Origin: Rouxiella sp. S1S-2
GTDB lineage: Bacteria > Pseudomonadota > Gammaproteobacteria > Enterobacterales > Enterobacteriaceae
Length of the DNA: 64,000 nucleotides
Direction: 5' to 3'
NCBI RefSeq assembly: GCF_009208105.1
Contig: NZ_WFKL01000001.1
Span: 1,426,001-1,490,000, forward strand
Position 1 is the first letter of the stretch, and each line of letters opens with the position of its first letter. Position numbers and translations under genes: made by a program. Under the pieces are notes generated by a model. It was not told the origin of the DNA. It did no database searches and saw nothing but the letters and a program-made list of their open reading frames with translations. Positions 1 through 64,000 of the stretch are shown in pieces.

Positions 1-432
1 CGCGATGAAATAGTGCCAATTAACCGCAAATATAACATCGACGCCTTCCTGGCTTCGGTAAACCGCTATTTAAGCAAGTCGAACGCCAATCAGGGCCGCG
101 TAACCGTTGAATATGTCATGCTTGACCATATCAATGACGGCACCGAACATGCGCACGAACTGGCTGAAAGGCTTAAAGATACGCCGTGCAAAATCAACCT
201 GATCCCATGGAACCCGTTCCCGGGTGCACCTTACGGACGCAGCTCAAACAGCCGCATCGACCGTTTTTCCAAAGTTCTGATGGATTATGGTTTTACCGTT
301 ATCGTGCGTAAAACGCGTGGTGATGATATTGATGCCGCCTGCGGCCAGCTTGCCGGTGAAGTTATTGACCGCACCAAGCGTACTTTGAAGAAAAAAATGG
401 CCGGTGAGTCCATAATGGTCAAATCAGTCTAA
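1..432 (+). CDS. rlmN: Dual-specificity 23S rRNA (A2503)/tRNA (A37) methyltransferase RlmN, C-terminal part
   Basis: This is a partial gene whose reading frame is open from base 1, so the start lies outside the window. RlmN is a radical-SAM enzyme that places a C2 methyl group on A2503 of 23S rRNA and on A37 of some tRNAs. The visible 143 residues match the C-terminal end of the family: [11 protein letters not shown] near the left edge, the [10 protein letters not shown] stretch, [11 protein letters not shown], and [17 protein letters not shown]. The last of these holds the conserved C-terminal cysteine that carries the methyl intermediate. A Lys/Arg-rich tail follows. The CxxxCxxC cluster that binds the iron-sulfur centre is not in view. 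pilW starts 66 bases downstream on the same strand, the usual enterobacterial order. Confidence 0.96.
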
Positions 433-498
433 ATTTCTTCATACTGGGTGTTAGCTTGCGTTTGTCTTATTATCGGTAGCGGGTAAAAGGATTTAAGT

Positions 499-1266
499 AT
501 GGCGAGAGTGCAGTGGCAGTGGAAAGGTTTTTTCACGGCGAGTGTGGCAGTGTGTCTACTGGCAGCCTGTTCCAGCTCGAAGCAACCCCCGGTTGAGGCC
601 GTCACGGGTGCGCCGCAAACGCAGCTTCAGATTGGCATGAACTTCCTGTCGCAGGGCAATATGCCTGCGGCAAAGTCCAATCTTCAACAGGCGGTTGATA
701 CGGCTCCTCAGGATTATCGCAACCAGTTGGGAATGGCTTTGTACGAGCAAAAAAACGGCAATGCCAATGCCGCCGAAAGCCGCTATCAACAAGCGTTCAA
801 GCTTGCCCCTCAAAATGCGACTGTCCTGAATAATTACGGTGCGTTTTTGTGTAGTTTAGGGCAGTATGTACCGTCACAACAGCAGTTTAGCGCCGCTGCC
901 AGTTTGCCTGATTCCGGTCCGGTAGCTGACAGTTTGGAAAATGCGGGCTACTGTTTTCTGAAGGCTAATCAGAACGATGAAGCAAAAGTGTTATTGAGCC
1001 GGGCTCTGAAACGTGATCCCGACAAAGGTGCACCGCTGATTACTGAAGCCAACAGACAGTTTAAAGAAGGTAAACGCGCCGAAGCGCAAGTTTTACTGGA
1101 TGTTTATCAACATGTTCTGCCAGCCAGCGCTGACAGTCTTATGTTACAAATTCGTTTCGCGGCGTCAGCAGGCAATCCAGACAGCGTTCAACGCTATGGA
1201 AGGCAGCTTGCGCGAAACTTTCCACAATCCCAACAGTACCAGCAGTTCTTAGCTAATGAATACTGA
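499..1266 (+). CDS. pilW: PilW-type tetratricopeptide lipoprotein
   Basis: A 255-residue lipoprotein annotated in this position in enterobacteria as type IV pilus biogenesis/stability protein PilW. Residues 1-24 form a lipoprotein signal with lipobox LAAC, so Cys24 should be lipidated. The rest is helical TPR-like sequence (for example the segment with [17 protein letters not shown] and the following [13 protein letters not shown]), expected to act as a periplasmic scaffold. In type IV pilus systems PilW helps secretin assembly. No pilus genes are visible here, so its role in this organism is open. The stop overlaps the rodZ start by 11 bases, which points to translational coupling. Confidence 0.9.
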
Positions 1267-2239
1267 AGCCACTCAAGATAAAAGCACTAAAGTGACAGCG
1301 GGCGAGCGCCTGCGTCAAGCTCGTGAACAGTTGGGACTCAGCCATCAGGCTGTGGCAGAACGCCTTTGCCTGAAGGTTTCCACTATTCGCCAAATTGAAG
1401 AAGGAAGTACGCCTGCCGATTTGGCACCGACTTTCTTACGCGGTTACATTCGTTCTTACGCAAAACTTGTTCACGTTCCTGAAGAGGAATTGGCGACATT
1501 AATCGGCAAGCAAGCGCCTATCAACGTGCCAAGAGTGGCGTCGATGCAGGGTGTTTCATTACGCAAGTCACGCAAAAAGCGCGACGGCTGGCTAATGGGC
1601 TTTACCTGGCTGATAGTTTTCGTTGTTCTCGGTCTGACCTGCGCATGGTGGTGGCAAAACCATCAGGCACAGCAGCAAGAGATTGCCAATATGGCAGATC
1701 AATCAACCGCTCAACTGAACCAGGACAATGCTCAGGGACAATCTATTCCCCTGAGCACGGGTGAAGCATCTTCACCAGCCGCAGCTCAGCCCGTTGAACC
1801 GACTAACGCCGGTACAACGCCTGCGCAAAACTCGGTCCCCCTGAATACTACACCAGATACCGCTGCAAACGCGGTAACTGCTGCGCAGAATCAGGCACCC
1901 GCTGCGGTCTCTACAAGCCAGCCGACTGCGGCTGAGAATCCTTCTTCTACATTGCCAACCGGCGATGCTCAGGCTAGCAACGCTGCTACAGATGCAGACG
2001 CTGTTAACATGACCTTTAAGTCAGACTGCTGGTTGCAGGTTGACGATGCGGCGGGCAAAACATTGTTCAGCGGCATCAAGAAAGGGGGAGAAAAATTGAG
2101 TCTGAAAGGTAAGGCTCCTTATAAATTGAAAATCGGCGCACCTGGTGCGGTTGAAATTCAATACCAAGGCAAGCCTGTTGACCTAAGCCGTTTTGTAAAA
2201 TCAAGCCGTGTTGCTCGTCTGACTCTGGCTGCTGAATAA
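1256..2239 (+). CDS. rodZ: Cytoskeletal membrane protein RodZ
   Basis: A 327-residue bitopic protein that links the MreB actin-like cytoskeleton to the membrane and controls rod shape. The order is diagnostic. A Cro/C1-type helix-turn-helix (about residues 16-80, with [14 protein letters not shown]) forms the MreB-binding cytoplasmic domain. A basic stop and one transmembrane helix follow (about 111-133, with [18 protein letters not shown]). Next is a low-complexity Ala/Pro/Thr/Gln-rich periplasmic linker (about 140-245), and finally a beta-rich C-terminal domain of the DUF4115 type ending near residue 325. The ATG lies inside the end of pilW. The length is normal for the family. Confidence 0.95.
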
Positions 2240-2253
2240 TTTAGCAGCCTACG

Positions 2254-2287
2254 TTGACCCCGTTTTTCAGGTGAAAAACGGGGTCAA
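2254..2287. other. Perfect 14-bp stem-loop between rodZ and ispG
   Basis: Bases 2254-2267 are the exact reverse complement of 2274-2287, with a six-base loop CAGGTG. The lower stem is GC-rich and the upper stem is a T5/A5 tract. No T-run follows, so this is not a textbook terminator. It lies 15 bases after the rodZ stop and 29 bases before the ispG start. An mRNA-stability or attenuating role is inference. Confidence 0.75.
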
Positions 2288-2316
2288 GACACTGGTAACA
2301 ATGGAGAAGAGTATAC

Positions 2317-3438
2317 ATGCATAGCCAAGCACCCATTACCCGTCGCAAATCAACTCGGATTTACGTCGGCAAGGTGCCTGTCGGTGATGGCGCACCTATC
2401 GCGGTGCAGTCAATGACCAACACCCGCACCACCGATGTCGCCGCAACCGTTGCTCAGATCAAAGCTCTTGAGCGCGTTGGTGTAGATATTGTTCGTGTTT
2501 CAGTGCCTACCATGGACGCTGCTGAAGCCTTTAAGCTGATTAAACAGCAGGTTAACGTACCACTGGTTGCCGATATCCATTTCGACTACCGCATCGCGCT
2601 GCAGGTTGCCGAGTACGGCGTTGACTGCCTGCGTATCAATCCGGGCAATATTGGTAATGAGTCGCGTATTCGCTCGGTCGTTGACTGCGCGCGCGATAAA
2701 AACATTCCTATTCGTATTGGGGTAAACGGCGGCTCTCTGGAAAAAGATCTCCAGGAAAAATACGGCGAGCCTACGCCGCAGGCCCTGTTTGAATCCGCAA
2801 TGCGTCACGTAGATATTCTCGACAGACTCAACTTTGATCAGTTCAAGGTGAGTGTGAAAGCCTCGGACGTGTTCCTGGCGGTTGAGTCTTATCGACTGCT
2901 GGCCAAGCAAATTGTGCAGCCTCTGCATCTCGGCATTACCGAAGCGGGCGGCCTGCGCGCCGGGTCGGTAAAATCGGCGATTGGCCTCGGCCTGCTGCTT
3001 TCCGAAGGTATCGGCGATACGCTGCGTATCTCTTTGGCCGCCGATCCGGTTGAAGAGGTGAAGGTTGGTTTTGATATCCTCAAGTCGCTGCGTATTCGCG
3101 CCCGTGGTATCAACTTCATCGCCTGTCCGACCTGTTCGCGTCAGGAATTTGACGTTATCGGCACCGTTAACGCCCTTGAGCAGCGTCTCGAAGACATTAT
3201 TACCCCGATGGACATCTCTATCATTGGCTGCGTTGTGAACGGCCCGGGCGAAGCGCTGGTATCAACCATGGGCGTCACCGGTGGCCATAATAAGAGCGGC
3301 TTCTATGAAGACGGCGTTCGTCAAAGAGAAAGATTCGACAATGAGCAGATGATCGACCAGCTTGAAGCCAAGATCCGGGCCAAAGCGGCCGTGATGGATC
3401 AAAGTAAGCGCATTGTTATTAATCATCTCGAAAAGTAA
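2317..3438 (+). CDS. ispG: 4-hydroxy-3-methylbut-2-en-1-yl diphosphate synthase IspG
   Basis: A 373-residue enzyme of the MEP isoprenoid pathway that reductively converts 2-C-methyl-D-erythritol 2,4-cyclodiphosphate to HMBPP. The N-terminal TIM-barrel begins with [12 protein letters not shown] and [13 protein letters not shown]. The C-terminal half has the three cysteines that bind the 4Fe-4S cluster, in [11 protein letters not shown] and [12 protein letters not shown], about 35 residues apart as in the E. coli protein. Length agrees with the short bacterial form. The start ATG follows an AGAAGAG ribosome-binding region. rodZ upstream and hisS downstream give the conserved enterobacterial order. 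Confidence 0.97.
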
Positions 3439-3490
3439 CCTGAGCTCGCGCTGCAATTGCGGCGCGCCTGCCCTTTGGGCCGAATTAAAC

Positions 3491-3566
3491 TGAACCCGAT
3501 ATGAAGTGTTGACCTATCCGCATTGAACCTCAGGATACAAAACACCTATAATCGGGTTCATTTTTA
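3491..3566 (+). promoter_or_regulatory. Candidate hisS promoter inside a long inverted repeat
   Basis: TTGAAC (3523-3528) and a perfect TATAAT (3547-3552) are separated by 18 bases, about 36 bases before the hisS start. They are bracketed by an exact 10-base inverted repeat, TGAACCCGAT (3491-3500) and ATCGGGTTCA (3551-3560), and the second arm runs into TTTTTATAAA. Transcripts reading through from ispG could fold both arms into a terminator-like hairpin. Transcripts from this promoter would lack the first arm. The sequence is seen directly; the function is inferred. Confidence 0.5.
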
Positions 3567-3587
3567 TAAAAAATATAGAGAACTGAC

Positions 3588-4862
3588 GTGGCAAAGAACC
3601 TCCAGGCCATTCGCGGCATGAACGATTATCTGCCTGCAGACACTGCACTCTGGCAGCGCATTGAAGGCACGCTTAAACGCGTTCTCGGCACCTACGGTTA
3701 CAGTGAAATCCGTATGCCGATTGTAGAGCAGACCCCGTTATTCAAACGTGCGATCGGTGAAGTTACCGACGTCGTTGAAAAAGAAATGTACTCCTTTGAG
3801 GACCGCAACGGCGAGAGCCTGACTCTGCGTCCTGAAGGGACCGCTGGCTGCGTGCGCGCCGGTATCGAGCATGGTCTGCTGTACAATCAGGAACAGCGTT
3901 TGTGGTATATCGGGCCGATGTTCCGTTACGAGCGTCCGCAAAAAGGTCGCTATCGCCAATTCAATCAGCTGGGTGTGGAAGTCTTTGGTCTGCAAGGGCC
4001 GGATATTGACGCTGAGCTTATCATGATGACCGCCCGCTGGTGGCGTGAGCTGGGCATCGCCGAGCATGTATCTCTCGAGCTGAACTCTATCGGTTCTCTT
4101 GAGGCGCGCAAAAACTATCGTGATGCACTGGTTGCCTTCCTCGAGCAACATACCGAGAAGCTAGACGAAGACTCCAAACGCCGCATGTATACCAATCCGC
4201 TGCGCGTTCTGGACTCTAAAAGTCCAGAGGTTCAAGCGCTGTTGAACGGTGCGCCGGCGCTGGCGGATTACCTTGATGAAGAATCTCGCGAACACTTTGC
4301 AGGTCTGTGTGAACTTTTAAGCCTTGCAGGTATCCCATATACGGTTAATCAGCGTCTTGTGCGCGGTTTGGATTATTACAACCGCACTGTATTCGAATGG
4401 GTAACGACCAGCCTCGGCGCGCAGGGTACAGTCTGCGGTGGGGGTCGTTATGACGGTTTGGTTGAACAGCTTGGTGGACGCGCGACGCCTGCGGTGGGGT
4501 TTGCGATGGGCCTTGAGCGTCTGGTTCTGCTGGTTCAGGCCGTGAATCCCGATTTCAAAGCACCTGCAACGGTAGATGCTTACGTCATTTCATCAGGTGC
4601 AGGTACGCAGGGTGCGGCGATGCAACTGGCTGAAACGCTGCGTGACGCGCTGCCTGAGCTAAAAGTGATGACTAACTACGGCGGTGGCAACTTTAAAAAA
4701 CAGTTTGCCCGCGCCGACAAATGGGGGGCGCGTATCGCCCTGGTATTAGGTGAGGACGAAGTCGCGGCTCAGCAGGTAGTAGTCAAAAATCTGCAAAGTG
4801 GTGAGCAAGAAACGCTGGCGCAGAGCGAATTGGCTGTGCGTCTGGCCTCGATGTTAGGTTAA
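3588..4862 (+). CDS. hisS: Histidyl-tRNA synthetase
   Basis: A 424-residue class II aminoacyl-tRNA synthetase that charges tRNA-His. Visible family signatures are the N-terminal RGMNDYLP, motif 2 around [15 protein letters not shown], the histidine-A motif [15 protein letters not shown], and [14 protein letters not shown]. The C-terminal anticodon-binding domain (about residues 328-424) ends the protein. The length equals that of E. coli HisS. yfgM begins 13 bases after the stop and probably shares the transcript. Confidence 0.98.
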
Positions 4863-4875
4863 GGAGAAGGACCAC

Positions 4876-5496
4876 GTGGAAGTCTATACCACTGAAAACG
4901 AACAGGTTGATGCCGTCCGCCGCTTCTTTACCGAGAATGGTAAAGCGCTGGCCATTGGCGTCGTGCTGGGTATTGCTGCTTTGGGTGGATGGCGTTATTG
5001 GCAGGTTCATCAGAACACCGCTTTAACGGAAGCTTCTGCTTCATACCAGCAGGTATCCACCGCATTGACGGATAACAAAGCCGAAGGCGTTGCCAATTTA
5101 GAGAAGTTTGCTCAGAGCAACAGCAACAGCTATGGCGTTTTTGCTGCGCTGCAGTTGGCCGACCATTTTGTTCAGGCCAAGGATTTTGCGAATGCTGAAA
5201 AACAACTGACGCAGGCAACTCAGCTTTCTAAAGACGAAAACTTATTATCACTGGTTAATTACCGTCTCGCACGCGTTCAACTGCAGGAAAATAAGTTGGA
5301 CGACGCGATGAAAACCCTCGACAACGTTAAGGGCGACGGCTGGATGGCGATGCAACAAGAGGTCCGTGGTGACGTTCTTCTCGCTAAGGGCGACGCCAAA
5401 GGTGCCAGGGATGCATACAGTAAAGGCCTTGATTCCAAGCCATCTCAAACGCTGCAAACCATGCTGCGTATGAAATTGAATAATTTATCCAGCTAA
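4876..5496 (+). CDS. yfgM: YfgM, ancillary SecYEG translocon subunit
   Basis: A 206-residue inner-membrane protein. The start codon is GTG at 4876, preceded by AAGGAGAAGG at 4861-4870, and it matches the family N-terminus (MEVY.. followed by EQVDAVRRFF). One transmembrane helix spans about residues 24-43 (LAIGVVLGIAALGGWRYW). The periplasmic remainder is TPR-like. In E. coli YfgM associates with the Sec translocon and the chaperone PpiD and affects RcsB stability. It sits between hisS and bamB, its conserved place. Confidence 0.94.
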   Translation: MEVYTTENEQVDAVRRFFTENGKALAIGVVLGIAALGGWRYWQVHQNTALTEASASYQQVSTALTDNKAEGVANLEKFAQSNSNSYGVFAALQLADHFVQAKDFANAEKQLTQATQLSKDENLLSLVNYRLARVQLQENKLDDAMKTLDNVKGDGWMAMQQEVRGDVLLAKGDAKGARDAYSKGLDSKPSQTLQTMLRMKLNNLSS

Positions 5497-5507
5497 GGGG
5501 AACCCCG

Positions 5508-6689
5508 ATGCAATTGCGTAAAACACTCTTGGTGGGCGTCGTCTCTGTTGCCCTGCTGAGCGGCTGTTCCTGGTTCAGCGGCGAAGAAGACGTGGTAAAA
5601 ATGTCTCCGCTGCCAAAAGTTGAAAATCAGTTCACGCCAACTGAAGTGTGGAGCACTTCCGTAGGCGACGGCGTAGGGGCGTATTATTCTCACCTGCATC
5701 CGGCCTGGAAAGACAACACGATTTACGCTGCTGACCGCTTTGGCATCGTGAAGGCGCTTGATGCTGACAATGGTAAAGAAAAATGGAAAGTGAACCTGTC
5801 TGAAAATCCGGGCTTCTTCTCCAGTAATATCTCTGCCCAGCTTTCCGGCGGCGTAACCGTTGACGGTTCAAACCTGTATATCGGAAGCGAAAAAGCGATT
5901 GTTTACTCGCTCAATACCGCAGACGGCACCGTGGCCTGGCAGTCTAAAGTGGCGGGTGAAGCTATCTCCCGTCCGGTCATCAGCGACGGTCTGGTATTGA
6001 TTCACACCAGCAACGGTATTCTGCAGGCGTTGAATCAGAAAGACGGCAGCATTGCCTGGAGCGCCAATCTTGATATGCCTACGCTTTCTCTGCGCGGTGA
6101 ATCTGCTCCAGCTGTAGCCTTTGGCGCGGCGATTGTGGGCGGAGACAACGGTCGTGTGAGCGCCGTGCTGATGAAAGAAGGCCAGATGATTTGGCAGCAG
6201 CGTATTTCTGAGCCAAGCGGCGCCACTGAAATCGACCGTTTGAGCGATGTTGATACCACACCGGTTATCGTTAACGGTGTTGTCTATACCGTAGCTTATA
6301 ACGGTAATCTGGTAGCAATGGACCTGCGTTCAGGCCAAATCATGTGGAAACGTGAAGTGGGCTCGGTAAATAACATTATCGTTGAAGGTGACCGTATTTA
6401 TATGGTTGACCAGAATGACCGCGTTATGGCCCTCAATACTCAGGGCGGCGTCACCGTTTGGACGCAAAGCGAACTGCTTCACCGTAACTTGACCGCACCC
6501 GTGCTGTATAACGGCTTTATTGTGGTCGGCGATGCCGAAGGTTACCTGCATTGGTTGAACACTAACGATGGTCGTTTTGTCGCCCAGCAGAAAGTGGACA
6601 CCTCAGGTCTGTTGAGTGCGCCGGTTGTGGCAAGCGACAAGCTGGTTGTGCAGGCCAAAGGCGGAGAGGTTTACTCCTTTAAACGCTAA
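5508..6689 (+). CDS. bamB: Outer-membrane protein assembly factor BamB
   Basis: A 393-residue lipoprotein of the BAM complex, which inserts beta-barrel proteins into the outer membrane. Residues 1-20 are a lipoprotein signal with lipobox LSGC and Cys20 as the lipidation site. The rest is an eight-bladed PQQ-like beta-propeller: repeats such as VKALDADNGKEKWKVNL, VYSLNTADGTVAWQSKV, LVAMDLRSGQIMWKREV and HWLNTNDGRF recur at blade spacing. The ATG is preceded by AAGGGG, 11 bases after the yfgM stop. Confidence 0.97.
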   Translation: MQLRKTLLVGVVSVALLSGCSWFSGEEDVVKMSPLPKVENQFTPTEVWSTSVGDGVGAYYSHLHPAWKDNTIYAADRFGIVKALDADNGKEKWKVNLSENPGFFSSNISAQLSGGVTVDGSNLYIGSEKAIVYSLNTADGTVAWQSKVAGEAISRPVISDGLVLIHTSNGILQALNQKDGSIAWSANLDMPTLSLRGESAPAVAFGAAIVGGDNGRVSAVLMKEGQMIWQQRISEPSGATEIDRLSDVDTTPVIVNGVVYTVAYNGNLVAMDLRSGQIMWKREVGSVNNIIVEGDRIYMVDQNDRVMALNTQGGVTVWTQSELLHRNLTAPVLYNGFIVVGDAEGYLHWLNTNDGRFVAQQKVDTSGLLSAPVVASDKLVVQAKGGEVYSFKR

Positions 6690-6738
6690 TACCCTGCGTT
6701 CTTGACGCTGTAGCTGCGTTGGTCGCAGCGTCAATTAC

Positions 6739-6768
6739 TTGGGTATATATCTGCATCATGGGTATAAT
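6739..6768 (+). promoter_or_regulatory. Candidate promoter in the bamB-der spacer
   Basis: A perfect -10 TATAAT (6763-6768) has a modest -35 TTGGGT (6739-6744) at an 18-base spacing. It sits about 180 bases before der and only 12 bases ahead of a strong hairpin. der could therefore have a long leader, or a very short RNA could be made. No transcript evidence is available from sequence. Confidence 0.4.
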
Positions 6769-6780
6769 AGCTCTGCCATC

Positions 6781-6816
6781 AAACGGCTCCTGAATTGCTC
6801 AGGGGCCGTTTCGTAT
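6781..6816 (+). terminator. Stem-loop terminator after bamB
   Basis: Bases 6781-6793 pair with 6799-6811 around a five-base loop (ATTGC). This gives a 13-base stem with one G-U pair, followed by a short T-rich stretch. It lies about 90 bases after the bamB stop and probably ends the hisS-yfgM-bamB transcript. Confidence 0.6.
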
Positions 6817-6951
6817 TCTAAAAACAGCAAAAATGGTTCTCCTTTTCTGTTGTAAGAAATTGAATTTTAATGATTTGCATTATAGCGATTTGATGTTTGA
6901 ACCCTTTGGGTTGGGCATGTTTATTGGCTATAAAAAAATGAGGCTTCAAAA

Positions 6952-8436
6952 ATGATACCTGTCGTCGCGCTTGTTGGGCGCCCGAATGTGGGTAAATCCA
7001 CCTTATTTAACCGTTTGACCAAGACGCGTGATGCGTTGGTGGCGGATTTCCCCGGGCTAACGCGTGACCGCAAGTATGGTCGTGCCGAGATCGAGGGTAA
7101 CGAATTTATCATCGTTGATACCGGTGGTATCGACGGGACCGAAGACGGCGTAGAAACCCGTATGGCGGGTCAGTCACTGCTGGCTATCGAAGAAGCAGAT
7201 ATTGTGCTGTTTATGGTTGATGCTCGCGCGGGCGTAATGCCTGCCGATCAGGGCATTGCTCAGCACCTGCGCAGCCGTGAAAAAGCCACTTTCCTGGTAG
7301 CAAATAAAACCGATGGTCTTGACCCAGACAGTGCAACCGCTGATTTCTATTCACTGGGACTAGGCGAAGTTTATGCTATCGCTGCTTCGCACGGTCGCGG
7401 TGTTAACCAGCTTATCGAGCACGTACTGATCCCGTTCGTGGGTGAAAAACCTGAAGAAGCTGAATTGACCGAAGAAGAGGCCAACGCGGCCTATTGGGCA
7501 GAACAGCTGGGTGAAAACGGCGACGAAATTCCTGCAGACGTGGAAGACGATTTCGATCCAACCACCTTGCCAATCAAACTGGCTATCGTTGGGCGTCCTA
7601 ACGTAGGTAAGTCAACGCTTACCAACCGTATCCTCGGCGAAGACCGCGTAGTCGTTTATGACATGCCGGGCACCACCCGTGACAGCATTTATATTCCGAT
7701 GGTGCGTGACGAGCGTGAATACGTGCTTATCGATACCGCGGGCGTGCGTAAACGCGGTAAAGTGACTGAAACCGTTGAGAAATTCTCGGTTATCAAAACT
7801 CTGCAGGCAATCGAAGATGCCAACGTGGTGATGTTGGTTATCGACGCGCACGAAGGCATCTCGGATCAGGATTTGTCCCTGCTCGGCTTTATCCTCAACA
7901 GCGGTCGCTCATTGGTTATCGTGGTGAACAAGTGGGACGGACTGACTCAAGAAGTTCGCGACCAGGTGAAAGACACCCTTGACCTGCGTCTCGGCTTTAT
8001 CGATTTCGCACGCATACACTTCATCTCCGCGCTGCACGGCAGTGGCGTAGGTAATCTGTTTGAGTCCGTTAACGAAGCCTATAACTGTGCCACCAAGCGT
8101 GTAAGCACCTCTTTGCTGACCCGTATCATGCAGATGGCCGCTGACGACCACCAGCCACCGCTGGTTAACGGCCGTCGCGTTAAGCTGAAATACGCGCACG
8201 CCGGGGGTTACAACCCGCCAATCGTGGTGATTCACGGTAATCAGGTGAAAGACCTGGCTGACTCGTACAAGCGTTATTTGATGAACTACTTCCGTCGTTC
8301 ATTAGAAATCATGGGTACACCCATACGTATTCAGTTCAAAGAGGGTGAGAACCCGTTTGAAGGTAAGCGTAACCCACTGACGCCTAACCAAATGCGTAAA
8401 CGTAAGCGTTTGATGTCGCATCTGAAAAAGAAATAA
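6952..8436 (+). CDS. der: Ribosome biogenesis GTPase Der (EngA)
   Basis: A 494-residue essential GTPase for 50S subunit maturation. It has two tandem Era-like GTPase domains, each with a P-loop GRPNVGKST: one near residue 9, the second near residue 212. Both have their G3 and G4 elements ([31 protein letters not shown]). An acidic linker (about 165-200) separates the domains, and a KH-like C-terminal domain (about 385-494) ends in a very basic tail ([13 protein letters not shown]). The length is typical of enterobacterial Der. Confidence 0.98.
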
Positions 8437-8463
8437 TTTAGTCAGATAAGGCACACGCTGCAC

Positions 8464-8520
8464 AACTGCATCTTACGTTTTAGACTCGGGTCTGAAATAT
8501 TAAGATGCAGTTTTTTTTAT
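8464..8520 (+). terminator. Intrinsic terminator after der
   Basis: A 12-base perfect stem (8464-8475 with 8501-8512) runs straight into a run of eight or more T. The loop holds a small inner hairpin (TTAGAC/GTCTGA). This is the clearest rho-independent terminator in the left part of the window. Confidence 0.88.
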
Positions 8521-8667
8521 TCTTTTTTTGAGCCAAGGCAACGGCTTGCCCTGAAGTTACCACTCACTTTCCCTCTCTTCAGCCTTCATCGAAAAGCGCG
8601 CACTGTCACAGGGACTATAATTTTTCAGTACCCCTGTTTTTAGTAAGTCTTTCAAGGAGAGTCATTA

Positions 8668-10893
8668 ATGTCAGTAAAAAAAGATAAAGCAGAGTCCGCT
8701 AAACCCCATCTTAATGATACTGCGCCGCAAGGCGCGCCCATTAAGCCGCAAAAAAGCGTGAGTCCTCCGGGGGCAGAGCCAACCGCGGCAGGCAGCGATA
8801 AGAATCCCTCGGTCACCAATACCAAGCTTGAGCAGCTCGATGTCTATCGCGAGGACCCTGAGAATCAGGCATTGCGCACCGATCAGGGTGTGAAAATCGC
8901 CGATAACCAAAATTCATTAAAAGCCGGCGTTCGTGGATCCACGCTGCTTGAAGATTTTATTCTCCGTGAAAAAATTACTCATTTTGATCATGAGCGCATT
9001 CCCGAGAGGATTGTTCACGCGCGCGGTGCCGCAGCGCACGGTTATTTTCAGGTCTATAAATCTCAGCAAGCGCTAACGAAGGCCGGTTTTCTGGTCGATC
9101 CGGGTCTTGATACGCCGGTATTCGTTCGCTTCTCTACCGTGCAGGGTTCACGAGGCTCCGCCGACTCTGTGAGGGATATTCGCGGGTTCGCCACCAAGTT
9201 TTACACCCAGGAAGGTAACTTTGATTTGGTCGGCAACAACACGCCAATCTTCTTTATTCAAGATGCCATTAAATTTCCCGATTTCGTTCATGCGGTAAAA
9301 CCCGAGCCGCATAATGAAATCCCGCAGGGGCAAAGCGCACACGACACCTTCTGGGACTATGTATCACTGCAGCCAGAAACGATGCACAACGTGATGTGGG
9401 CGATGTCCGACAGAGGTATTCCGCGCAGCTACCGCATGATGGAGGGGTTTGGGATCCACAGTTACAAACTGATCAATGCCGAAGGCAAAAGTCATTTTGT
9501 GCGATTCCATTGGAAACCAACCTGCGGTGCCGCGTCGCTAATTTGGGATGAAGCGCAGGTGTTGACGGGCAGAGACCCGGACTTCCATCGCCGCGAATTA
9601 TGGGAATCTATCGAGGCGGGTGACTATCCGGAGTATGAACTGGGACTGCAGATTATTCCCGAAGAGGATGAGCACAAGTACGATTTCGATATCCTTGACC
9701 CGACCAAGCTCATTCCAGAGTCCCTGGTGCCGGTCCAAATTGTCGGCAAAATGGTGTTGGACCGTAATCCCGACAACTATTTCAGTGAGACGGAACAGGT
9801 GGCGTTCTGTCCGGGAAATATTGTGCCGGGATTGGACTTCTCGGACGACCCTCTGCTGCAGGGGCGGTTGTTTTCGTATCTGGATACCCAAATCAGCCGA
9901 CTCGGTGGCCCGAATTTCCACGAAATCCCGATCAACAAACCGGTTTGCCCGTTCCATAATCATCAACGAGACGGCATGCATCGGATGGGCATTTCGGGCA
10001 AGGCCAACTATGAGCCTAATTCAATTAATAACAACTGGCCGCGCGAAACGCCACCAGCCAAAAAAGACGGCGGCTTCACGACGCATGCTCAGCCGCTAAG
10101 TGGAGAAAAGGTGCGCGTCAGAAGTGAATCGTTCAACGACTACTACTCACAGCCACGACTGTTTTGGCTGAGCCAGACCAAAACCGAGCAGGATCATATT
10201 GTGGGCGGTTTCAGCTTCGAACTCGGTAAGGTGGTGCGTCCGTGGATTCGAGAGCGCGTGGTCGATCAGTTGACCTATATTGACCAACAGCTTGCCGCTC
10301 GTGTCGCGGAAAACGTCGGACTTGTTCTGACTGACGAACAGCTCGCACATCCGATCCCTAAAGACGTGAACGGGTTGAAAAAAGATGCGGCGCTGAGTTT
10401 GTACGGCGAAAAAGAGCATCCGGTCAAGTCTCGCCAGATTGCACTGCTGGTCGCCGACGGCGTCTGCGGCGACTCGGTAGCAAAAATCACCGCAGAGCTT
10501 AACGGGCTGGGCATTCACACCAAAATTTTCGCCCCGCGGTTGGGGAAAATTAAAACCCTGCAGGGCAAAGAGGTGAATGCCGACGGCACGATTGAAGGCA
10601 ACCCGTCGGTGTTGGTGGACGGTGTGATCGTAGTGACCGGCAAAGAGAGCATTGAGGCATTGCTTAAAAACGGTAACGCAAAAAACTATCTCTTGCAGGC
10701 GTTTAAGCATCTTAAAGCCATTGGGTTGCAGGGCGAGGCGCTAAAGCTTTATCAGGCGCTGCCTTTGCCCAAACCGGACGAAGGAGTGCTGGTAGATGAT
10801 GATGCGAAAAAGGTCGCCGACAAGTTTGTTACCGCGCTGAAGAAGCACCGCGTGTGGTCACGTGAGGCGGCGGCACAGGAAGTTCCGGCATAA
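8668..10893 (+). CDS. katE: Large-subunit monofunctional catalase HPII
   Basis: A 741-residue heme catalase that breaks down hydrogen peroxide in the cytoplasm. The N-terminal extension, catalase core and C-terminal flavodoxin/amidotransferase-like domain (about 590-741) mark the large-subunit clade. The catalytic His is in [13 protein letters not shown] (His117), the active-site Asn is in [12 protein letters not shown], and the proximal heme Tyr is in [13 protein letters not shown]. The ATG follows AAGGAGAG at good spacing. In E. coli katE is sigma-S dependent; I did not find a decisive promoter here. It is a single-gene unit between two terminators. Confidence 0.97.
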
Positions 10894-10925
10894 CGCATTG
10901 TGCCTTAGCGGCATACCTTACCTAC

Positions 10926-10955
10926 AGGCTCCCTCTTTTAGGGGAGCCTTTTTAT
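10926..10955 (+). terminator. Terminator between convergent katE and the LacI-family gene
   Basis: AGGCTCCC (10926-10933) pairs with GGGAGCCT (10942-10949), followed by a run of five T. It lies 32 bases after the katE stop. Confidence 0.8.
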
Positions 10956-10964
10956 TGCCCATCA

Positions 10965-12044
10965 TCACAAGTTCTGTGGGTCATACAACTGATGCTGACG
11001 AAGGGCGACCGGTCGCGCACCGGCTTTTCTTACTGATTCGCGAACCACCAGCTTCCCCTGTAATAGCTGGGTGGTGAAAGGTGCGTCGGGACGAAAAATA
11101 CGGCGCTGAAGCAGCGCTATCGCCTCGGTGCCAATTTCGTCACGAGGAACCTGTACCGCCGTTAACGACACATCGTGAATTTCAGCCAGATTAAAGCCGT
11201 CGGTGCTCATCACGCTGACGTCTCTCGGCACGGATAAACCGCGTTTTCTCAACGCCGCCACCGCGCCTGCTGCCATAAAATCACCGCCGGCGAGAATTGC
11301 ACTGGGCAGGGCAGCATTGGGTTCCAACCCGTCAATATAGTCGAGCAGCGTTTGTTCAGCCTCTTGGGCACCAAATCCCGAGGTGCTCAGTAAGTGCTGG
11401 CTATCGCTGAAGGCCTGATGATTGCGGGTAAACGCATTTTTAATCCCATTGAGACGCAGCTCCATCGTCTGCCGCCGCAGGCACTGTAATGTGACAATAT
11501 GCTGATGCCCTTGAGAAAAAAGGTAGTCACAGGCGAAGTCACCCATGCTTTGATGATCGGGCGAGACGCTGTCATGGCGCATTAGGCGATCCTGACAGTT
11601 TACTAGCACACAGGGTTTACCGACGTCGGCGGCAAGTTGATGAATGTGCGCATCGTCAATGCCAACCAGTAGCACGGCATCGGTCAAAGGATCGGAAATC
11701 TTCGCCATAAACAGCGCTGCATCGGCGTTCTCTTCCTCCATCGCAGAGTAACGTACCCGTACTTCATGCTGGGCCGTGGCGGCGAGAATGCCCTGAATCA
11801 GCTTGTAGTAAAAAATATCGCTGCGGACGTCGAATGCGCGAGCAGGCGCAAACAAAACAATATTGTTGAGCATCAGTCTGCCTGTCGACAGACCGCTAAG
11901 CGTTCCCTGCGATTTGGCACACGTCAACACCCGCTGTCTGGCCTGAATGCTGGTATTACTTTTCCCGGCCAAAACGCGAGAAACAGTGCTGATTGAGAGG
12001 CCCGTTTGGTCAGCAATCTGCTGGATATTCAACTTTCCTTTCAA
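10965..12044 (-). CDS. LacI-family transcriptional regulator
   Basis: A LacI/GalR-type repressor. The frame stays open to 12260, but the extra 72 residues do not resemble the family. A TTG at 12044 lies seven bases after AAGGAG and gives a protein starting at LKGKLNIQQIADQTGLS. That is the usual LacI N-terminus: the recognition segment LSISTVSRVLAGK is at about residues 16-28. The result is 359 residues, close to family length. A periplasmic-binding-protein-like effector domain follows (about 62-335), with the dimer-domain motif SAILAGGDFMAAGA. It is divergent from an ExuT-like transporter and a GH31 glycosidase, so it probably controls both in response to a sugar or glycoside. The ligand is unknown. 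Confidence 0.88.
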   Translation of the reverse strand: MKGKLNIQQIADQTGLSISTVSRVLAGKSNTSIQARQRVLTCAKSQGTLSGLSTGRLMLNNIVLFAPARAFDVRSDIFYYKLIQGILAATAQHEVRVRYSAMEEENADAALFMAKISDPLTDAVLLVGIDDAHIHQLAADVGKPCVLVNCQDRLMRHDSVSPDHQSMGDFACDYLFSQGHQHIVTLQCLRRQTMELRLNGIKNAFTRNHQAFSDSQHLLSTSGFGAQEAEQTLLDYIDGLEPNAALPSAILAGGDFMAAGAVAALRKRGLSVPRDVSVMSTDGFNLAEIHDVSLTAVQVPRDEIGTEAIALLQRRIFRPDAPFTTQLLQGKLVVRESVRKAGARPVALRQHQLYDPQNL

Positions 12045-12135
12045 ACTGTGATCTCCTTCAAATTCAATCGTGCAAAATTTTTCATCACGGTCGAAGCCCA
12101 GTAAATAGGCGCTAAAGCAGTGTTCCTTCGTTAAC

Positions 12136-12173
12136 AACGTTATAACGTGAAAGCTTTTGCAAAAAATCACGTT
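12136..12173. promoter_or_regulatory. Palindromic operator candidates between the LacI-type gene and the transporter
   Basis: The 213-base divergent spacer holds a perfect 12-base palindrome ACGTTATAACGT (12137-12148). An overlapping inverted repeat AACGTGA (12144-12150)/TCACGTT (12167-12173) has the palindrome AAAGCTTT inside. LacI-family proteins bind such symmetric sites, so autoregulation and control of the divergent operon are likely. This is inference from position and symmetry. Confidence 0.45.
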
Positions 12174-12258
12174 TCGCTCACAAATCGGCCTGCTTACTCT
12201 TCTGGAGTACCTTACATAAACATCATCTGCACACTGAATGACGGATGGGAGCACAGGC

Positions 12259-13572
12259 ATGACAACTCAAATTAATACCGCGTCGACGGCCGTTGTTGCG
12301 CGAAGAAAATTCAAAGCCTTACGCTGGTGGATGCTGGCACTTTTTCTGCTTGGGGTCACCGTTAACTACATCACTCGTAATTCACTTGGATTACTGGCAC
12401 CGGAGTTAAAAACTAGCCTCAGTATGAGCACCGAGCACTATTCTTGGGTGGTTGCGGCGTTTCAACTGGCCTACACCCTTTTTCAACCGCTGTGCGGCTG
12501 GGTGATTGACGTTATCGGTTTGAAGCTGGGTTTTATGATTTTCGCCGCCGTGTGGGCGGTGGTGTGCATGATGCACGCTGGGGTAGGAAGCTGGATACAG
12601 CTGGCGGTTTTACGTTTTTTTATGGGCAGCGCCGAGGCCGCCGCAACGCCCGCCAATGCTAAAGCTATTTCCGACTGGTTTCCTCGTAAGGAGAGACCGG
12701 TGGCCGCGGGTTGGGCGGGGGTCGGCTTCTCAATTGGTGCCATGCTGGCACCGCCAATCGTTATCGTTGCCCATCTCTCATTCGGCTGGCGCGGAGCATT
12801 CCTCTTCTGCGGATTTTTGTCACTGCTGTGGGTGGTGCTTTGGTGGCGTTTTTATCATGCGCCTGAAAGCCATCCTAATTTGAGCAAAGAAGAACTCGCC
12901 CTGATTCGCCAAGATAACGAACCGCAGCAAACGCGTTTACCGTTTATTGCCTCATTGAAAATCGTAGCAAAAAACAAAAAGTTTTATGGCATCGCCATAC
13001 CGGCATTTCTGGCTGAGCCTGCCTGGGCGGTGTTCAGCTTTTGGGTTCCGCTGTACCTCGCCAATGAGCGAGGCATGGACCTCAAACACATTGCCATGTT
13101 CGCCTGGTTGCCGTTTCTTGCCGCCGATATCGGTAGCGTAGCCAGCGGATATCTCACCGCGCTTTACCGTAAATGGTTCAAATGCACCCGAGTTAACTCG
13201 GTGGTTGCCAGTTCAGTAACCGGCGCTTTTATGATGGTATCACTGGCTTTTGTGGCGATGACTAAGGACCCGTATCTAGCCATTGGGCTTATTTCGATTG
13301 GCGGATTTGGGCATCAGGTGATCTCCTGCATGTTGAGCGCCCTCGTGGTGGAGTCTTTTGATAAAAGTCAGGTGGCGACGGTGAACGGTATGCGCGGATC
13401 GTCTGCATGGATCGCAAGCTTTCTATTTTCTCTGCTGATCGGCGCAGTAGCCGACACCGTTGGTTTTAATCCGCTGTTTATCGCGATGGGTTTTTTTGAT
13501 TTGGTCGGGGCAGTTTTTTTGATTGCGCTTATCGCCGAGCGTCGTAATCCAGCAAAAGGGGAGCAAGCATGA
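12259..13572 (+). CDS. Major facilitator transporter, ExuT-like (anion:cation symporter family)
   Basis: A 437-residue, 12-helix inner-membrane transporter resembling the hexuronate transporter ExuT: N-terminal KALRWWMLALFLLGVTVNYITRN, then PLCGWVIDVIGLKLGF and GSAEAAATPANAKAISDWFP. An upstream in-frame ATG exists at 12238, but the ATG at 12259 has GGGAG at proper spacing and matches family length. The stop overlaps the start of the GH31 gene (ATGA), so the two are translationally coupled. The substrate is probably a sugar acid or an oligosaccharide-derived sugar handled by that glycosidase. Confidence 0.88.
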   Translation: MTTQINTASTAVVARRKFKALRWWMLALFLLGVTVNYITRNSLGLLAPELKTSLSMSTEHYSWVVAAFQLAYTLFQPLCGWVIDVIGLKLGFMIFAAVWAVVCMMHAGVGSWIQLAVLRFFMGSAEAAATPANAKAISDWFPRKERPVAAGWAGVGFSIGAMLAPPIVIVAHLSFGWRGAFLFCGFLSLLWVVLWWRFYHAPESHPNLSKEELALIRQDNEPQQTRLPFIASLKIVAKNKKFYGIAIPAFLAEPAWAVFSFWVPLYLANERGMDLKHIAMFAWLPFLAADIGSVASGYLTALYRKWFKCTRVNSVVASSVTGAFMMVSLAFVAMTKDPYLAIGLISIGGFGHQVISCMLSALVVESFDKSQVATVNGMRGSSAWIASFLFSLLIGAVADTVGFNPLFIAMGFFDLVGAVFLIALIAERRNPAKGEQA

Positions 13573-15935
13573 AGACGTTAAAACATTGGCAACTGGAGAG
13601 TCGGCACGCGGCGGGCATAGATTTGCGGGTCGACGATACACATCTTTTCAGCCTGCGCGTGCTGGAAACTGGGCTGTTTCGCGTGTTGCTGCGCCGCAGG
13701 GGCGAACTGGCTCTGGACCGTACCTGGAGTATTGCGCCTCATAAAGACGTACCTCTAGAAGGCCGCGATCGGCTGAGCAATGAGGGATTCAGCCTGCCAG
13801 ACTTTAGCCTAGAACAGCACGAAAATAGTCTGACGCTTACCACCTCGCAAATGCGCGTGACGGTGCATCAGCCGTTGCGGCTGGAGTGGGAGGGTAAAGA
13901 TGCGCAGAAAGAATGGCGGCTTATGGCAAGCGATCGTCCCACAGGTGCCTACTTACTGCCGTCGGAGGGGGGAGGGGTAGAGCATTTTCAGCGCCGTTAT
14001 GCGCAGGATAATTACTACGGGCTGGGCGAAAAAGCCGGAGACTTAAACCGCACCGGCCGCCGCTTTGAGATGCGTAATCTTGATGCGATGGGGTATAACG
14101 CGGCCACTACCGATCCCCTTTATAAGCACATTCCGTTCACCATCACGCGAAATGAAGCACTCAGCTTTGGCCTTTTTTATGACAATCTCAGCACCTGCCG
14201 TATCGATTTGGGCAACGAGCTGGATAATTATCACCTGCCGTATCGGCGTTTTAGCGCCGAGGCGGGCGACCTCGATTACTACCTCTTTTTAGGGCCGACG
14301 ATGGTAGACGTCACTAAAAAGTTTGTTCGCCTCACCGGTAAAACATTTTTTGGTCCGAAATGGAGCTTGGGCTACAGCGGCTCGACCATGTACTACACTG
14401 ACGCGCCGGACGCTCAGCAACAGTTGATGCAGTTTATACGGCTGTGCGCGGAGCATCGCATCCCGTGTGACTCATTCCAGCTCTCCTCGGGGTATACCTC
14501 GATCAACGATAAACGCTACGTTTTTAACTGGAATGACAGCAAGTTTCCCCAGCCTGAGGCGATGACGGCGGCCTTTCACCGTGCGGGAATCAAACTGGCG
14601 GCCAATATCAAACCCTGCTTGTTGCAGGATCATCCGCTGTATGCGCAGATAGCGGAACAGAAACTTTTTGTGCTGGATTCGGAAATTGAACAGCCTGAAC
14701 GCTCCAGCTTTTGGGACGACGAAGGCTCGCATCTGGACTTCACCAATCCGGCCACCGTGCAGTGGTGGCAGTTACAGGTGACCCGACAACTGCTTGAAAA
14801 GGGCATCGATTCGACCTGGAACGATAACAATGAATTTGAGGTCTGGGACGGCGATGCGCGCTGCTTTGGCTTCGGAAAAACGATAGCCATCAAGCACATC
14901 CGGCCGGTAATGCCGTTGCTGATGATGCGCGCCTCTTTTGAGGCACAACAGCGCTTTGCCCCTCACAAACGGCCTTACCTCATTTCGCGATCCGGCTGTG
15001 CGGGCATGCAGCGTTATGTGCAGACCTGGAGTGGCGACAACCGCACCGACTGGCAAACTTTACGCTACAACACCCGTATGGGGCTTGGCATGAGCCTGTC
15101 AGGGCTTTACAACGTGGGTCACGATGTCGGCGGATTTGCCGGCCAGAAACCGGATGCTGAACTGTTTGTGCGCTGGGTGCAAAACGGCGTAATGCACCCG
15201 CGTTTTACCATTCACTCGTGGAATGACGACCATACGGTGAATGAGCCGTGGATGTATCCCGCAGCCACGGCGGCGGTGCGTTCGGCCATTGAGCTGCGCT
15301 ATCGTTTACTGCCCTATTTTTACACTCTGCTATGGCAGGCGCACGCCGACGACGAGCCAATGCTGCGCCCGACGTTTCTTGATAATGAGCACGATGCGAA
15401 CACTTTTCTGGAAAACGACGATTTTATGATTGGCCGCGATCTGCTGGTGGCCAGCGTGGTTGAGCAGGGCCAATGCCTGCGTGACGTTTATTTGCCTGAC
15501 AATGTCAGCGGGTGGGTAGATTTCTACAGCGGTGAATGGTTTGCCGGTGGGCAATGTATCACGCTGGATGCGCCACTTGAGCGATTACCGCTGCTGGTGC
15601 GTGCAGGAAGCGCGCTGCCGTGTTCGTCAAGGCTCGCACACTGTGACGTTGAACTTGACACCCAGCGCAACCTACAACTGTTTCCCGTGCCAGGTGAAGG
15701 CAAATTCTGCGGCAGTCTGTTTGAGGACGACGGAGAGAGTTATGGCTGGCAGCAGGGGATGGCGCTGTGGCTGTCTTGGGACATTGAATATACCGCCGAT
15801 CGCATCACGTTTCGTTTTACCCGACGCGGCGAATATCGTCCTGCCTGGCGTGGCTTAAATGTTGTTTTACCCGCCGCAGAAACGCGCGAAGTGTGGATAG
15901 AAGGCGTTAAAACGTCGAGCTATTTGCTGTGGTAA
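13569..15935 (+). CDS. Glycoside hydrolase family 31 (alpha-glucosidase/alpha-xylosidase type)
   Basis: A 788-residue GH31 enzyme, probably cytoplasmic since no signal peptide is seen. It has an N-terminal beta-sandwich, a catalytic barrel from about residue 250, and C-terminal beta domains. The nucleophile is Asp419 in the motif around TWNDNNEFEVWD. The acid/base is probably Asp490 in TWSGDNRTDW, and NVGHDVGGF follows as in the family. These motifs differ from the sulfoquinovosidase YihQ. It hydrolyses alpha-linked glucose or xylose from small glycosides; the exact substrate cannot be read from sequence. It is coupled to the upstream transporter and probably regulated by the divergent LacI-type protein. 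Confidence 0.9.
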   Translation: MKTLKHWQLESRHAAGIDLRVDDTHLFSLRVLETGLFRVLLRRRGELALDRTWSIAPHKDVPLEGRDRLSNEGFSLPDFSLEQHENSLTLTTSQMRVTVHQPLRLEWEGKDAQKEWRLMASDRPTGAYLLPSEGGGVEHFQRRYAQDNYYGLGEKAGDLNRTGRRFEMRNLDAMGYNAATTDPLYKHIPFTITRNEALSFGLFYDNLSTCRIDLGNELDNYHLPYRRFSAEAGDLDYYLFLGPTMVDVTKKFVRLTGKTFFGPKWSLGYSGSTMYYTDAPDAQQQLMQFIRLCAEHRIPCDSFQLSSGYTSINDKRYVFNWNDSKFPQPEAMTAAFHRAGIKLAANIKPCLLQDHPLYAQIAEQKLFVLDSEIEQPERSSFWDDEGSHLDFTNPATVQWWQLQVTRQLLEKGIDSTWNDNNEFEVWDGDARCFGFGKTIAIKHIRPVMPLLMMRASFEAQQRFAPHKRPYLISRSGCAGMQRYVQTWSGDNRTDWQTLRYNTRMGLGMSLSGLYNVGHDVGGFAGQKPDAELFVRWVQNGVMHPRFTIHSWNDDHTVNEPWMYPAATAAVRSAIELRYRLLPYFYTLLWQAHADDEPMLRPTFLDNEHDANTFLENDDFMIGRDLLVASVVEQGQCLRDVYLPDNVSGWVDFYSGEWFAGGQCITLDAPLERLPLLVRAGSALPCSSRLAHCDVELDTQRNLQLFPVPGEGKFCGSLFEDDGESYGWQQGMALWLSWDIEYTADRITFRFTRRGEYRPAWRGLNVVLPAAETREVWIEGVKTSSYLLW

Positions 15936-15951
15936 CGAAAGGGAGGTAATG

Positions 15952-15978
15952 CCCGTGGCGATATTGCTTCGCCACGGG
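15952..15978. terminator. Hairpin between convergent GH31 gene and xseA
   Basis: A perfect 10-base stem, CCCGTGGCGA (15952-15961) with TCGCCACGGG (15969-15978), and a seven-base loop. It sits between two convergent stops and probably serves both strands, though no strong T-run follows. Confidence 0.6.
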
Positions 15979-15980
15979 GC

Positions 15981-17384
15981 TTATTCGGTTGATGTAGACT
16001 TAACCACACGCCTGCGTGGTTTTTTTTCGACGGAATTTTCTTCAACGTGCAACGCTTTGACTTCGCTCTCGATCCAGCCATCGGCCAAACGCGTTTTTAA
16101 GACATCACCCGGCGCGGTTTGAGTGGTTTTTTTCAGCAAGTCGCCCTGTGGCGTGGTCGTCACGCTGTAGCCGCGCGCCAGCGTTGCCAGCGGACTGACG
16201 GCCTCAAGCTGCGTCAACGCGGTGCCAAAGCGCTGCCGATGTTCGCCAAGCTGGGCCAACATCGACTGCTGCAGGCGATACTGCAGTTTCTGCACTCGCT
16301 GTTGCAGCTGATGAATGCGTCGCTGTGGTTGATGCTGATTCAGACGCTGCTGGAGGCTTTGTGCTCGGCGCAGCAGGCGGCGTAGATGATTTTGCATCGC
16401 CTCGTCCATGCGGCTGCGCAGTTTAAACAGCGCGGTTTGCTGACGGGACAAACGCAGGTGAGGGTGCTGCTGCTGAAGCCGATGATTCAGTCGCGTAAAG
16501 CGCTGGGTCATTTGCGCCAGGTAATAATCCATCGCCATTTCCAAGCGCTGTTGCTGTGACTGAATTTGTCGCAGCAGTTCAAGCTGGTTACGACTGATGA
16601 GTTCAGCGGCGGCAGAAGGCGTTGGGGCACGCAGGTCGGCAACAAAATCGGCAATAGTCACGTCGGTTTCGTGACCCACGGCGCTAACAATCGGCAGTCG
16701 GCTGTTATAAATAGCTCGCGCAACGCGTTCGTCGTTAAAACTCCATAAATCTTCTAGTGAACCCCCGCCGCGGCCAACAATCAGCACGTCGCACTCATTG
16801 CGCTGGTTAGCGAGCGTGATAGCTTTAACGATTTGCAACGGCGCATCAACACCCTGAACGGAGGTGGGGTAAATCACCACCGGCAGAGAGGGGTCACGAC
16901 GTTTTAGCACCTGAAGAATATCGTGCAGCGCAGCTCCGCTGGCCGAGGTGATCACCCCGACACACTTGGCCGGAGAGGGAAGCGGTTGCTTATGTTCAGC
17001 GTCGAACAGCCCCTCAAGCGAGAGCATTTGTTTAAGTTGTTCAAACTGCTGCTGCAATAGGCCGTCACCGGCGGGCTGCATGCTTTCGGCAATCAGCTGA
17101 AAATCACCGCGCGGTTCGTAGAGCGTAATCGAGGCGCGAACCAATACCTGCTGACCGTTTTGCGGTTTAAAGGTAGTGCGCCGATTGCTGTTGCGAAACA
17201 TCGCGCATTTAACCTGCGCGCGCGCATCTTTTAGCGTGAAATACCAGTGACCGGAGGAGGGTTGAGAGAAGTTTGAAATCTCGCCAGAGAGCCAAACCTG
17301 GCCCATTTCGTTTTCCAGCATCTCGCGAACCGTCTGATTGAGGCGGCTTACGGTAAAAATGGGTGGCGAGGAAGGTAGCGGCAT
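15981..17384 (-). CDS. xseA: Exodeoxyribonuclease VII large subunit
   Basis: A 467-residue catalytic subunit of exonuclease VII, which degrades single-stranded DNA together with XseB. An N-terminal OB-fold (about 10-105, with [15 protein letters not shown] and [11 protein letters not shown]) is followed by the nuclease core: [31 protein letters not shown], and [29 protein letters not shown] long Gln/Arg/Leu-rich coiled coil occupies about 270-400, and a conserved LARGYSVTT lies near the end. It is divergent from guaB, the usual enterobacterial arrangement. Confidence 0.97.
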
Positions 17385-17485
17385 GTGACCCAGATCAAAT
17401 TCGAAAACAGAGACTTAATCAATCGATACTACAGGCCCAAACGAAGTATTCAAGAGTTTTTTATAAAAAATGTGAAATAGTACTA

Positions 17486-17512
17486 GAGCAAACGGTTAAC
17501 TGCCTGTATACT
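17486..17512 (+). promoter_or_regulatory. Candidate PurR operator and promoter region upstream of guaB
   Basis: GAGCAAACGGTTAACT (17486-17501) matches the purine repressor consensus at 10 of its 12 fixed positions, including the central CAANCG. A TATACT at 17507-17512 could be a -10 element just downstream. guaBA is purine-regulated in E. coli, which supports the reading. Binding is inferred. Confidence 0.5.
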
Positions 17513-17563
17513 CTCGCTGCAATATTTTATCTTTTCCGCATCCACCTTGGTGAGATATTGCCT

Positions 17564-19030
17564 ATGTTACGTTTAAAGAAAGAAGCACTCACGTTTGACG
17601 ACGTTCTCCTCATTCCAGCTCACTCCACAGTTTTGCCCAACACTGCCGATCTCAGCACTCAGCTGACCGCTAAAATCCGTCTGAACATTCCTATGCTCTC
17701 CGCAGCAATGGATACCGTTACCGAAGCGAACCTGGCTATTGCCCTGGCTCAGGAAGGCGGCATGGGTTTCATCCACAAAAACATGTCCATTGAGCGCCAG
17801 GCTGAAGAAGTTCGCCGCGTCAAGAAGCATGAAAGCGGCGTCGTAGCCGATCCTAAAACCGTAACGCCGGCAACCACGCTGCGTCAGGTTAAAGAACTCA
17901 CCGCAATCAACGGCTTTGCTGGTTATCCTGTTGTGACCGAAGGCAACGAACTGGTCGGTATTATTACCGGTCGTGACGTGCGCTTTGTGACAGACCTGGA
18001 GCAGCCGGTAACGGCAGTAATGACCCCGAAAGAGCGTCTGGTTACTGTCAAAGAAGGTGAAGCGCGTGAAGTTGTTCTGCAGAAAATGCATGAAAAACGC
18101 GTAGAGAAGGCGCTGGTTGTTGACAGCCAATTCCATCTGCTCGGCATGATAACCGTTAAAGACTTCCAGAAAGCAGAACGTAAACCTAACGCCTGTAAAG
18201 ACGAAAACGGCAGCCTGCGCGTAGGCGCTGCGGTTGGCGCAGGTGCAGGCAACGAAGAGCGTATCGACGCACTGGTTGCTGCAGGCGTTGACGTGCTGCT
18301 GATTGACTCCTCACACGGCCACTCTGAAGGCGTTCTCGGACGCATTCGCGCAACCCGTGCAAAATATCCTGACCTGCAAATCATCGGCGGCAACGTTGCC
18401 ACCGGCGAAGGCGCACTGGCGCTGGCAAATGCTGGTGTTAGCGCGGTTAAAGTCGGTATCGGCCCAGGCTCAATCTGTACTACTCGTATGGTGACCGGCG
18501 TAGGTGTTCCACAAATCACGGCGGTTTCTGACGCGGTTGAAGCGCTGGAAGGCACCGGTATTCCGGTCATCGCTGACGGCGGTATTCGCTTCTCCGGCGA
18601 CATCGCTAAAGCTATCGCTGCGGGCGCAAGCTGCGTGATGGTTGGCGGTATGCTGGCAGGTACTGAAGAATCTCCGGGTGAAATCGAGCTGTATCAAGGC
18701 CGTTCGTTCAAATCATACCGCGGTATGGGCTCTCTGGGCGCGATGTCTAAAGGCTCTTCTGACCGTTACTTCCAAAGCGATAACGCCGCTGACAAATTGG
18801 TACCGGAAGGTATTGAAGGTCGCGTTGCCTACAAAGGCCGCCTGAAAGAGATAGTGCATCAGCAAATGGGTGGCCTGCGCTCCTGTATGGGTCTGACCGG
18901 CTGTGCTACTATCCTCGACCTTCGCACCAAGGCTGAGTTTGTTCGCATCAGCGGTGCCGGTATTCAGGAAAGTCACGTACACGACGTAACGATTACCAAA
19001 GAGTCACCAAACTACCGCATGGGCTCTTAA
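17564..19030 (+). CDS. guaB: Inosine-5'-monophosphate dehydrogenase
   Basis: A 488-residue enzyme that oxidises IMP to XMP with NAD, the first committed step to GMP. The frame is open 200 bases further upstream, but the ATG at 17564 gives [21 protein letters not shown], the normal N-terminus. A pair of CBS domains (about 93-205) is inserted in the barrel. The catalytic Cys is in GPGSICTTR (about residue 305), and the mobile flap region with [11 protein letters not shown] follows. The C-terminus [12 protein letters not shown] is typical. guaA follows on the same strand after a 143-base spacer. Confidence 0.98.
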
Positions 19031-19097
19031 TTTGGTTATCGGGGCAGCATTGCCTTAGCTCGCTGGCCCCTTGATCGAGTTGATTGAGTCTGTGTTA

Positions 19098-19117
19098 AAC
19101 CCGGTTTAGGCCGGGTT
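19098..19117 (+). other. Stem-loop in the guaB-guaA spacer
   Basis: AACCCGG (19098-19104) pairs perfectly with CCGGGTT (19111-19117) around a six-base loop. There is no T-run, so it is more likely an intercistronic RNA element than a full terminator. Confidence 0.5.
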
Positions 19118-19173
19118 GATCAGTTTCTTAGTTACTTTCTTTAAAACTTTAACCGCTCTGGAAAATCACCCGC

Positions 19174-20751
19174 ATGAGTGAAAATATTCATAAGCATCGC
19201 ATTCTTATCCTTGATTTCGGCTCCCAGTACACCCAACTGGTTGCGCGCCGCGTTCGTGAACTCGGTGTGTATTGCGAACTCTGGGCCTGGGATGTGACCG
19301 AAGCCCAAATCCGTGAATTCAATCCCAACGGCATCATCCTGTCTGGCGGCCCGGAAAGCACTACCGAACATGACAGCCCGCGCGCACCGGATTATGTGTT
19401 CGAAGCCGGTGTCCCTGTTCTGGGCGTGTGCTACGGCATGCAGACCATGGCAATGCAGTTAGGTGGCCACGTTGAAGGCTCAACCGAGCGAGAGTTTGGC
19501 TATGCACAGGTTGAAGTGCAGACCAACAGCGCCCTGGTTCGCGGCATTGAAGACGCACTGAGCGCCAACAATAAACCGCTGCTTGACGTGTGGATGAGCC
19601 ATGGCGATAAAGTCACCGCAATTCCTTCCGACTTTGTAACCGTAGCCAGCACCGACAGCTGCCCGTTTGCCATTATGGCCAACGAAGAAAAACGCTTCTA
19701 CGGCGTACAGTTCCACCCGGAAGTGACGCACACCCGCCAGGGCCTGCGCATTCTTGAACGCTTCATCATGGATATCTGTGAGTGTGAAGCACTGTGGACG
19801 CCAGCAAAAATCATTGAAGACGCCATCGAGCGCCTGAAAGTGCAGATCGGTAATGATCACGTGATCCTCGGCCTGTCCGGCGGCGTTGACTCCTCAGTAA
19901 CGGCAATGCTGCTGCACCGCGCCATTGGCGATCGTCTAACTTGCGTGTTCGTGGATAACGGCCTGCTGCGTTTGAACGAAGCGGATCAGGTGCTGGAGAT
20001 GTTCGGCGACCGTTTCGGTCTGAATATCGTTCACGTTGCCGCCGAAGATCGTTTCCTGTCGGCTCTGGCCGGTGAAAACGACCCAGAAGCCAAGCGTAAA
20101 ATCATTGGTCGCGTGTTTGTCGAAGTCTTCGATGAAGAAGCCTGCAAGCAGGACGCGGTTAAATGGCTGGCGCAGGGCACGATCTATCCTGACGTTATCG
20201 AGTCCGCCGCCTCTGCAACCGGCAAAGCACACGTTATCAAGTCTCACCACAACGTGGGTGGCCTGCCGAAAGAGATGAAACTGGGTCTGGTTGAGCCGCT
20301 GAAAGAGCTGTTCAAAGACGAAGTGCGTAAAATCGGTCTGGAACTCGGCCTGCCTTACGACATGCTTTATCGTCACCCGTTCCCAGGTCCAGGTTTGGGC
20401 GTTCGTGTGCTGGGCGAAGTGAAGAAAGAGTACTGTGACCTGCTGCGTCGCGCCGATGCTATCTTCATTGAAGAGCTGCATAAAGCCGACCTGTACCATA
20501 AAGTCAGCCAGGCGTTTACTGTGTTCCTGCCGGTTCGCTCCGTGGGCGTCATGGGTGATGGCCGTAAATACGATTGGGTTGTTTCACTGCGTGCAGTAGA
20601 AACCATCGACTTTATGACCGCGCATTGGGCGCACCTGCCATACGATTTCCTCGGCCGCTGCTCCAACCGCATTATCAACGAAGTCGACGGCATTTCCCGC
20701 GTGGTTTATGACATCTCCGGTAAACCACCGGCGACGATTGAATGGGAATAG
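19174..20751 (+). CDS. guaA: GMP synthase (glutamine-hydrolysing)
   Basis: A 525-residue enzyme that aminates XMP to GMP using glutamine and ATP. The N-terminal class I glutamine amidotransferase domain (1-205) has its oxyanion Gly at GGPEST, nucleophile Cys in GVCYGMQTM, and His/Glu in FHPEVTHT. The ATP-pyrophosphatase domain has the PP-loop LSGGVDSSV near residue 233. The C-terminal dimerisation domain ends with KPPATIEWE, as in all bacterial GuaA. It completes the guaBA operon. Confidence 0.98.
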
Positions 20752-20796
20752 TTTACAGCCACTTGTTAACGATTTAGGTCGATAGCTAAACCCTTG

Positions 20797-20826
20797 AGCC
20801 CTCTGCATTTGCAGGGGGCTTTACTT
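20797..20826 (+). terminator. Intrinsic terminator after guaA
   Basis: A 10-base stem, AGCCCTCTGC (20797-20806) with GCAGGGGGCT (20811-20820), containing one G-U pair, has an ATTT loop and is followed by TT-A-C-TT. It lies about 45 bases after the guaA stop. Confidence 0.8.
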
Positions 20827-20831
20827 ATGTA

Positions 20832-21143
20832 TTAACGGCGCCCGTTACACTCAGCATTCTCGCTGACGCGACCGTTCTTGCACATGTCCAGCTTGTCTTT
20901 GCGCTTGAAGCCTGCGTCTTTCATGCAATAGAAACGCGTTAATCTTACACCGATTGGCGACGCGTCCCCCGCGCCATCGAGATTGGTATACCCGCACGCA
21001 CGCATCGCATTATCGATTCCGTCCTGGGATACGCCTTCCTTGTACCATTTGGTGTAGTCGCCCGGAGGCGGTTGAAAGCCTCTGCCCGTGCAGCCGATCA
21101 ATAAAAAAGCGCATATACTCGACTCTAGGCTCTTCCTGAACAT
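20832..21143 (-). CDS. Small Cys-rich lipoprotein of unknown function
   Basis: 103 residues with a short lipoprotein signal: lipobox IGC, lipidated Cys18. The mature part has four further cysteines (in ACGY, FYCMKDAGF, DMCKNG and AECNGR) and a motif in which a CGY element is followed by a CMxxxGF element. I associate that pattern with small lipoproteins found near polymorphic-toxin or type VI loci in enterobacteria; this is memory of a family pattern, not a search result. It stands alone, convergent with guaA. No function can be assigned. Confidence 0.7.
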   Translation of the reverse strand: MFRKSLESSICAFLLIGCTGRGFQPPPGDYTKWYKEGVSQDGIDNAMRACGYTNLDGAGDASPIGVRLTRFYCMKDAGFKRKDKLDMCKNGRVSENAECNGRR

Positions 21144-21366
21144 CTTTTTTCCCCATTATTTGACTCGGGTAACGCGCGACACGCCGTCGGGTGAATCTCT
21201 TCATAAATACTTGCAGCGGCCCCGCAATCCTCATCGCGGTTATGCACTGGTTTATTGTCGCCCAAGACTTTCAGCCCTTAGCATAGACGAGCCAATTCGA
21301 GCATGTAAAATATTGACCCATATACCAATATTTCGCTGGCGGTGACTCCTAGAGTGTTCATATTGA
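21144..21366. other. Spacer upstream of the lipoprotein, no convincing gene
   Basis: This stretch holds the promoter region of the minus-strand lipoprotein. I see no open frame with protein-like composition; the 85-codon plus-strand frame over it is antisense to the lipoprotein start and has no ribosome-binding site. Confidence 0.5.
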
Positions 21367-21522
21367 TCCGCAGAATCAGCCAGGCAGCTCGGAAAGACCC
21401 ATGAAGTTTTTGATTGTGCTGAACCTCGTGCTGCTTTAACCGCTTTTATAATGACCAATGTGAGGCTGAATGATAATGTTCTTAAACATAATCTGAAGGA
21501 CCGCATTCACCCAACGGCTTAA
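21367..21522 (+). pseudogene. Coding-like remnant, possible toxin C-terminus
   Basis: A frame of 51 residues with no start codon directly follows a TGA at 21364 and ends with TAA at 21520. Its composition looks like real protein: it reads SAESARQLGKTHEVFDCAEP, then a segment RAALTAFIMTN, and ends LKDRIHPTA. The DCAEPRA element resembles the core of deaminase-type polymorphic toxins, but that is a weak impression. The most likely reading is the 3' relic of a gene whose 5' part has been lost. The nearby orphan lipoprotein fits a decayed toxin locus. Confidence 0.3.
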
Positions 21523-21576
21523 GACTTGTGTCTAAGGGATGCGTCGACGTTACTGATAATCATGAGATAACCATTA

Positions 21577-22275
21577 ATGAGTCATTCATCTTCATTACAG
21601 CTTGTCTGTACGTTCGTCGTGCGCTCGCCTTTTGATGCACAAATTTTGCCAAGCTGGGAACAGCAGGGTCAAGGCATTGAGGTTAAATGGAGTGCGACCA
21701 GCATTATTATCGACAGTCTGCGCGCCGGTCAGCGCGGCGACGTGGTGATTGTTACCGTGGCGGCGATGGATGAACTGATTGAAGCGGGGATTATTGATGC
21801 CAGCACCCGCGTTGAGCTGGTCGAATCACGCATTGGCTTGGCGGTAAAAAGCGGTGAGCCGCATCCTGATATCTCAACTACCGAGGCGTTGGTTAATACG
21901 CTGCAAGAGGCGCGTTCCGTGGCTTATTCACTCGGCGGTGCCAGCGGGATTTATTTTAAAACCTTGATTGAAAAACTGGGCATTGCCGATGAAATTAATC
22001 GAAAAGCTAGCACTATCCTCGAAGGTTTTTCGGCTGAAAAGCTTATCTCGGGAGACGCGAGTCTGGCCTTGCAGCAGGTGAGCGAACTGCTGGTGGTGCC
22101 GGGGATTGAAGTGATTGGCACGCTGCCAGAAGACGTGCAGAAAGTGACTTCCTTCTCGGCGGCGGCGTTTAAAGAGGCAAAAAATCCGCAGCTTGCGAAA
22201 GAATTTCTCAAGCATTTGCAGACGCGAGAAGCCGCCAGCGCCTATCGGGATAAGGGGCTTGATCCGATTTTCTAG
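21577..22275 (+). CDS. Orphan ModA-like substrate-binding protein without signal peptide
   Basis: 232 residues resembling the molybdate-type (SBP_bac_11) binding fold. It begins SHSSSLQLVCTFVVRSPFDA, with the typical GDVVIVTVAAMDELIEAGIID, then RIGLAVKSGEPHPDIST, and YRDKGLDPIF at the end. It lacks any export signal and has no transporter genes beside it, so it may be a cytoplasmic binding or sensing protein rather than part of an importer. The ligand is unknown. A hairpin follows downstream. Confidence 0.75.
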   Translation: MSHSSSLQLVCTFVVRSPFDAQILPSWEQQGQGIEVKWSATSIIIDSLRAGQRGDVVIVTVAAMDELIEAGIIDASTRVELVESRIGLAVKSGEPHPDISTTEALVNTLQEARSVAYSLGGASGIYFKTLIEKLGIADEINRKASTILEGFSAEKLISGDASLALQQVSELLVVPGIEVIGTLPEDVQKVTSFSAAAFKEAKNPQLAKEFLKHLQTREAASAYRDKGLDPIF

Positions 22276-22290
22276 TCCTGACCATAAGGG

Positions 22291-22322
22291 TTTCACGGCG
22301 CGGGTGATGCAACGCCGTGAAA
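22291..22322. terminator. Hairpin between convergent genes
   Basis: TTTCACGGCG (22291-22300) and CGCCGTGAAA (22313-22322) are perfect reverse complements with a 12-base loop, between two convergent genes. No T-run is present, so terminator strength is uncertain. Confidence 0.5.
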
Positions 22323-22370
22323 CTGCTGCTCTTGAAAGAATTATTCTGTGGGGCGAATGTCACCCCAAAA

Positions 22371-23045
22371 CTATGACTTCGACGCACCATTAAACTGGGT
22401 GATATCGACCGCCAGATTATCGATGACACTCTTCAGATCGTTAACCGTGACCTGCTGAGAAGAGTTAGGCACCGATTTTCCTTCCCCCATGCGCACCACT
22501 TCAACGACGGTTTTTCCGGTTGCGGCGTCGATCAGCTCGCCTTCAAAAAACAGTTCGGTATTTTTGGTTCGATGGCCGGTAGCTGTTTGTGTGCCAGCTA
22601 TGACCAGTGCAACCGGGATAACTTCATAGAACTGTAGCCCTTCGGTCGAGGTGCTAACGCCGGTGATAGCCCCTTTAAAGATGAGCGTTCCCGCTACCGG
22701 TGTTTGGGTCAGCGGCAGTCTTGTGCCCATCGCCGACTTAATTCGGGTGTTGGCGTAATCCAGCACGCCGTTCAGCGTGGCCTGGCTGATTTGGCCGGTA
22801 GGTTTAGGCGTTGGATAGTAAGTTAGCGGCTGGTAGTAAAGTGAGGTGTATTTTGTTTTATCGAATGAAGGATCAATCCAGCGCATCACCGTTTTGCCAG
22901 AAGGGGTTTTGGTTGGTTTTAATTTGGAGTAGTTGCCCAGAAAACCTGAGTATTTTTCAGGTTGCGTAACTTGAGAGGCGCAGCCGCTCAAGGCTAGTAC
23001 TCCGCTGAGCAGCGAAGCCAGGATCACCTTATTAGACATTTTCAT
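22371..23045 (-). CDS. DUF3313-type lipoprotein
   Basis: 224 residues with a clear lipoprotein signal (lipobox LSGC, Cys22). The mature part begins ASQVTQPEKYSGFLGNYSKL and continues with MRWIDPSFDKTKYTSLYYQP, the pattern of the DUF3313 family of proteobacterial lipoproteins. The C-terminal half is a beta-rich domain with ELFFEGELIDAATGKTVVEV. The function of the family is unknown. It is a single gene with an AT-rich upstream region. Confidence 0.8.
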   Translation of the reverse strand: MKMSNKVILASLLSGVLALSGCASQVTQPEKYSGFLGNYSKLKPTKTPSGKTVMRWIDPSFDKTKYTSLYYQPLTYYPTPKPTGQISQATLNGVLDYANTRIKSAMGTRLPLTQTPVAGTLIFKGAITGVSTSTEGLQFYEVIPVALVIAGTQTATGHRTKNTELFFEGELIDAATGKTVVEVVRMGEGKSVPNSSQQVTVNDLKSVIDNLAVDITQFNGASKS

Positions 23046-23153
23046 TTTTATCCTATTGGTAACGGAATGTAACTAATAAGGTATAGCAGGGATTGTGAAT
23101 ACAGGTGGGGCAAGTTAATTGACCTGGATCGATAAAACGCGGTTTAAATGGGT

Positions 23154-23588
23154 TTATCGCTTAAGGCGAAAATGGAATAGATAATATTCACCGGTCGAAC
23201 TGTCGCCGGTAGAAATGGTTTCCCAGCCGCGCTTGAGGTAGAAAGACACTGCCTTCTGGTTTTTAACCAGACACTTAAGCGAACCGGTGCGTGTGAAGTT
23301 TTGTTCGACGATGCCGATAAGGTGGTTACCCACGCCTTGGCCCTGAGCCTCGGGGTCAATAAACAGATTATGCAGAAAATTATCGTGCAGTAGAATCGAG
23401 GCAAAGCCGACAATTTTCCCCTCGCGCTCGGCCACAATCACTTTCTCGCCGATCACTGAGCGATCAAAATCCTCGAGCGCCCATTCGCTCTGATCCAGCC
23501 AGGTGAAAGTCGCCTTGCGCGCGGCCAGATAAAGGGTGCGTAAAAAAGGGCGATCGGCTTCTTGATAAGGGCGGATCCTGATAGACAA
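23154..23588 (-). CDS. GNAT-family N-acetyltransferase
   Basis: A 144-residue acetyl-CoA-dependent acetyltransferase. The acetyl-CoA-binding motif A is visible as LFIDPEAQGQGVGNHLIGIV, preceded by beta-strand VGFASILLHDNF and followed by LVKNQKAVSFYLKRGWE, all in the usual order. The N-terminus IRIRPYQEADRPFLRTLY is also typical. The substrate is unknown. It stands downstream of a strong hairpin that separates it from the porin gene. Confidence 0.88.
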   Translation of the reverse strand: MSIRIRPYQEADRPFLRTLYLAARKATFTWLDQSEWALEDFDRSVIGEKVIVAEREGKIVGFASILLHDNFLHNLFIDPEAQGQGVGNHLIGIVEQNFTRTGSLKCLVKNQKAVSFYLKRGWETISTGDSSTGEYYLFHFRLKR

Positions 23589-23614
23589 TAGAAACTCCTG
23601 TTAAATATTAATTG

Positions 23615-23637
23615 TCCCGGGGAGTGCACCCCCGGGA
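23615..23637 (-). terminator. Hairpin ending the catabolic operon
   Basis: TCCCGGGG (23615-23622) pairs with CCCCGGGA (23630-23637) around a short loop, just 11 bases past the porin stop on the minus strand. This probably ends the long minus-strand transcript. T-run support is weak. Confidence 0.55.
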
Positions 23638-23647
23638 AACTTTCTAT

Positions 23648-24925
23648 TTAAAAATCATATTCCAATGCGAGGCGGTTCTGCCAGAAGTTTTTATTCGAGG
23701 TTGAGGTCGTTTGAACACCCGCGAAGTCCGTCAGGCTAAGGCCTTTGAGCACGCCGTCGAAACTGTAGGTGCCATACACCAGATATTCAGACTGATTGCT
23801 GCTGGAGGCGCCCGAGTTCGGCGTTAAATCCATAAACGAGTAACGACTGCCCAACGAGATATTTTCGTTGACGGTCCAGTTCAGGTCGGTTGAGTAAGCA
23901 TTGCCGCTGCCCAGGTCCTGGGTGCTGGTGAAGAACGGCTGGGCGAAGTAGGTGCCCGACGAGGTGTTGTGCGCGTAGGGAGCGACTAATGCACCGTTGC
24001 CGTAGGCGTTTTCACTGGCGGCGATGTGGTCGTAGTTCAGTGACCATATCAGTGACGGTGTCAGGTTCATGACAAACTGTGCGCCATAGCTGGTGCTGTC
24101 GACCTGTCCCGCCAGTGCCTTGCCTTCACTCAGGCCGCGGATAAACTGAATGCCGATTTTAGGCTGGTAAGGCGTGTCTGACCACGACAGGAAGCTGTCG
24201 GCATAGACCATTTTGGTGTAGTTGTTGTAATCCTCATACCACAGCTGGCCGTTAAGCTTTTTATTATCCAGCTTGATGGCACGCCCGCCGCCGATGCCCC
24301 ACATGCCGTTAGTGGTGCCTTCGGCGTCGGTGTAGGCCGTGGTGTCAAGGAACTGGTCGTCGCCCCACGGCTTGTAGCGGGTGATTTTTGTCGCGTGCAG
24401 GAAGTTATCGCTGTCGCCGTAATTGGCGTCAATGCCACGGAAGAGAATAGGCGTGATACGCCAGTCGTAGTCGCCGATGAACGGAATATTAATGCGCTGG
24501 TCACCGGCAGTAATGCGAAAGTCCTGATAGTGCCAGCTCAGGTAGGCTTCGCCCACGCCGGTTTCGTTTGGGCCAAGCTCCGTGATCAAGTGGTCATCAT
24601 TGTGCGCAATGCCGCGCTGGAAGATACCGCTCACGCCGAGGCTTAGGCCATAATATTCTGCGGTGGTATATTTAACACTGCCGCCGTAGCTGATGGTGTC
24701 TTGAGAATACCCGGGCACGAAATAGGCATTTTTAGTTGAATAGTACAGGGTTCGCAGGCTACCGTGCACCGAGCCGCAGGTGAACATTTCTGTCAATGAA
24801 TCAGCGACGCCAGCGTCACAGCTTGAGGCAATCGGTGTGGCTGCCAGCGCATGCCCCATAAAGAGAGCCTGAGAGACAATAACAGCGCCCAATTTAAGCG
24901 TGAAATTAAATTTATTTATTTTCAT
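23648..24925 (-). CDS. OprD-like outer-membrane porin
   Basis: A 425-residue outer-membrane beta-barrel. The start was taken at 24925 because AGGAGGG precedes that ATG and a clean signal peptide follows (MKINKFNFTLKLGAVIVSQA, cleavage after HALA). The mature protein has alternating aromatic strands such as GSLRTLYYSTKNAYF, WHYQDFRITAGDQRINIPF and SLGSRYSFMDLTP, and ends in Phe, the beta-barrel sorting signal. The pattern is OprD-like, so a substrate-selective channel for small organic solutes is likely. It is the last gene of a minus-strand run that includes an ABC importer, and probably provides outer-membrane entry for the same compound. A strong hairpin at 25013-25037 separates it from the gene upstream. 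Confidence 0.78.
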   Translation of the reverse strand: MKINKFNFTLKLGAVIVSQALFMGHALAATPIASSCDAGVADSLTEMFTCGSVHGSLRTLYYSTKNAYFVPGYSQDTISYGGSVKYTTAEYYGLSLGVSGIFQRGIAHNDDHLITELGPNETGVGEAYLSWHYQDFRITAGDQRINIPFIGDYDWRITPILFRGIDANYGDSDNFLHATKITRYKPWGDDQFLDTTAYTDAEGTTNGMWGIGGGRAIKLDNKKLNGQLWYEDYNNYTKMVYADSFLSWSDTPYQPKIGIQFIRGLSEGKALAGQVDSTSYGAQFVMNLTPSLIWSLNYDHIAASENAYGNGALVAPYAHNTSSGTYFAQPFFTSTQDLGSGNAYSTDLNWTVNENISLGSRYSFMDLTPNSGASSSNQSEYLVYGTYSFDGVLKGLSLTDFAGVQTTSTSNKNFWQNRLALEYDF

Positions 24926-25012
24926 TAATACCCTCCTGTCAGAAATATAATAAGTTTCTTCGACCGCAAAAACGGTCAATAGCTTTTTATAAAGTAATAC
25001 GCAAGCGGAAGT

Positions 25013-25037
25013 CCCCCTGCCTATTGATGGCAGGGGG
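25013..25037. other. Strong intercistronic hairpin upstream of the porin gene
   Basis: CCCCCTGCC (25013-25021) and GGCAGGGGG (25029-25037) form a perfect nine-base GC-rich stem with a seven-base loop, 14 bases past the stop of the flavin oxidase. There is no T-run. It may reduce, but not block, read-through into the porin gene, or stabilise the upstream message. Confidence 0.65.
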
Positions 25038-25050
25038 TTAATTATTGTTT

Positions 25051-26454
25051 TTATTGGTCAGCTAATAACAGTGGATCATTATCTAACGTTAATGTGTCGC
25101 GTACTTCCCAGCCTCTGAGCTTACCAGGGTTAAGTAATCCATTAGGATCTAAACACTTTTTAACAGAGACGACATCGGATTTAATTTCACCCTGTTTACC
25201 GTCTTCAATTTGATAAACGTGTGGGTTATTTATTTTGACGTCATTATTACGAAATATCTGCATTATTTCATTTAATCGTTCTTCAGTCGAATAACGAATT
25301 AACTGCAAACCACTGGCGGTTATATTTCCGTCATTGTCGCGCAGGAATTCTATATGTGAAACAACCTCGTCGCCAAATAACGCTGCCATATCGATAATCT
25401 GTTGACGATAGTTATTATAATTAAACGCCGTTTGCAGATAGGTGAGCGTCGGGTCAATTTTGAGCGCGTGCAGCGTCGTGTGGTTCCAGCAATACTCCAT
25501 CAAGGAAGCGTTAGCGTCACGGGCTTCATCAGCCGTTTGGCGCACGGCACTTTGCCCACGGTGTTTCGTCAGTAGGTTAGTGCACAGGCCTTCACTTTCC
25601 TGCGCAATGACGCTGATCACTGCGTGCTGAGTGGCCTGATAGTGTCCGTTTAAATGACTAAAGTAGCTTGGTATCGGTGCGGCAAACAGCGCCAGCTGCC
25701 GTTTTACCAGCCCAGGAGAGCGGGCAAAGGCGTTGGCGTAATCCAGTGCGTCGGTAAAGTCGTCGAATACGTCCAGACGTTCAATCCAGCGATGCGCAGG
25801 CGCCAGCGCCAATTCAACCTCGAGCACGATTCCGTTGCTGCCGTAAGCATGATGCAGCAGCAGCGCCTGTGGAGCGGGAACGTCAAGAATGCGCGGCTCG
25901 GCCTCCATGGTCATCACTTTCACGCTGAGCACGTTGCCCGGCGCACCCAGTGGACCATAGTTGATGGAGCCGATGCCGCCAAATCCACCGCCGTAAAGGC
26001 CCCCCAGACTGGCCAGCCGATAAGTTGACGGCATGCAGCGAAGCTCCCAGCCTGCGGGGCGGGTGACGGTTTCAATGTCTGCCAGGCGAATTCCCGCTTG
26101 CGCACGCACCACGCCATCACCCAGCGCGCAAACTTGGTTAAACCCAGTCATGTCGACCAAAATACCGCCCTGCAGCGGGACCAGTTGACCATAATTACCG
26201 GTCGCGCCGCCGCGCAAAATCAGCGGTAACTGATGCCTCACGCAGGCCTGAACCAACAGGCGCAGCTCTTCTTCACTGCGCGGTTTGACCACCGCATCGG
26301 CCTGTTTATTTTCCAACTGTTGTTTCAGCACCGGGCTGAACCAGTGAAAATCGCGCGAAAGGCGTTTCACCTTTGGCGCCTGCAGGGTCCACTCGAGGTC
26401 GGGAAGCGCCTGCTGTATCAGGGCCAGCGCGCTCTTACGTTGTTCACTGTCCAT
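25051..26454 (-). CDS. FAD-linked oxidase (GlcD/VAO type)
   Basis: A 467-residue flavoprotein of the vanillyl-alcohol-oxidase/GlcD superfamily. The FAD-binding domain shows LRGGATGNYGQLVPLQGG and MPSTYRLASLGGLYGGGFGG. The C-terminal domain ends with the usual CLDPNGLLNPGKLRGWE. It lacks a signal peptide and iron-sulfur motifs. Such enzymes oxidise hydroxy acids, alcohols or amines. It follows the ABC permease after 30 bases and so belongs to the catabolic run; the substrate is unknown. Confidence 0.87.
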   Translation of the reverse strand: MDSEQRKSALALIQQALPDLEWTLQAPKVKRLSRDFHWFSPVLKQQLENKQADAVVKPRSEEELRLLVQACVRHQLPLILRGGATGNYGQLVPLQGGILVDMTGFNQVCALGDGVVRAQAGIRLADIETVTRPAGWELRCMPSTYRLASLGGLYGGGFGGIGSINYGPLGAPGNVLSVKVMTMEAEPRILDVPAPQALLLHHAYGSNGIVLEVELALAPAHRWIERLDVFDDFTDALDYANAFARSPGLVKRQLALFAAPIPSYFSHLNGHYQATQHAVISVIAQESEGLCTNLLTKHRGQSAVRQTADEARDANASLMEYCWNHTTLHALKIDPTLTYLQTAFNYNNYRQQIIDMAALFGDEVVSHIEFLRDNDGNITASGLQLIRYSTEERLNEIMQIFRNNDVKINNPHVYQIEDGKQGEIKSDVVSVKKCLDPNGLLNPGKLRGWEVRDTLTLDNDPLLLADQ

Positions 26455-26484
26455 ATTCTTTCTGCCCGTAAATAATGAATGATT

Positions 26485-27300
26485 TTAATGAGACTGCACG
26501 ACTTCGCTTTCATGCCAGGCACTCAGGACACGGCGGGAAATCCACGACATCACCCCAAATAGCGCAATACCGGTCAGTGAAATTAACAGCAGAGCGGCGA
26601 ACATCAGCGGAATGTCGAGCTGATATCCTGCCTGCAGTATCTGGTAGGCCAGGCCGGTATTATTTCCGCCGGTTCCCGCCACAAACTCGGCCACCACCGC
26701 ACCAATTAGCGACAGTCCGCTGGAGATACGCAGCGCGCCAAAAAAGTAGGGCAGAGCAGAAGGAATGCGCAGACGAAAAAGGATCTGCAGGCGGCTGGCG
26801 TTGCTCAGCTGGAAATAGCTCAGCAGACCGGGCGAAACGCTGCGCAACCCCTGAGTGGTGTTGGAAATAATCGGGAACACCGCCATCAGGGTCGAGCAGA
26901 CCACCAAAGAGAGCGTGGTGTCTTTAACCCAAATAATAATCAGCGGTGCGATGGCAACGATGGGCGTGACCTGCAGAAAAACGATGTAAGGAAACAGCGC
27001 CGTTTCCACAAAGCGGTTCTGCACCAGCACAAAGGCCACCGCCGCGCCGATTACGATCGACAGTAAAAATGAAATCAGGGTGATTTTTAGCGTAAACAGC
27101 AGCGACATCATCAGCGAACCCAGATTGGTCCACAGGCTTTGCAGCATCACCCCCGGTGAAGGCACGAGAAACTGGGGGATTTTGAAATAGCTGACCCAGC
27201 CCTGCCATAGCAAAATCACCACCACTGCCACCAGTGCGGGATAAAGAATTTTTCGAAACGTGGGATTATTCATCCACGGGGAGGATTTTTGAGTGGGCAT
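26485..27300 (-). CDS. ABC transporter permease (SsuC/TauC/ThiX type)
   Basis: A 271-residue inner-membrane permease of the nitrate/sulfonate/pyrimidine-precursor importer class. The start at 27300 (MPTQKSSPW) has GGAG seven bases upstream; a longer frame to 27360 overlaps the ATPase gene and is unlikely. Six hydrophobic helices are visible. The cytoplasmic loop that contacts the ATPase lies in the region with RIPSALPYFFGALRISSGLSL, as in this permease class. It lies just after the ATPase gene. Confidence 0.9.
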   Translation of the reverse strand: MPTQKSSPWMNNPTFRKILYPALVAVVVILLWQGWVSYFKIPQFLVPSPGVMLQSLWTNLGSLMMSLLFTLKITLISFLLSIVIGAAVAFVLVQNRFVETALFPYIVFLQVTPIVAIAPLIIIWVKDTTLSLVVCSTLMAVFPIISNTTQGLRSVSPGLLSYFQLSNASRLQILFRLRIPSALPYFFGALRISSGLSLIGAVVAEFVAGTGGNNTGLAYQILQAGYQLDIPLMFAALLLISLTGIALFGVMSWISRRVLSAWHESEVVQSH

Positions 27301-27304
27301 ACGT

Positions 27305-28132
27305 TTACTCCATACCTGATTGGCTGGCTTGCAGCAGGCTGTCCTGCAACTGCTTCGCATAGCGTGAAAAAGCGGGACTGACGCGGAAATCTTCGCTGCG
27401 TGGGAAAGGCTCAGTAATGGCGATATCCTCCACTACGCGCCCCGGCCGCGCTGCCATCATGACAACCCGCTGAGAAAGAAATACGGCTTCGTGAATCGAG
27501 TGAGTCACGAACACCACCGTTAACCCTTGCTCGCGCCACAGTCGCAGCAGGTCACTGTCGAGCTTGTTACGGGTTATCTCGTCGAGTGCGCCAAAAGGTT
27601 CGTCCATAAGCAACAGTTTGGGGCGTGTCACCAGTCCGCGAGCAATGGATACGCGCATCTGCATGCCGCCCGAAAGCTCGCGCGGCAGCACTTTAGCAAA
27701 CTTGCCCAAACCGACCAGCTCCAGCGCTTCACTGACGCGAGTGTTGGCTTCGGCGCGCGGTACGCCAGCAAGATCCAGCGGAAGACGCACGTTATTTTGC
27801 ACGTTGCTCCACGGCATGAGCGTCGCTTCCTGAAACACGAAAGAGAGCGGCACCTGGCCTTTTTCGCGACTGTCTTTGCGCCACAGCACCAGTTTGCCGT
27901 CGCTTGGCTCGATAAGTCCGGCCACCATCTTGAGCAGCGTACTTTTACCGCAGCCGGACGGGCCGAGCAGGGTCACGAATTCGCCCTGATTAATGGTGAG
28001 ATTAACCGGCAACAGCGCGCGTGTGCCGTTGCTGTATATTTTCTCCGCCGACAGCACCTCGATGGCTGGCGTTGAAGGGGCGCTTGCGGTGCGCACGTCG
28101 CTCATAATGGTCAGTTTCGGTGCGGAATTCAT
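27305..28132 (-). CDS. ABC transporter ATP-binding protein (SsuB/TauB/ThiZ type)
   Basis: A 275-residue ATPase that powers the importer. Walker A is GPSGCGKST, the Q-loop is in FVFQEATLMPW, the signature is LSGGMQMRVSIARGL, Walker B with the catalytic Glu is LLLMDEPFGALDE, and the switch His is in VFVTHSIHEAV. All motifs are intact. Its ATG overlaps the stop of the binding-protein gene (ATGA), and the permease begins four bases after its stop, so binding protein, ATPase and permease form one unit. Confidence 0.94.
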   Translation of the reverse strand: MNSAPKLTIMSDVRTASAPSTPAIEVLSAEKIYSNGTRALLPVNLTINQGEFVTLLGPSGCGKSTLLKMVAGLIEPSDGKLVLWRKDSREKGQVPLSFVFQEATLMPWSNVQNNVRLPLDLAGVPRAEANTRVSEALELVGLGKFAKVLPRELSGGMQMRVSIARGLVTRPKLLLMDEPFGALDEITRNKLDSDLLRLWREQGLTVVFVTHSIHEAVFLSQRVVMMAARPGRVVEDIAITEPFPRSEDFRVSPAFSRYAKQLQDSLLQASQSGME

Positions 28133-29112
28133 GGCATAACCTTCGCATCTTTGATCATGTCGAGAGTATACGTCTGCTCAAACGGCACTTTATCGGCATC
28201 GATCAGCTTGTTTTTTACCAGCATGTCCCAGGTCTTTTTCAGACGGGGTTCAGTGATAATGCCAATGCCGCCGGTCTGTGCATCGCCGCCGGTAACTAAC
28301 TGATATTTCTTCATCTGCGCGATGCCGAAAGCAATCTGGTCTGCACCCATGCGTGGATTATCTTTGTGAATCAACGCGTTGCCCGCCGTTGGATCCTGAA
28401 GATACTCCTTCCAGCCCTGCATCGAGGCTTTCACAAAGGCAGCCACCGCGGCAGGGCGTTTCTTAACGGTATCGGCCATGCAGATAATTGAGTTGCCATA
28501 AGGCGGGTAGCCCCAGTCGCTGAGCATATAAACGTAGAAAGGTTTGCCGCCTTTTTCGACCGAGAAAGGCTCGGAGGTGACATAGCCCTGCTGCACCAGA
28601 TTATTGTCTGCCAGGAAAGGCTGAACGCTAAAGGTATAGGGGCGAATTTTTGCGCTAGCTAGACCCAGTTCGCTCTTGGCCCACGGCCAGAAAGAGGTGT
28701 AGGCCTCAGTGGCGAGCAGGAAGGTTTTGTCCTTCAATCCCTGCGCATTTTCAACCTTGTCGTGGCTGATAAATACCGTAGGTGAATGCTGAAACACTGT
28801 CGCAACTGTCACCGCATGCACACCGGCCTGCCAGGTTTCGAGCGCCTGACCGTTGTCGCCAAGCGTACAGTCGGCCTGACCTGCGGCCATCAGCTGCATG
28901 ACGTTAACCTGCGGGCCACCCATTTTGATGCTGACGTCGAGGCCGGCATTTTTATACAAACCCTTGGCCTCGGCGTCATAAAAACCGCCGTGCTCGGCCT
29001 GCGCGTACCAGTTAGTCAAAAAGGTAAATTTCTCTTCGGCCATGCTGGTGGTAGAAATCCCGGCCAGCAGCAGCGCAAGCAGAGTGTGAGTCGGGGTAGG
29101 CAGTTTTATCAT
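28129..29112 (-). CDS. NMT1/THI5-like ABC substrate-binding protein, copy 1
   Basis: A 327-residue periplasmic binding protein. The start at 29112 is chosen because it has AAGGA upstream and gives a signal peptide (LLALLLAGISTTSMA, cleaved before EEKF). The mature N-terminus has TNWYAQAEHGGFYDAEAKGL and KMGGPQVNVMQLMAAGQAD, the NMT1/THI5-like pattern. Family members bind thiamine-pyrimidine precursors, riboflavin, nitrate or sulfonates. It is paralogous to the protein at 34185-35174. It is encoded with its own ATPase and permease, next to hydrolases of C-N bonds, which favours a nitrogen heterocycle as ligand. Confidence 0.88.
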   Translation of the reverse strand: MIKLPTPTHTLLALLLAGISTTSMAEEKFTFLTNWYAQAEHGGFYDAEAKGLYKNAGLDVSIKMGGPQVNVMQLMAAGQADCTLGDNGQALETWQAGVHAVTVATVFQHSPTVFISHDKVENAQGLKDKTFLLATEAYTSFWPWAKSELGLASAKIRPYTFSVQPFLADNNLVQQGYVTSEPFSVEKGGKPFYVYMLSDWGYPPYGNSIICMADTVKKRPAAVAAFVKASMQGWKEYLQDPTAGNALIHKDNPRMGADQIAFGIAQMKKYQLVTGGDAQTGGIGIITEPRLKKTWDMLVKNKLIDADKVPFEQTYTLDMIKDAKVMP

Positions 29113-29125
29113 CGCGGCAGTTCCT

Positions 29126-30007
29126 TTATTCAGAGACAAAAGAAGACGAAGGGGGAGTAAAAGTGGTTTGCACGAAGCCGTTCCAGTGGTGTTTTCCCCA
29201 GGTTGGCTCGCTGCGTACTTTCCATTGCATGCGGTGAATTTCAACGATTGCCTGTGCCCAGCTGTCTGCCAGCGAGTCGAGGATCGCGTGGCCCTGTTCA
29301 ACGGTGGCCTCGGTCGGATCGCCAATTACGCCGCTGGGGCCAAAATCGTAAGAGGCCCAGGCAGCAGCAGGGCGGCCGCTTGAAAGCGTCGGACACGGGA
29401 ACTCAGGCGGATAATTGGCCACCGCGTGCTCCATGTGGACACATTCCGGGGCCAGCGCCATCATCACCGCGGTTTCACTGTGGCCGGCGTGCATCGCCAT
29501 TTTTTGCTCTAACGCACTCAGGAACTGGTTTTCAACGTTAGGCACGCGGAACACGTCGTGGGGGATCATTATCATGTCGCCGTGGCGCAGACGCATTTCA
29601 CGCGATGCCATCTGCAAAACCTGTGGCTGTCCACCGTGGCCGTTAATCATCAATAACTTACGGAATCCAGCGCGATACAGCGATTCGGCAATTTCGAGCA
29701 CAGTTTGCAGCAGCGTGTCGCCGGTCAAGGTCAGCGTGCCGGGAAAGTTGAGATGTTCGTCCGACTTGCCATAGGTAATGGGCGGGATAGCATAGGCTGG
29801 AATATCCTGTGGCAGCCGCGCCAGCGCATGACCGGCCACGCCAGAGGAGATCACGCTATCGACCGAACAAGGCAGGTGTGGGCCGTGCTGCTCAATGGCG
29901 CCGGTCGGCAGCACAATAACGGTATTGGCTTTGTCAGGCAGGGCAGCGATCGCCGTCCAGCTCAGGAAAGGGAGAAAACGTGCTGCGGGAATATAGCCGT
30001 TAATCAT
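29126..30007 (-). CDS. Creatininase-family amidohydrolase
   Basis: A 293-residue metal hydrolase. Metal-binding signatures of the creatininase family are seen: LPTGAIEQHGPHLPCSVDS, GKSDEHLNFPGTLTL, MINGHGGQ, and MHAGHSETAVMM. Family members open cyclic amides (creatinine) or remove a formyl group from formylaminopyrimidines (ArfB type). It lies between RidA and the binding protein, with short gaps of 21 and 13 bases. In this context it probably cleaves a C-N bond of the imported compound; which one is unknown. Confidence 0.88.
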   Translation of the reverse strand: MINGYIPAARFLPFLSWTAIAALPDKANTVIVLPTGAIEQHGPHLPCSVDSVISSGVAGHALARLPQDIPAYAIPPITYGKSDEHLNFPGTLTLTGDTLLQTVLEIAESLYRAGFRKLLMINGHGGQPQVLQMASREMRLRHGDMIMIPHDVFRVPNVENQFLSALEQKMAMHAGHSETAVMMALAPECVHMEHAVANYPPEFPCPTLSSGRPAAAWASYDFGPSGVIGDPTEATVEQGHAILDSLADSWAQAIVEIHRMQWKVRSEPTWGKHHWNGFVQTTFTPPSSSFVSE

Positions 30008-30028
30008 ACTGTGCCTCGTCGTCAGACG

Positions 30029-30499
30029 TTATTGGGTTAAGCGGGATGGGGGTAACCAGGCCGTGGCCTCAACTTCTATCAATACCTCGGCGCTGGGCAG
30101 CATTTCACTGACCTGCACCACGGTAGAAACCGGCGGTTGCCCGGGATAGAACATTTTTCTCACCCGGCTGTAGTACGGGAAGTGGTCGAGATTGCGAAAA
30201 TACTGCACCAGCTTGATGACATCGCTCATTTGGCCACCGGCCTCTTCAATGGTGTGGCGGATGCTTTCAAGCACATACCAGCTTTGTGCAAGAATTGGGC
30301 CTTGTTTGGCATCGGTTGAGAACTCACCGGTTTCACCCAGCAGCAGGCGCGCTTGGGCCGGAATATCCTGAAAACCGCGTACGATAGTCGCGCTCTGTGG
30401 GTTGACCGGAATAATGCCGGAGAGAAAGATAAAATCGCCTGCGCGACGCCAGGCGGCATATTTGGCGAGCGGTTTGCCCGCGCCGGCTTCAAGACTCAT
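30029..30499 (-). CDS. RidA-family protein
   Basis: 156 residues of the RidA/YjgF/RutC family. The protein shows FIFLSGIIPVN, then VRGFQDIPAQARLLL, and the C-terminal PVSTVVQVSEMLPSAEVLIEVEATAW, which includes the usual acidic residue of the active-site cleft. Canonical RidA hydrolyses reactive enamines/imines, using an Arg that binds the carboxylate; I do not see that Arg clearly placed, so this may be an Rid subgroup with another substrate. Such proteins are common beside pyrimidine and amine degradation genes. The ATG overlaps the end of the amidohydrolase gene by 11 bases. Confidence 0.87.
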   Translation of the reverse strand: MSLEAGAGKPLAKYAAWRRAGDFIFLSGIIPVNPQSATIVRGFQDIPAQARLLLGETGEFSTDAKQGPILAQSWYVLESIRHTIEEAGGQMSDVIKLVQYFRNLDHFPYYSRVRKMFYPGQPPVSTVVQVSEMLPSAEVLIEVEATAWLPPSRLTQ

Positions 30500-31769
30500 G
30501 AGATAACTCCTGATTCCACGTGCGTTGATGGGTCAGCCTGCCGTGGTGGATAACCAGGCGGGCCGCGCTGTTTAACGGCCAGGTCGCGATGTTGCTACCG
30601 GGGAATACGACCAGCGTGGCGGCGCTGCCCTCCGCCAGCGGGGGTTGCGTGTGCGCATTGCCGGTGAGCGCCGCCGAGTCACAGATAAGCCGCGACTGTT
30701 GGTCAAAAAGGGTGTCGAGTTGCAGAGAGAACAGGGCGCAGCTCAGTGTATCCAGCGGGTCATAGCTGCCTGCCGGACAAAATGCATCCTGCACGTTATC
30801 GCAGCCCAGCAGCGTCGGAATACCTGCAACCTGCGCTTCTTTAAGCAGGGTTATTCCGCGCTGGCGCGGCGTGCGGCCCACCACCGCGTCCTGCAGCAGC
30901 AGGTTAGTCATCGGCAACGCAATCAGCGTCACGCGCTGCGCTGTCAGCATAGCCAACACTTCCTGCGCCTGCCGTTCGCTGCCCGAGGCCAGCGCGCAGC
31001 CGTGGCTGCAGCAAATGTGGCCGCTAAAGGGGTTTTCTGACAAATAGTGCGCCAGCCAGGTCAGTCCGTGGGCGGTGGCGGTCAACTCTTCGTCAATGTG
31101 CAGGTCCAGATTTAATTGCCAGGCGGATGCACTGTGCATCAGATTCTTCATCGCCGCCGGGTCCCAGTTGGACGAGTGAATAAAGCCGCCCAGCAGACAG
31201 TGTTCACCGCTTTGCGCCACGGCACGGGCAATGTCGTCTGCCGCAGTGGCATTGGCAAAAAAGCCCAGCGGTACCAACGCGACCCGCTCAAGGGTAACGC
31301 CGTGCTCTTCAACATTGGCCATTTCATGCCAGGCCACCGGCGGCGTTGCAGTAAACCAGTCAATGTGCGTGCGCAAATGCGTTACACCGTGGGCAGCCGC
31401 CCATGCCAGGCCTCGTTTGCCGCGCTGCTGGAGGTCTTCGGCGGTCCAGTGTTGGCGGTCCTGATGCATTGTTTCAATGGCGGCCAGCAGACCCGGTTTT
31501 GAAGGACGACTGCGGCCAATGGTGAAGGTTTTATCGAGGTGTGCATGCGGCTCAATCATTCCCGGCAGTGCCAATGCGCCTTGAGCGTCCCATAGGTCAA
31601 GCTGCGGGGGATGACTCGGGGTCAGCGACGAAATTTTGCCGTCTTCAAAGCGCAAGTCCGCCGTTGCCGGTTCGCCTGACTGTTGCGGCCAGCTCGGAGG
31701 CAGCAGCCACGCCGGAAGGCGCAGGTTGGCAATGCCGTTAAGCGCTGTTGCAGTGTTAAGAGAGGTCAT
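30489..31769 (-). CDS. Cytosine-deaminase-like amidohydrolase
   Basis: 426 residues of the CodA-like branch of the amidohydrolase superfamily, cytoplasmic. Metal-binding HxH is in LPGMIEPHAHLDKTF. Further signature segments are HLRTHIDWF, LDLHIDEEL, CCSHGCALASG and LLGCDNVQDAFCP, the last holding the catalytic-type Asp. The start at 31769 has GGAG at proper spacing; an ATG at 31790 overlaps the reductase stop but has no ribosome-binding site. Relatives deaminate cytosine, isoguanine, creatinine or N-alkyl ammelides. It lies second in the run after the reductase. Confidence 0.87.
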   Translation of the reverse strand: MTSLNTATALNGIANLRLPAWLLPPSWPQQSGEPATADLRFEDGKISSLTPSHPPQLDLWDAQGALALPGMIEPHAHLDKTFTIGRSRPSKPGLLAAIETMHQDRQHWTAEDLQQRGKRGLAWAAAHGVTHLRTHIDWFTATPPVAWHEMANVEEHGVTLERVALVPLGFFANATAADDIARAVAQSGEHCLLGGFIHSSNWDPAAMKNLMHSASAWQLNLDLHIDEELTATAHGLTWLAHYLSENPFSGHICCSHGCALASGSERQAQEVLAMLTAQRVTLIALPMTNLLLQDAVVGRTPRQRGITLLKEAQVAGIPTLLGCDNVQDAFCPAGSYDPLDTLSCALFSLQLDTLFDQQSRLICDSAALTGNAHTQPPLAEGSAATLVVFPGSNIATWPLNSAARLVIHHGRLTHQRTWNQELSHES

Positions 31770-31789
31770 CTTAATGCTCCGCGTTGACA

Positions 31790-32758
31790 TTACAGGTCGA
31801 GGACCAGAACAGGACTTTTAGAACGCGAACAGCACAGCGTAATTTGCGTGTTCTCCTCTTTTTCTTCTTGGCTTAGTACGCAGTCGCGGTGGTCCGGAAT
31901 ACCGTCTATAACGTCAGTAATACAGGAACCACAAATACCCTGTTCGCACGACAGCATAATATCGACCTTGGCACTCAGTAATACTTCGGCAATCGTTTGA
32001 TTAGGGCTGACTAAATAACGCTGGCCGGTCGAATTTAACTGAATATAAAACGCTTTCTCATCGACAAGGTTATTTACGGGCGCAGGGCTAAAGCGTTCAA
32101 AAGATAATTGCGCCGCCTGCCATTGATGCTTGTGCAGCAGGTCCTGCAGGCGTTCAATAAATCCCTCTGGCCCACAGGCGATAACTCTGGTCTCTGGGTT
32201 AGCCTTGAGTAGACAATCGGGCGTTTTTTGGCGCAGGGAATCGTTTGCGTCGCTGTAATGGAGAAAAACGTGTTTCGCCAATATCGGCGCACTCAGGCGG
32301 TTCATAAAGGCCGTCCCCTGTCCATTAGAGACATAGTAATGCAGTTCAAAATCAATATCTTGAGTTGCGATTTGCTCGGCCATCGCCAGCAGCGGGGTAA
32401 TACCAATTCCCCCCGCAAACAGCAGATAGCGCGTTGCCGCAGGCAGATGAAAATGATTGCGCGGTGCAGAAATATTCAGGCTATCGCCCGCCTTGAGGTG
32501 GTGATGAATGAAATGCGACCCCCCAGAGGATATTTCCGACAGCTTGACGCAAATTTCATAATATTCAACGGTGTCGATTTCGGTGCAGAGAGAATATTGA
32601 CGAGGACCAATATCAGGAATGAAAACGTCAATGTGTGCGCCGGGTGAGTAAGTCGGTAATAGGTGCCCTTGCTGCGCGATAAGCTGCAATGAAATATTCC
32701 CTAAACCGTTTCTCGTGACAGTCTTTATAGTGACAGGAATTAACTCGGCGTCTTTCAT
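31790..32758 (-). CDS. Phthalate-dioxygenase-reductase-type (VanB/HpxE-like) oxidoreductase
   Basis: A 322-residue electron-transfer protein. The N-terminal flavin-binding barrel has RQYSLCTEID, the NAD(P)-binding domain has YLLFAGGIGITPLLAMAEQI, and the C-terminal plant-type 2Fe-2S domain has CEQGICGSCITDVIDG plus a distal Cys in HRDCVL. This is the class IA reductase layout that normally feeds a Rieske oxygenase. No Rieske oxygenase is encoded in the window, so its partner is either elsewhere or unusual. It is the promoter-proximal gene of the minus-strand operon, divergent from the LysR gene. Confidence 0.9.
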   Translation of the reverse strand: MKDAELIPVTIKTVTRNGLGNISLQLIAQQGHLLPTYSPGAHIDVFIPDIGPRQYSLCTEIDTVEYYEICVKLSEISSGGSHFIHHHLKAGDSLNISAPRNHFHLPAATRYLLFAGGIGITPLLAMAEQIATQDIDFELHYYVSNGQGTAFMNRLSAPILAKHVFLHYSDANDSLRQKTPDCLLKANPETRVIACGPEGFIERLQDLLHKHQWQAAQLSFERFSPAPVNNLVDEKAFYIQLNSTGQRYLVSPNQTIAEVLLSAKVDIMLSCEQGICGSCITDVIDGIPDHRDCVLSQEEKEENTQITLCCSRSKSPVLVLDL

Positions 32759-32806
32759 TCTGGTTTACCGTATTTGTCTTATTTAAAAAATATAAAAAGG
32801 AAAAGT

Positions 32807-32826
32807 GTTAAAACGGGCGTTTTAAC
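32807..32826. promoter_or_regulatory. Perfect inverted repeat in the LysR/reductase divergent spacer
   Basis: GTTAAAAC (32807-32814) and GTTTTAAC (32819-32826) are exact reverse complements around GGGC, about 50-70 bases before the reductase start. It could be the LysR-type regulator's operator or a hairpin in the operon leader. No other symmetric element of this quality is seen in the 238-base spacer. Confidence 0.45.
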
Positions 32827-32996
32827 CTCTTAACCACACAACCCACTGCGGGAGGGGCTAATGGAGTGAGGAGGCTGCTTTTTAAGCGATGAAACGATTG
32901 TTCCCGTTGCAATGAAAGCTACGTTATTGTTATAAAAGCGTTGCGTCCAGCGCTTTGATTCGCACATCCCGTTGCATAAAAGAGAGCACCTCGACT

Positions 32997-33920
32997 ATGT
33001 TCGCATTCTCCCGATTTCTGCTGTACTTCACCGAAGTTGCCCGTCAGGGATCGTTTCGCAAGGCGTCCGAAACGCTGCACGTGGCGGCATCGTCTATTGA
33101 TCGACAGATACTGCGGGTTGAAAAAGAGCTGGCGATGCCGCTATTTGAAAGACACCCCACCGGGCTGCGGTTGACGGCGGCGGGTGAGCTGTTGCTGCAC
33201 GCCGCTAATAATTGGAAAAAGGATTTTAATCGCGTTTGTGAACAGCTTGATGACCTGCGCGGCCTGAGGCGCGGGCATGTCCGCATTGCAACGATTGATG
33301 CCATAAATCGGCACTTCTTTTCGGCGATGCTTAAGAAGGTGCACCTCGACTATCCCAACATCTCATTCACGCTGACCACCATGAACAACATTGATATTCA
33401 GCAGGCGCTGATGTCGGGTGACGCCGACTTTGGGATCATGCTCAATCCCCAGAGTTCCCGCGAGCTGCAGGTGCAGGCCTTTGCCGAAATTAATCTGGGT
33501 ATTGTGGTACCGAAAGGGCATCCGCTGAGCGAGAAGCGCAGTATTCGATTCAATCAATGTATGGAATATCCCTTTATCATTCCGTCTGCGCCGCTAATGC
33601 TTTCCGAGCCGGTTGAGGCGCTGATCAACATTAACGGTGGCATGATTAATGAGGTCGCGGTTTCCAACAATATTCATATGATCCGTTCACTGATTAAAGA
33701 GAAAATAGGTATCGGTATTTTATGCTGGCTCGACATTATGGATGAGGTGCTTGATGACCAGCTGCTGTTTATTCCGCTCACCGATCCGCAGCTAAAAACC
33801 TTTACCCTGTCGCTGTGCGTTGCGCCGTCGCGCCAACTCTCCCTGGCGGCGTCGATGATGCTTAAACAGCTCGAACTGTTATTTAGCCAGATTCAAAACC
33901 CAGGCAACGAAACGCCGTAA
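32997..33920 (+). CDS. LysR-family transcriptional regulator
   Basis: 307 residues. The ATG at 32997 gives MFAFSRFLLYFTEVARQGSF, a normal LysR beginning; the frame can be extended to a TTG at 32955, but that adds no family sequence. The winged helix-turn-helix has RKASETLHVAASSIDRQILRVEKEL (about 20-44). The effector domain spans about 90-300, with DADFGIMLNPQ and VPKGHPLSEK. It is encoded between the two arms of the catabolic island and probably controls both, responding to the imported compound or an intermediate. Confidence 0.9.
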   Translation: MFAFSRFLLYFTEVARQGSFRKASETLHVAASSIDRQILRVEKELAMPLFERHPTGLRLTAAGELLLHAANNWKKDFNRVCEQLDDLRGLRRGHVRIATIDAINRHFFSAMLKKVHLDYPNISFTLTTMNNIDIQQALMSGDADFGIMLNPQSSRELQVQAFAEINLGIVVPKGHPLSEKRSIRFNQCMEYPFIIPSAPLMLSEPVEALININGGMINEVAVSNNIHMIRSLIKEKIGIGILCWLDIMDEVLDDQLLFIPLTDPQLKTFTLSLCVAPSRQLSLAASMMLKQLELLFSQIQNPGNETP

Positions 33921-34184
33921 TTTGCACCAACGTAGTGCTCGCTGCTCTGCTTTGAATCAAAGGTTGCAGAGTAGAATGAGCTTAAAACACCCACAAAGCG
34001 CATGGATTGGGCACGGGTAGAGTTGGCATCGTTTTTGTATAGCTACAAGTGAGTAGAAGCGGTCAGTGCAGAAAAGTGCGCGGGACATTGCTCAGCAACC
34101 ATTTCGCGGTTCATTTTGAGCCGGAGACGGAGGCTGAGCGGCTTTTTGCTTGTCCTCCTCCCGGCGATGATTAGGAGAGGAGCA

Positions 34185-35174
34185 ATGAAGTTAACATCTC
34201 GCATTCCCCTGTCTTGCTGCGTGCTGAGCACGCTGATACTGGGGACTTTTTCGCTGACGGCCCACGCTGACGAGAAGCTTGTTCTGCTGACCTCGTGGTA
34301 TGCCCAGGCCGAGCAGGGCGGTTATTATCAGGCGCTGGCGACCGGTATTTATAAACGTTACGGGTTGGATGTCACGATTCAGTCCGGTGGGCCGCAGATC
34401 AATGGCATGCAGTTGCTGCTGTCAAAGCGCGCCGACGTGATTATTGGCTATGATCTCCAACTGCTCGATGCCGTGCAGCGCGGTTTTCAGGCTAAAGCGA
34501 TCGCTGCTCCGTTTCAGTTCGACCCGCAGGGTTTACTCACCCACGCTTCGGTCACCTCGCTTGACGGCTTAAAGGGTAAAACCATTCTGGTGTCCAGCTC
34601 GGGCCAGTCAACCTGGTGGCCATGGTTGAAAGAGCGCTATCATCTCAGCGATTCTCAGGCTCGGCCTTACACCTTCAATATTCAACCCTTTGTTGCCGAT
34701 GACAATGTTGCGCAGCAGGCCTACGTCAGCTCTGAAGTATTTCAGGCGAAAAAAGCCGGGGTGAAATCTAATTTCTTCCTCTTCTCCGAGCACGGATACC
34801 CCCCTTATGGCGGTATTTTGATTACCCGTCCGGATCTGATCGACAGCCGTAAAGACGCCATGGCCAAGTTTGTGCGCGCCTCAATGGAAGGCTGGGTCAG
34901 TTATCTGCAAAACCCTGCACCGGGCAACGCGTTAATCAAAAAAGACAACCCGAAAATGACCGACGACCTGTTGGACTGGGCGGTGTTGCAAATCAAACAG
35001 CATCACCTGATTGACGGCGGTGACGCCGCGACGCAGGGCTGGGGCACCATGACGCAGGCTCGCTGGCAGAAGACCCGAGATTTTATGGTCAATGCCAAAT
35101 TGCTCAATGCGGACACTGACTGGAAACAGGCCTACACCACGCAGTTTGTCGAGCATATGGACGTCAAACCCTGA
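34185..35174 (+). CDS. NMT1/THI5-like ABC substrate-binding protein, copy 2
   Basis: A 329-residue periplasmic binding protein with a signal peptide ending TAHA before DEKL. The start ATG at 34185 follows GGAGAGGAG; the longer frame from 34116 is not needed. It is paralogous to copy 1 along its whole length: TSWYAQAEQGGYYQALATGI and SGGPQINGMQLLLSKRAD align with the same positions there, as do RPYTFNIQPFVADDN and NALIKKDNPKM. It has no permease or ATPase beside it and may share those at 26485-28132 with a different ligand preference. Confidence 0.87.
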   Translation: MKLTSRIPLSCCVLSTLILGTFSLTAHADEKLVLLTSWYAQAEQGGYYQALATGIYKRYGLDVTIQSGGPQINGMQLLLSKRADVIIGYDLQLLDAVQRGFQAKAIAAPFQFDPQGLLTHASVTSLDGLKGKTILVSSSGQSTWWPWLKERYHLSDSQARPYTFNIQPFVADDNVAQQAYVSSEVFQAKKAGVKSNFFLFSEHGYPPYGGILITRPDLIDSRKDAMAKFVRASMEGWVSYLQNPAPGNALIKKDNPKMTDDLLDWAVLQIKQHHLIDGGDAATQGWGTMTQARWQKTRDFMVNAKLLNADTDWKQAYTTQFVEHMDVKP

Positions 35175-35185
35175 GGAGCGTTGTA

Positions 35186-36613
35186 ATGTCATCTCATTCA
35201 TTGCTGATTAAAAATGCGCACGCCATTCTGACCGGCCTGCCGGGTGATGCTGCCCGCCACACTGGGCCAGATATTCGCGTGCGCGACGGCGTAATTGAGG
35301 CCATCGGGTCTCTGACGGCACTGCCGGAAGAGAGGCTGATTGACGCCCGAGACTGCGTGGTGTATCCGGCGTGGGTCAATACGCACCATCACCTGTTTCA
35401 GTCTTTGCTTAAAGGTGAGCCGCAGGGGCTGAACAAAAGCCTGACCGAGTGGTTAAGCGCTACGCCTTATCGTTTTCGCGCCACCTTCGATGAACCAACA
35501 TTTCGTCTGGCGGTGCGCATTGGCCTGATTGAGCTGCTGCGTTCGGGCTGTGCCACCGTTGCCGATCATAACTATCTCTACTGGCCGGATATGCCGTTTG
35601 ATCCCTCAGAGATTGTGTTTAGCGAGGGTGAAGCGTTAGGTATGCGCATCGTGTTGTGCCGGGGAGGGGCCACGCAGGGACGGGCGATTGAGCGCGATTT
35701 ACCGCAGGCGCTGCGACCGGAAAACGTCGAGCACTACATGGCGGACATTGAGCGTTTGGTCGCACGCTATCACGACCCGCGTCCGGCGTCGCTGCGTCGC
35801 ATCGTGATGGCTCCGACTACGCTGCTGCATTCGGCGCCGGGATCGCAACTGCGTGAAATGGCTAAACTGGCTCGCCAGTTGGGTATTCGCCTGCACAGTC
35901 ACCTCTCAGAAACGGTGGATTATCTTGATGCAGCGCGGGACAAATTTGGCATGACGCCGGTCGAGTTTTGCGCCGAACACGATTGGCTGGGCGATGACGT
36001 GTGGTTTGCGCACCTGGTGAAACTGTTGCCGCAGGAAATAGCTATGCTGGGGCAAACCCGCACCGGTATTGCCCACTGTCCGCAGAGTAACGGGCGTTTG
36101 GGCAGCGGTATCGCCGACCTGTTGGCATTGGAAAAAGCCGGCGTGCCGGTTTCTTTGGGCGTTGACGGTGCGGCGTCTAACGAGGCGGCCGACATGCAGA
36201 GTGAGGCGCATGCCGCCTGGCTGTTGCAGCGTGCCAGAAAAGGCATGCAGGCGCAGCCGCGCTACGACGGCGGCACCTTTGAAGGCGGCGGTGATGCCGC
36301 GTCCATTGAAGATGTGGTGCGCTGGGGCAGCGCGGGCGGTGCGCAGATCCTCGGCCTGCAACAAAGCGGGTCATTGCAGGTGGGCATGCTGGCGGATATC
36401 GCCGTTTATCGGCTGGACGACCCGCGCTACTTCGGCCTGCATGATATGGCCATCGGTCCGGTAGCCTGCGGCGGTCGTGCTTCGCTCAAAGCTTTGATGA
36501 TTAACGGTCGCGTGATTGTTGAAAACGACGTCGTGCCGGGTCTCGACCTGGAAGAGATGCGCCATCAGGCGATGTCAGCGGTTCGTACCCTACACCAACG
36601 CGCAGCGCGTTAA
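35186..36613 (+). CDS. 8-oxoguanine deaminase/chlorohydrolase-type amidohydrolase
   Basis: A 475-residue cytoplasmic metal hydrolase of the TrzN/AtzB/8-oxoguanine deaminase group. The HxH element is in VNTHHHLFQSLLKGEP, the next metal His in RLHSHLSET, then WFAHLVKL, and the catalytic Asp in GVDGAASNEAADM. These match deaminases of purine- or triazine-type rings. It begins 11 bases after the binding-protein gene and is followed by a dioxygenase in the same direction. If it is an oxopurine deaminase, the product would be urate-like; this is inference. Confidence 0.88.
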   Translation: MSSHSLLIKNAHAILTGLPGDAARHTGPDIRVRDGVIEAIGSLTALPEERLIDARDCVVYPAWVNTHHHLFQSLLKGEPQGLNKSLTEWLSATPYRFRATFDEPTFRLAVRIGLIELLRSGCATVADHNYLYWPDMPFDPSEIVFSEGEALGMRIVLCRGGATQGRAIERDLPQALRPENVEHYMADIERLVARYHDPRPASLRRIVMAPTTLLHSAPGSQLREMAKLARQLGIRLHSHLSETVDYLDAARDKFGMTPVEFCAEHDWLGDDVWFAHLVKLLPQEIAMLGQTRTGIAHCPQSNGRLGSGIADLLALEKAGVPVSLGVDGAASNEAADMQSEAHAAWLLQRARKGMQAQPRYDGGTFEGGGDAASIEDVVRWGSAGGAQILGLQQSGSLQVGMLADIAVYRLDDPRYFGLHDMAIGPVACGGRASLKALMINGRVIVENDVVPGLDLEEMRHQAMSAVRTLHQRAAR

Positions 36614-36640
36614 CCCTATTGATTAAGAAGGAAAATAAAA

Positions 36641-37627
36641 ATGACACAGTCTATTCAAACTCAAGGCTATGCACTGCAAGAGCTGGAAAAAGAAGCACAA
36701 ATGGGCGCAATGGGTGAAGAGACGTTTGCCCGTGAAGTTCGCTGTATTGACCTCTCGGATTTTGAGATCCGCAAAAGCGAGATAGCCGACGAACTTTGGC
36801 AGGCGGCGGTTGAAATCGGCTTCTTCCAGGTGAGCAACCACGGTATAGCGCTGGGCGACATCCGTCAGGCCTTCAGCATGACCGCCGATTTTTTCTCGTT
36901 ACCCAATGAGGTCAAGGCGCAGTATCCGCTGGCGCGCAACGCCGGTTGGGAAAATAAATCACAGGTTCGCCCGTCGACCAAAACACCCGACCAAAAAGAG
37001 TCTTATCAAATAACGCGCCCACTAATGGATGCGCTGTGGCCGAGCGATCGAGAGCTACCGGCGTTTAAAAATACCATGTTGGGCTTTGAGTCTCAGTGCT
37101 GGGAGTTGGGGATGAAGCTGCTGTCGTGCTTTGCACTCAAACTCGGCTTCCCCGAGCAATTTTTTGAACACGCGCATAATCCTGATCAGAAAACCTACCA
37201 AAGTACGCTGCGCATGCTGCATTACTACGCCACCGAACAGTCGCAGCAGGGGATGTGGCGCGCCGGTGCGCATACTGATTTTGACTGCCTGACGCTGTTG
37301 TTCCAACGTCCCGGTCAGGGCGGGTTGCAAGTTTGTCCGGGTAAAGACCGCGAAAGTCAGCAGTGGACCAGCATCGAACCGCGTGAAGAGGTGATTACCT
37401 GTAACATTGGTGACATGCTGATGCGCTGGAGTGACGACCAGCTGCCGTCGAATTTCCACCGAGTCAGAAATCCTCTGCCGGGTGAATATCAGGGCGAACG
37501 CTACAGTCTGGCTTTCTTCTGTCAGGCCAACAAAGACGTTGAAATTCTCGGGCCGCAGGCCAAGTATCCGGCGATCAGTGCCGAGGACTATTTGCAGCAG
37601 CGCATTCAGGCGAATTTTGCCAAGTAA
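36641..37627 (+). CDS. Isopenicillin-N-synthase-family Fe(II)/2-oxoglutarate dioxygenase
   Basis: A 328-residue non-heme iron oxygenase. The N-terminal DIOX_N part has VRCIDLSDFEI and AAVEIGFFQVSNHGI. The iron facial triad is His and Asp in GAHTDFDCLTLLFQ and the distal His in PSNFHRVRNPLPG, with RYSLAFFC as the 2-oxoglutarate-binding Arg-x-Ser. All ligands are intact. It closes the plus-strand arm of the island and probably hydroxylates or demethylates the imported compound before ring opening. Such enzymes take electrons from 2-oxoglutarate and do not need the reductase encoded nearby. Confidence 0.9.
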   Translation: MTQSIQTQGYALQELEKEAQMGAMGEETFAREVRCIDLSDFEIRKSEIADELWQAAVEIGFFQVSNHGIALGDIRQAFSMTADFFSLPNEVKAQYPLARNAGWENKSQVRPSTKTPDQKESYQITRPLMDALWPSDRELPAFKNTMLGFESQCWELGMKLLSCFALKLGFPEQFFEHAHNPDQKTYQSTLRMLHYYATEQSQQGMWRAGAHTDFDCLTLLFQRPGQGGLQVCPGKDRESQQWTSIEPREEVITCNIGDMLMRWSDDQLPSNFHRVRNPLPGEYQGERYSLAFFCQANKDVEILGPQAKYPAISAEDYLQQRIQANFAK

Positions 37628-37650
37628 CGGCAGGTGATGTGAAAGCATAA

Positions 37651-37679
37651 AAAATGGCCAGGCAATGGCTGGCCATTTT
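37651..37679. terminator. Bidirectional terminator between dioxygenase and alcohol dehydrogenase
   Basis: AAAATGGCCAG (37651-37661) and CTGGCCATTTT (37669-37679) form a perfect 11-base stem with a seven-base loop. The A-tract and T-tract ends make it work for both convergent genes. Confidence 0.85.
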
Positions 37680-37707
37680 AGTCAACACTGAGCGCGACGT
37701 TTTGCGA

Positions 37708-38766
37708 TTATGCCGTTGCACCGGCGGGCAGCGTTGCCATATCGATAACAAAGCGATAGCGCACGTCGGCATTTTCCATGCGTTCGAAGGCTTCGTTGAT
37801 TTCGTCCATGCGGATCATTTCACAGTCGGGAAGGATATTTTTCTCAGCGCAGAAATCCAGCATTTCCTGCGTTTCTTTAATCCCGCCAATCGGTGAACCG
37901 GCAACACGGCGGCGTCCCATCAGCATAGGAACGGTATTGAACTCGTTCATTGGCCCAACCTGACCGACCAGAACCAGCGTGGCATCTACGTCCAGCAGCG
38001 CCAGATAAGGCGTGATGTCGTGTTTTACCGGTACCGTATCAATGATTAAATCAAAGTGATTGGCGGCCTGCACCATAGCCTCTTCATCGGCGCTAACCAG
38101 CAGTCTGCTCGCACCCAGCGCCAACGCATCGGCTTCTTTGGCGGCGCTGCGACTCACTACGGTGACGTCTGCACCGAGGCCGATGGCCAGTTTAACCGCC
38201 ATATGCCCCAAACCGCCGAGGCCAATTACGCCAACGCGGCTGCCTGCGCCGACATTCCAGGTTTTCAGCGGTGACCAGGTGGTGATGCCTGCACAAAGCA
38301 GCGGTGCGGCCTTGGAAAGGTCAAGCCCGGCAGGCATGCTTAAACAGAACTCTTCACGCACAACTAAATGTTTGGAATATCCCCCCTGATTCGGCTCTTT
38401 AGTGATGCGGTCGTGGCCGCCGTAGGTGCCAGTCATGCCTTCACGACACAGCTGCTCTTCACCTTTTTGACACTGGTCGCACGCCTGACAGCTGTCGACC
38501 AGACAGCCTACTGCCACGTGGTCGCCCACTTTATAGCGGTTAACCTGCGGACCTACGGCAGTCACGCGACCGACGATTTCGTGGCCGGGAACAATCGGAT
38601 AATAGCTCCATCCCCAGTCATTTCGCGCGGTATGTAAATCAGAATGGCACACGCCACAGTACAAAATCTCCATGGCGACATCGTTGGGGCGCAGCGCACG
38701 GCGTTCAAACTCATAGGGTGCAAGCGGCTTTTTCGGGTCGTAAGCGGCAAATCCGACGGTTTTCAT
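37708..38766 (-). CDS. yahK: Zinc-dependent NADP(H) alcohol dehydrogenase, YahK-like
   Basis: A 352-residue medium-chain dehydrogenase/reductase. Catalytic zinc ligands are in YCGVCHSDLH and VPGHEIVG, the structural zinc cysteines in CQACDQCQKGEEQLC, and the dinucleotide fold in GVIGLGGLGHMAVKLA. The overall sequence resembles E. coli YahK, a broad-range aldehyde reductase preferring NADPH. It is a single gene between two terminator regions; there is no sign it belongs to the adjacent catabolic island. Confidence 0.82.
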   Translation of the reverse strand: MKTVGFAAYDPKKPLAPYEFERRALRPNDVAMEILYCGVCHSDLHTARNDWGWSYYPIVPGHEIVGRVTAVGPQVNRYKVGDHVAVGCLVDSCQACDQCQKGEEQLCREGMTGTYGGHDRITKEPNQGGYSKHLVVREEFCLSMPAGLDLSKAAPLLCAGITTWSPLKTWNVGAGSRVGVIGLGGLGHMAVKLAIGLGADVTVVSRSAAKEADALALGASRLLVSADEEAMVQAANHFDLIIDTVPVKHDITPYLALLDVDATLVLVGQVGPMNEFNTVPMLMGRRRVAGSPIGGIKETQEMLDFCAEKNILPDCEMIRMDEINEAFERMENADVRYRFVIDMATLPAGATA

Positions 38767-38901
38767 TAACAGACTCCTGAATTGTTTTTATTAGCGGCAG
38801 TTGCGATGTAAGAGACGGGCTTGGCTGTGACTTTTTGTGTGATATATCGTCAAGCATCGTCTCTTAGCGTAGCCCATGCGGCGAACAAACAGGGGATTTA
38901 G

Positions 38902-40170
38902 TTAACTCTCAAACATTTCGGCGCCGAGGTAAGACCCCTCTTTTGGCGCAGGCGGCACGAAGAAGATGCCTGATCCAATATGCGAGATGTATTCATTCAT
39001 GGCATCCGAAGCGCCCAGTTTAGTTTGCAGAATCTCAAACTGCGCCGGATCTTTCTGATAGCTGATAAACAGCAAGCCGGCGTTCATCATGCCCAAATTG
39101 TTGAGGCCGTCAGTATAGTTATACGAACGACGCAGCAGCTTGATGCCCGCATTATTCTCATGCGCCACCAGGCTGATGTGCGACGTTGGCGGGATAACCA
39201 GATTTCCGCTCTCATCCTTTTTAGTAAAGTCGGGCGTGTCGAACTCCTGTTTCCCACTGAGCGGGCAACCCGAGACTTTATGGCGGCCGATAACATTATT
39301 TTGGTCGCTGACCCTGTCGGTGTCCCAGTTTTCAATGCGCATTTCAATCTTGCGCACCACCTGATAGCTGCCCTGCTGCTGCCAGGCTGGACCGCCGTCG
39401 TTGATCCAAACAAACTGGTCAAAATCACTCTTTTCGGTGAGATTGCGCGTGCCGTCTTTAAAGCCAAACAGGTTGCGTGGCGTTGATTGACCTTTTCCGG
39501 CCGAGGCGCGCCCAAACCCTAATACTGACCAGCGAGTTGCCGCTGCGCCCGTCTCTTTGGCAATGCGTGCCAGATTGCGTATCGCATGGTAGGCCACCTG
39601 CGGGTCATCGGCACAGGCCTGCAGTGAGAGGTCGCCGCCGCTTAGCTCGGGCTTCATGTTGTCGCTGGGTAACTGAACCAGTTCGCGCATCAGGGCAGGT
39701 TTGTGCTGAGCAAGCCCAAAGGCATCGCCGAAGATGCGAGGGCCCAAGCCAACGGTCACCGTCAGCGAGGCCGGACCGAGGTCGAGCGCTTCGCCGGTGT
39801 CCATACCTACGCCGCTGTCGCGCGTTGGTTCAACCTGCCCAATGGTTTCGCCCTTCATAAGCTGGGCAATGGCCGAGGACCAGCGGGCCAATAAAACCTG
39901 TAAATCACGCGGATTAGTCGAGGTCATATCAAAAGTCATGTACATGATATAGCGCTGTGGAGGCGTATCGATCCCCACCTGTCCAGCCTCGCCATAAAAA
40001 GCATGCTCCTTTGATAAATCAACATTATCTTCCGGATCAGTTTGCGCCACGGCTTTAGGGTGTGCGCTGCCGACCATAGGAATGGCCAGCGCACTGGCCA
40101 TCGCTCCCTTCAATAAATGACGACGAGAAAAATTTCCGGCCTCCCTGGCCGGATTTTGTTTACTGCTCAT
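38902..40170 (-). CDS. efeB: Deferrochelatase/peroxidase EfeB
   Basis: A 422-residue periplasmic DyP-type heme protein of the EfeUOB iron-uptake system. A twin-arginine signal is clear: NFSRRHLLKGAMASALAIP, with Arg16-Arg17. The DyP signature GxxDG is seen in LFGFKDGTRNL, and the region FTKKDESGNLVIPPTSHISL with its His follows. EfeB supplies oxidised iron to EfeO and can act as a peroxidase. It is the last gene of efeUOB, starting 3 bases after the efeO stop. Confidence 0.96.
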   Translation of the reverse strand: MSSKQNPAREAGNFSRRHLLKGAMASALAIPMVGSAHPKAVAQTDPEDNVDLSKEHAFYGEAGQVGIDTPPQRYIMYMTFDMTSTNPRDLQVLLARWSSAIAQLMKGETIGQVEPTRDSGVGMDTGEALDLGPASLTVTVGLGPRIFGDAFGLAQHKPALMRELVQLPSDNMKPELSGGDLSLQACADDPQVAYHAIRNLARIAKETGAAATRWSVLGFGRASAGKGQSTPRNLFGFKDGTRNLTEKSDFDQFVWINDGGPAWQQQGSYQVVRKIEMRIENWDTDRVSDQNNVIGRHKVSGCPLSGKQEFDTPDFTKKDESGNLVIPPTSHISLVAHENNAGIKLLRRSYNYTDGLNNLGMMNAGLLFISYQKDPAQFEILQTKLGASDAMNEYISHIGSGIFFVPPAPKEGSYLGAEMFES

Positions 40171-40173
40171 TAA

Positions 40174-41400
40174 TCATGCGCCTCCGCTGGTGGCCACTTT
40201 TTCAGCGATTTTAGACAGCGGTTCCTGAAGTGCCTGAACGGTACGGCTCAGTTTTGCACCCTCGGCCGCTTTAATGTCTGCGGTGTAGTATTTGAAACCA
40301 CCGGCAACTTTCGGGTCGCGATAGGTATCAAGCAGGGTATGTACTGCGGCAAACTGGGCGGATACGCGCTGGGTCAAATCGGGATCGATTTTCTCAAGGC
40401 CCGGTTTCAGATAAGCGAACGACTGCTCTGCGCCCTCAATGTTGCCGGCGAAATCGACCAGGTCGATATGGCTGAAGGCTTCTTCTTCACCGCTGATTTT
40501 GGTGCTCTGCACTTCTTCAAGCAGATCTGCCGCGCCGTTTGCCAGGTCTACCGGCTTGTAGGTTAGGCCTTTAACCAGCGTGTCGAGCTGTTTGACGTTC
40601 TGCTGCAGTTCAGCTGAAAGTTTCTTAGTGTCTGGGGTTATTTTGCCGTTGCCGTACAGGTCACGCTCGATGGCGTGGAAGCCGTGCCAGCCCACTTTAG
40701 GGTCAAGGTTAGAGGCACGCATGTCGATCAGATAGTCGAGGTTGCCCGCATTATCGGTAGCCTTGAAGCCCGGTAGCACAAAGCCGTTCACGTCGGATTC
40801 AATGCGCTCATAGAAAGGACGGGCTTTAGAATAATCAGCCTTGGCCTTTTCCAGGTTACCTGCCTCAATGTCGGTATTCAGGCGGTTAACGGCGACCACC
40901 ATGGCATCAACCACGCCATTCACGTAGGTTGCATAACCTTTTGCGCCATCGGTCAATACGGTTGCGGTGCTGCCGGTAGGCTGTGCGGCGCTTTTACCGG
41001 TTACGGTGAAGGTGATCAACTCCTGTTTGGCACCCGGGCAATACAGCTGATAGGTGCCGCCGTCCAGCGTCAGGGTAAATTTAGCGGCAGGCAGACCCGG
41101 TGCCAGGTTCTCTTTTTCGCCCAGAATACGGTTGTCGCTCAGCAGTTCCAGCTCGGTCAGCGAAGTGGCCGTTTTATTCACCACGTTGAAGGTGATAGGA
41201 CCTGCCTTGGCGGTGTTGTGATCGAGAATACAGGTGCCACCGTCGGCACTGGTCATGGTGACGTTAACCTGCGACACGCCGTTTTTGACCGGTGCTTGCG
41301 CGGCGTCTTGAGAATAAGCATCCACAGAGAACATCAGCAGTGCGGTCAGGCATCCGGCTGTCGTCAACGCTTCTTTTCTCTTAAATGTCTTTTTAAACAT
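40174..41400 (-). CDS. efeO: Periplasmic iron-binding protein EfeO
   Basis: A 408-residue periplasmic protein with a signal peptide (about residues 1-31). The N-terminal cupredoxin-like domain (about 45-135) includes a Cys in LYCPGAKQE. The C-terminal M75 imelysin-like domain has the HxxE metal motif in GWHGFHAIERDLYG (His242/Glu245). EfeO passes iron to the permease EfeU. It lies 11 bases after efeU. Confidence 0.96.
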   Translation of the reverse strand: MFKKTFKRKEALTTAGCLTALLMFSVDAYSQDAAQAPVKNGVSQVNVTMTSADGGTCILDHNTAKAGPITFNVVNKTATSLTELELLSDNRILGEKENLAPGLPAAKFTLTLDGGTYQLYCPGAKQELITFTVTGKSAAQPTGSTATVLTDGAKGYATYVNGVVDAMVVAVNRLNTDIEAGNLEKAKADYSKARPFYERIESDVNGFVLPGFKATDNAGNLDYLIDMRASNLDPKVGWHGFHAIERDLYGNGKITPDTKKLSAELQQNVKQLDTLVKGLTYKPVDLANGAADLLEEVQSTKISGEEEAFSHIDLVDFAGNIEGAEQSFAYLKPGLEKIDPDLTQRVSAQFAAVHTLLDTYRDPKVAGGFKYYTADIKAAEGAKLSRTVQALQEPLSKIAEKVATSGGA

Positions 41401-41411
41401 TGTGCTGTCCC

Positions 41412-43004
41412 TTATTTATTATCTTGCAGAGTTGTTGGTGAATAGGATTTATGCGACATGCTTTTTTGCCGGGTTATTTTTTGCTTTGCTACGAACAGTA
41501 AAATAATGGCTAACAGCGCCAAAAAGACGGGCAAGTGATGCGCCCAAAAACGATAGGTTTCAAACGATTGCTGCTGGGCTTTTAGCTGGCTCAACGCATT
41601 GTTTTGATAAGCGTCTGCCACCTGCCAGTGACACAACGCGTCTGGCGCACTGCTGCGCACGCTAATGGTGCGCGGCGACTGCAGGCCACTGCCGGTGAGG
41701 GTGACGAAAGTCTCGGCCTGAGCGGTTGAAGAGAGCAGGGTGCCCTGAGCGGCGGTGGTGGACACCGAGCAGTTTATCGACCATTTAGCCTCATAAGGCC
41801 CGGGATGCTGGCTCGGACTTAACCCGATAGGAATGCGATTTCCATTGAGCGCCATCACTTGGTCCAGCGTGAGAACCGGTGAAGCGCCCTCTGGCACAGT
41901 GTTAAAATGCGCCATCCAATGCTGCACGCGAATTCCCTGCTCGGGGTTGCCGTGGCTATCGCTATTATGCAAGGCGATTTTCAGTGATTTTCCAGCGGAA
42001 AATTCAACCCGCAGTTCGGGCACTGTGTTATCGCCGCTGAGCAGGCTGGCACGGCCAATGACGGGCTGCTCAGCATTGCCAACAAGCGGGGCGAATTCAG
42101 GAATGTTCAGCTGCGCCTGCGGATAAAATGAGAACAGTGCAACGGCAGCCAGCGCCAAGATAGCGGCAGAGGTGAATAACGCGCGAGCAGCGACTTTAGG
42201 AGAGGGACGCAGTCTGGCAGGCCAGTAAATAAGCACGGCGACAAGAATAATATACAGTAGCCAGCCCGCCATTTCGATTTGACGCGGGTCGGTGGGAACG
42301 CCAAGCACGCCGGAAATCAATGCAGACTGCACCGTGCCTGGAGGCACTAGCCACATAAGATTGGCGACGCGGTCTTGACCTATATTGAGCCAGCCCGCCT
42401 CATGGGCGCTGCGCAGGGAGGAGATAATGAGGCCTGCGGCAACCAGGATCAGGAACATGCCGGTGTAGCGGAAGAAGCGTGCGAGATTAATGCGGATGCC
42501 GCCAACGTAAAATCCCCAGCCGATAATCACCGCCATCAGCAGTCCAACTACCGCGCCGACCGCCGCCCAAACGGCTGATTGAGCCACGGAGAAAGTTGCC
42601 AGTAAAAACACGCTGGTTTCGAAACCCTCTTTGAGCACTGCAAGAAAGGCCATGCTGGCCAATGCAAAGGCGCTCGACTGACTTATTGCCTGGGCCGCGC
42701 CGGTTTCAAGTTCTTTTTTGATGTCTTTGGCGTGGGTATTCATCCACATCACCATGCCGGTAACAAAAAAAACGGCTACCAAGCCAATCACCGCCTCCAT
42801 TGACTCCTGACTGGCCTGCGGCAGGGCGCGCTCGGTCATTTCAAGGGCCACGCCAACAATGATTGAGAGCACTACCGCCAGAAAGACGCCTACCCACATA
42901 GCCGACAGGCTTTTGCCATTTTTGCGTAAAAATGCCGCAATAATGCTGACAATAAGTGCGGCTTCAAGTCCTTCCCGCAAGGCGATAACAAATGTTGCTA
43001 ACAC
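41412..43004 (-). CDS. efeU: Ferrous iron permease EfeU (FTR1 family) with long C-terminal extension
   Basis: A 530-residue protein whose first about 280 residues are the FTR1/EfeU permease. The first REXXE iron motif is in LREGLEAAL (residues 10-14); the second reads KEGFE, a conservative Arg-to-Lys change. E. coli EfeU stops at this size. Here about 250 residues follow: a hydrophobic helix (about 285-305), a polar beta-rich, probably periplasmic domain with a Cys pair region (INCSVSTT, DALCHWQVAD), and a final helix near 490-512. No stop or frameshift lies between, so this is a natural fusion. It is the first gene of efeUOB and is preceded by a Fur-like site. Confidence 0.9.
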   Translation of the reverse strand: MLATFVIALREGLEAALIVSIIAAFLRKNGKSLSAMWVGVFLAVVLSIIVGVALEMTERALPQASQESMEAVIGLVAVFFVTGMVMWMNTHAKDIKKELETGAAQAISQSSAFALASMAFLAVLKEGFETSVFLLATFSVAQSAVWAAVGAVVGLLMAVIIGWGFYVGGIRINLARFFRYTGMFLILVAAGLIISSLRSAHEAGWLNIGQDRVANLMWLVPPGTVQSALISGVLGVPTDPRQIEMAGWLLYIILVAVLIYWPARLRPSPKVAARALFTSAAILALAAVALFSFYPQAQLNIPEFAPLVGNAEQPVIGRASLLSGDNTVPELRVEFSAGKSLKIALHNSDSHGNPEQGIRVQHWMAHFNTVPEGASPVLTLDQVMALNGNRIPIGLSPSQHPGPYEAKWSINCSVSTTAAQGTLLSSTAQAETFVTLTGSGLQSPRTISVRSSAPDALCHWQVADAYQNNALSQLKAQQQSFETYRFWAHHLPVFLALLAIILLFVAKQKITRQKSMSHKSYSPTTLQDNK

Positions 43005-43553
43005 TGCGACGGCTCCACATCATTAAATGATTCATCAAACGATAATCATTATTAGTATCACTATCATTATTGGCGTGGAAGACGGCACTCGAGACAAAAA
43101 AGTAACAAAATTCTTTAAATGAAAAAATTTGTATCAACTTGTTTTTACCGTTAAAACCGACAGCATGAAGAGGTGAATAAAAATGAAAGGAAATTGGACG
43201 AACTTATTGTTTTGATTTTATTGATAATTATTAATTAAGTGATGATTTATAAACGGTCGTTTAGTTAAATGGTGTGAGATTATGCTCATTGATAATTCAT
43301 TATCGTCGGTTAAAAAGCGTTAATGCTGAAATATTATCGACACACTTACGACCGCGGACATCGATTTTTCATGCTGTAGGCAGAGCCAATTTTTATATTC
43401 ATCAAGTCTATTGGTTGAACCTGATTTTCAGGGGAATCCCGACATATTAATAAAGCTGAGTCATGCGAAAGTCCCGATCCCATTTTTAGTGCAGAAAATT
43501 TGCCATAATCCTTCATGATCGTCTGCATCACGGAAAAATATCAGGATCTTAGA
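43005..43553. other. AT-rich divergent spacer between efeU and the MscS-type channel
   Basis: 549 bases without a convincing gene. The left edge has the Fur-box-like site. The rest is AT-rich. A 61-codon minus-strand frame (43346-43531) exists but lacks a clear ribosome-binding site or family resemblance. Confidence 0.55.
43041..43059. promoter_or_regulatory. Fur box upstream of efeUOB
   Basis: GATAATCATTATTAGTATC matches the 19-base Fur consensus at 15 positions, and an overlapping TATCATTAT repeat extends it to 43070. It lies 37 bases before the efeU start on the minus strand, where Fur would block transcription when iron is plentiful. efeUOB is Fur-repressed in E. coli, which supports the call. 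Confidence 0.75.
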
Positions 43554-44789
43554 ATGCAGGATGTTATTAACGTTTGGAACTGGGTTTATTCGAACCAGAT
43601 TACCTTCTCCCTACTGGCAATTCTGCTCATGCTGGTGGCCGGGTTTATCTCGTCGGTCATCTGCCGATTCTTTCTGCTGGGCGTTGTTCGGCGCTTTATT
43701 CTTCACACTAATAAAAATAGCGACCACCAAGATAAAGACATGCGAATCACCCGCCGGCTCGCCAACGTGGTCCCGGTGGTCACGGTTTATTTCATGTCGC
43801 AGTTGATTAATGGCTTACCCGATGCGCTGATCGAGGCCATTCGCACGCTATGTGGCGTGTTGTTTATCGTCAATATTACGATGCTTATCAATGAACTGCT
43901 CGACACGACTATTAGCGCTTACACCAAACGCCACGGCTCGAAATCCGGTTCGATTAAAGGCTATGTGCAGATTGGTAAAATCGTGGTGTCTTCTATCGCC
44001 ACGATCCTGGTGATTGCGACGCTTTCCAATAAATCGCCGGTGATTATTATATCCAGCCTGGGAGCCGTTGCTGCCGTGCTGATGCTGGTATTTCAACACA
44101 CGCTGATTTCACTGGTCGCCAATATTCAGGTCTCGTCTTCGCACGTTATTCAGCTTGGTGACTGGATAGAAATGCCGGTTTGCGGGATAAGCGGTGAAGT
44201 GACCGATATTGCCCTGCATACCATTACCGTTCGAAACTGGGACAACACGCTTTCACAGGTACCGACCAAGAATTTTATTACCGAACCTTACACCAACTGG
44301 CAGCCGATGTTTGAATCCGGCGGTCGCCGCATTAAGCGAAGCTTTTTCATCGATCAGTCCAGTATCTCTTTTGCTTCTACCGAACTGCTGGATGGACTTA
44401 AGGCCGCCGTGCCCGGAAAAATCGATAATACTGAGGCGTATCTCGAGCAGCGTTTAAGCGAGCGTTCTGACCAACAGCTGATCCATCACGGCATTACCAA
44501 TCTGGGACTTTTCCGCGGCTATGTCATGAATTATCTCAAGCAGCGCGATGACATCCGTAATGATATGTATGTCATTGTGCGCCAGTTAAGCCCCACGGCC
44601 GAAGGGTTGCCAATCGAAATATACTGTTTTACCTCAAACGTATTCTGGGCCGCGTATGAAGAGACGCAGTCTGAAATATTCGAGTTTATGTACGCGACGG
44701 CAGGCTATTTCAATCTGGGAATATTTCAGAAACCTTCGGGTATTGATGTCGCGAATACGTGGCCACAGCGGAGAAAAAGTACACTTTAA
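43554..44789 (+). CDS. MscS-family mechanosensitive channel, YbdG-like
   Basis: A 411-residue inner-membrane protein. The ATG at 43554 has AGGA eight bases upstream. Several hydrophobic helices occupy about 15-190. The conserved MscS pore and beta-domain entry is visible as ISSLGAVAAVLMLVFQHTLI followed by LGDWIEMP, EVTDIALHTITVRNWDNTLSQVPT. The C-terminal part (GGRRIKRSFFID, LRQ-type VRQLSPTAEGLPIEIYCF) matches YbdG rather than small MscS. The QHTLISLVANIQ segment differs from the KDPILGLVAGIQ of YbdG, so gating may differ. Role: release of solutes on osmotic downshock. Confidence 0.85.
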   Translation: MQDVINVWNWVYSNQITFSLLAILLMLVAGFISSVICRFFLLGVVRRFILHTNKNSDHQDKDMRITRRLANVVPVVTVYFMSQLINGLPDALIEAIRTLCGVLFIVNITMLINELLDTTISAYTKRHGSKSGSIKGYVQIGKIVVSSIATILVIATLSNKSPVIIISSLGAVAAVLMLVFQHTLISLVANIQVSSSHVIQLGDWIEMPVCGISGEVTDIALHTITVRNWDNTLSQVPTKNFITEPYTNWQPMFESGGRRIKRSFFIDQSSISFASTELLDGLKAAVPGKIDNTEAYLEQRLSERSDQQLIHHGITNLGLFRGYVMNYLKQRDDIRNDMYVIVRQLSPTAEGLPIEIYCFTSNVFWAAYEETQSEIFEFMYATAGYFNLGIFQKPSGIDVANTWPQRRKSTL

Positions 44790-44797
44790 CCTGTGTT

Positions 44798-44824
44798 CAA
44801 AAAGGCCCTCGTTAAAGAGGGCCT
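44798..44824 (-). terminator. Terminator after the cytochrome gene
   Basis: AGGCCCTC (44803-44810) pairs with GAGGGCCT (44817-44824) around a six-base loop. On the minus strand it runs into TTTTT. It lies 14 bases past the stop of the minus-strand cytochrome gene and also sits between convergent genes. Confidence 0.82.
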
Positions 44825-44837
44825 CAGCGTCATTCAA

Positions 44838-46265
44838 CTACTTTATGTTGTTCTTGGTTTTTCTGGCTCGGCGAACATACAGCCAAAGGGCCAATATCAC
44901 CACAACCGCAGCGCCTACGATAATCCCTATACGTGCAACCAGGACCAAATAAGACGCGGGGCCTCCCTGACGAACGGTCGCCACATCTTGGGCGGTAACT
45001 TTTTTGTCCGATTTCCCATAGGTCGCTATGACATAATTAGACAGTGTCGCGATTTGCTGGTCTGAAAGGTTATTTATGTCATTAGGATGATGACCAAAGC
45101 CTGGCATGAAGACTTGCCCCTCTTTGGTTGTCCTGTTAACACCGTTCAGTATCGTCGCTATTACGTTATTACTGTTCGATGAACCTGTTACTGAATTATG
45201 GAATAAGCTTGGATAATACTGGTCTTTGCTCCCTTCACCCAAAGGTTCATGGCACGATGCACAGTTGCCTTGAAATAAGCTCAGCCCTTCAAGGTTGGCA
45301 TCTTTGATAGCTTGCGAAGATTTACCGCGTAAATCATCTAAAGATGTACCGGGTGCTCCCTGATTAAAGCGGGAACCTTTATTCTCTTCTGTACTGATAG
45401 GTTTCACGGTTTTTATATACGTCGCGACCGCATTAAGATCTTCATCGCTAAGATATTGGAAACTGTGCTCTACGGCTTCACCCATGCTTCCCGCCGCCTG
45501 TGCTTTATTAGGCAGGTTTCCGGTACGAAGGTACTGGACCAGTTGCTCTTTGCTCCAACTGCCAATCCCTGACTCCTTGTCGGAGGTAATATTGGGTGCA
45601 TACCATGCCCCCACCTGGCCGCCACTCAAGAACTTACTGTTCTCTTCTTCCATCAATGGACCGCGCGGCGTATGGCAAGTACCGCAGTGTGCAGCACCCA
45701 TCACGAGGTATTTTCCGCGATTCCACGCTGCGCTTTGCGTATTGTCCGAAGCGATAGGCTTGTCATTGAGGAATAACAAATTCCAGCCCATCATCATGGT
45801 TCTGATACTCATCGGGAAAGGCAACGCGGTTTCAGGCGCAGGGGTATTGACCGGCTCAACACCGTGCATGAAATATTCATACAAGTTGTGAATATCACCG
45901 TCGGTCATAACCGAATAGGCGGTATAGGGCATTGCCGGATATAAATTAGCACCGTCTTTTCGTATACCTTTACGCACTGCATCAGCAAATTGCTGCTCAG
46001 TATAGCTTCCTATACCCGCCTGCGTGGACGGCGTAATATTACTGGCAATGATTGTGCCGACTGGAGAAATAATCTTCAGGCCGCCTGCAAAATCTTTTCC
46101 GTCTTTATTGGTATGGCATGCCGCACAGTCCGAAGCGATGGCTAGATACTTCCCTTGTTCGATGGCACGAGAGGTATCACTGTCAGCCGCGTTGGCATTT
46201 ATGGCAGATAACGAACTCACCAATAATGAAAATGTGAACGCTAAATTATAGGCATATTTGACCAT
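44838..46265 (-). CDS. Membrane-anchored tri-heme cytochrome c subunit of flavoprotein dehydrogenase
   Basis: 475 residues. A signal peptide (about 1-26) is followed by three c-type heme sites: CAACH (Cys47-His51), CGTCH (Cys194-His198) and CASCH (Cys335-His339). Each is in a separate cytochrome domain with its own Met-containing loop. One C-terminal membrane helix (about 441-463) ends in a basic tail and anchors the protein on the periplasmic face. This is the electron-transfer subunit of gluconate/sorbitol/glucose dehydrogenase complexes and passes electrons to ubiquinone. Its ATG overlaps the stop of the catalytic subunit gene (TAATG). Confidence 0.93.
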   Translation of the reverse strand: MVKYAYNLAFTFSLLVSSLSAINANAADSDTSRAIEQGKYLAIASDCAACHTNKDGKDFAGGLKIISPVGTIIASNITPSTQAGIGSYTEQQFADAVRKGIRKDGANLYPAMPYTAYSVMTDGDIHNLYEYFMHGVEPVNTPAPETALPFPMSIRTMMMGWNLLFLNDKPIASDNTQSAAWNRGKYLVMGAAHCGTCHTPRGPLMEEENSKFLSGGQVGAWYAPNITSDKESGIGSWSKEQLVQYLRTGNLPNKAQAAGSMGEAVEHSFQYLSDEDLNAVATYIKTVKPISTEENKGSRFNQGAPGTSLDDLRGKSSQAIKDANLEGLSLFQGNCASCHEPLGEGSKDQYYPSLFHNSVTGSSNSNNVIATILNGVNRTTKEGQVFMPGFGHHPNDINNLSDQQIATLSNYVIATYGKSDKKVTAQDVATVRQGGPASYLVLVARIGIIVGAAVVVILALWLYVRRARKTKNNIK

Positions 46266-47890
46266 TAGGCTTTCCCCAGCTGCAGGTGAATAGCATCAGA
46301 GGCTTTTAGTGCCAGCGCCGCCATCGTCAATGTGCTGTTACCACACCCGCCGGTGGTCATCGCTGCGCCTCCTGGAAGGAAAAGATTTTCGTGGTCGTGC
46401 GCACGACAGTCTATATCGACGACAGAATTCGCCGGGTCATTACCCATAATACAGCCACCCATGATGTGGTCACTGTTGGTATATTGTGTCGATATATCAA
46501 CCTTAGTTGCGCCTAATGCGCCAGCAAGGCGTTTGGCCGTCGGAATGGAAAATACTTGGGACCCTTTGCGGACATAGTCGCCGACATCATAATAAATATT
46601 AGGTTTCGGCAAACCTAACCAATCTTTTTTACTCGATAGCGTCAGCCTATTGTGCGCCGCAGGCATTAACTCATGCTCGATGGCTATTTCAGCCGTGCAG
46701 GCAGCCTGGCGACGAATTTCTTTATCTAACGCTTTACCCACTAAACCTTGGGCAAGGGCCGCCGTGGCACCAATACGGCTTCGGGCCATGTTATTGAAAC
46801 GGAACAATGCGCCGCAGTGTTCTGAACGGAAATCACCCTGAGAAGTTTCCATAATGCTGCTGCCCTGAACGGGACCCACACCGGTCCACGCCGGTTCAGC
46901 CAATTCAAGTTCAACCACTAATTTGGGCTGATCCATCATATTGCGTCCGACCTGGTCAGAGCTGTTGGCAACGCCGTTAGGGTTGCGCGTATCGGTAGAC
47001 ATCAGTAAAAGTTTAGGTGTTTCAATGCCATTACAGGCAACAACATAAATGGAACCGGTGACGCGATGGGTATTCTTCTCACTGTCATAATAGTGAACAG
47101 CCTGAATTTTGTTTTTTTCGCCAGTTTCTATTTTATAAGCCACGGCATTGGGCAAAATTCTGCCGCCTTTAGACTCAATTCGAGTCAAAGAGGTCGCCGC
47201 ATCGTATTTTGCACCGATTGGACAAACGGGAATGCAGTTATTATTGCCGCAACATGCCGGTCGGTCTCCGTAGGCAACACCACTGTTACGCGCCTGTGCT
47301 GACGGGAGGTTAACGAGTCCCACGGTTGCAGCAGCGTCGGTAAATCGCTGTTCGCCCGGACCAAAAGGCAGACGGCCCATTGGATAAGGTTTTGAACGAA
47401 TCGGTGGCCATTGCAGCTCGGGTTCTGAAGGGCCACACACGCCTAAAGCATATTCCGCTTTCACGTAATAAGGCTCTAACGTCGCGTAATCAAAAGCCCA
47501 GTCACGGCCTACGTTATAGAGCGATTTTAACTTCATGTCATCGGGTGTCAGACGCCAGCAAATACCGGCCCAATGCCAGGTCGCCCCGCCGGCATAACGG
47601 ACATAACCTTGTTGATAGGCACGCGCATTGGGTCCTTCCAGCTGAAGATATTCGGCGGCCTGTTCTGGGGTCGCGGACATCAAATGGGGCGCCCACGGTT
47701 TAGGAGGATACGGCGCGTTAAAGTGCAGGCGGGAAGTGGGAGGAAGATTTCGATAATTCTCGACAATTTGCCAGCGTTCTACGCGCGGTCCTGCCTCGAG
47801 CATCAGTACCGAATGACCGGCATCTAACAGTTCTTCCGCTATCAGACAACCGACAACACCCGTGCCGATTACAATTACATCTGCATTCAT
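46265..47890 (-). CDS. GMC-type FAD dehydrogenase catalytic subunit with 3Fe-4S motif
   Basis: A 541-residue flavoprotein. The N-terminal FAD-binding fold is IVIGTGVVGCLIAEELLDAG with LEAGP. A cysteine pattern C-x5-C-x3-C is present as Cys213, Cys219 and Cys223 in the stretch ACCGNNNCIPVCP. It matches the 3Fe-4S site known from the alpha subunit of bacterial FAD glucose dehydrogenase. The C-terminus has the catalytic His in SDHIMGGCIMG and GGCGNSTLT. It has no signal peptide and is probably co-exported with the Tat-type small subunit. It oxidises a sugar, polyol or aldonate in the periplasm; which one is unclear. Confidence 0.92.
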   Translation of the reverse strand: MNADVIVIGTGVVGCLIAEELLDAGHSVLMLEAGPRVERWQIVENYRNLPPTSRLHFNAPYPPKPWAPHLMSATPEQAAEYLQLEGPNARAYQQGYVRYAGGATWHWAGICWRLTPDDMKLKSLYNVGRDWAFDYATLEPYYVKAEYALGVCGPSEPELQWPPIRSKPYPMGRLPFGPGEQRFTDAAATVGLVNLPSAQARNSGVAYGDRPACCGNNNCIPVCPIGAKYDAATSLTRIESKGGRILPNAVAYKIETGEKNKIQAVHYYDSEKNTHRVTGSIYVVACNGIETPKLLLMSTDTRNPNGVANSSDQVGRNMMDQPKLVVELELAEPAWTGVGPVQGSSIMETSQGDFRSEHCGALFRFNNMARSRIGATAALAQGLVGKALDKEIRRQAACTAEIAIEHELMPAAHNRLTLSSKKDWLGLPKPNIYYDVGDYVRKGSQVFSIPTAKRLAGALGATKVDISTQYTNSDHIMGGCIMGNDPANSVVDIDCRAHDHENLFLPGGAAMTTGGCGNSTLTMAALALKASDAIHLQLGKA

Positions 47891-48004
47891 TATGTTAATC
47901 CAGCTTAAATGTGATTCCCGCGCAGTATGTGAATAAACGCGAGTATTTAATTATCAGTGAAGTAATGCGTTAATGGTTATTGTGGGGAAATAACCTTTTA
48001 TGCC

Positions 48005-48553
48005 TTAAAATTCAGGCATATCTGCAAGCGGGGGCGCATGAGATGTCCAGCCGTTAGGGCCTGAGATCGCATAGCTTGGAATAGTCATGACATCAATAGT
48101 CGGTTGATACATCAAGGCGAGTTCATAGGTGAACACTTCCGCATCCGGGGCATCAACCAGCACGCCCTTATACCAGGCCGAAATAATCTCCAGCGCCGCG
48201 ACTTTTAGAGGGCCATCCGGGATGTCTGGAAAGAAGTCTTCAACAATTTTGGCATTTTTAGCGCTGGCAATGCCCAGAAGATCAGTCACTTGCTGGGGGG
48301 TAAGCCTTTTACTCGTCTGCATTGCCGCAGCCAGTCGTAAACCCACATTTTTATCAAGTTTATGATTAACCAAGAGAGTTGATAGTTGCATAAACTGGTT
48401 GGTGTAAGAGGCATTTTGTAGACTATCAGCCCAAGCGGGTAGCGTAGGTCCTAGATAACTACTTCCAATTAGTACAACGCCACCGAGCAGAACTTTCCTT
48501 CGGGATAGGTTATATTCTGCAGGGGAGTCATCACGAATAATTTCATTACTCAT
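48005..48553 (-). CDS. Small (gamma) subunit of flavoprotein dehydrogenase, Tat signal
   Basis: 182 residues of the gluconate 2-dehydrogenase subunit 3/sorbitol dehydrogenase small-subunit type. The ATG at 48553 has GGAG nine bases upstream; the frame extends to 48631 but without support. A twin-arginine signal is seen as LSRRKVLLGGVVLIGSSYLG (Arg18-Arg19), ending near PAWA. In such complexes this subunit carries the catalytic subunit through the Tat pathway. The gene order small subunit, flavoprotein, cytochrome is that of gamma-alpha-beta dehydrogenases. Confidence 0.88.
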   Translation of the reverse strand: MSNEIIRDDSPAEYNLSRRKVLLGGVVLIGSSYLGPTLPAWADSLQNASYTNQFMQLSTLLVNHKLDKNVGLRLAAAMQTSKRLTPQQVTDLLGIASAKNAKIVEDFFPDIPDGPLKVAALEIISAWYKGVLVDAPDAEVFTYELALMYQPTIDVMTIPSYAISGPNGWTSHAPPLADMPEF

Positions 48554-49274
48554 TCTTTGTTGCTCCGGTGAAATATTAAGTCTAGTTTTTAACCCTGTTT
48601 TTCTAATAATTTGGATGAAATCAACAATCATTCAACATTTAAAGTTTAATTTGGAAAAAAATTTAACAGTTGTAACGAGTGTAAATAAAAATTTAAAATG
48701 TAACTCAGTGAAATATTTCATTGTTTGTAATAATGATTTTGTTAATAGAGGCTAAAATAGAATTCATTACAAATCATGTGGATAAAAAGTTTTTATTTGA
48801 TGGTCATTAATTAAATAAAACAGTGATTACGCGCAATGCCCTGATTTATAGAATGATTTTTGTTTGTGGTGACAGTGACGAGAAAAACGTCATTTTTATC
48901 CAAAAAAAACGTCAACAGTCGGATTTATTTTTTTATCGCAAATAAAATGTCCGGATATCCGCACGGAATCGTGGCGTTTTTTCCGGAAATCCGGAATGGC
49001 AATGATTTTCTTGTCTCAAACGATGACATTTATCGTGTGAGGGCAGTCAGTCTCATCACTCAAGCTTTCTTGCACTGCGTTTAGCCATTGTTGCAATAGC
49101 ATACGAAATTATCGGTTAACGCGGTATCATCTGGCTATGAATAAGAGTCATAAAAACATATTATGCCGGTATGAAAGTGATTATCGTTGTTTAGATAATT
49201 CGCGAAGTTGAAGCCTATCTTGGTGTTTTATTCTTAATATCAAGAAGGACTGATTCTGTGAACAGTGAGAATAG
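48554..49274. other. AT-rich divergent spacer between dehydrogenase operon and sensor kinase
   Basis: About 720 bases. No gene is convincing; a 74-codon plus-strand frame at 48860-49084 lacks a ribosome-binding site and family resemblance. A cluster of TCCGGA palindromes at 48951-48996 is the only obvious ordered element. I looked for a sigma-54 -24/-12 signature (TGGCAC-N5-TTGC) on both strands and did not find a good one. Confidence 0.5.
48951..48996. promoter_or_regulatory. Cluster of TCCGGA palindromes
   Basis: CGGATATCCG (48952-48961) is a perfect 10-base palindrome, TTCCGGAA (48981-48988) a perfect 8-base one, and TCCGGA recurs at 48990-48995. The first two centres are 28 bases apart. 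They lie between the divergent dehydrogenase and two-component genes, so they are candidate sites for the response regulator. Confidence 0.35.
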
Positions 49275-51116
49275 ATGAAAATGGAAGCTAAAGTAGAGTC
49301 TTCAACCCGCTCTCGGCGCAATATGAAGTTATTTTTTGTTCTCTATTTTTTGATGTTGATAATCATCATTTTTTTAAGTTATTACATCGCCAGATGCAAA
49401 CTTGAAGCGCAAACGTCAATTATTAAAACCTCTCTTACTCAGGCCGGCAATGAATTAACGCTTAACATCAACCGTTACGAGTTTATCCCCTTTGCATTGT
49501 CATTAGATGATAATATAAAGCAGTTCTTAATAGACGAACATTCAGATGCCTTAAAAGAAAAGGTTCATGCACAGCTTGTAAGTATCAGGCATCGCGTGGG
49601 GGCTTTGGATATTTTTATTGTCGATTCAGATGGCATGATTGTCTCCTCAAGCGACGCTCCGTCCCCCCATACATTAGTGGGCCATAATGTTCAATTTAGG
49701 CCCTATTTCCAAAATGTGAAAGAAGGCGATACCGAGCATTTTTATGGTGTCGGGACCACAGACTCTATACCGGGTTACTATCAGGCTCACGGTATATACG
49801 CAAAGGGTAAGAAACAGGGTGTGGTGGCGGTGAAAATTGACGTTGATACGCTATTAACGCCGCACTCTGGCTACGGTGATAAAGTGTTCCTGTATGACGA
49901 CAACAAGGTTATTGTGAATTCTAAAGATTCAGGGCTGCTCTATCATTCATTGATAAGCCTTAATGGCACACAGCAGGAGGAGTTACTAAAAACGCATCGG
50001 TATAATAATAAGAATATTCTTCCGGCAGACGTAATAGTAAAAAGAAAAGTGAGCGATCAAATTTATGATGTCTTATACCAGGGCAAGCATTATATCCAGG
50101 TTGACTCTTATCTCCCGCCGTTAAATTTAACACTGGCACAGCTATCACCGATTAACTCATTGCTTTTCAATGCCTCTTTGTATGCAGCGTTTGGTTTCTT
50201 TATCACCACACTGGTCTTCATTGCTATTTTAATCTTCAGGCAAAAACAGCAAATAACCCGTCTCAAACTTGAGCGCCAGAAAATGCTTGAGGATGCCAAT
50301 ATCAACCTGGACAGGCTGGTCAAAGAAAGAAGTCATGAGTTGGAAATTAAAAATGAAAGCCTTGCTCAGCAGGTAAAAGAGCGTATTCATTCAGAGCGAA
50401 AACTGCGAAGTATGCAAAACGAACTCATTCGCAGTGAAAAGCTAGCGGTGATTGGTCAGCTCTCGGCCGGCCTTGCTCACGAGATTAATCAGCCACTCTC
50501 TGCCCTCAGTGTTCTTTCCGAAAACTCAGTGCGCTTTCTTGAACTTGGGCAGATCGATGAAGTGAAGAGTAACCTCAACAGAGTGATTAAGCTGGTACAG
50601 TTTATTGGAAGATTGAGCAATCAGTTGAGATCATTTTCGCGTAATAGCGATGACTCAACGAGCCCAGTCTCTATTTCCGCCAGCCTTGACAACGCAATGG
50701 TGTTGTTGGCGCACCGCTTCAAACTGGGTAAAATAAGCTTTGTACGTGTCCCTCCAGAGAGTGAAGTCAGGTGTTTATGCAATAATATTCGCCTTGAGCA
50801 AGTTTTAGTCAATATTATCAACAATAGTCTTGATGCAATGGAAGGCACAGACGGTGAGTGTTTTATTCACGCGCATTGGTATGACGAACGGAGTCATGCC
50901 GTTATAAAGATTGAAGATAACGGTCCGGGAATTCCTCATGCCATCATAGGTAATATTTTCGAGCCTTTTTTTACCACTAAAAAGAGCAGTGGCTTAGGGC
51001 TGGGGCTGGCCATATCCGCTGATATCATTAACTCATTCAATGGGAAGTTAAGCGTGGAGCAATTAGAAAAAGGCACCTGTTTCACTATTACCCTACCTCT
51101 GCATACCGTAGATTAA
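49275..51116 (+). CDS. DctB-type sensor histidine kinase
   Basis: A 613-residue membrane kinase. The first transmembrane helix is at about 18-39, followed by a periplasmic double-Cache-type sensor domain (about 40-295, with DIFIVDSDGMIVSSSDAP and FRPYFQNVKEGD), a second helix at about 301-322, then a coiled coil (322-380). The H-box is LAHEINQPLSALSVL, and the ATPase core has NIINNSLDAM, EDNGPGIP and FFTTKKSSGLGLGLAIS. All catalytic motifs are intact. It resembles DctB, which senses C4-dicarboxylates, but the ligand here may instead be linked to the divergent dehydrogenase. The regulator gene begins 13 bases downstream. Confidence 0.9.
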   Translation: MKMEAKVESSTRSRRNMKLFFVLYFLMLIIIIFLSYYIARCKLEAQTSIIKTSLTQAGNELTLNINRYEFIPFALSLDDNIKQFLIDEHSDALKEKVHAQLVSIRHRVGALDIFIVDSDGMIVSSSDAPSPHTLVGHNVQFRPYFQNVKEGDTEHFYGVGTTDSIPGYYQAHGIYAKGKKQGVVAVKIDVDTLLTPHSGYGDKVFLYDDNKVIVNSKDSGLLYHSLISLNGTQQEELLKTHRYNNKNILPADVIVKRKVSDQIYDVLYQGKHYIQVDSYLPPLNLTLAQLSPINSLLFNASLYAAFGFFITTLVFIAILIFRQKQQITRLKLERQKMLEDANINLDRLVKERSHELEIKNESLAQQVKERIHSERKLRSMQNELIRSEKLAVIGQLSAGLAHEINQPLSALSVLSENSVRFLELGQIDEVKSNLNRVIKLVQFIGRLSNQLRSFSRNSDDSTSPVSISASLDNAMVLLAHRFKLGKISFVRVPPESEVRCLCNNIRLEQVLVNIINNSLDAMEGTDGECFIHAHWYDERSHAVIKIEDNGPGIPHAIIGNIFEPFFTTKKSSGLGLGLAISADIINSFNGKLSVEQLEKGTCFTITLPLHTVD

Positions 51117-51129
51117 TTGAGTCAAGAAT

Positions 51130-52443
51130 ATGAATAATATTGATGTTTTACTGATAGAAGACGATGCAGACTTGCAGTTGGCGGTACTGCAAACGTTGAA
51201 GTTAGAGAAAATTAATACCTTAGGTGTTAATTCTGTAGAAGAAGCACAAAAACATTTAAAAGATTTCGAGCATCACGGCATAGTTGTCACGGATATGCGC
51301 CTTCCTGGCGTGAGTGGTACTGAATTTCAGAGGCAGATTAATATTGCTTATCCGGATTTACCTGTGATCATTATTACTGGCCACGGCGATATAGAAACTG
51401 CCGTCAAGGCGATACAAAGCGGTGCCTATGACTTTATACAGAAACCGTTTTCCGCTCAGCAAATTATTAATACCGTCAGACGAGCACTTGATAAACGTCG
51501 GCTAATTCAAGAGGTCTATGAATTAAGGCGAAAGTTGGTCGATGCTAATTCGCTTGATAATAAAATAATAGGTAATTCCATCTCGACTTTGGAGATAAAA
51601 GAGCAAATAAAATTTATAGCGGGCACGCCTGCAAATGTCACAATCTGCGGTGAAACAGGAACAGGTAAACAACTCCTTGCCCAGTGCATTCATGAGCACA
51701 GCGGACGCAAAGGCCCCTTCGTAGCAATAAATTGTGCAGCATTGCCCGAATCTTTATTTGATAGCGAAATTTTTGGTCATGAAATAGGGGCTTTTCCCGG
51801 CGCGACAACGCAAAGAATTGGTAAGTTGGAGTTTGCACACAACGGGACCTTGTTCTTTGATAAAATTGAAAGTATGCCATTGTTTTCACAAATTAAATTG
51901 CTTCGTTTTTTACAAGAGAAAAAGATCGAGCGATTGGGTTCAAATGAACAAATCTCTCTCAATGTTAGAGTCATTTCGTCATCTAAAGAAGATCTTTTTC
52001 TCTTGGCCGAGCAGGGTAAGTTTCGCGGAGATCTTAATTATCGCCTTAACGTCATCAATATCAACGTACCACCGCTTAGGGAGCGGATAGAAGATATTCC
52101 TCTGTTATTTGCCGTATTCGTCAACAAGGCCGCTGAAGATTTAAAAAGGCCGCTGCCTGAAATTAAAGATCTCAAGCTCCATCAGTTGATGACCCTACCT
52201 TGGCTCGGAAATGTGCGTGAATTACGCAATGAGGCAGAACGTTTTGTATTGGGGATTGGTGAGTCGATGAAGGGGGGGAATGATAATAAGAATTTATCAT
52301 TGCAACAGAGGGTTGAGGAGTATGAGCGCGGGTTGATCGTCTCTGAAATGAAGCATTCAAACGGAAATTTGACCCAAACTGCTAAAAAATTGAATATTGC
52401 CAAAAGCACTCTCTTTGACAAAATGAAAAAACATAAACTTTAA
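51130..52443 (+). CDS. DctD-type response regulator with altered AAA+ motifs
   Basis: 437 residues: receiver domain (1-120; phospho-acceptor Asp55 in VVTDMRLPG, Lys105), AAA+ domain (about 145-375) and Fis-type helix-turn-helix (about 395-437, NLTQTAKKLNIAKSTLFDKM). Walker A GETGTGKQ is intact. Two key motifs are changed: the sigma-54 contact loop GAFTGA reads GAFPGA (220-225), and Walker B, normally with Asp-Glu, reads FFDKIESM, so the catalytic Glu is Lys245. By family knowledge this should impair ATP hydrolysis and sigma-54 activation. The protein may work as an ordinary DNA-binding regulator instead. It is co-transcribed with the kinase. Confidence 0.9.
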   Translation: MNNIDVLLIEDDADLQLAVLQTLKLEKINTLGVNSVEEAQKHLKDFEHHGIVVTDMRLPGVSGTEFQRQINIAYPDLPVIIITGHGDIETAVKAIQSGAYDFIQKPFSAQQIINTVRRALDKRRLIQEVYELRRKLVDANSLDNKIIGNSISTLEIKEQIKFIAGTPANVTICGETGTGKQLLAQCIHEHSGRKGPFVAINCAALPESLFDSEIFGHEIGAFPGATTQRIGKLEFAHNGTLFFDKIESMPLFSQIKLLRFLQEKKIERLGSNEQISLNVRVISSSKEDLFLLAEQGKFRGDLNYRLNVININVPPLRERIEDIPLLFAVFVNKAAEDLKRPLPEIKDLKLHQLMTLPWLGNVRELRNEAERFVLGIGESMKGGNDNKNLSLQQRVEEYERGLIVSEMKHSNGNLTQTAKKLNIAKSTLFDKMKKHKL

Positions 52444-52648
52444 TGTTTTTTAATTAATTATATTACTTAAGTTTTAAATGCTTTTTTAATATTTAACGTC
52501 AATAATGCCGTGTAATCCACGGAACGACGTATGCAAGTCGTGATATGTTAATAGGGTTAGGAGCGGCATAAGAAAAGGTAGGGTAAGTGATGCTCATTAA
52601 TAAGCGCGGAAATAATGAATATGTTAAACAACAACGGAGGTAATTGTC

Positions 52649-53296
52649 ATGATTCTGACACCGGTGAGCGATGGAGTTTCACTGTTAAAAGCATACGGTA
52701 ATATTATCAATGCAATAAAAAACACAACCACATCAATATGGTCCTCTATCCGTGGAGTTTTTTCCTCTTCGGCTAAAATAAAAAGTAATTTAAGTCCTCA
52801 CAAGCCCGACCCCTATAAAAACGTGATTAATGAACTCAAATCAAGTTTCAATTCTGGAAATCCGTTGCTTAATCGTCGTCGGGTGGAAAGTGAAAATTTG
52901 ATAGTGAATGCTGAGAATAACCAAGGAGGGTTAGCGGTCCGAGCGGCTTTGTGTGAATCAATAGGGATCTGGAGACCCTATACTGGGGGAATGATGAATG
53001 TCTGTGATGATGATAATGCACGCATTAGATATAATGGTAGATTAATTCATCGAGAGCGTTATGAACCCCCAAAGCAAGAATTTTGCCAACAGGTTTTTCG
53101 CGATATGATTAATTCTGTAAATCGTACAGAAACGGTATGGCCTAGTTTATTACAAAACTCGCCTTACAAGCGCCCGGTTAATGCTAGTGCTGACCCAGAC
53201 GCCGCACGTCCAAGAGTGGTCAGCGAGCAGCTAAAAGCTGGATCGTTAGGTGTTCACTACTATTCTCCACAAATCGGTAATTATTCTGACTGGTAG
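52649..53296 (+). CDS. Unrecognised 215-residue protein
   Basis: I do not recognise this protein. It has a good ribosome-binding site (GGAGG nine bases before the ATG) and an uninterrupted frame. No signal peptide or membrane helix is seen. The first about 75 residues are Ser/Lys/Asn-rich (ISTTTSIWSSIRGVFSSSA-like composition). The middle has GGLAVRAALCESIGIWRPY, MMNVCDDDNARIRYNGRLI and EFCQQVFRDMINSVNR. The C-terminus is Pro/Tyr-rich. Base composition is AT-richer than the core genes, which suggests transfer. The layout (polar, flexible N-terminus without export signal) would fit a secreted effector, but nothing proves that. Confidence 0.65.
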   Translation: MILTPVSDGVSLLKAYGNIINAIKNTTTSIWSSIRGVFSSSAKIKSNLSPHKPDPYKNVINELKSSFNSGNPLLNRRRVESENLIVNAENNQGGLAVRAALCESIGIWRPYTGGMMNVCDDDNARIRYNGRLIHRERYEPPKQEFCQQVFRDMINSVNRTETVWPSLLQNSPYKRPVNASADPDAARPRVVSEQLKAGSLGVHYYSPQIGNYSDW

Positions 53297-53376
53297 CATT
53301 TTTAAATAAATCATCTTCAATGACTGACTTGTAGTGGGGCAAGTACATCCCGTATGCTACGAGGCTTAAGAGTTAT

Positions 53377-53502
53377 GACTCGGGGTGCCGTTCCTCATAG
53401 AGGGCTGGCTGAGAAATACCCGTAAAACCTGATCTGGATAATGCCAGCGTAGGGAAGTCGTGGTATCTCAACCGGTACCCCTTCTTGATCGCCGGTTGGG
53501 AG
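53377..53502 (+). promoter_or_regulatory. TPP riboswitch controlling thiMD
   Basis: The thi-box is clear: CGGGGTGCC (53381-53389), GGCTGAGAAATACCCGT (53403-53421 region), ACCTGATCTGGATAATGCCA and GCGTAGGGAAGT (to about 53459). These form the aptamer that binds thiamine pyrophosphate. Downstream, CAACCGG (53469-53475) pairs with CCGGTTG (53492-53498), whose 3' end overlaps the GGGAG ribosome-binding site of thiM. The expression platform therefore most likely works on translation initiation. Confidence 0.95.
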
Positions 53503-53506
53503 CTTT

Positions 53507-54316
53507 ATGACCACTCGACCTTCCGTTTTTCCCGGCCTGACGGCTGCGGATGCCTTGCAACAGCTTCGTCAAACCTCACCGCTGGTTCACTGCATGACCA
53601 ATGACGTGGTTCAGTCGATCACAGCCAACGTTTTACTGGCGCTGGGTGCTTCACCTGCCATGGTGATTGACCCGCGTGAAGCCGCCGAGTTCAGCACTAT
53701 TGCCAGTGCGTTACTGGTTAACGTTGGCACACTTACTGAGTCTCGCGCCGAATCAATGCTTGCTGCTATTCACGCAGCCAATAAAGCGCAGAAACCCTGG
53801 GTGCTTGACCCGGTAGCGGTAGGCGCAATCAGTTGGCGCTCAGGTTTTTGTCAGGAAATAATCAGGTTTACGCCCGCCGCCATTCGCGGAAACGCCTCTG
53901 AAATCATGGCACTTAGCGGTTTGGCTGCGTCGGGTCGCGGCGTTGACAGCGCCGACACGTCACTTGCCGCGCTGCCCGCTGCCCGAGCCTTGGCGCGTCA
54001 AACCGGCGCGGTGGTCGCTGTCACCGGTGAAATCGACTACGTCAGCGACGGTGAAAAAGAGTGGGCAATCCCTGGCGGAAATGTACTCATGACCCGCGTA
54101 GTGGGAACCGGCTGTGCGCTCTCAGCGGTGGTTGCTGCCTTCGTTTCTTTGCCTGGAGACAGGTTATCGAACGTCGCGGCGGCGTGCCGGGTGATGTCCT
54201 GCGCCGGTGAATTAGCCAGCCGTGAGGCCAAGGGGCCGGGCACTTTTACCCCTGCGTTTATCGACCATCTCTACCTGTTGGATGCTGAAAAACTTAACGG
54301 AGGTGCGCAGTGGTAA
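53507..54316 (+). CDS. thiM: Hydroxyethylthiazole kinase
   Basis: A 269-residue ribokinase-like enzyme that phosphorylates 4-methyl-5-hydroxyethylthiazole for thiamine salvage. Family sequence is seen in [41 protein letters not shown] and the anion-hole motif [14 protein letters not shown] with the catalytic Cys. It lies under a TPP riboswitch and overlaps the thiD start, so both are shut off when thiamine pyrophosphate is ample. Confidence 0.96.
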
Positions 54317-55128
54317 AGCGAATTAACGCGTTAACCATTGCTGGCACTGACCCCAGCGGTGGGGCAGGTATTCAGGCAGATTTGAAAACTTTTTCAGCGC
54401 TTGAGGCATATGGCACCAGCGTTATCACCGCATTGGTGGCGCAGAATACGCGCGGCGTGCAGTCGGTCTACAATATTGATCCTGATTTTGTCGGCGCACA
54501 GCTCGATTCAGTGCTTTCTGACGTGCGCATCGACAGTGCCAAAATAGGCATGTTGGCAAACACCCAAGTGGTGGAAGCAGTGGCCGAGCGTTTACGCTAT
54601 TACCGCAGGCTGGAAAAAGCCCCAGCCTATGTGGTGCTGGACACAGTGATGCTGGCGAAAAGCGGCGATCCTCTGCTGATGCCGGACGCGGTGGAGGCGC
54701 TGCGCCGCAGTCTGCTACCGCAGGTCTCACTGATTACCCCTAACTTGCCGGAGGCGGCGGCGCTGCTGGGCTGCGCAGTTGCCACCGACGAACGTGAGAT
54801 GTGTCGTCAGGGGGAAGCGCTGTTGGCGCTGGGCTGTGAGGCGGTACTAATGAAGGGGGGGCACTTGAGCGACAGCGAGAGTCCGGACTGGTTAATGACC
54901 GCTTACTATCGCGAGCGCTTTACTGCCCCGCGCATCGCCACTCGGCATACGCACGGAACTGGCTGTACCCTCAGTGCGGCGTTGGCGGCGATTCGGCCAA
55001 GAAAAGCCAACTGGCCCGAAACCGTTGCCGCTGCCAAAGACTATTTGCAAAAGGCGCTTCAGCAAGCCGACTCCCTGGAAGTGGGTGAAGGCATTGGCCC
55101 GGTACATCATTTTCACCGCTGGTGGTGA
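54310..55128 (+). CDS. thiD: Hydroxymethylpyrimidine/phosphomethylpyrimidine kinase
   Basis: A 272-residue ribokinase-like enzyme that phosphorylates HMP and HMP-phosphate in thiamine synthesis. The start is GTG at 54310, inside the end of thiM, with GGAGG upstream. Motifs: [49 protein letters not shown], and [15 protein letters not shown]. The 3' end overlaps the convergent gene by 16 bases. Confidence 0.96.
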
Positions 55129-56012
55129 GGATTATCCGCACTGCTTTCTAACAAGTTTTCTGCGCGGTCAAACAGTTGCCCGGCATCGAACAAATGCTGG
55201 GCGTCGAAGGGATTTAACGGATAAAACTTTTCCTGTTTGCGCGGCCTGAGCGACAAACGCAGTCGAGTCGGGCCGGTATTTTTGGCTAATATCTCAAACA
55301 GATAACTGGCAACGTCGCCGGTTTGCGGGTCTTTCCACGACAGCATAATAACTGCTGCGCCGTCGCTGCGGTGGGCGATAAAAATATCCTTCTGCCACAG
55401 TCCCGCGAACTCTCCCTCTTTTTGCATTTTTCGGCTGCTAAAAACGGAGTTCTTACACAGCGTCAACAGCCGGTCGGCTGAAATATCTCTTTGTAATCCT
55501 TGCCACAGTGGATTGTCATTTTCCCGCTGCCAGCAGGCCATGCCGAGATAGTCATTAAGGTCACGCCAGTCTGCCTCAAGTCGTTCTTTAAGCTCAGGTT
55601 CAAGTATATTTTGAAACTGCTGCAGGCCGTTTTGCGGAGTGTCGAGGCGGTTGTAAGTAATGATTTTCATCGTCCTCGGGCGGCGGCGGAAGGTGACCCA
55701 TAGCAGAGGTTTAGGAATGCGAAACACCACCGACTGTATGCTGAGGCGATAGTGATTACCGCGGGACATAACCAGTCCGTCGGCACTGCCGCGTTTGTTT
55801 TGATAGCTACGCACCAGCACGACAGAATTAAGCCCCATCCAACCGGTAACGTAGTGCTCTTTCTCACTGCTGACGCTGTCGAGATCGCGGGCTATCTGGC
55901 AAATTTTCTCTTCATCAAGCTGGGACAGAGGCAGCGTATTGTCTGCAGCGTAATAGAGTTTTTGCAGCGGGGTGTCTACAGCAGCCACAACTACAGCATC
56001 AATAACCGACAT
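55113..56012 (-). CDS. Unrecognised 299-residue cytoplasmic protein
   Basis: I cannot name a family. No signal peptide, membrane helix or catalytic motif is evident. The sequence starts MSVIDAVVVAAVDTPLQKLY, has a central basic stretch FRIPKPLLWVTFRRRPRTMK, a charged middle region (EPELKERLEADWRDLNDYLG), and a C-terminal FYPLNPFDAQHLFDAGQLFD. The frame is clean, and its codon use and GC content resemble the core genes. Its stop overlaps the end of thiD on the opposite strand. Confidence 0.7.
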   Translation of the reverse strand: MSVIDAVVVAAVDTPLQKLYYAADNTLPLSQLDEEKICQIARDLDSVSSEKEHYVTGWMGLNSVVLVRSYQNKRGSADGLVMSRGNHYRLSIQSVVFRIPKPLLWVTFRRRPRTMKIITYNRLDTPQNGLQQFQNILEPELKERLEADWRDLNDYLGMACWQRENDNPLWQGLQRDISADRLLTLCKNSVFSSRKMQKEGEFAGLWQKDIFIAHRSDGAAVIMLSWKDPQTGDVASYLFEILAKNTGPTRLRLSLRPRKQEKFYPLNPFDAQHLFDAGQLFDRAENLLESSADNPHHQR

Positions 56013-56128
56013 CGCACGTATCCTGCCAAAGAGTAATGGTTTATAGCTTACTCCAAGTTGTTATACATATTATCGATGAGCTGCTTGAACCGTGGACTGG
56101 ATCTCAATCTCTCTCTTGATCGTTTGAG

Positions 56129-56815
56129 TTATTCGGCCTCAAACCATTCACTGTTCTGCTCGGCAATCGGGGTAATCGAGAAGATCATCTCTTGCAGATG
56201 GGCACGCAGAGCCTGTTCGGCGGCATCGGGGTTGCGCTCTTTCAGGGCGGCAAAAATATTATAGTGCTGGGCAATCAGATTCTCGGGAGGTGACACCTTG
56301 CTGAGCGAAAAAAACCGTACGCGGTCCATCGTCGCTTTAATATTTTCGATGGTTTCCCACGCCAGACGGCAGTCAATAATTTGTGCGATCAGCCGATGGA
56401 ACTCATCGTCAAGCTGAAGAAACTCCTGCGCCTGATGACTTTTGGCCGCCAGCTCCTGCCGCTGAAGATTGTGTGCCAGCAGCGCGAGGTCGTTATCGGT
56501 CACCACGGCGGCAGCGCGGCGAATAACCGCCGTTTCAAGTGCTTCGCGGATAAAGCGGCCGTCGGCGACGCGCTTGGCAGAGATCTTCATCACAAACGTG
56601 CCGCGCTGGGGCAGAACCTGAACCAGACCGGCCTCGGCCAGTTTAATAAAGGCTTCGCGGACCGGCTGACGGGAGACGTTAAAACGCGCCGAAATCTCTT
56701 TTTCGGAAAGAAAGGCGCCGGGCGGGATAATGCAGGCCACAATATCCTGACGCAGCGTGCGATAAATTTGCTGGTTTACCGGCACGTTACCGTTCAACTC
56801 ATAAGATTCTGACAT
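56129..56815 (-). CDS. rspR: GntR/FadR-subfamily regulator RspR (YdfH-like)
   Basis: A 228-residue regulator. The winged helix-turn-helix has VNQQIYRTLRQDIV and SEKEISARFNVSRQPVREAF; the FCD effector domain has LDDEFHRLIAQI and CRLAWETIENIKATMDRVRF. This closely follows E. coli RspR, the repressor of rspAB. Longer starts exist (TTG 56869, ATG 56851), but the added residues have no family match, so the ATG at 56815 is preferred. The rspB and rspA genes lie downstream of it in the window, separated by two transporter genes. Confidence 0.87.
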   Translation of the reverse strand: MSESYELNGNVPVNQQIYRTLRQDIVACIIPPGAFLSEKEISARFNVSRQPVREAFIKLAEAGLVQVLPQRGTFVMKISAKRVADGRFIREALETAVIRRAAAVVTDNDLALLAHNLQRQELAAKSHQAQEFLQLDDEFHRLIAQIIDCRLAWETIENIKATMDRVRFFSLSKVSPPENLIAQHYNIFAALKERNPDAAEQALRAHLQEMIFSITPIAEQNSEWFEAE

Positions 56816-56914
56816 GGCGAAGGCTATAGTGTGAGAATGAGATAACGCCATAATAGCATGACTTTCCAAGAGGTTTTGACATGGATAATGTGGGAGGAGT
56901 GCAAAAGGGGTTGA

Positions 56915-56935
56915 CCGGGCCAGTGTCTGGCCCGG
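56915..56935 (-). terminator. Hairpin between the MHS transporter and rspR
   Basis: CCGGGCCAG (56915-56923) and CTGGCCCGG (56927-56935) form a perfect nine-base GC stem with a three-base loop, just past the transporter stop on the minus strand. A T-run is lacking, but the stem is strong. Confidence 0.6.
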
Positions 56936-56941
56936 GCGAAT

Positions 56942-58288
56942 TCAGCGTTTCTCTCCCCAACTGTGGTATTCGCTGCCCCGGACTTCAGGCGCAGTCTCGG
57001 GCATCATCATCAGCCCGAGCATTGAAATAATACCGAGAACCATCATATAGATAGCCAGTCCGTGATAATCCCCGCCGCTGACCTGAAGAATTTTAACCGC
57101 CACTAATCCCAGCACGCCACTGCCAATCAGCGAACCGATTTGCCAGATAAGCGCTATTCCACTGCAGCGAATGCGCGTTGGAAACAGCTCGGGGAAATAC
57201 GACGCCTGTGGGGCATAACACATGCTGTGGCCGAAGGTGAGGGCCAGGATCATGGCGATTTGCGTCATCCAGAATGTATCCTGTTTAAGGACCAGGAAGA
57301 ACGGAATGATTCCCACCACCAACAGCAGCGCGCCTGCCATGTAAACCGGTTTTCGCCCGACCTTGTCCGAGAGTTTACCCATCAGAGGAATAGAAAAAAT
57401 CTCGAGAATGACCGCCACTATCATCGTGTCGAGCAGAATACTGGCGCTGAGATGATTCGCCTTGCCGAACGCCAGCACGATCACCGTAAACATGGCGAAG
57501 GCGCAGGCCTCAATCAGTTTGGCACACACGCCTTTGACGATAATGCCCGGATAACGGCGAATAACCTCGAGCACGGGCTGGGATTCCACCGCTTTGGTTT
57601 TACGGATCTCGGCAAAAACCGGTGATTCATCGATTCTCAAGCGAATAAACAGGCCGACAATGACCAACAGCAGGCTGAGCAAAAACGGAATGCGCCATCC
57701 CCACGCCAGCATCTGTTCGGCGCTGAGTTGTGCATTCAGCACCGCAAACAGCGCGGAGGGCAATAAAAATCCCAGAGGTGCGCCAATTTGTACCCAACTG
57801 GCAAAAAAGCCGCGTCGCTCCGGGCGCGAATATTCGGCGGTCATTAACACGGCGCCAGCCTGCTCACCGCCTACGCCGAAGCCCTGCAGTACGCGAATAA
57901 AAATCAGCAGCACCGGTGCCCAGTAACCTATTTTCTCGTAGGTGGGCAGCAGACCGATGCAAAAGGTGCCTAATCCAACAATCAAGATAGTCATCACCAG
58001 CGCTTTTTTGCGCCCAACCTTATCGCCGATATGCCCAAAGACAATACCGCCGAGTGGGCGAGCCAGAAAGCCGACAGCATAAGTGGCAAAGGCCGCCAGC
58101 GTGCTAACCAGAGGATCGGCGCTGGGGAAAAAGAGTTGGCCGAAGAACAGCACTGCCGCCGTTCCGTAGGCAAAAAAGTCGTAATATTCGGCGGCAGTAC
58201 CGATTGCCGAGGCCCCAGCGACGCGTTTTAATACTGCGCGTTCTTCTTGGGTCATGGCGGCGTGAGACGAGGTTGAAACCTGTGTCAT
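56942..58288 (-). CDS. MFS transporter, metabolite:H+ symporter family
   Basis: A 448-residue, 12-helix inner-membrane transporter of the MHS group (KgtP/ShiA/ProP-like). Typical segments: GTAAEYYDFFAYGTAAVLFF, PLGGIVFGHIGDKVGRKKAL, RVLQGFGVGGEQAGAVLMTAEY, and GKLSDKVGRKPVY. E. coli has an MHS transporter, YdfJ, beside rspAB, so position supports a role in uptake of the acid sugar handled by RspA/RspB. The substrate is unproven. Hairpins flank the gene. Confidence 0.88.
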   Translation of the reverse strand: MTQVSTSSHAAMTQEERAVLKRVAGASAIGTAAEYYDFFAYGTAAVLFFGQLFFPSADPLVSTLAAFATYAVGFLARPLGGIVFGHIGDKVGRKKALVMTILIVGLGTFCIGLLPTYEKIGYWAPVLLIFIRVLQGFGVGGEQAGAVLMTAEYSRPERRGFFASWVQIGAPLGFLLPSALFAVLNAQLSAEQMLAWGWRIPFLLSLLLVIVGLFIRLRIDESPVFAEIRKTKAVESQPVLEVIRRYPGIIVKGVCAKLIEACAFAMFTVIVLAFGKANHLSASILLDTMIVAVILEIFSIPLMGKLSDKVGRKPVYMAGALLLVVGIIPFFLVLKQDTFWMTQIAMILALTFGHSMCYAPQASYFPELFPTRIRCSGIALIWQIGSLIGSGVLGLVAVKILQVSGGDYHGLAIYMMVLGIISMLGLMMMPETAPEVRGSEYHSWGEKR

Positions 58289-58324
58289 TGTAGGGTGCTC
58301 CAGGTGTAACTGTGGTGGTGTAAA

Positions 58325-58347
58325 CCCCCGACGGAACGCGTCGGGGG
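58325..58347 (-). terminator. Hairpin between the two MFS genes
   Basis: CCCCCGACG (58325-58333) and CGTCGGGGG (58339-58347) form a perfect nine-base stem with a five-base loop, followed by TTT on the minus strand. It lies seven bases past the stop of the upstream gene. Confidence 0.65.
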
Positions 58348-58353
58348 TAGCAC

Positions 58354-59643
58354 TTAAGAGTGTGAAATTCGTGCAGCAGGCTGATGTTTAGGGGGTTTGA
58401 TAACAAAGAACACCAGAATGGCACCGAGTGCTGCAACGCCGCCCGCCAGAATAAAGGCGCTGTCGAAATGGCCGGTGTTTTGCACGATAAATCCGGTAAC
58501 CACCGGGCCAATAATGCCGGATATGCTGCCGATGAGGTGAATGAATCCGCTGGCGCTGCCGACCTTCGATTTATGCACCACGTCCTGAATAATGGCCCAA
58601 TAAATTGCGCCGGTGGTGTAAAGGAAGAAGATAGATATAGACATAAGTATTACGGCTGGCACAACGCTTGTTACCACGCCTGCTAAGGCCACACAAATCG
58701 CCGCCGCCATAAGGCTGACCACCAAAACAATTTTTCGCGACAGCAATAAACGGCCGGTAATATTAAATATTTTATCCGAAATAATGCCGCCTAGTGCCAA
58801 GCCGAAGAAGCCAACAATCCATGGAATAACAGTGGTCAGGCTCATCTCTTTAATATTTAATCCGTGAGCCTGAACCAAATAGGCCGGGAACCAGCTTAGG
58901 AAGAAGAATAAAATATAGTTGTAGCAGAAGAAGGCGAAGGCGGTAACCAGGATAATCGGCTGACGCAGGTAGTAGCCCAGCGTATGTGCCGACTGCGTTA
59001 GATCCTCTTCGTCATTAATTTTTTCGGACTTTAACTGGCTAACCAGCTGGCGCTCGCGTTCGCTAACGCGTTTGCTTTTTTCCGGGTTGTCAGAGGCGGT
59101 AAAGAACCACACTACCATCCAAACGATGCCAATCGAGGCGATTATCATAAACGCCGGACGCCAGCCAAAGGAGATAGCCAGGTAGCCGACAATAGGCCCA
59201 GCCACGGCACCACCGAGCGGCGAGCCTGCACTGAGTAGCCCCATTGCCGTAGCCGCCTGTTTCTTAGGGAACCAGCCGTTAATCATTTTATTGGCTGAGG
59301 CACAGATAGGACCCTCAGCCATGCCGAACAGCACACGCAGGATAAGCATGGAGTAAAAACCGGTCGCAATGGCGGTCATGCCGCAGAAGATTGACCACAG
59401 CGCCACGGCTAAACCCAATACCAGGGTTGGACCGAATTTATCAACCGCCAGTCCACCAATAAAGTTGAATATTGCGTAGCCGAAGAAGAAACTGCCAAAT
59501 ATCATCCCGAATTGTTCAGGATTGATCGTCAGCTCTTTTTCTATCATCGGTACAGTAATCGAAAGCGCAACGCGATCGAGGTAATTTATCATGTAGACCA
59601 GACACAGCAGGAGTACAATGGTCCAGCGTAGGTTCTTAAACAT
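58354..59643 (-). CDS. MFS transporter, sugar-acid (GudP/GarP/DgoT-like) family
   Basis: A 429-residue transporter of the anion:cation symporter family. The ATG at 59643 has GGAG seven bases upstream. Family segments: VYMINYLDRVALSITVPMIE, GYAIFNFIGGLAVDKFGPT, FGMAEGPICASANKMINGWFP, and the 12-helix pattern. Relatives import glucarate, galactarate or galactonate. It lies in the rspR-rspA group. Together with a dehydratase and a dehydrogenase it fits import of an aldonate or uronate. Confidence 0.9.
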   Translation of the reverse strand: MFKNLRWTIVLLLCLVYMINYLDRVALSITVPMIEKELTINPEQFGMIFGSFFFGYAIFNFIGGLAVDKFGPTLVLGLAVALWSIFCGMTAIATGFYSMLILRVLFGMAEGPICASANKMINGWFPKKQAATAMGLLSAGSPLGGAVAGPIVGYLAISFGWRPAFMIIASIGIVWMVVWFFTASDNPEKSKRVSERERQLVSQLKSEKINDEEDLTQSAHTLGYYLRQPIILVTAFAFFCYNYILFFFLSWFPAYLVQAHGLNIKEMSLTTVIPWIVGFFGLALGGIISDKIFNITGRLLLSRKIVLVVSLMAAAICVALAGVVTSVVPAVILMSISIFFLYTTGAIYWAIIQDVVHKSKVGSASGFIHLIGSISGIIGPVVTGFIVQNTGHFDSAFILAGGVAALGAILVFFVIKPPKHQPAARISHS

Positions 59644-59781
59644 TTTCAGCTCCACTTGGTGTTGTTTTAATAGTGATGCGTTCAATCATTTTCTTTCAGA
59701 TAAAAACGGTTCTATCGGATAAAAACTTTTCTAATAAATGTAAATAGCTATATAAATCTTGTTTTAAATAATAACCCTGGC

Positions 59782-59807
59782 GGCAGGTCAATGAATGATG
59801 ACCTGCC
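59782..59807 (-). terminator. Hairpin downstream of rspB
   Basis: GGCAGGTCA (59782-59790) and TGACCTGCC (59799-59807) are perfect reverse complements with an eight-base loop, 11 bases past the rspB stop. No clear T-run follows on the minus strand, so it may terminate only partly. Confidence 0.55.
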
Positions 59808-59817
59808 AAAATAAATT

Positions 59818-60831
59818 TTAGAATTTGAGAAGAACTTTACAGCAGGCGCGCTGGTCTTTTTCAAATAAGGTCATGGCAGCCTCAACGTCTTCACCCAGCA
59901 TGCAGTGGGTCACCAATTTCTCAGGATTAATTTTTCCCTCTGACATCCATTCAATAACCTGCGGAAAACGATGGCTGTTGAGTCGTGAAGAAAACAGCGA
60001 GATCTCTTTGCTGGTGATGCTTTGCTGCGTAATGCTGCAGGCTTCACCTGAGAATCCCATCATGCCTACCCGCGCTGCCGGAGAAGCGACGTTAATCGCC
60101 TCCTGCAAGATGGAGGGATGACAGGCTGCGTCGATAACCAGCGTCGGGCGAATATTTTCAGCCGCTAACTGTTCTGCTACCGACTGATGCTGATTATTAA
60201 TGGCCCAGTCTGCGCCATTTTCACACGCCATTTGCAGACGTTCTTCAATTCTGTCGGCAACAATGACCTTTTGAACCCCATAGACGCCTTTTAGAACCTG
60301 AATCACCGTCAGGCCCATCGGCCCCGCGCCGAAGATAAGGGCGGTGTCCGTTGGGGTCGGCTTCAGAAAGGCGGTAATATTGGCCGCAATGGTAAAGGGT
60401 TCGACCATGCTGGCGAGCTGATCTGGAATTGAGTCCGGAACTTGATAAGCGTTTTGTGCCGGAGCCACGGCGTAATCGCTGAACCCGCCGTCGCGGTGCA
60501 CGCCTATCACCTGCAGCTCACTGCAGACGTTGGGGCGACCCACTGAGCACGGGTAGCAATGGCCACAGCTGACCACGGGGTCAATCACCACTCGCTCACC
60601 GATGCGTGCGGGGTCAACGCCTTCGCCAATGCTATCAATATGGCCAAAAAACTCGTGTCCAATCACCCGTGGGTATTTGGCAAACGGATTGTGTCCGTGA
60701 TAAATGTGCACATCCGAGCCGCAAATACCGGCGTAGCTTACCTTGATGCGAACCTCGCCAGGCGCCGGTTGCAGCAGCGGGCGTGTTTCGATAACCAGTT
60801 TCCCTGGCTGCTGAATAACGATACTTTTCAT
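59818..60831 (-). CDS. rspB: Zinc-dependent dehydrogenase RspB
   Basis: A 337-residue medium-chain dehydrogenase close to E. coli RspB. Catalytic zinc ligands in YAGICGSDVHIYHG and VIGHEFFGHI, structural zinc cysteines in CGHCYPCSVGRPNVC, dinucleotide site in LIFGAGPMGLTVIQVLKG. The ATG at 60831 gives MKSIVIQQPGKL, as in the family; the frame can be extended to 60873, but that overlaps rspA. It probably oxidises a hydroxyl of the compound processed by RspA, with NAD. Confidence 0.93.
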   Translation of the reverse strand: MKSIVIQQPGKLVIETRPLLQPAPGEVRIKVSYAGICGSDVHIYHGHNPFAKYPRVIGHEFFGHIDSIGEGVDPARIGERVVIDPVVSCGHCYPCSVGRPNVCSELQVIGVHRDGGFSDYAVAPAQNAYQVPDSIPDQLASMVEPFTIAANITAFLKPTPTDTALIFGAGPMGLTVIQVLKGVYGVQKVIVADRIEERLQMACENGADWAINNQHQSVAEQLAAENIRPTLVIDAACHPSILQEAINVASPAARVGMMGFSGEACSITQQSITSKEISLFSSRLNSHRFPQVIEWMSEGKINPEKLVTHCMLGEDVEAAMTLFEKDQRACCKVLLKF

Positions 60832-60860
60832 AGCATTTCTCTCAATAAGCGGCGCATTGT

Positions 60861-62075
60861 TTACCAGCTCCACAGCGTGCCGTCTTCAAGACGGGCGACC
60901 GGCAGATAAGCAGGGTCGTAGGGATATTTGGCCGCCAGCTTTTCATCAAACTCGATACCAATCCCCGGTTTTTCACCCGGATGCATGTAGCCGTTATCGA
61001 AGGTCCAGCTGTGCGGGAACACTTCCAGCATTTGTTCGGAATAGCCCATGTACTCCTGCACGCCGAAGTTGGGTACCCACAGGTCGAAGTGCAGCGCCGC
61101 CGCCATGCAGATAGGCGACAGGTCAGAAGGGCCATGTGAACCGGTGCGTACCTGATAAAGCGAGGCAAAGTCGGCAATGCGGCGCATACCGGTCACGCCA
61201 CCGGCATGGGTGATGGTGGTACGAATGTAGTCAATCAACTGCTCTTCAATCAGCTGCTTACAGTCCCAAATACTGTTAAACACTTCACCGACCGCAATCG
61301 GCGTGACGGTGTGCTGGCGGATCAGGCGGAAGCATTCCTGATTTTCGGCAGGCGTCGGGTCTTCCATCCAGAACAGACGATATTGCTCAACGCTTTTACC
61401 GAAGCGAGCCGCCTCAATAGGCGTCAGGCGGTGGTGCATGTCGTGTAACAGGTGCTCATCGAAGCCAAATCTGTCGCGCACTGCCTCAAACAGCTTTGGC
61501 GTGAAATCGAGGTATTTTTCCGTTGACCACAGCTGTTCTTCCGGCCAGTTGCCTTTGGTTGCCGGTTCATAGGCCAGCCCTTTACCTTTGGTGACGCCGT
61601 AGCCGGTTTTCATGCCGGGCACGCCGCACTGCACACGAATCGCCTTGAAGCCTTCTTCTTTATGACGTGCGTAGTCGTCCAGGACTTCATCAATTGACTG
61701 ACCGGTTGTGTGGCAATAGACCATCACACCGGTGCGGGAAGCGCCGCCAAGTAGTTGATAAAGAGGCATGTTGGCAGCTTTAGCTTTAATGTCCCACAGG
61801 GCAACGTCCACCGCTGAAATTGCCGACATCGTCACCGGACCGCGACGCCAATAGGCGCCTTTATAGAAAAATTGCCAAATATCTTCAATCTGATGGGCGT
61901 CGCGGCCAATGAGCTGCGGGCAAACGTGATCTTTCAAGTAAGACGCGACCGGCAGTTCGCGACCGTTCAGGGTGGCATCACCCAGGCCGGTCAGGCCGCT
62001 ATCGGTGGTGATTTTTAAGGTGACGAAGTTGCGACCCGGACAGGTAACAAAAACTTCAGCTTTGACTATTTTCAT
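60861..62075 (-). CDS. rspA: RspA, enolase-superfamily dehydratase (mannonate dehydratase type)
   Basis: 404 residues, nearly identical in pattern to E. coli RspA (called starvation-sensing protein). It belongs to the ManD group of the enolase superfamily. Magnesium ligands are seen in [11 protein letters not shown] (Asp), [13 protein letters not shown] (Glu) and [11 protein letters not shown] (Glu). The N-terminal capping domain has [17 protein letters not shown]. ManD enzymes dehydrate D-mannonate or D-gluconate, some with low activity, so the physiological substrate is uncertain. It heads the minus-strand cluster and has an operator candidate upstream. Confidence 0.95.
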
Positions 62076-62142
62076 CGGGCAAGACCTTTTGCAGGAAGAG
62101 AGTAAGGTGCATTGGTTAAAAAATACGCCCTTACCTAACTAC

Positions 62143-62154
62143 CATACAAGTATG
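62143..62154. promoter_or_regulatory. Candidate RspR operator upstream of rspA
   Basis: CATAC (62143-62147) and GTATG (62150-62154) form a perfect inverted repeat with a two-base centre, about 70 bases before rspA. FadR-type GntR regulators bind short symmetric sites of this size. The assignment to RspR is inference. Confidence 0.35.
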
Positions 62155-62249
62155 CAGATCAATTTTTGCTGGTTGAGATCACAGTTTGTTGCGCAGTTGT
62201 TATTCGGTGTGGAGAAGACGAGAGGGCAGAGGGGATAAATGAGTGAAAA

Positions 62250-62275
62250 CTGCTGGGCGTTAGCCCAGCAGTGCA
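62250..62275 (-). terminator. Terminator with the yegS stop codon in its loop
   Basis: CTGCTGGGC (62250-62258) and GCCCAGCAG (62263-62271) form a perfect nine-base stem. The four-base loop (62259-62262) contains the yegS TAA. On the minus strand the stem is followed by TTTT. The terminator thus overlaps the last coding codons. Confidence 0.82.
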
Positions 62276-63159
62276 CAGTGTGGCGGCAGTCGGCACTGCA
62301 GCGCATTGGGTAAGATATCGATGCGGAAATGCTTGCCGGTCAGCGGTTCACCGTCAAGGTTGAAAGTCATATCGTGCGGAGCGTTGATCTCCAGCCAAGG
62401 CAGGGAGGTAGAAACGATATTTTTATTCTCTTCGCCGTTGAGCAGGCTGCGCAAAAATGAAGGCAAAAGCTCTTCGGCGGTCAGCAGACGCAGCTGGAGC
62501 AGGCCATCGTTTATCAACGCCTCAGGGCAAATTTCCTGTCCGCCACCGGCCTGACGGCCATTACCAATGCCTATAATCAACGCATCGCCTTCCCATTTAA
62601 AGTCAGGGCCGGTAATTTCACAGCGGTCAGCTTTGAGGGTGTCCATTCTCAGCAGGCCGTGAATGAAGTACGAAACACCGCCGAGCGCCGATTTGAGTCT
62701 CTCGGGAGTTTCGGTGGTAATGCGCGTGCCAAATCCGCCGGTGGCCATGTTAATGAAATAGCGCTCGTGGTTGACGCTCGCGAGGTCAATATCAGTGGCT
62801 CGCCCGTGTACGGCGAGGGTTAACGCTTGATCCATTTCCAGCGGAATGCCACAGCTGGTGGCAAAGTCATTGGCGGTGCCAAGAGGAATAATTCCCAACG
62901 CCGGGCGAGATGACTGCGGATGAGCAATTAACGCCGTCGCGACTTCATTAATAGTGCCGTCACCGCCACCGGCAATCACCGTTTCTACGCCAAGTTCGGT
63001 GGCTTCAGCCACGTAGCGTGCGGCATCACCGTGTTCCCACGTCACGCGCACCGCAAGTTCTATGCCTTCTGAGCGAAGGTTATAAACGGCTTCGCGCAGT
63101 GCTTCGTTGCCCGCGCCTTTTCCATTTAAAATCAGCAGTGCTTGTGTTTTTTTAGTCAT
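62260..63159 (-). CDS. yegS: Lipid kinase YegS
   Basis: A 299-residue diacylglycerol-kinase-fold protein; E. coli YegS phosphorylates phosphatidylglycerol in vitro. The nucleotide-binding signature is [31 protein letters not shown] and [17 protein letters not shown] follow in family order. The ATG at 63159 has GGAGGG upstream; the longer frame to 63222 adds no family sequence. Confidence 0.95.
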
Positions 63160-63571
63160 GCACCCTCCATGCTTACCGATCCAATGATTATAAAGTAGAT
63201 GATTTGAGGGGCCAATAGCCATCGGAATTTTCAGGGAAATCTGTATGAATAGATTAATCAGAGTTTTAATAAGGAAAAAATAGGCGAAGGTATTATAAAG
63301 TTTTAAATATTTTCTATATTTACTTTATTAATAGAAGTCGGGTTTTTGATGATAAATAAAATTAAATATTTTTAATAAAATAATGCCAGCCCAAGGGTGT
63401 TTGGACCGGCGAAGAGGTGGTGACTTTGAGTTTATGCGGTTCTTTTTCATTCGGGGTCTTGCTGCGGAAAATATAATAACCAAAAGAGTCAGGCCGAGAT
63501 GTGATCGGATTCTACTTTTTGAGAATAAAGTCGAAATAAAAAGGCTATTTCGACCCTATTTATTGCTTTAA
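63160..63571. other. AT-rich spacer between trhP and yegS
   Basis: 412 bases, very AT-rich, holding the yegS promoter region. I see no convincing gene. A weak hairpin, GTCGAAAT (63530-63537) with ATTTCGAC (63547-63554), followed by a T-rich stretch on the minus strand, may terminate trhP. Confidence 0.5.
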
Positions 63572-64000
63572 TTACGACTCTGCATTACGCGTATTACTAT
63601 TTATAAGGTTTCTTAATAAAATAGCGAACGCTAACGGTATCTCTTGAGGGATCGGTAAATAAACGAAATGACCGTTTCCTGGCGCAACATCAATCGGTTC
63701 GCCTTTTTTATTTTGCATCTGCTCGATGAAAAACGACACATTACCCTCAGGCGTCATGATTTCTATGCTGTCACCGACCGAGAAGCGATTTTTGACATCC
63801 ACCTCTGCCCAGCCGCTGTTTTTTCCGCTGCCGCGTACGCCGGTAAATTCGCCAGCAAACTGCTGGCGGTCGCTCACGGAAAAACCGTAGTCATAGTTTT
63901 GCTGTGCCTGATGCACGTGGCGGCGTAAAAAACCTTCGGTATAGCCGCGATGGGCCAACCCTTCCAGAGTCGTAAGCAGACTGGGGTCGAAGGGCTTTCC
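63572..64000 (-). CDS. trhP: tRNA 5-hydroxyuridine synthesis protein TrhP (U32 family), C-terminal part
   Basis: A partial gene; the frame stays open to base 64000, so the start lies outside. TrhP (formerly YegQ) helps hydroxylate U34 of certain tRNAs and belongs to the peptidase U32 family. The visible 142 residues are the C-terminal domain: GKPFDPSLLTTLEGLAHRGY, SVSDRQQFAGEFTGVRG, VDVKNRFSVGDSIEIMTPEG and KKGEPIDVAPGNGHFVYLP. Annotating it from an internal TTG at 63958 would truncate it falsely. Confidence 0.92.
   Translation of the reverse strand, partial: GKPFDPSLLTTLEGLAHRGYTEGFLRRHVHQAQQNYDYGFSVSDRQQFAGEFTGVRGSGKNSGWAEVDVKNRFSVGDSIEIMTPEGNVSFFIEQMQNKKGEPIDVAPGNGHFVYLPIPQEIPLAFAILLRNLINSNTRNAES

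What the first reader, a model, noticed from the sequence alone, without database searches (positions are those of the whole stretch)
23648..37627. Uncharacterised uptake-and-breakdown island for a nitrogen-containing ring compound
Nine minus-strand genes (reductase, CodA-like deaminase, RidA, creatininase, NMT1-type binding protein, ATPase, permease, flavin oxidase, OprD-like porin) and four divergent plus-strand genes (LysR, second binding protein, oxopurine/triazine-type deaminase, 2-oxoglutarate dioxygenase) fit one catabolic programme. Three independent C-N hydrolases plus two oxidases and an importer of the pyrimidine-precursor class point to a purine-, pyrimidine- or triazine-like substrate. 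I cannot match this combination to Rut, Hpx, Puc or atrazine pathways. Tight spacing and overlaps (ATGA, 11-base overlap) support co-transcription on the minus strand.
Basis: partly seen in the sequence, partly recalled or inferred. Interest (0 to 1): 0.75.

Follow-up and report, generated by a model that had tools for sequence, protein, structure and literature searches.

The report
Riboswitch-linked pterin or purine scavenging island
A Rouxiella bacterium carries a 14-kb gene set that very probably imports ring compounds related to folate pigments or guanine, strips and oxidises them, and has an RNA sensor for xanthine in front of one half; the set recurs in other bacteria, but the exact compound has not been proved.

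Summary
Confirmed: nine minus-strand and four plus-strand intact genes at 23648-37627, in a Rouxiella near R. silvae. The arms work as one system: 19 of 38 enterobacterial loci with the minus arm also have the riboswitch module, and two Burkholderiales hold both halves in one same-direction run. Three enzymes point to pterins or folate. The plus-arm deaminase is 64% identical to 2PAJ (isoxanthopterin deaminase, recalled), 36% to 8-oxoguanine-deaminase-type chains. The CodA-like deaminase groups with pterin deaminases, whose Variovorax cluster holds the same eight families. The FAD oxidase's nearest solved structure is a 'flavin oxygenase ... involved in folate catabolism'. Best reading: uptake, deamination and oxidation of pterins, feeding xanthine (0.65); main rival: guanine or 8-oxoguanine salvage (0.2). 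Riboswitch and plus-arm gene types were linked by Yu and Breaker 2020; the minus arm and the pterin link are added here. Substrate and reactions are unproved.

The parts
23648..24925 (-). OprD-family outer-membrane porin (probable)
   Evidence: no Pfam hit itself; homologues L114 and L115 hit PF03573 at 33.2 and 24.2 bits, cut-off 25; present in 23 of 38 enterobacterial and 0 of 42 other loci
25051..26454 (-). FAD-linked oxidase (PF01565), homologue of a flavin oxygenase of folate catabolism
26485..27300 (-). ABC permease; start inferred at 27300
   Evidence: PF00528
27305..28132 (-). ABC ATPase
   Evidence: PF00005; Walker A, signature and Walker B motifs present
28129..29112 (-). SBP1, NMT1/THI5-like binding protein
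   Evidence: PF09084; 44% identical to SBP2; nearest solved chains 4NMY, THI5, formylaminopyrimidine-binding protein
29126..30007 (-). creatininase-family amidohydrolase
   Evidence: PF02633 240 bits; below the cut-offs of creatininase and MftE
30029..30499 (-). RidA-family protein
   Evidence: PF01042; below the RutC cut-off
30489..31790 (-). amidohydrolase, 'CodA-like', grouping with pterin deaminases
31790..32758 (-). phthalate-dioxygenase-reductase-like reductase with 2Fe-2S domain
   Evidence: PF00111; 2PIA 179 bits
32997..33920 (+). LysR regulator, divergent from the minus arm
   Evidence: PF00126 and PF03466
34046..34098 (+). xanthine riboswitch aptamer (NMT1 RNA, RF03054)
   Evidence: 56.3 bits, gathering 36, E 7.4e-10; one copy found in the genome
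34155..34182 (+). possible expression platform: hairpin that pairs the ribosome-binding site of SBP2
   Evidence: predicted pairs 34155-34162 with 34174-34182; prediction only, and present in a fold where the aptamer is not fully formed
34185..35174 (+). SBP2, NMT1-like binding protein without ATPase or permease in its arm
   Evidence: PF09084; free-standing relatives carry ATPase and permease
35186..36613 (+). PRK12393-type deaminase, isoxanthopterin-deaminase-like
   Evidence: NF009059 807 bits, cut-off 543; 64.4% to 2PAJ, 36.2% to 3HPA and 7WW2
36641..37627 (+). 2-oxoglutarate / Fe(II) dioxygenase
   Evidence: PF03171 and PF14226; best solved relative thymine dioxygenase 5C3P; HxD, H and RxS motifs present

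Best explanation
A pterin-scavenging island. A porin and one NMT1-type ABC importer, served by two binding proteins, bring in pterins (2-amino-4-oxopteridines such as isoxanthopterin, pterin-6-carboxylate or folate fragments). Two deaminases replace the 2-amino group and give 2,4-dioxo rings; the 2OG dioxygenase hydroxylates the ring; the FAD oxygenase, reductase, creatininase-type hydrolase and RidA oxidise, open and clean up the product. The pathway runs into xanthine, which the cell's ordinary xanthine dehydrogenase then handles. The riboswitch reads a 2-oxo product (xanthine-like) and turns off the binding protein / deaminase / dioxygenase arm when product builds up; LysR presumably controls the minus arm. 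SHOWN: genes, riboswitch, linkage of the arms, family kinships, ordinary purine genes elsewhere in the genome. INFERRED: the substrate, the order of steps, each reaction, LysR's role, the shared importer, OFF control in this strain.
For: (1) Xanthine riboswitch before SBP2. (2) Plus-arm deaminase 64.4% to 2PAJ, 36.2% to 3HPA and 7WW2, sharing with 2PAJ and not with those two the LxATPYRF, MAPTT and CPQSNGRL stretches. (3) The CodA-like protein falls with a clade that holds a UniRef-named 'Pterin deaminase', split 100/99 from E. coli CodA and six Variovorax/Xenophilus homologues. (4) Variovorax-type pterin-deaminase genes lie in a cluster with the same eight families (creatininase, ATPase, permease, FAD oxidase, SBP, reductase, RidA, CodA-like) in 3 of 4 fetched loci; the fourth starts at a contig end and shows 4 of 8. 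(5) The FAD oxidase's best solved match by sequence profile and by fold is 6V42, titled 'flavin oxygenase with cofactor bound involved in folate catabolism'; the FAD oxidase of the Variovorax pterin-deaminase cluster also hits it best (353 bits). (6) Island-type CodA-like proteins occur in 15 of 200 genomes of the Variovorax family, all 15 with the riboswitch, against 24 of the 185 others. (7) Guanine deaminase, XdhA/B/C, HIU hydrolase, OHCU decarboxylase and allantoate amidohydrolase lie elsewhere. (8) The riboswitch pocket reads the C2 urea part and leaves C8 open (PMC8266621, passages), so it can tell a deaminated ring from a 2-amino ring.
Against: No activity is shown. That 2PAJ is isoxanthopterin deaminase is recalled (paper not held), with indirect support. 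36% identity to a pterin deaminase and 34% to 6V42 do not fix specificity; of 6V42 I saw the title only. Yu and Breaker bought isoxanthopterin (methods passage) and the main text gives no result for it. A TadA-type deaminase lies in the riboswitch region of Variovorax L116, which fits guanine. No riboswitch was found at the Variovorax pterin-deaminase clusters. 5 of 13 genomes with the plus-arm deaminase in that family have no riboswitch, and in only 5 of the 15 island-type genomes do gene and riboswitch lie within 10 kb. Steps from a deaminated pterin to xanthine are not assigned to genes. A Hydantoinase_B homologue beside Hydrogenophaga copies is unexplained.
Confidence: 0.65

Rival explanations
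1. Purine salvage as Yu and Breaker read the riboswitch genes: the island imports guanine, 8-oxoguanine or related purines, deaminates and hydroxylates them to xanthine and uric acid, and the riboswitch stops the supply.
For: Riboswitch ligands are xanthine and uric acid (PMC7373994, parts 1-3 of 5 read); TadA-type deaminase and Rieske oxygenases in riboswitch modules of Burkholderiales; a UreD-family gene near the cluster in 6 Comamonadaceae loci (family F35; Pfam run on L043 only) fits a urate-to-urea route there.
Against: The genome already has guanine deaminase next to XDH genes; the plus-arm deaminase scores 384 bits against the 8-oxoguanine deaminase cut-off of 532; it does not explain the likeness of the minus arm to the pterin-deaminase cluster or the folate-catabolism match. 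The own genome has no urease alpha.
Confidence: 0.2
2. A creatinine-, hydantoin- or other guanidine-ring pathway: CodA-like deaminase, creatininase-type hydrolase and FAD oxidase act on an imidazolone.
For: Creatininase family; Hydantoinase_B and TctC genes beside copies in Hydrogenophaga.
Against: Creatininase model 109 bits against cut-off 235; the riboswitch link would be unexplained.
Confidence: 0.05
3. Pyrimidine or triazine catabolism.
For: NMT1-type binding proteins resemble pyrimidine binders; distant N-isopropylammelide hydrolase hits.
Against: RutC 50 bits against 169, cytosine deaminase 243 against 403, N-ethylammeline chlorohydrolase 160 against 609; xanthine riboswitch.
Confidence: 0.05
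4. The two arms are unrelated neighbours.
For: Each occurs alone: no riboswitch module within the fetched stretch in 19 of 38 enterobacterial loci; plus-arm module without the CodA-like protein in genomes G067, G101, G125, and on another contig in G100.
Against: One same-direction run in L118 and L119; shared genomes; the plus arm has no translocon of its own.
Confidence: 0.05

Closest known systems
Xanthine riboswitch (NMT1 motif) genes, Yu and Breaker 2020 (PMC7373994)
   Same: RF03054 aptamer before an NMT1/tauA-type binding protein, with a PRK12393 deaminase and a pcbC-like dioxygenase among the associated genes; the paper's 53 tauA RNA comes from Serratia plymuthica S13
   Different: the parts read do not treat the minus arm and read the genes as purine transport and oxidation ('creatinin' and 'pteri' do not begin any word of the main text)
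Isoxanthopterin deaminase Sgx9339a, PDB 2PAJ (name recalled)
   Same: 64.4% identity over 466 aligned residues, active-site stretches shared
   Different: no activity measured here; contact residues known from memory only
Pterin deaminase of Variovorax sp. F1 (PMC9513972) and the Variovorax-type gene cluster
   Same: CodA-like deaminase with RidA downstream; the same eight families co-cluster in 3 of 4 loci
   Different: 36% identity over 335 residues to P0313; no xanthine riboswitch there; the island adds a second deaminase and a dioxygenase
Flavin oxygenase of folate catabolism, PDB 6V42 (title seen only)
   Different: source organism, substrate and pathway of 6V42 not seen
Klebsiella hpxDE hypoxanthine oxidation (as cited in PMC7373994)
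   Same: oxygenase plus reductase chemistry; Rieske oxygenases fill the oxygenase slot in some Burkholderiales copies
   Different: no Rieske oxygenase in this island

Membership tests
Xanthine riboswitch regulon | RF03054 aptamer above the curated score | tested here: met
   56.3 bits, gathering 36
Xanthine riboswitch regulon | aptamer upstream of an associated gene type (NMT1, pcbC, PRK12393) | tested here: met
   aptamer ends 34098, SBP2 starts 34185, then PRK12393-type deaminase and dioxygenase
Xanthine riboswitch regulon | ribosome-binding site sequestered, OFF with ligand | tested here: inconclusive
   the ligand-free predicted fold already pairs the ribosome-binding site and breaks the outer aptamer stem
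Xanthine riboswitch regulon | binds xanthine or uric acid | not testable with these tools
   needs in-line probing or calorimetry
Isoxanthopterin deaminase | close full-length kinship to 2PAJ rather than to 8-oxoguanine deaminases | tested here: met
   64.4% against 36.2% and 36.2%; identity of 2PAJ recalled
Isoxanthopterin deaminase | Gln, Tyr, Thr, Thr substrate contacts (recalled) | tested here: inconclusive
   such residues sit in stretches shared with 2PAJ, but their exact positions come from memory
Isoxanthopterin deaminase | deaminates isoxanthopterin | not testable with these tools
   enzyme assay needed
8-oxoguanine deaminase | NCBIfam NF006055 cut-off 532 bits | tested here: not met
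   383.9 bits
Pterin deaminase (CodA-like protein) | groups with PDA rather than with cytosine deaminase | tested here: met
   100/99 split; midpoint root, long branches flagged by the tool
Pterin deaminase (CodA-like protein) | deaminates folate or pteroate | not testable with these tools
   enzyme assay needed
Cytosine deaminase | NCBIfam cut-offs (NF005759 403 bits, NF006685 483) | tested here: not met
   242.7 and 114.4 bits
Creatininase | TIGR04448 cut-off 235 bits | tested here: not met
   109.1 bits; E.H and NGHGG motifs kept
Rut pathway | RutC cut-off 169.1 bits | tested here: not met
   50.0 bits
Flavin oxygenase of folate catabolism (6V42) | best match by sequence and fold, well above the rest | tested here: met
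Flavin oxygenase of folate catabolism (6V42) | oxidises a folate or pterin | not testable with these tools
   enzyme assay needed

The most novel reading that the evidence does not exclude
The genes behind xanthine riboswitches of this type are largely a pterin- and folate-ring catabolic regulon: pteridine rings are deaminated, oxidised and contracted to xanthine, and the riboswitch senses that xanthine or, directly, a deaminated pterin (a 2,4-dioxopteridine) as a natural ligand. This would supply the use that Yu and Breaker called 'currently not readily apparent'. No paper tying the riboswitch to pterin breakdown was found.
Probability: 0.35. Interest if true: 0.8.

Novelty: new variant of a known kind. 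Interest (0 to 1): 0.6.

Why it matters
PMC9513972 says that folate breakdown in the environment is not fully understood and calls its enzyme the second pterin deaminase of its kind; the riboswitch paper left the purpose of its genes open. This island gives a short, testable gene list that would connect the two, with an RNA sensor that can tell a 2-oxo product from a 2-amino substrate.

Tried and rejected
Rejected: cytosine deaminase, creatininase, RutC, 8-oxoguanine deaminase and triazine hydrolases as literal names (cut-offs missed). Rejected: a palindrome at 32807-32826 as a conserved LysR site (of L002-L039 only L002 matches the pattern). Rejected: urease as part of the own pathway (no urease alpha). 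A second structure job (CodA-like) was not accepted. The riboswitch scans used loci chosen for gene content; unselected counts over all 80 loci are, but model R1 was built from 16 aptamers, 15 of them from relatives, and 11 of those lie among the 80 loci. The split into 'island-type' (44% or more) and 'pterin-deaminase-like' (30-39%) was made by eye. The 10-kb neighbourhood count (5 of 15) was made by eye. The pteridine-to-xanthine chemistry (McNutt, 1960s) is recalled, not seen. The urate oxidation step itself was not searched in the genome.


Full report
OBSERVATION. The thirteen genes exist as described, are open, and are tightly packed. The host is a Rouxiella: the R. silvae contig L002 carries the same island at 96-99% protein identity. 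The window lies at G000:C1:1426001-1490000 of a 5.36-Mb genome.

Rfam finds a xanthine riboswitch (NMT1 RNA) at 34046-34098 on the plus strand, 56.3 bits against a gathering score of 36, the only one found in the genome. It ends 86 bases before the start of SBP2. The predicted ligand-free fold of 34040-34200 (z -3.55) pairs the ribosome-binding site of SBP2 (34155-34162 with 34174-34182), but it also breaks the outer stem of the aptamer (34089-34096 pairs with 34133-34140), so how ligand would switch it is open.

THE ARMS ARE ONE SYSTEM. A scan with an alignment of the CodA-like protein found 301 relatives, of which 80 loci were kept: L002-L039 are Enterobacterales and L040-L081 Burkholderiales by record title, except L050, titled Pantoea but with Acidovorax-like identities. 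CodA-like, creatininase, SBP1, ATPase, permease and FAD oxidase are all present in 75 of 80; the other five stop at contig ends. RidA is in 38 of 38 enterobacterial and 25 of 42 other loci; the Fer2 reductase in 35 of 38 and 5 of 42. A covariance model found 44 aptamers in 34 of the 80 loci, and a plain pattern found the same 34: 19 of 38 and 15 of 42. The 19 are the 18 with the plus-arm deaminase plus L012, cut at a contig end after SBP2; the other 19 have no hit. So the minus arm also lives without the plus arm, mostly in Pantoea. In 11 of the 42 other loci a 2OG dioxygenase 66-69% identical to the window's lies divergently beside CodA-like.

Conversely the plus-arm module stands alone in other Enterobacteriaceae as dioxygenase <- riboswitch, riboswitch -> SBP, ATPase, permease, deaminase (L110-L113, with riboswitch places; in L111 the permease and in L113 the ATPase show in the similarity search but not in the filtered ORF list). 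The window's plus arm has neither ATPase nor permease, so SBP2 probably uses those of the minus arm (inference). In Burkholderiales L118 and L119 everything runs in one direction: flavodoxin-like reductase, CodA-like, creatininase, SBP1, ATPase, permease, FAD oxidase, RidA, riboswitch, SBP2, two Rieske oxygenases, deaminase (Pfam on L118's reductase and Rieske genes; L119's by eye). There Rieske enzymes take the place of the 2OG dioxygenase. L122 has a similar run with one Rieske gene and no CodA-like gene or riboswitch hit.

CO-OCCURRENCE. In 149 genomes of the own family the riboswitch occurs in 7, the deaminase (E at most 1e-150) in the same 7, and the CodA-like protein (E at most 1e-100) in 5, of which 4 are among the 7 (Fisher 3.6e-12 and 8.7e-6; without the own genome and the one other Rouxiella 5 of 5 and 2 of 3, 1.9e-9 and 0.003). 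In 200 genomes of the family of Variovorax genome G004 the riboswitch occurs in 39; island-type CodA-like proteins in 15, all with the riboswitch (1.7e-12); pterin-deaminase-like ones in 17, 11 with it; the deaminase (E at most 1e-90) in 13, 8 with it. In 5 of those 15 gene and riboswitch lie within 10 kb; in 10 they do not. Genomes are related, so the Fisher values overstate the evidence, and the large riboswitch searches used stricter filters.

WHICH SUBSTRATE. Plus-arm deaminase: NCBIfam PRK12393 at 807 bits, cut-off 543; 8-oxoguanine deaminase 384, cut-off 532. It is 64.4% identical to 2PAJ and 36.2% to 3HPA and 7WW2. I recall 2PAJ as isoxanthopterin deaminase Sgx9339a (Hall 2010), which also takes pterin-6-carboxylate; the paper is not held. 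[quoted passage not shown]

CodA-like protein: it misses the cytosine deaminase cut-offs. In 4 of 5 Variovorax/Xenophilus genomes searched a second CodA-like protein is followed by RidA (L087-L090). That fits the published pterin deaminase of Variovorax sp. F1: 399 residues, an endoribonuclease gene downstream in V. paradoxus, active on folic and pteroic acid (PMC9513972, parts 1-3 of 5 read). A member 74% identical to the L098 protein bears the UniRef name 'Pterin deaminase' (P0313). I did not have the F1 protein itself, so the match rests on length, neighbour and name. The window's protein is 36% identical to P0313 over 335 residues; a 35-row tree puts both on one side of a 100/99 split from E. 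coli CodA (midpoint root, long branches flagged). Around that gene, L098, L099 and L101 hold all eight families (32-57% identity to the window's); L100 begins at a contig start and shows four. No riboswitch hit lies in those stretches.

REST OF THE GENOME. Guanine deaminase with XdhA, XdhB and XdhC (L109), and HIU hydrolase, OHCU decarboxylase, allantoate amidohydrolase and an aminotransferase over no named cut-off (L108) lie elsewhere. No urease alpha was found. Ordinary purine breakdown is thus largely covered, and an island making xanthine could feed it; the urate oxidation step was not searched. In six Comamonadaceae loci a gene of the UreD family lies near the cluster (family F35; Pfam on L043), as in riboswitch locus L116, which suggests urea downstream there.

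MECHANISM, INFERRED. The named relatives of both deaminases act on a 2-amino-4-oxo pyrimidine face. The riboswitch pocket reads the C2 urea part and the 6-oxo group and leaves C8 open (PMC8266621, passages), so it can separate 2-oxo products from 2-amino substrates. Import, deamination, ring hydroxylation, flavin oxidation, lactam opening (creatininase type) and imine clean-up (RidA) is a plausible set of steps, order unknown. The chemistry I recall for a pteridine-to-xanthine route (tetraoxopteridine to xanthine-8-carboxylate) would end at the riboswitch's ligand. Against this: Yu and Breaker bought isoxanthopterin (methods passage) and the main text gives no result for it; a TadA-type gene in riboswitch locus L116 fits guanine.

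VERDICT. One system: about 0.95. Substrate of the 2-amino-4-oxo fused-ring class (pterin or guanine type): about 0.85. Pterins or folate fragments in particular: about 0.65 (0.5). New variant of a known kind: riboswitch and plus-arm gene types are published, and relatives of two minus-arm enzymes are known from pterin or folate breakdown; what this adds is that they form one riboswitch-linked system.

Noticed in passing
L104 (G000:C1:578000-597900): A second island in the same genome: creatininase paralogue (38%), BMP-type ABC importer, isochorismatase-type protein nearest to biuret hydrolase / RutB but below their cut-offs, and a TRZ/ATZ-type deaminase. Perhaps a further ring pathway.
   Followed up: partly
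window 53371-55128: TPP riboswitch before a ThiM-like and ThiD-like pair (gene names by eye).
   Followed up: no
window 48001-52443: Low-GC stretch (0.40-0.41 in 48001-52000, against 0.48-0.58 in most of the window) with a sensor kinase and response regulator resembling DctB/DctD by eye.
   Followed up: no
window 21577-22275: A lone SBP_bac_11 binding protein with no evident signal peptide by eye; no transporter genes seen right beside it in the ORF list.
   Followed up: no
L040, L041, L042, L056: Hydantoinase_B family genes upstream of the reductase and CodA-like gene in Hydrogenophaga (family F51; Pfam on L041 and L042), with a TctC protein (L040): a lactam opener may join the pathway there.
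   Followed up: partly
L068: The core cluster occurs twice in tandem.
   Followed up: no
L102 (same contig as L081, Xenophilus): A further, more distant CodA-like / SBP / FAD oxidase trio (30%, 41%, 33%) next to the island copy.
   Followed up: no
L045, L048, L061, L073, L074, L076, L078, L079: A flavodoxin-like reductase family (F26; Pfam on L078) lies just upstream of CodA-like in Burkholderiales loci, where enterobacteria have the Fer2 reductase; its electron acceptor is unknown.
   Followed up: partly
L050: Record titled Pantoea sp. 18069, but its cluster has Acidovorax-like identities and layout: perhaps a mixed or misnamed assembly.
   Followed up: no
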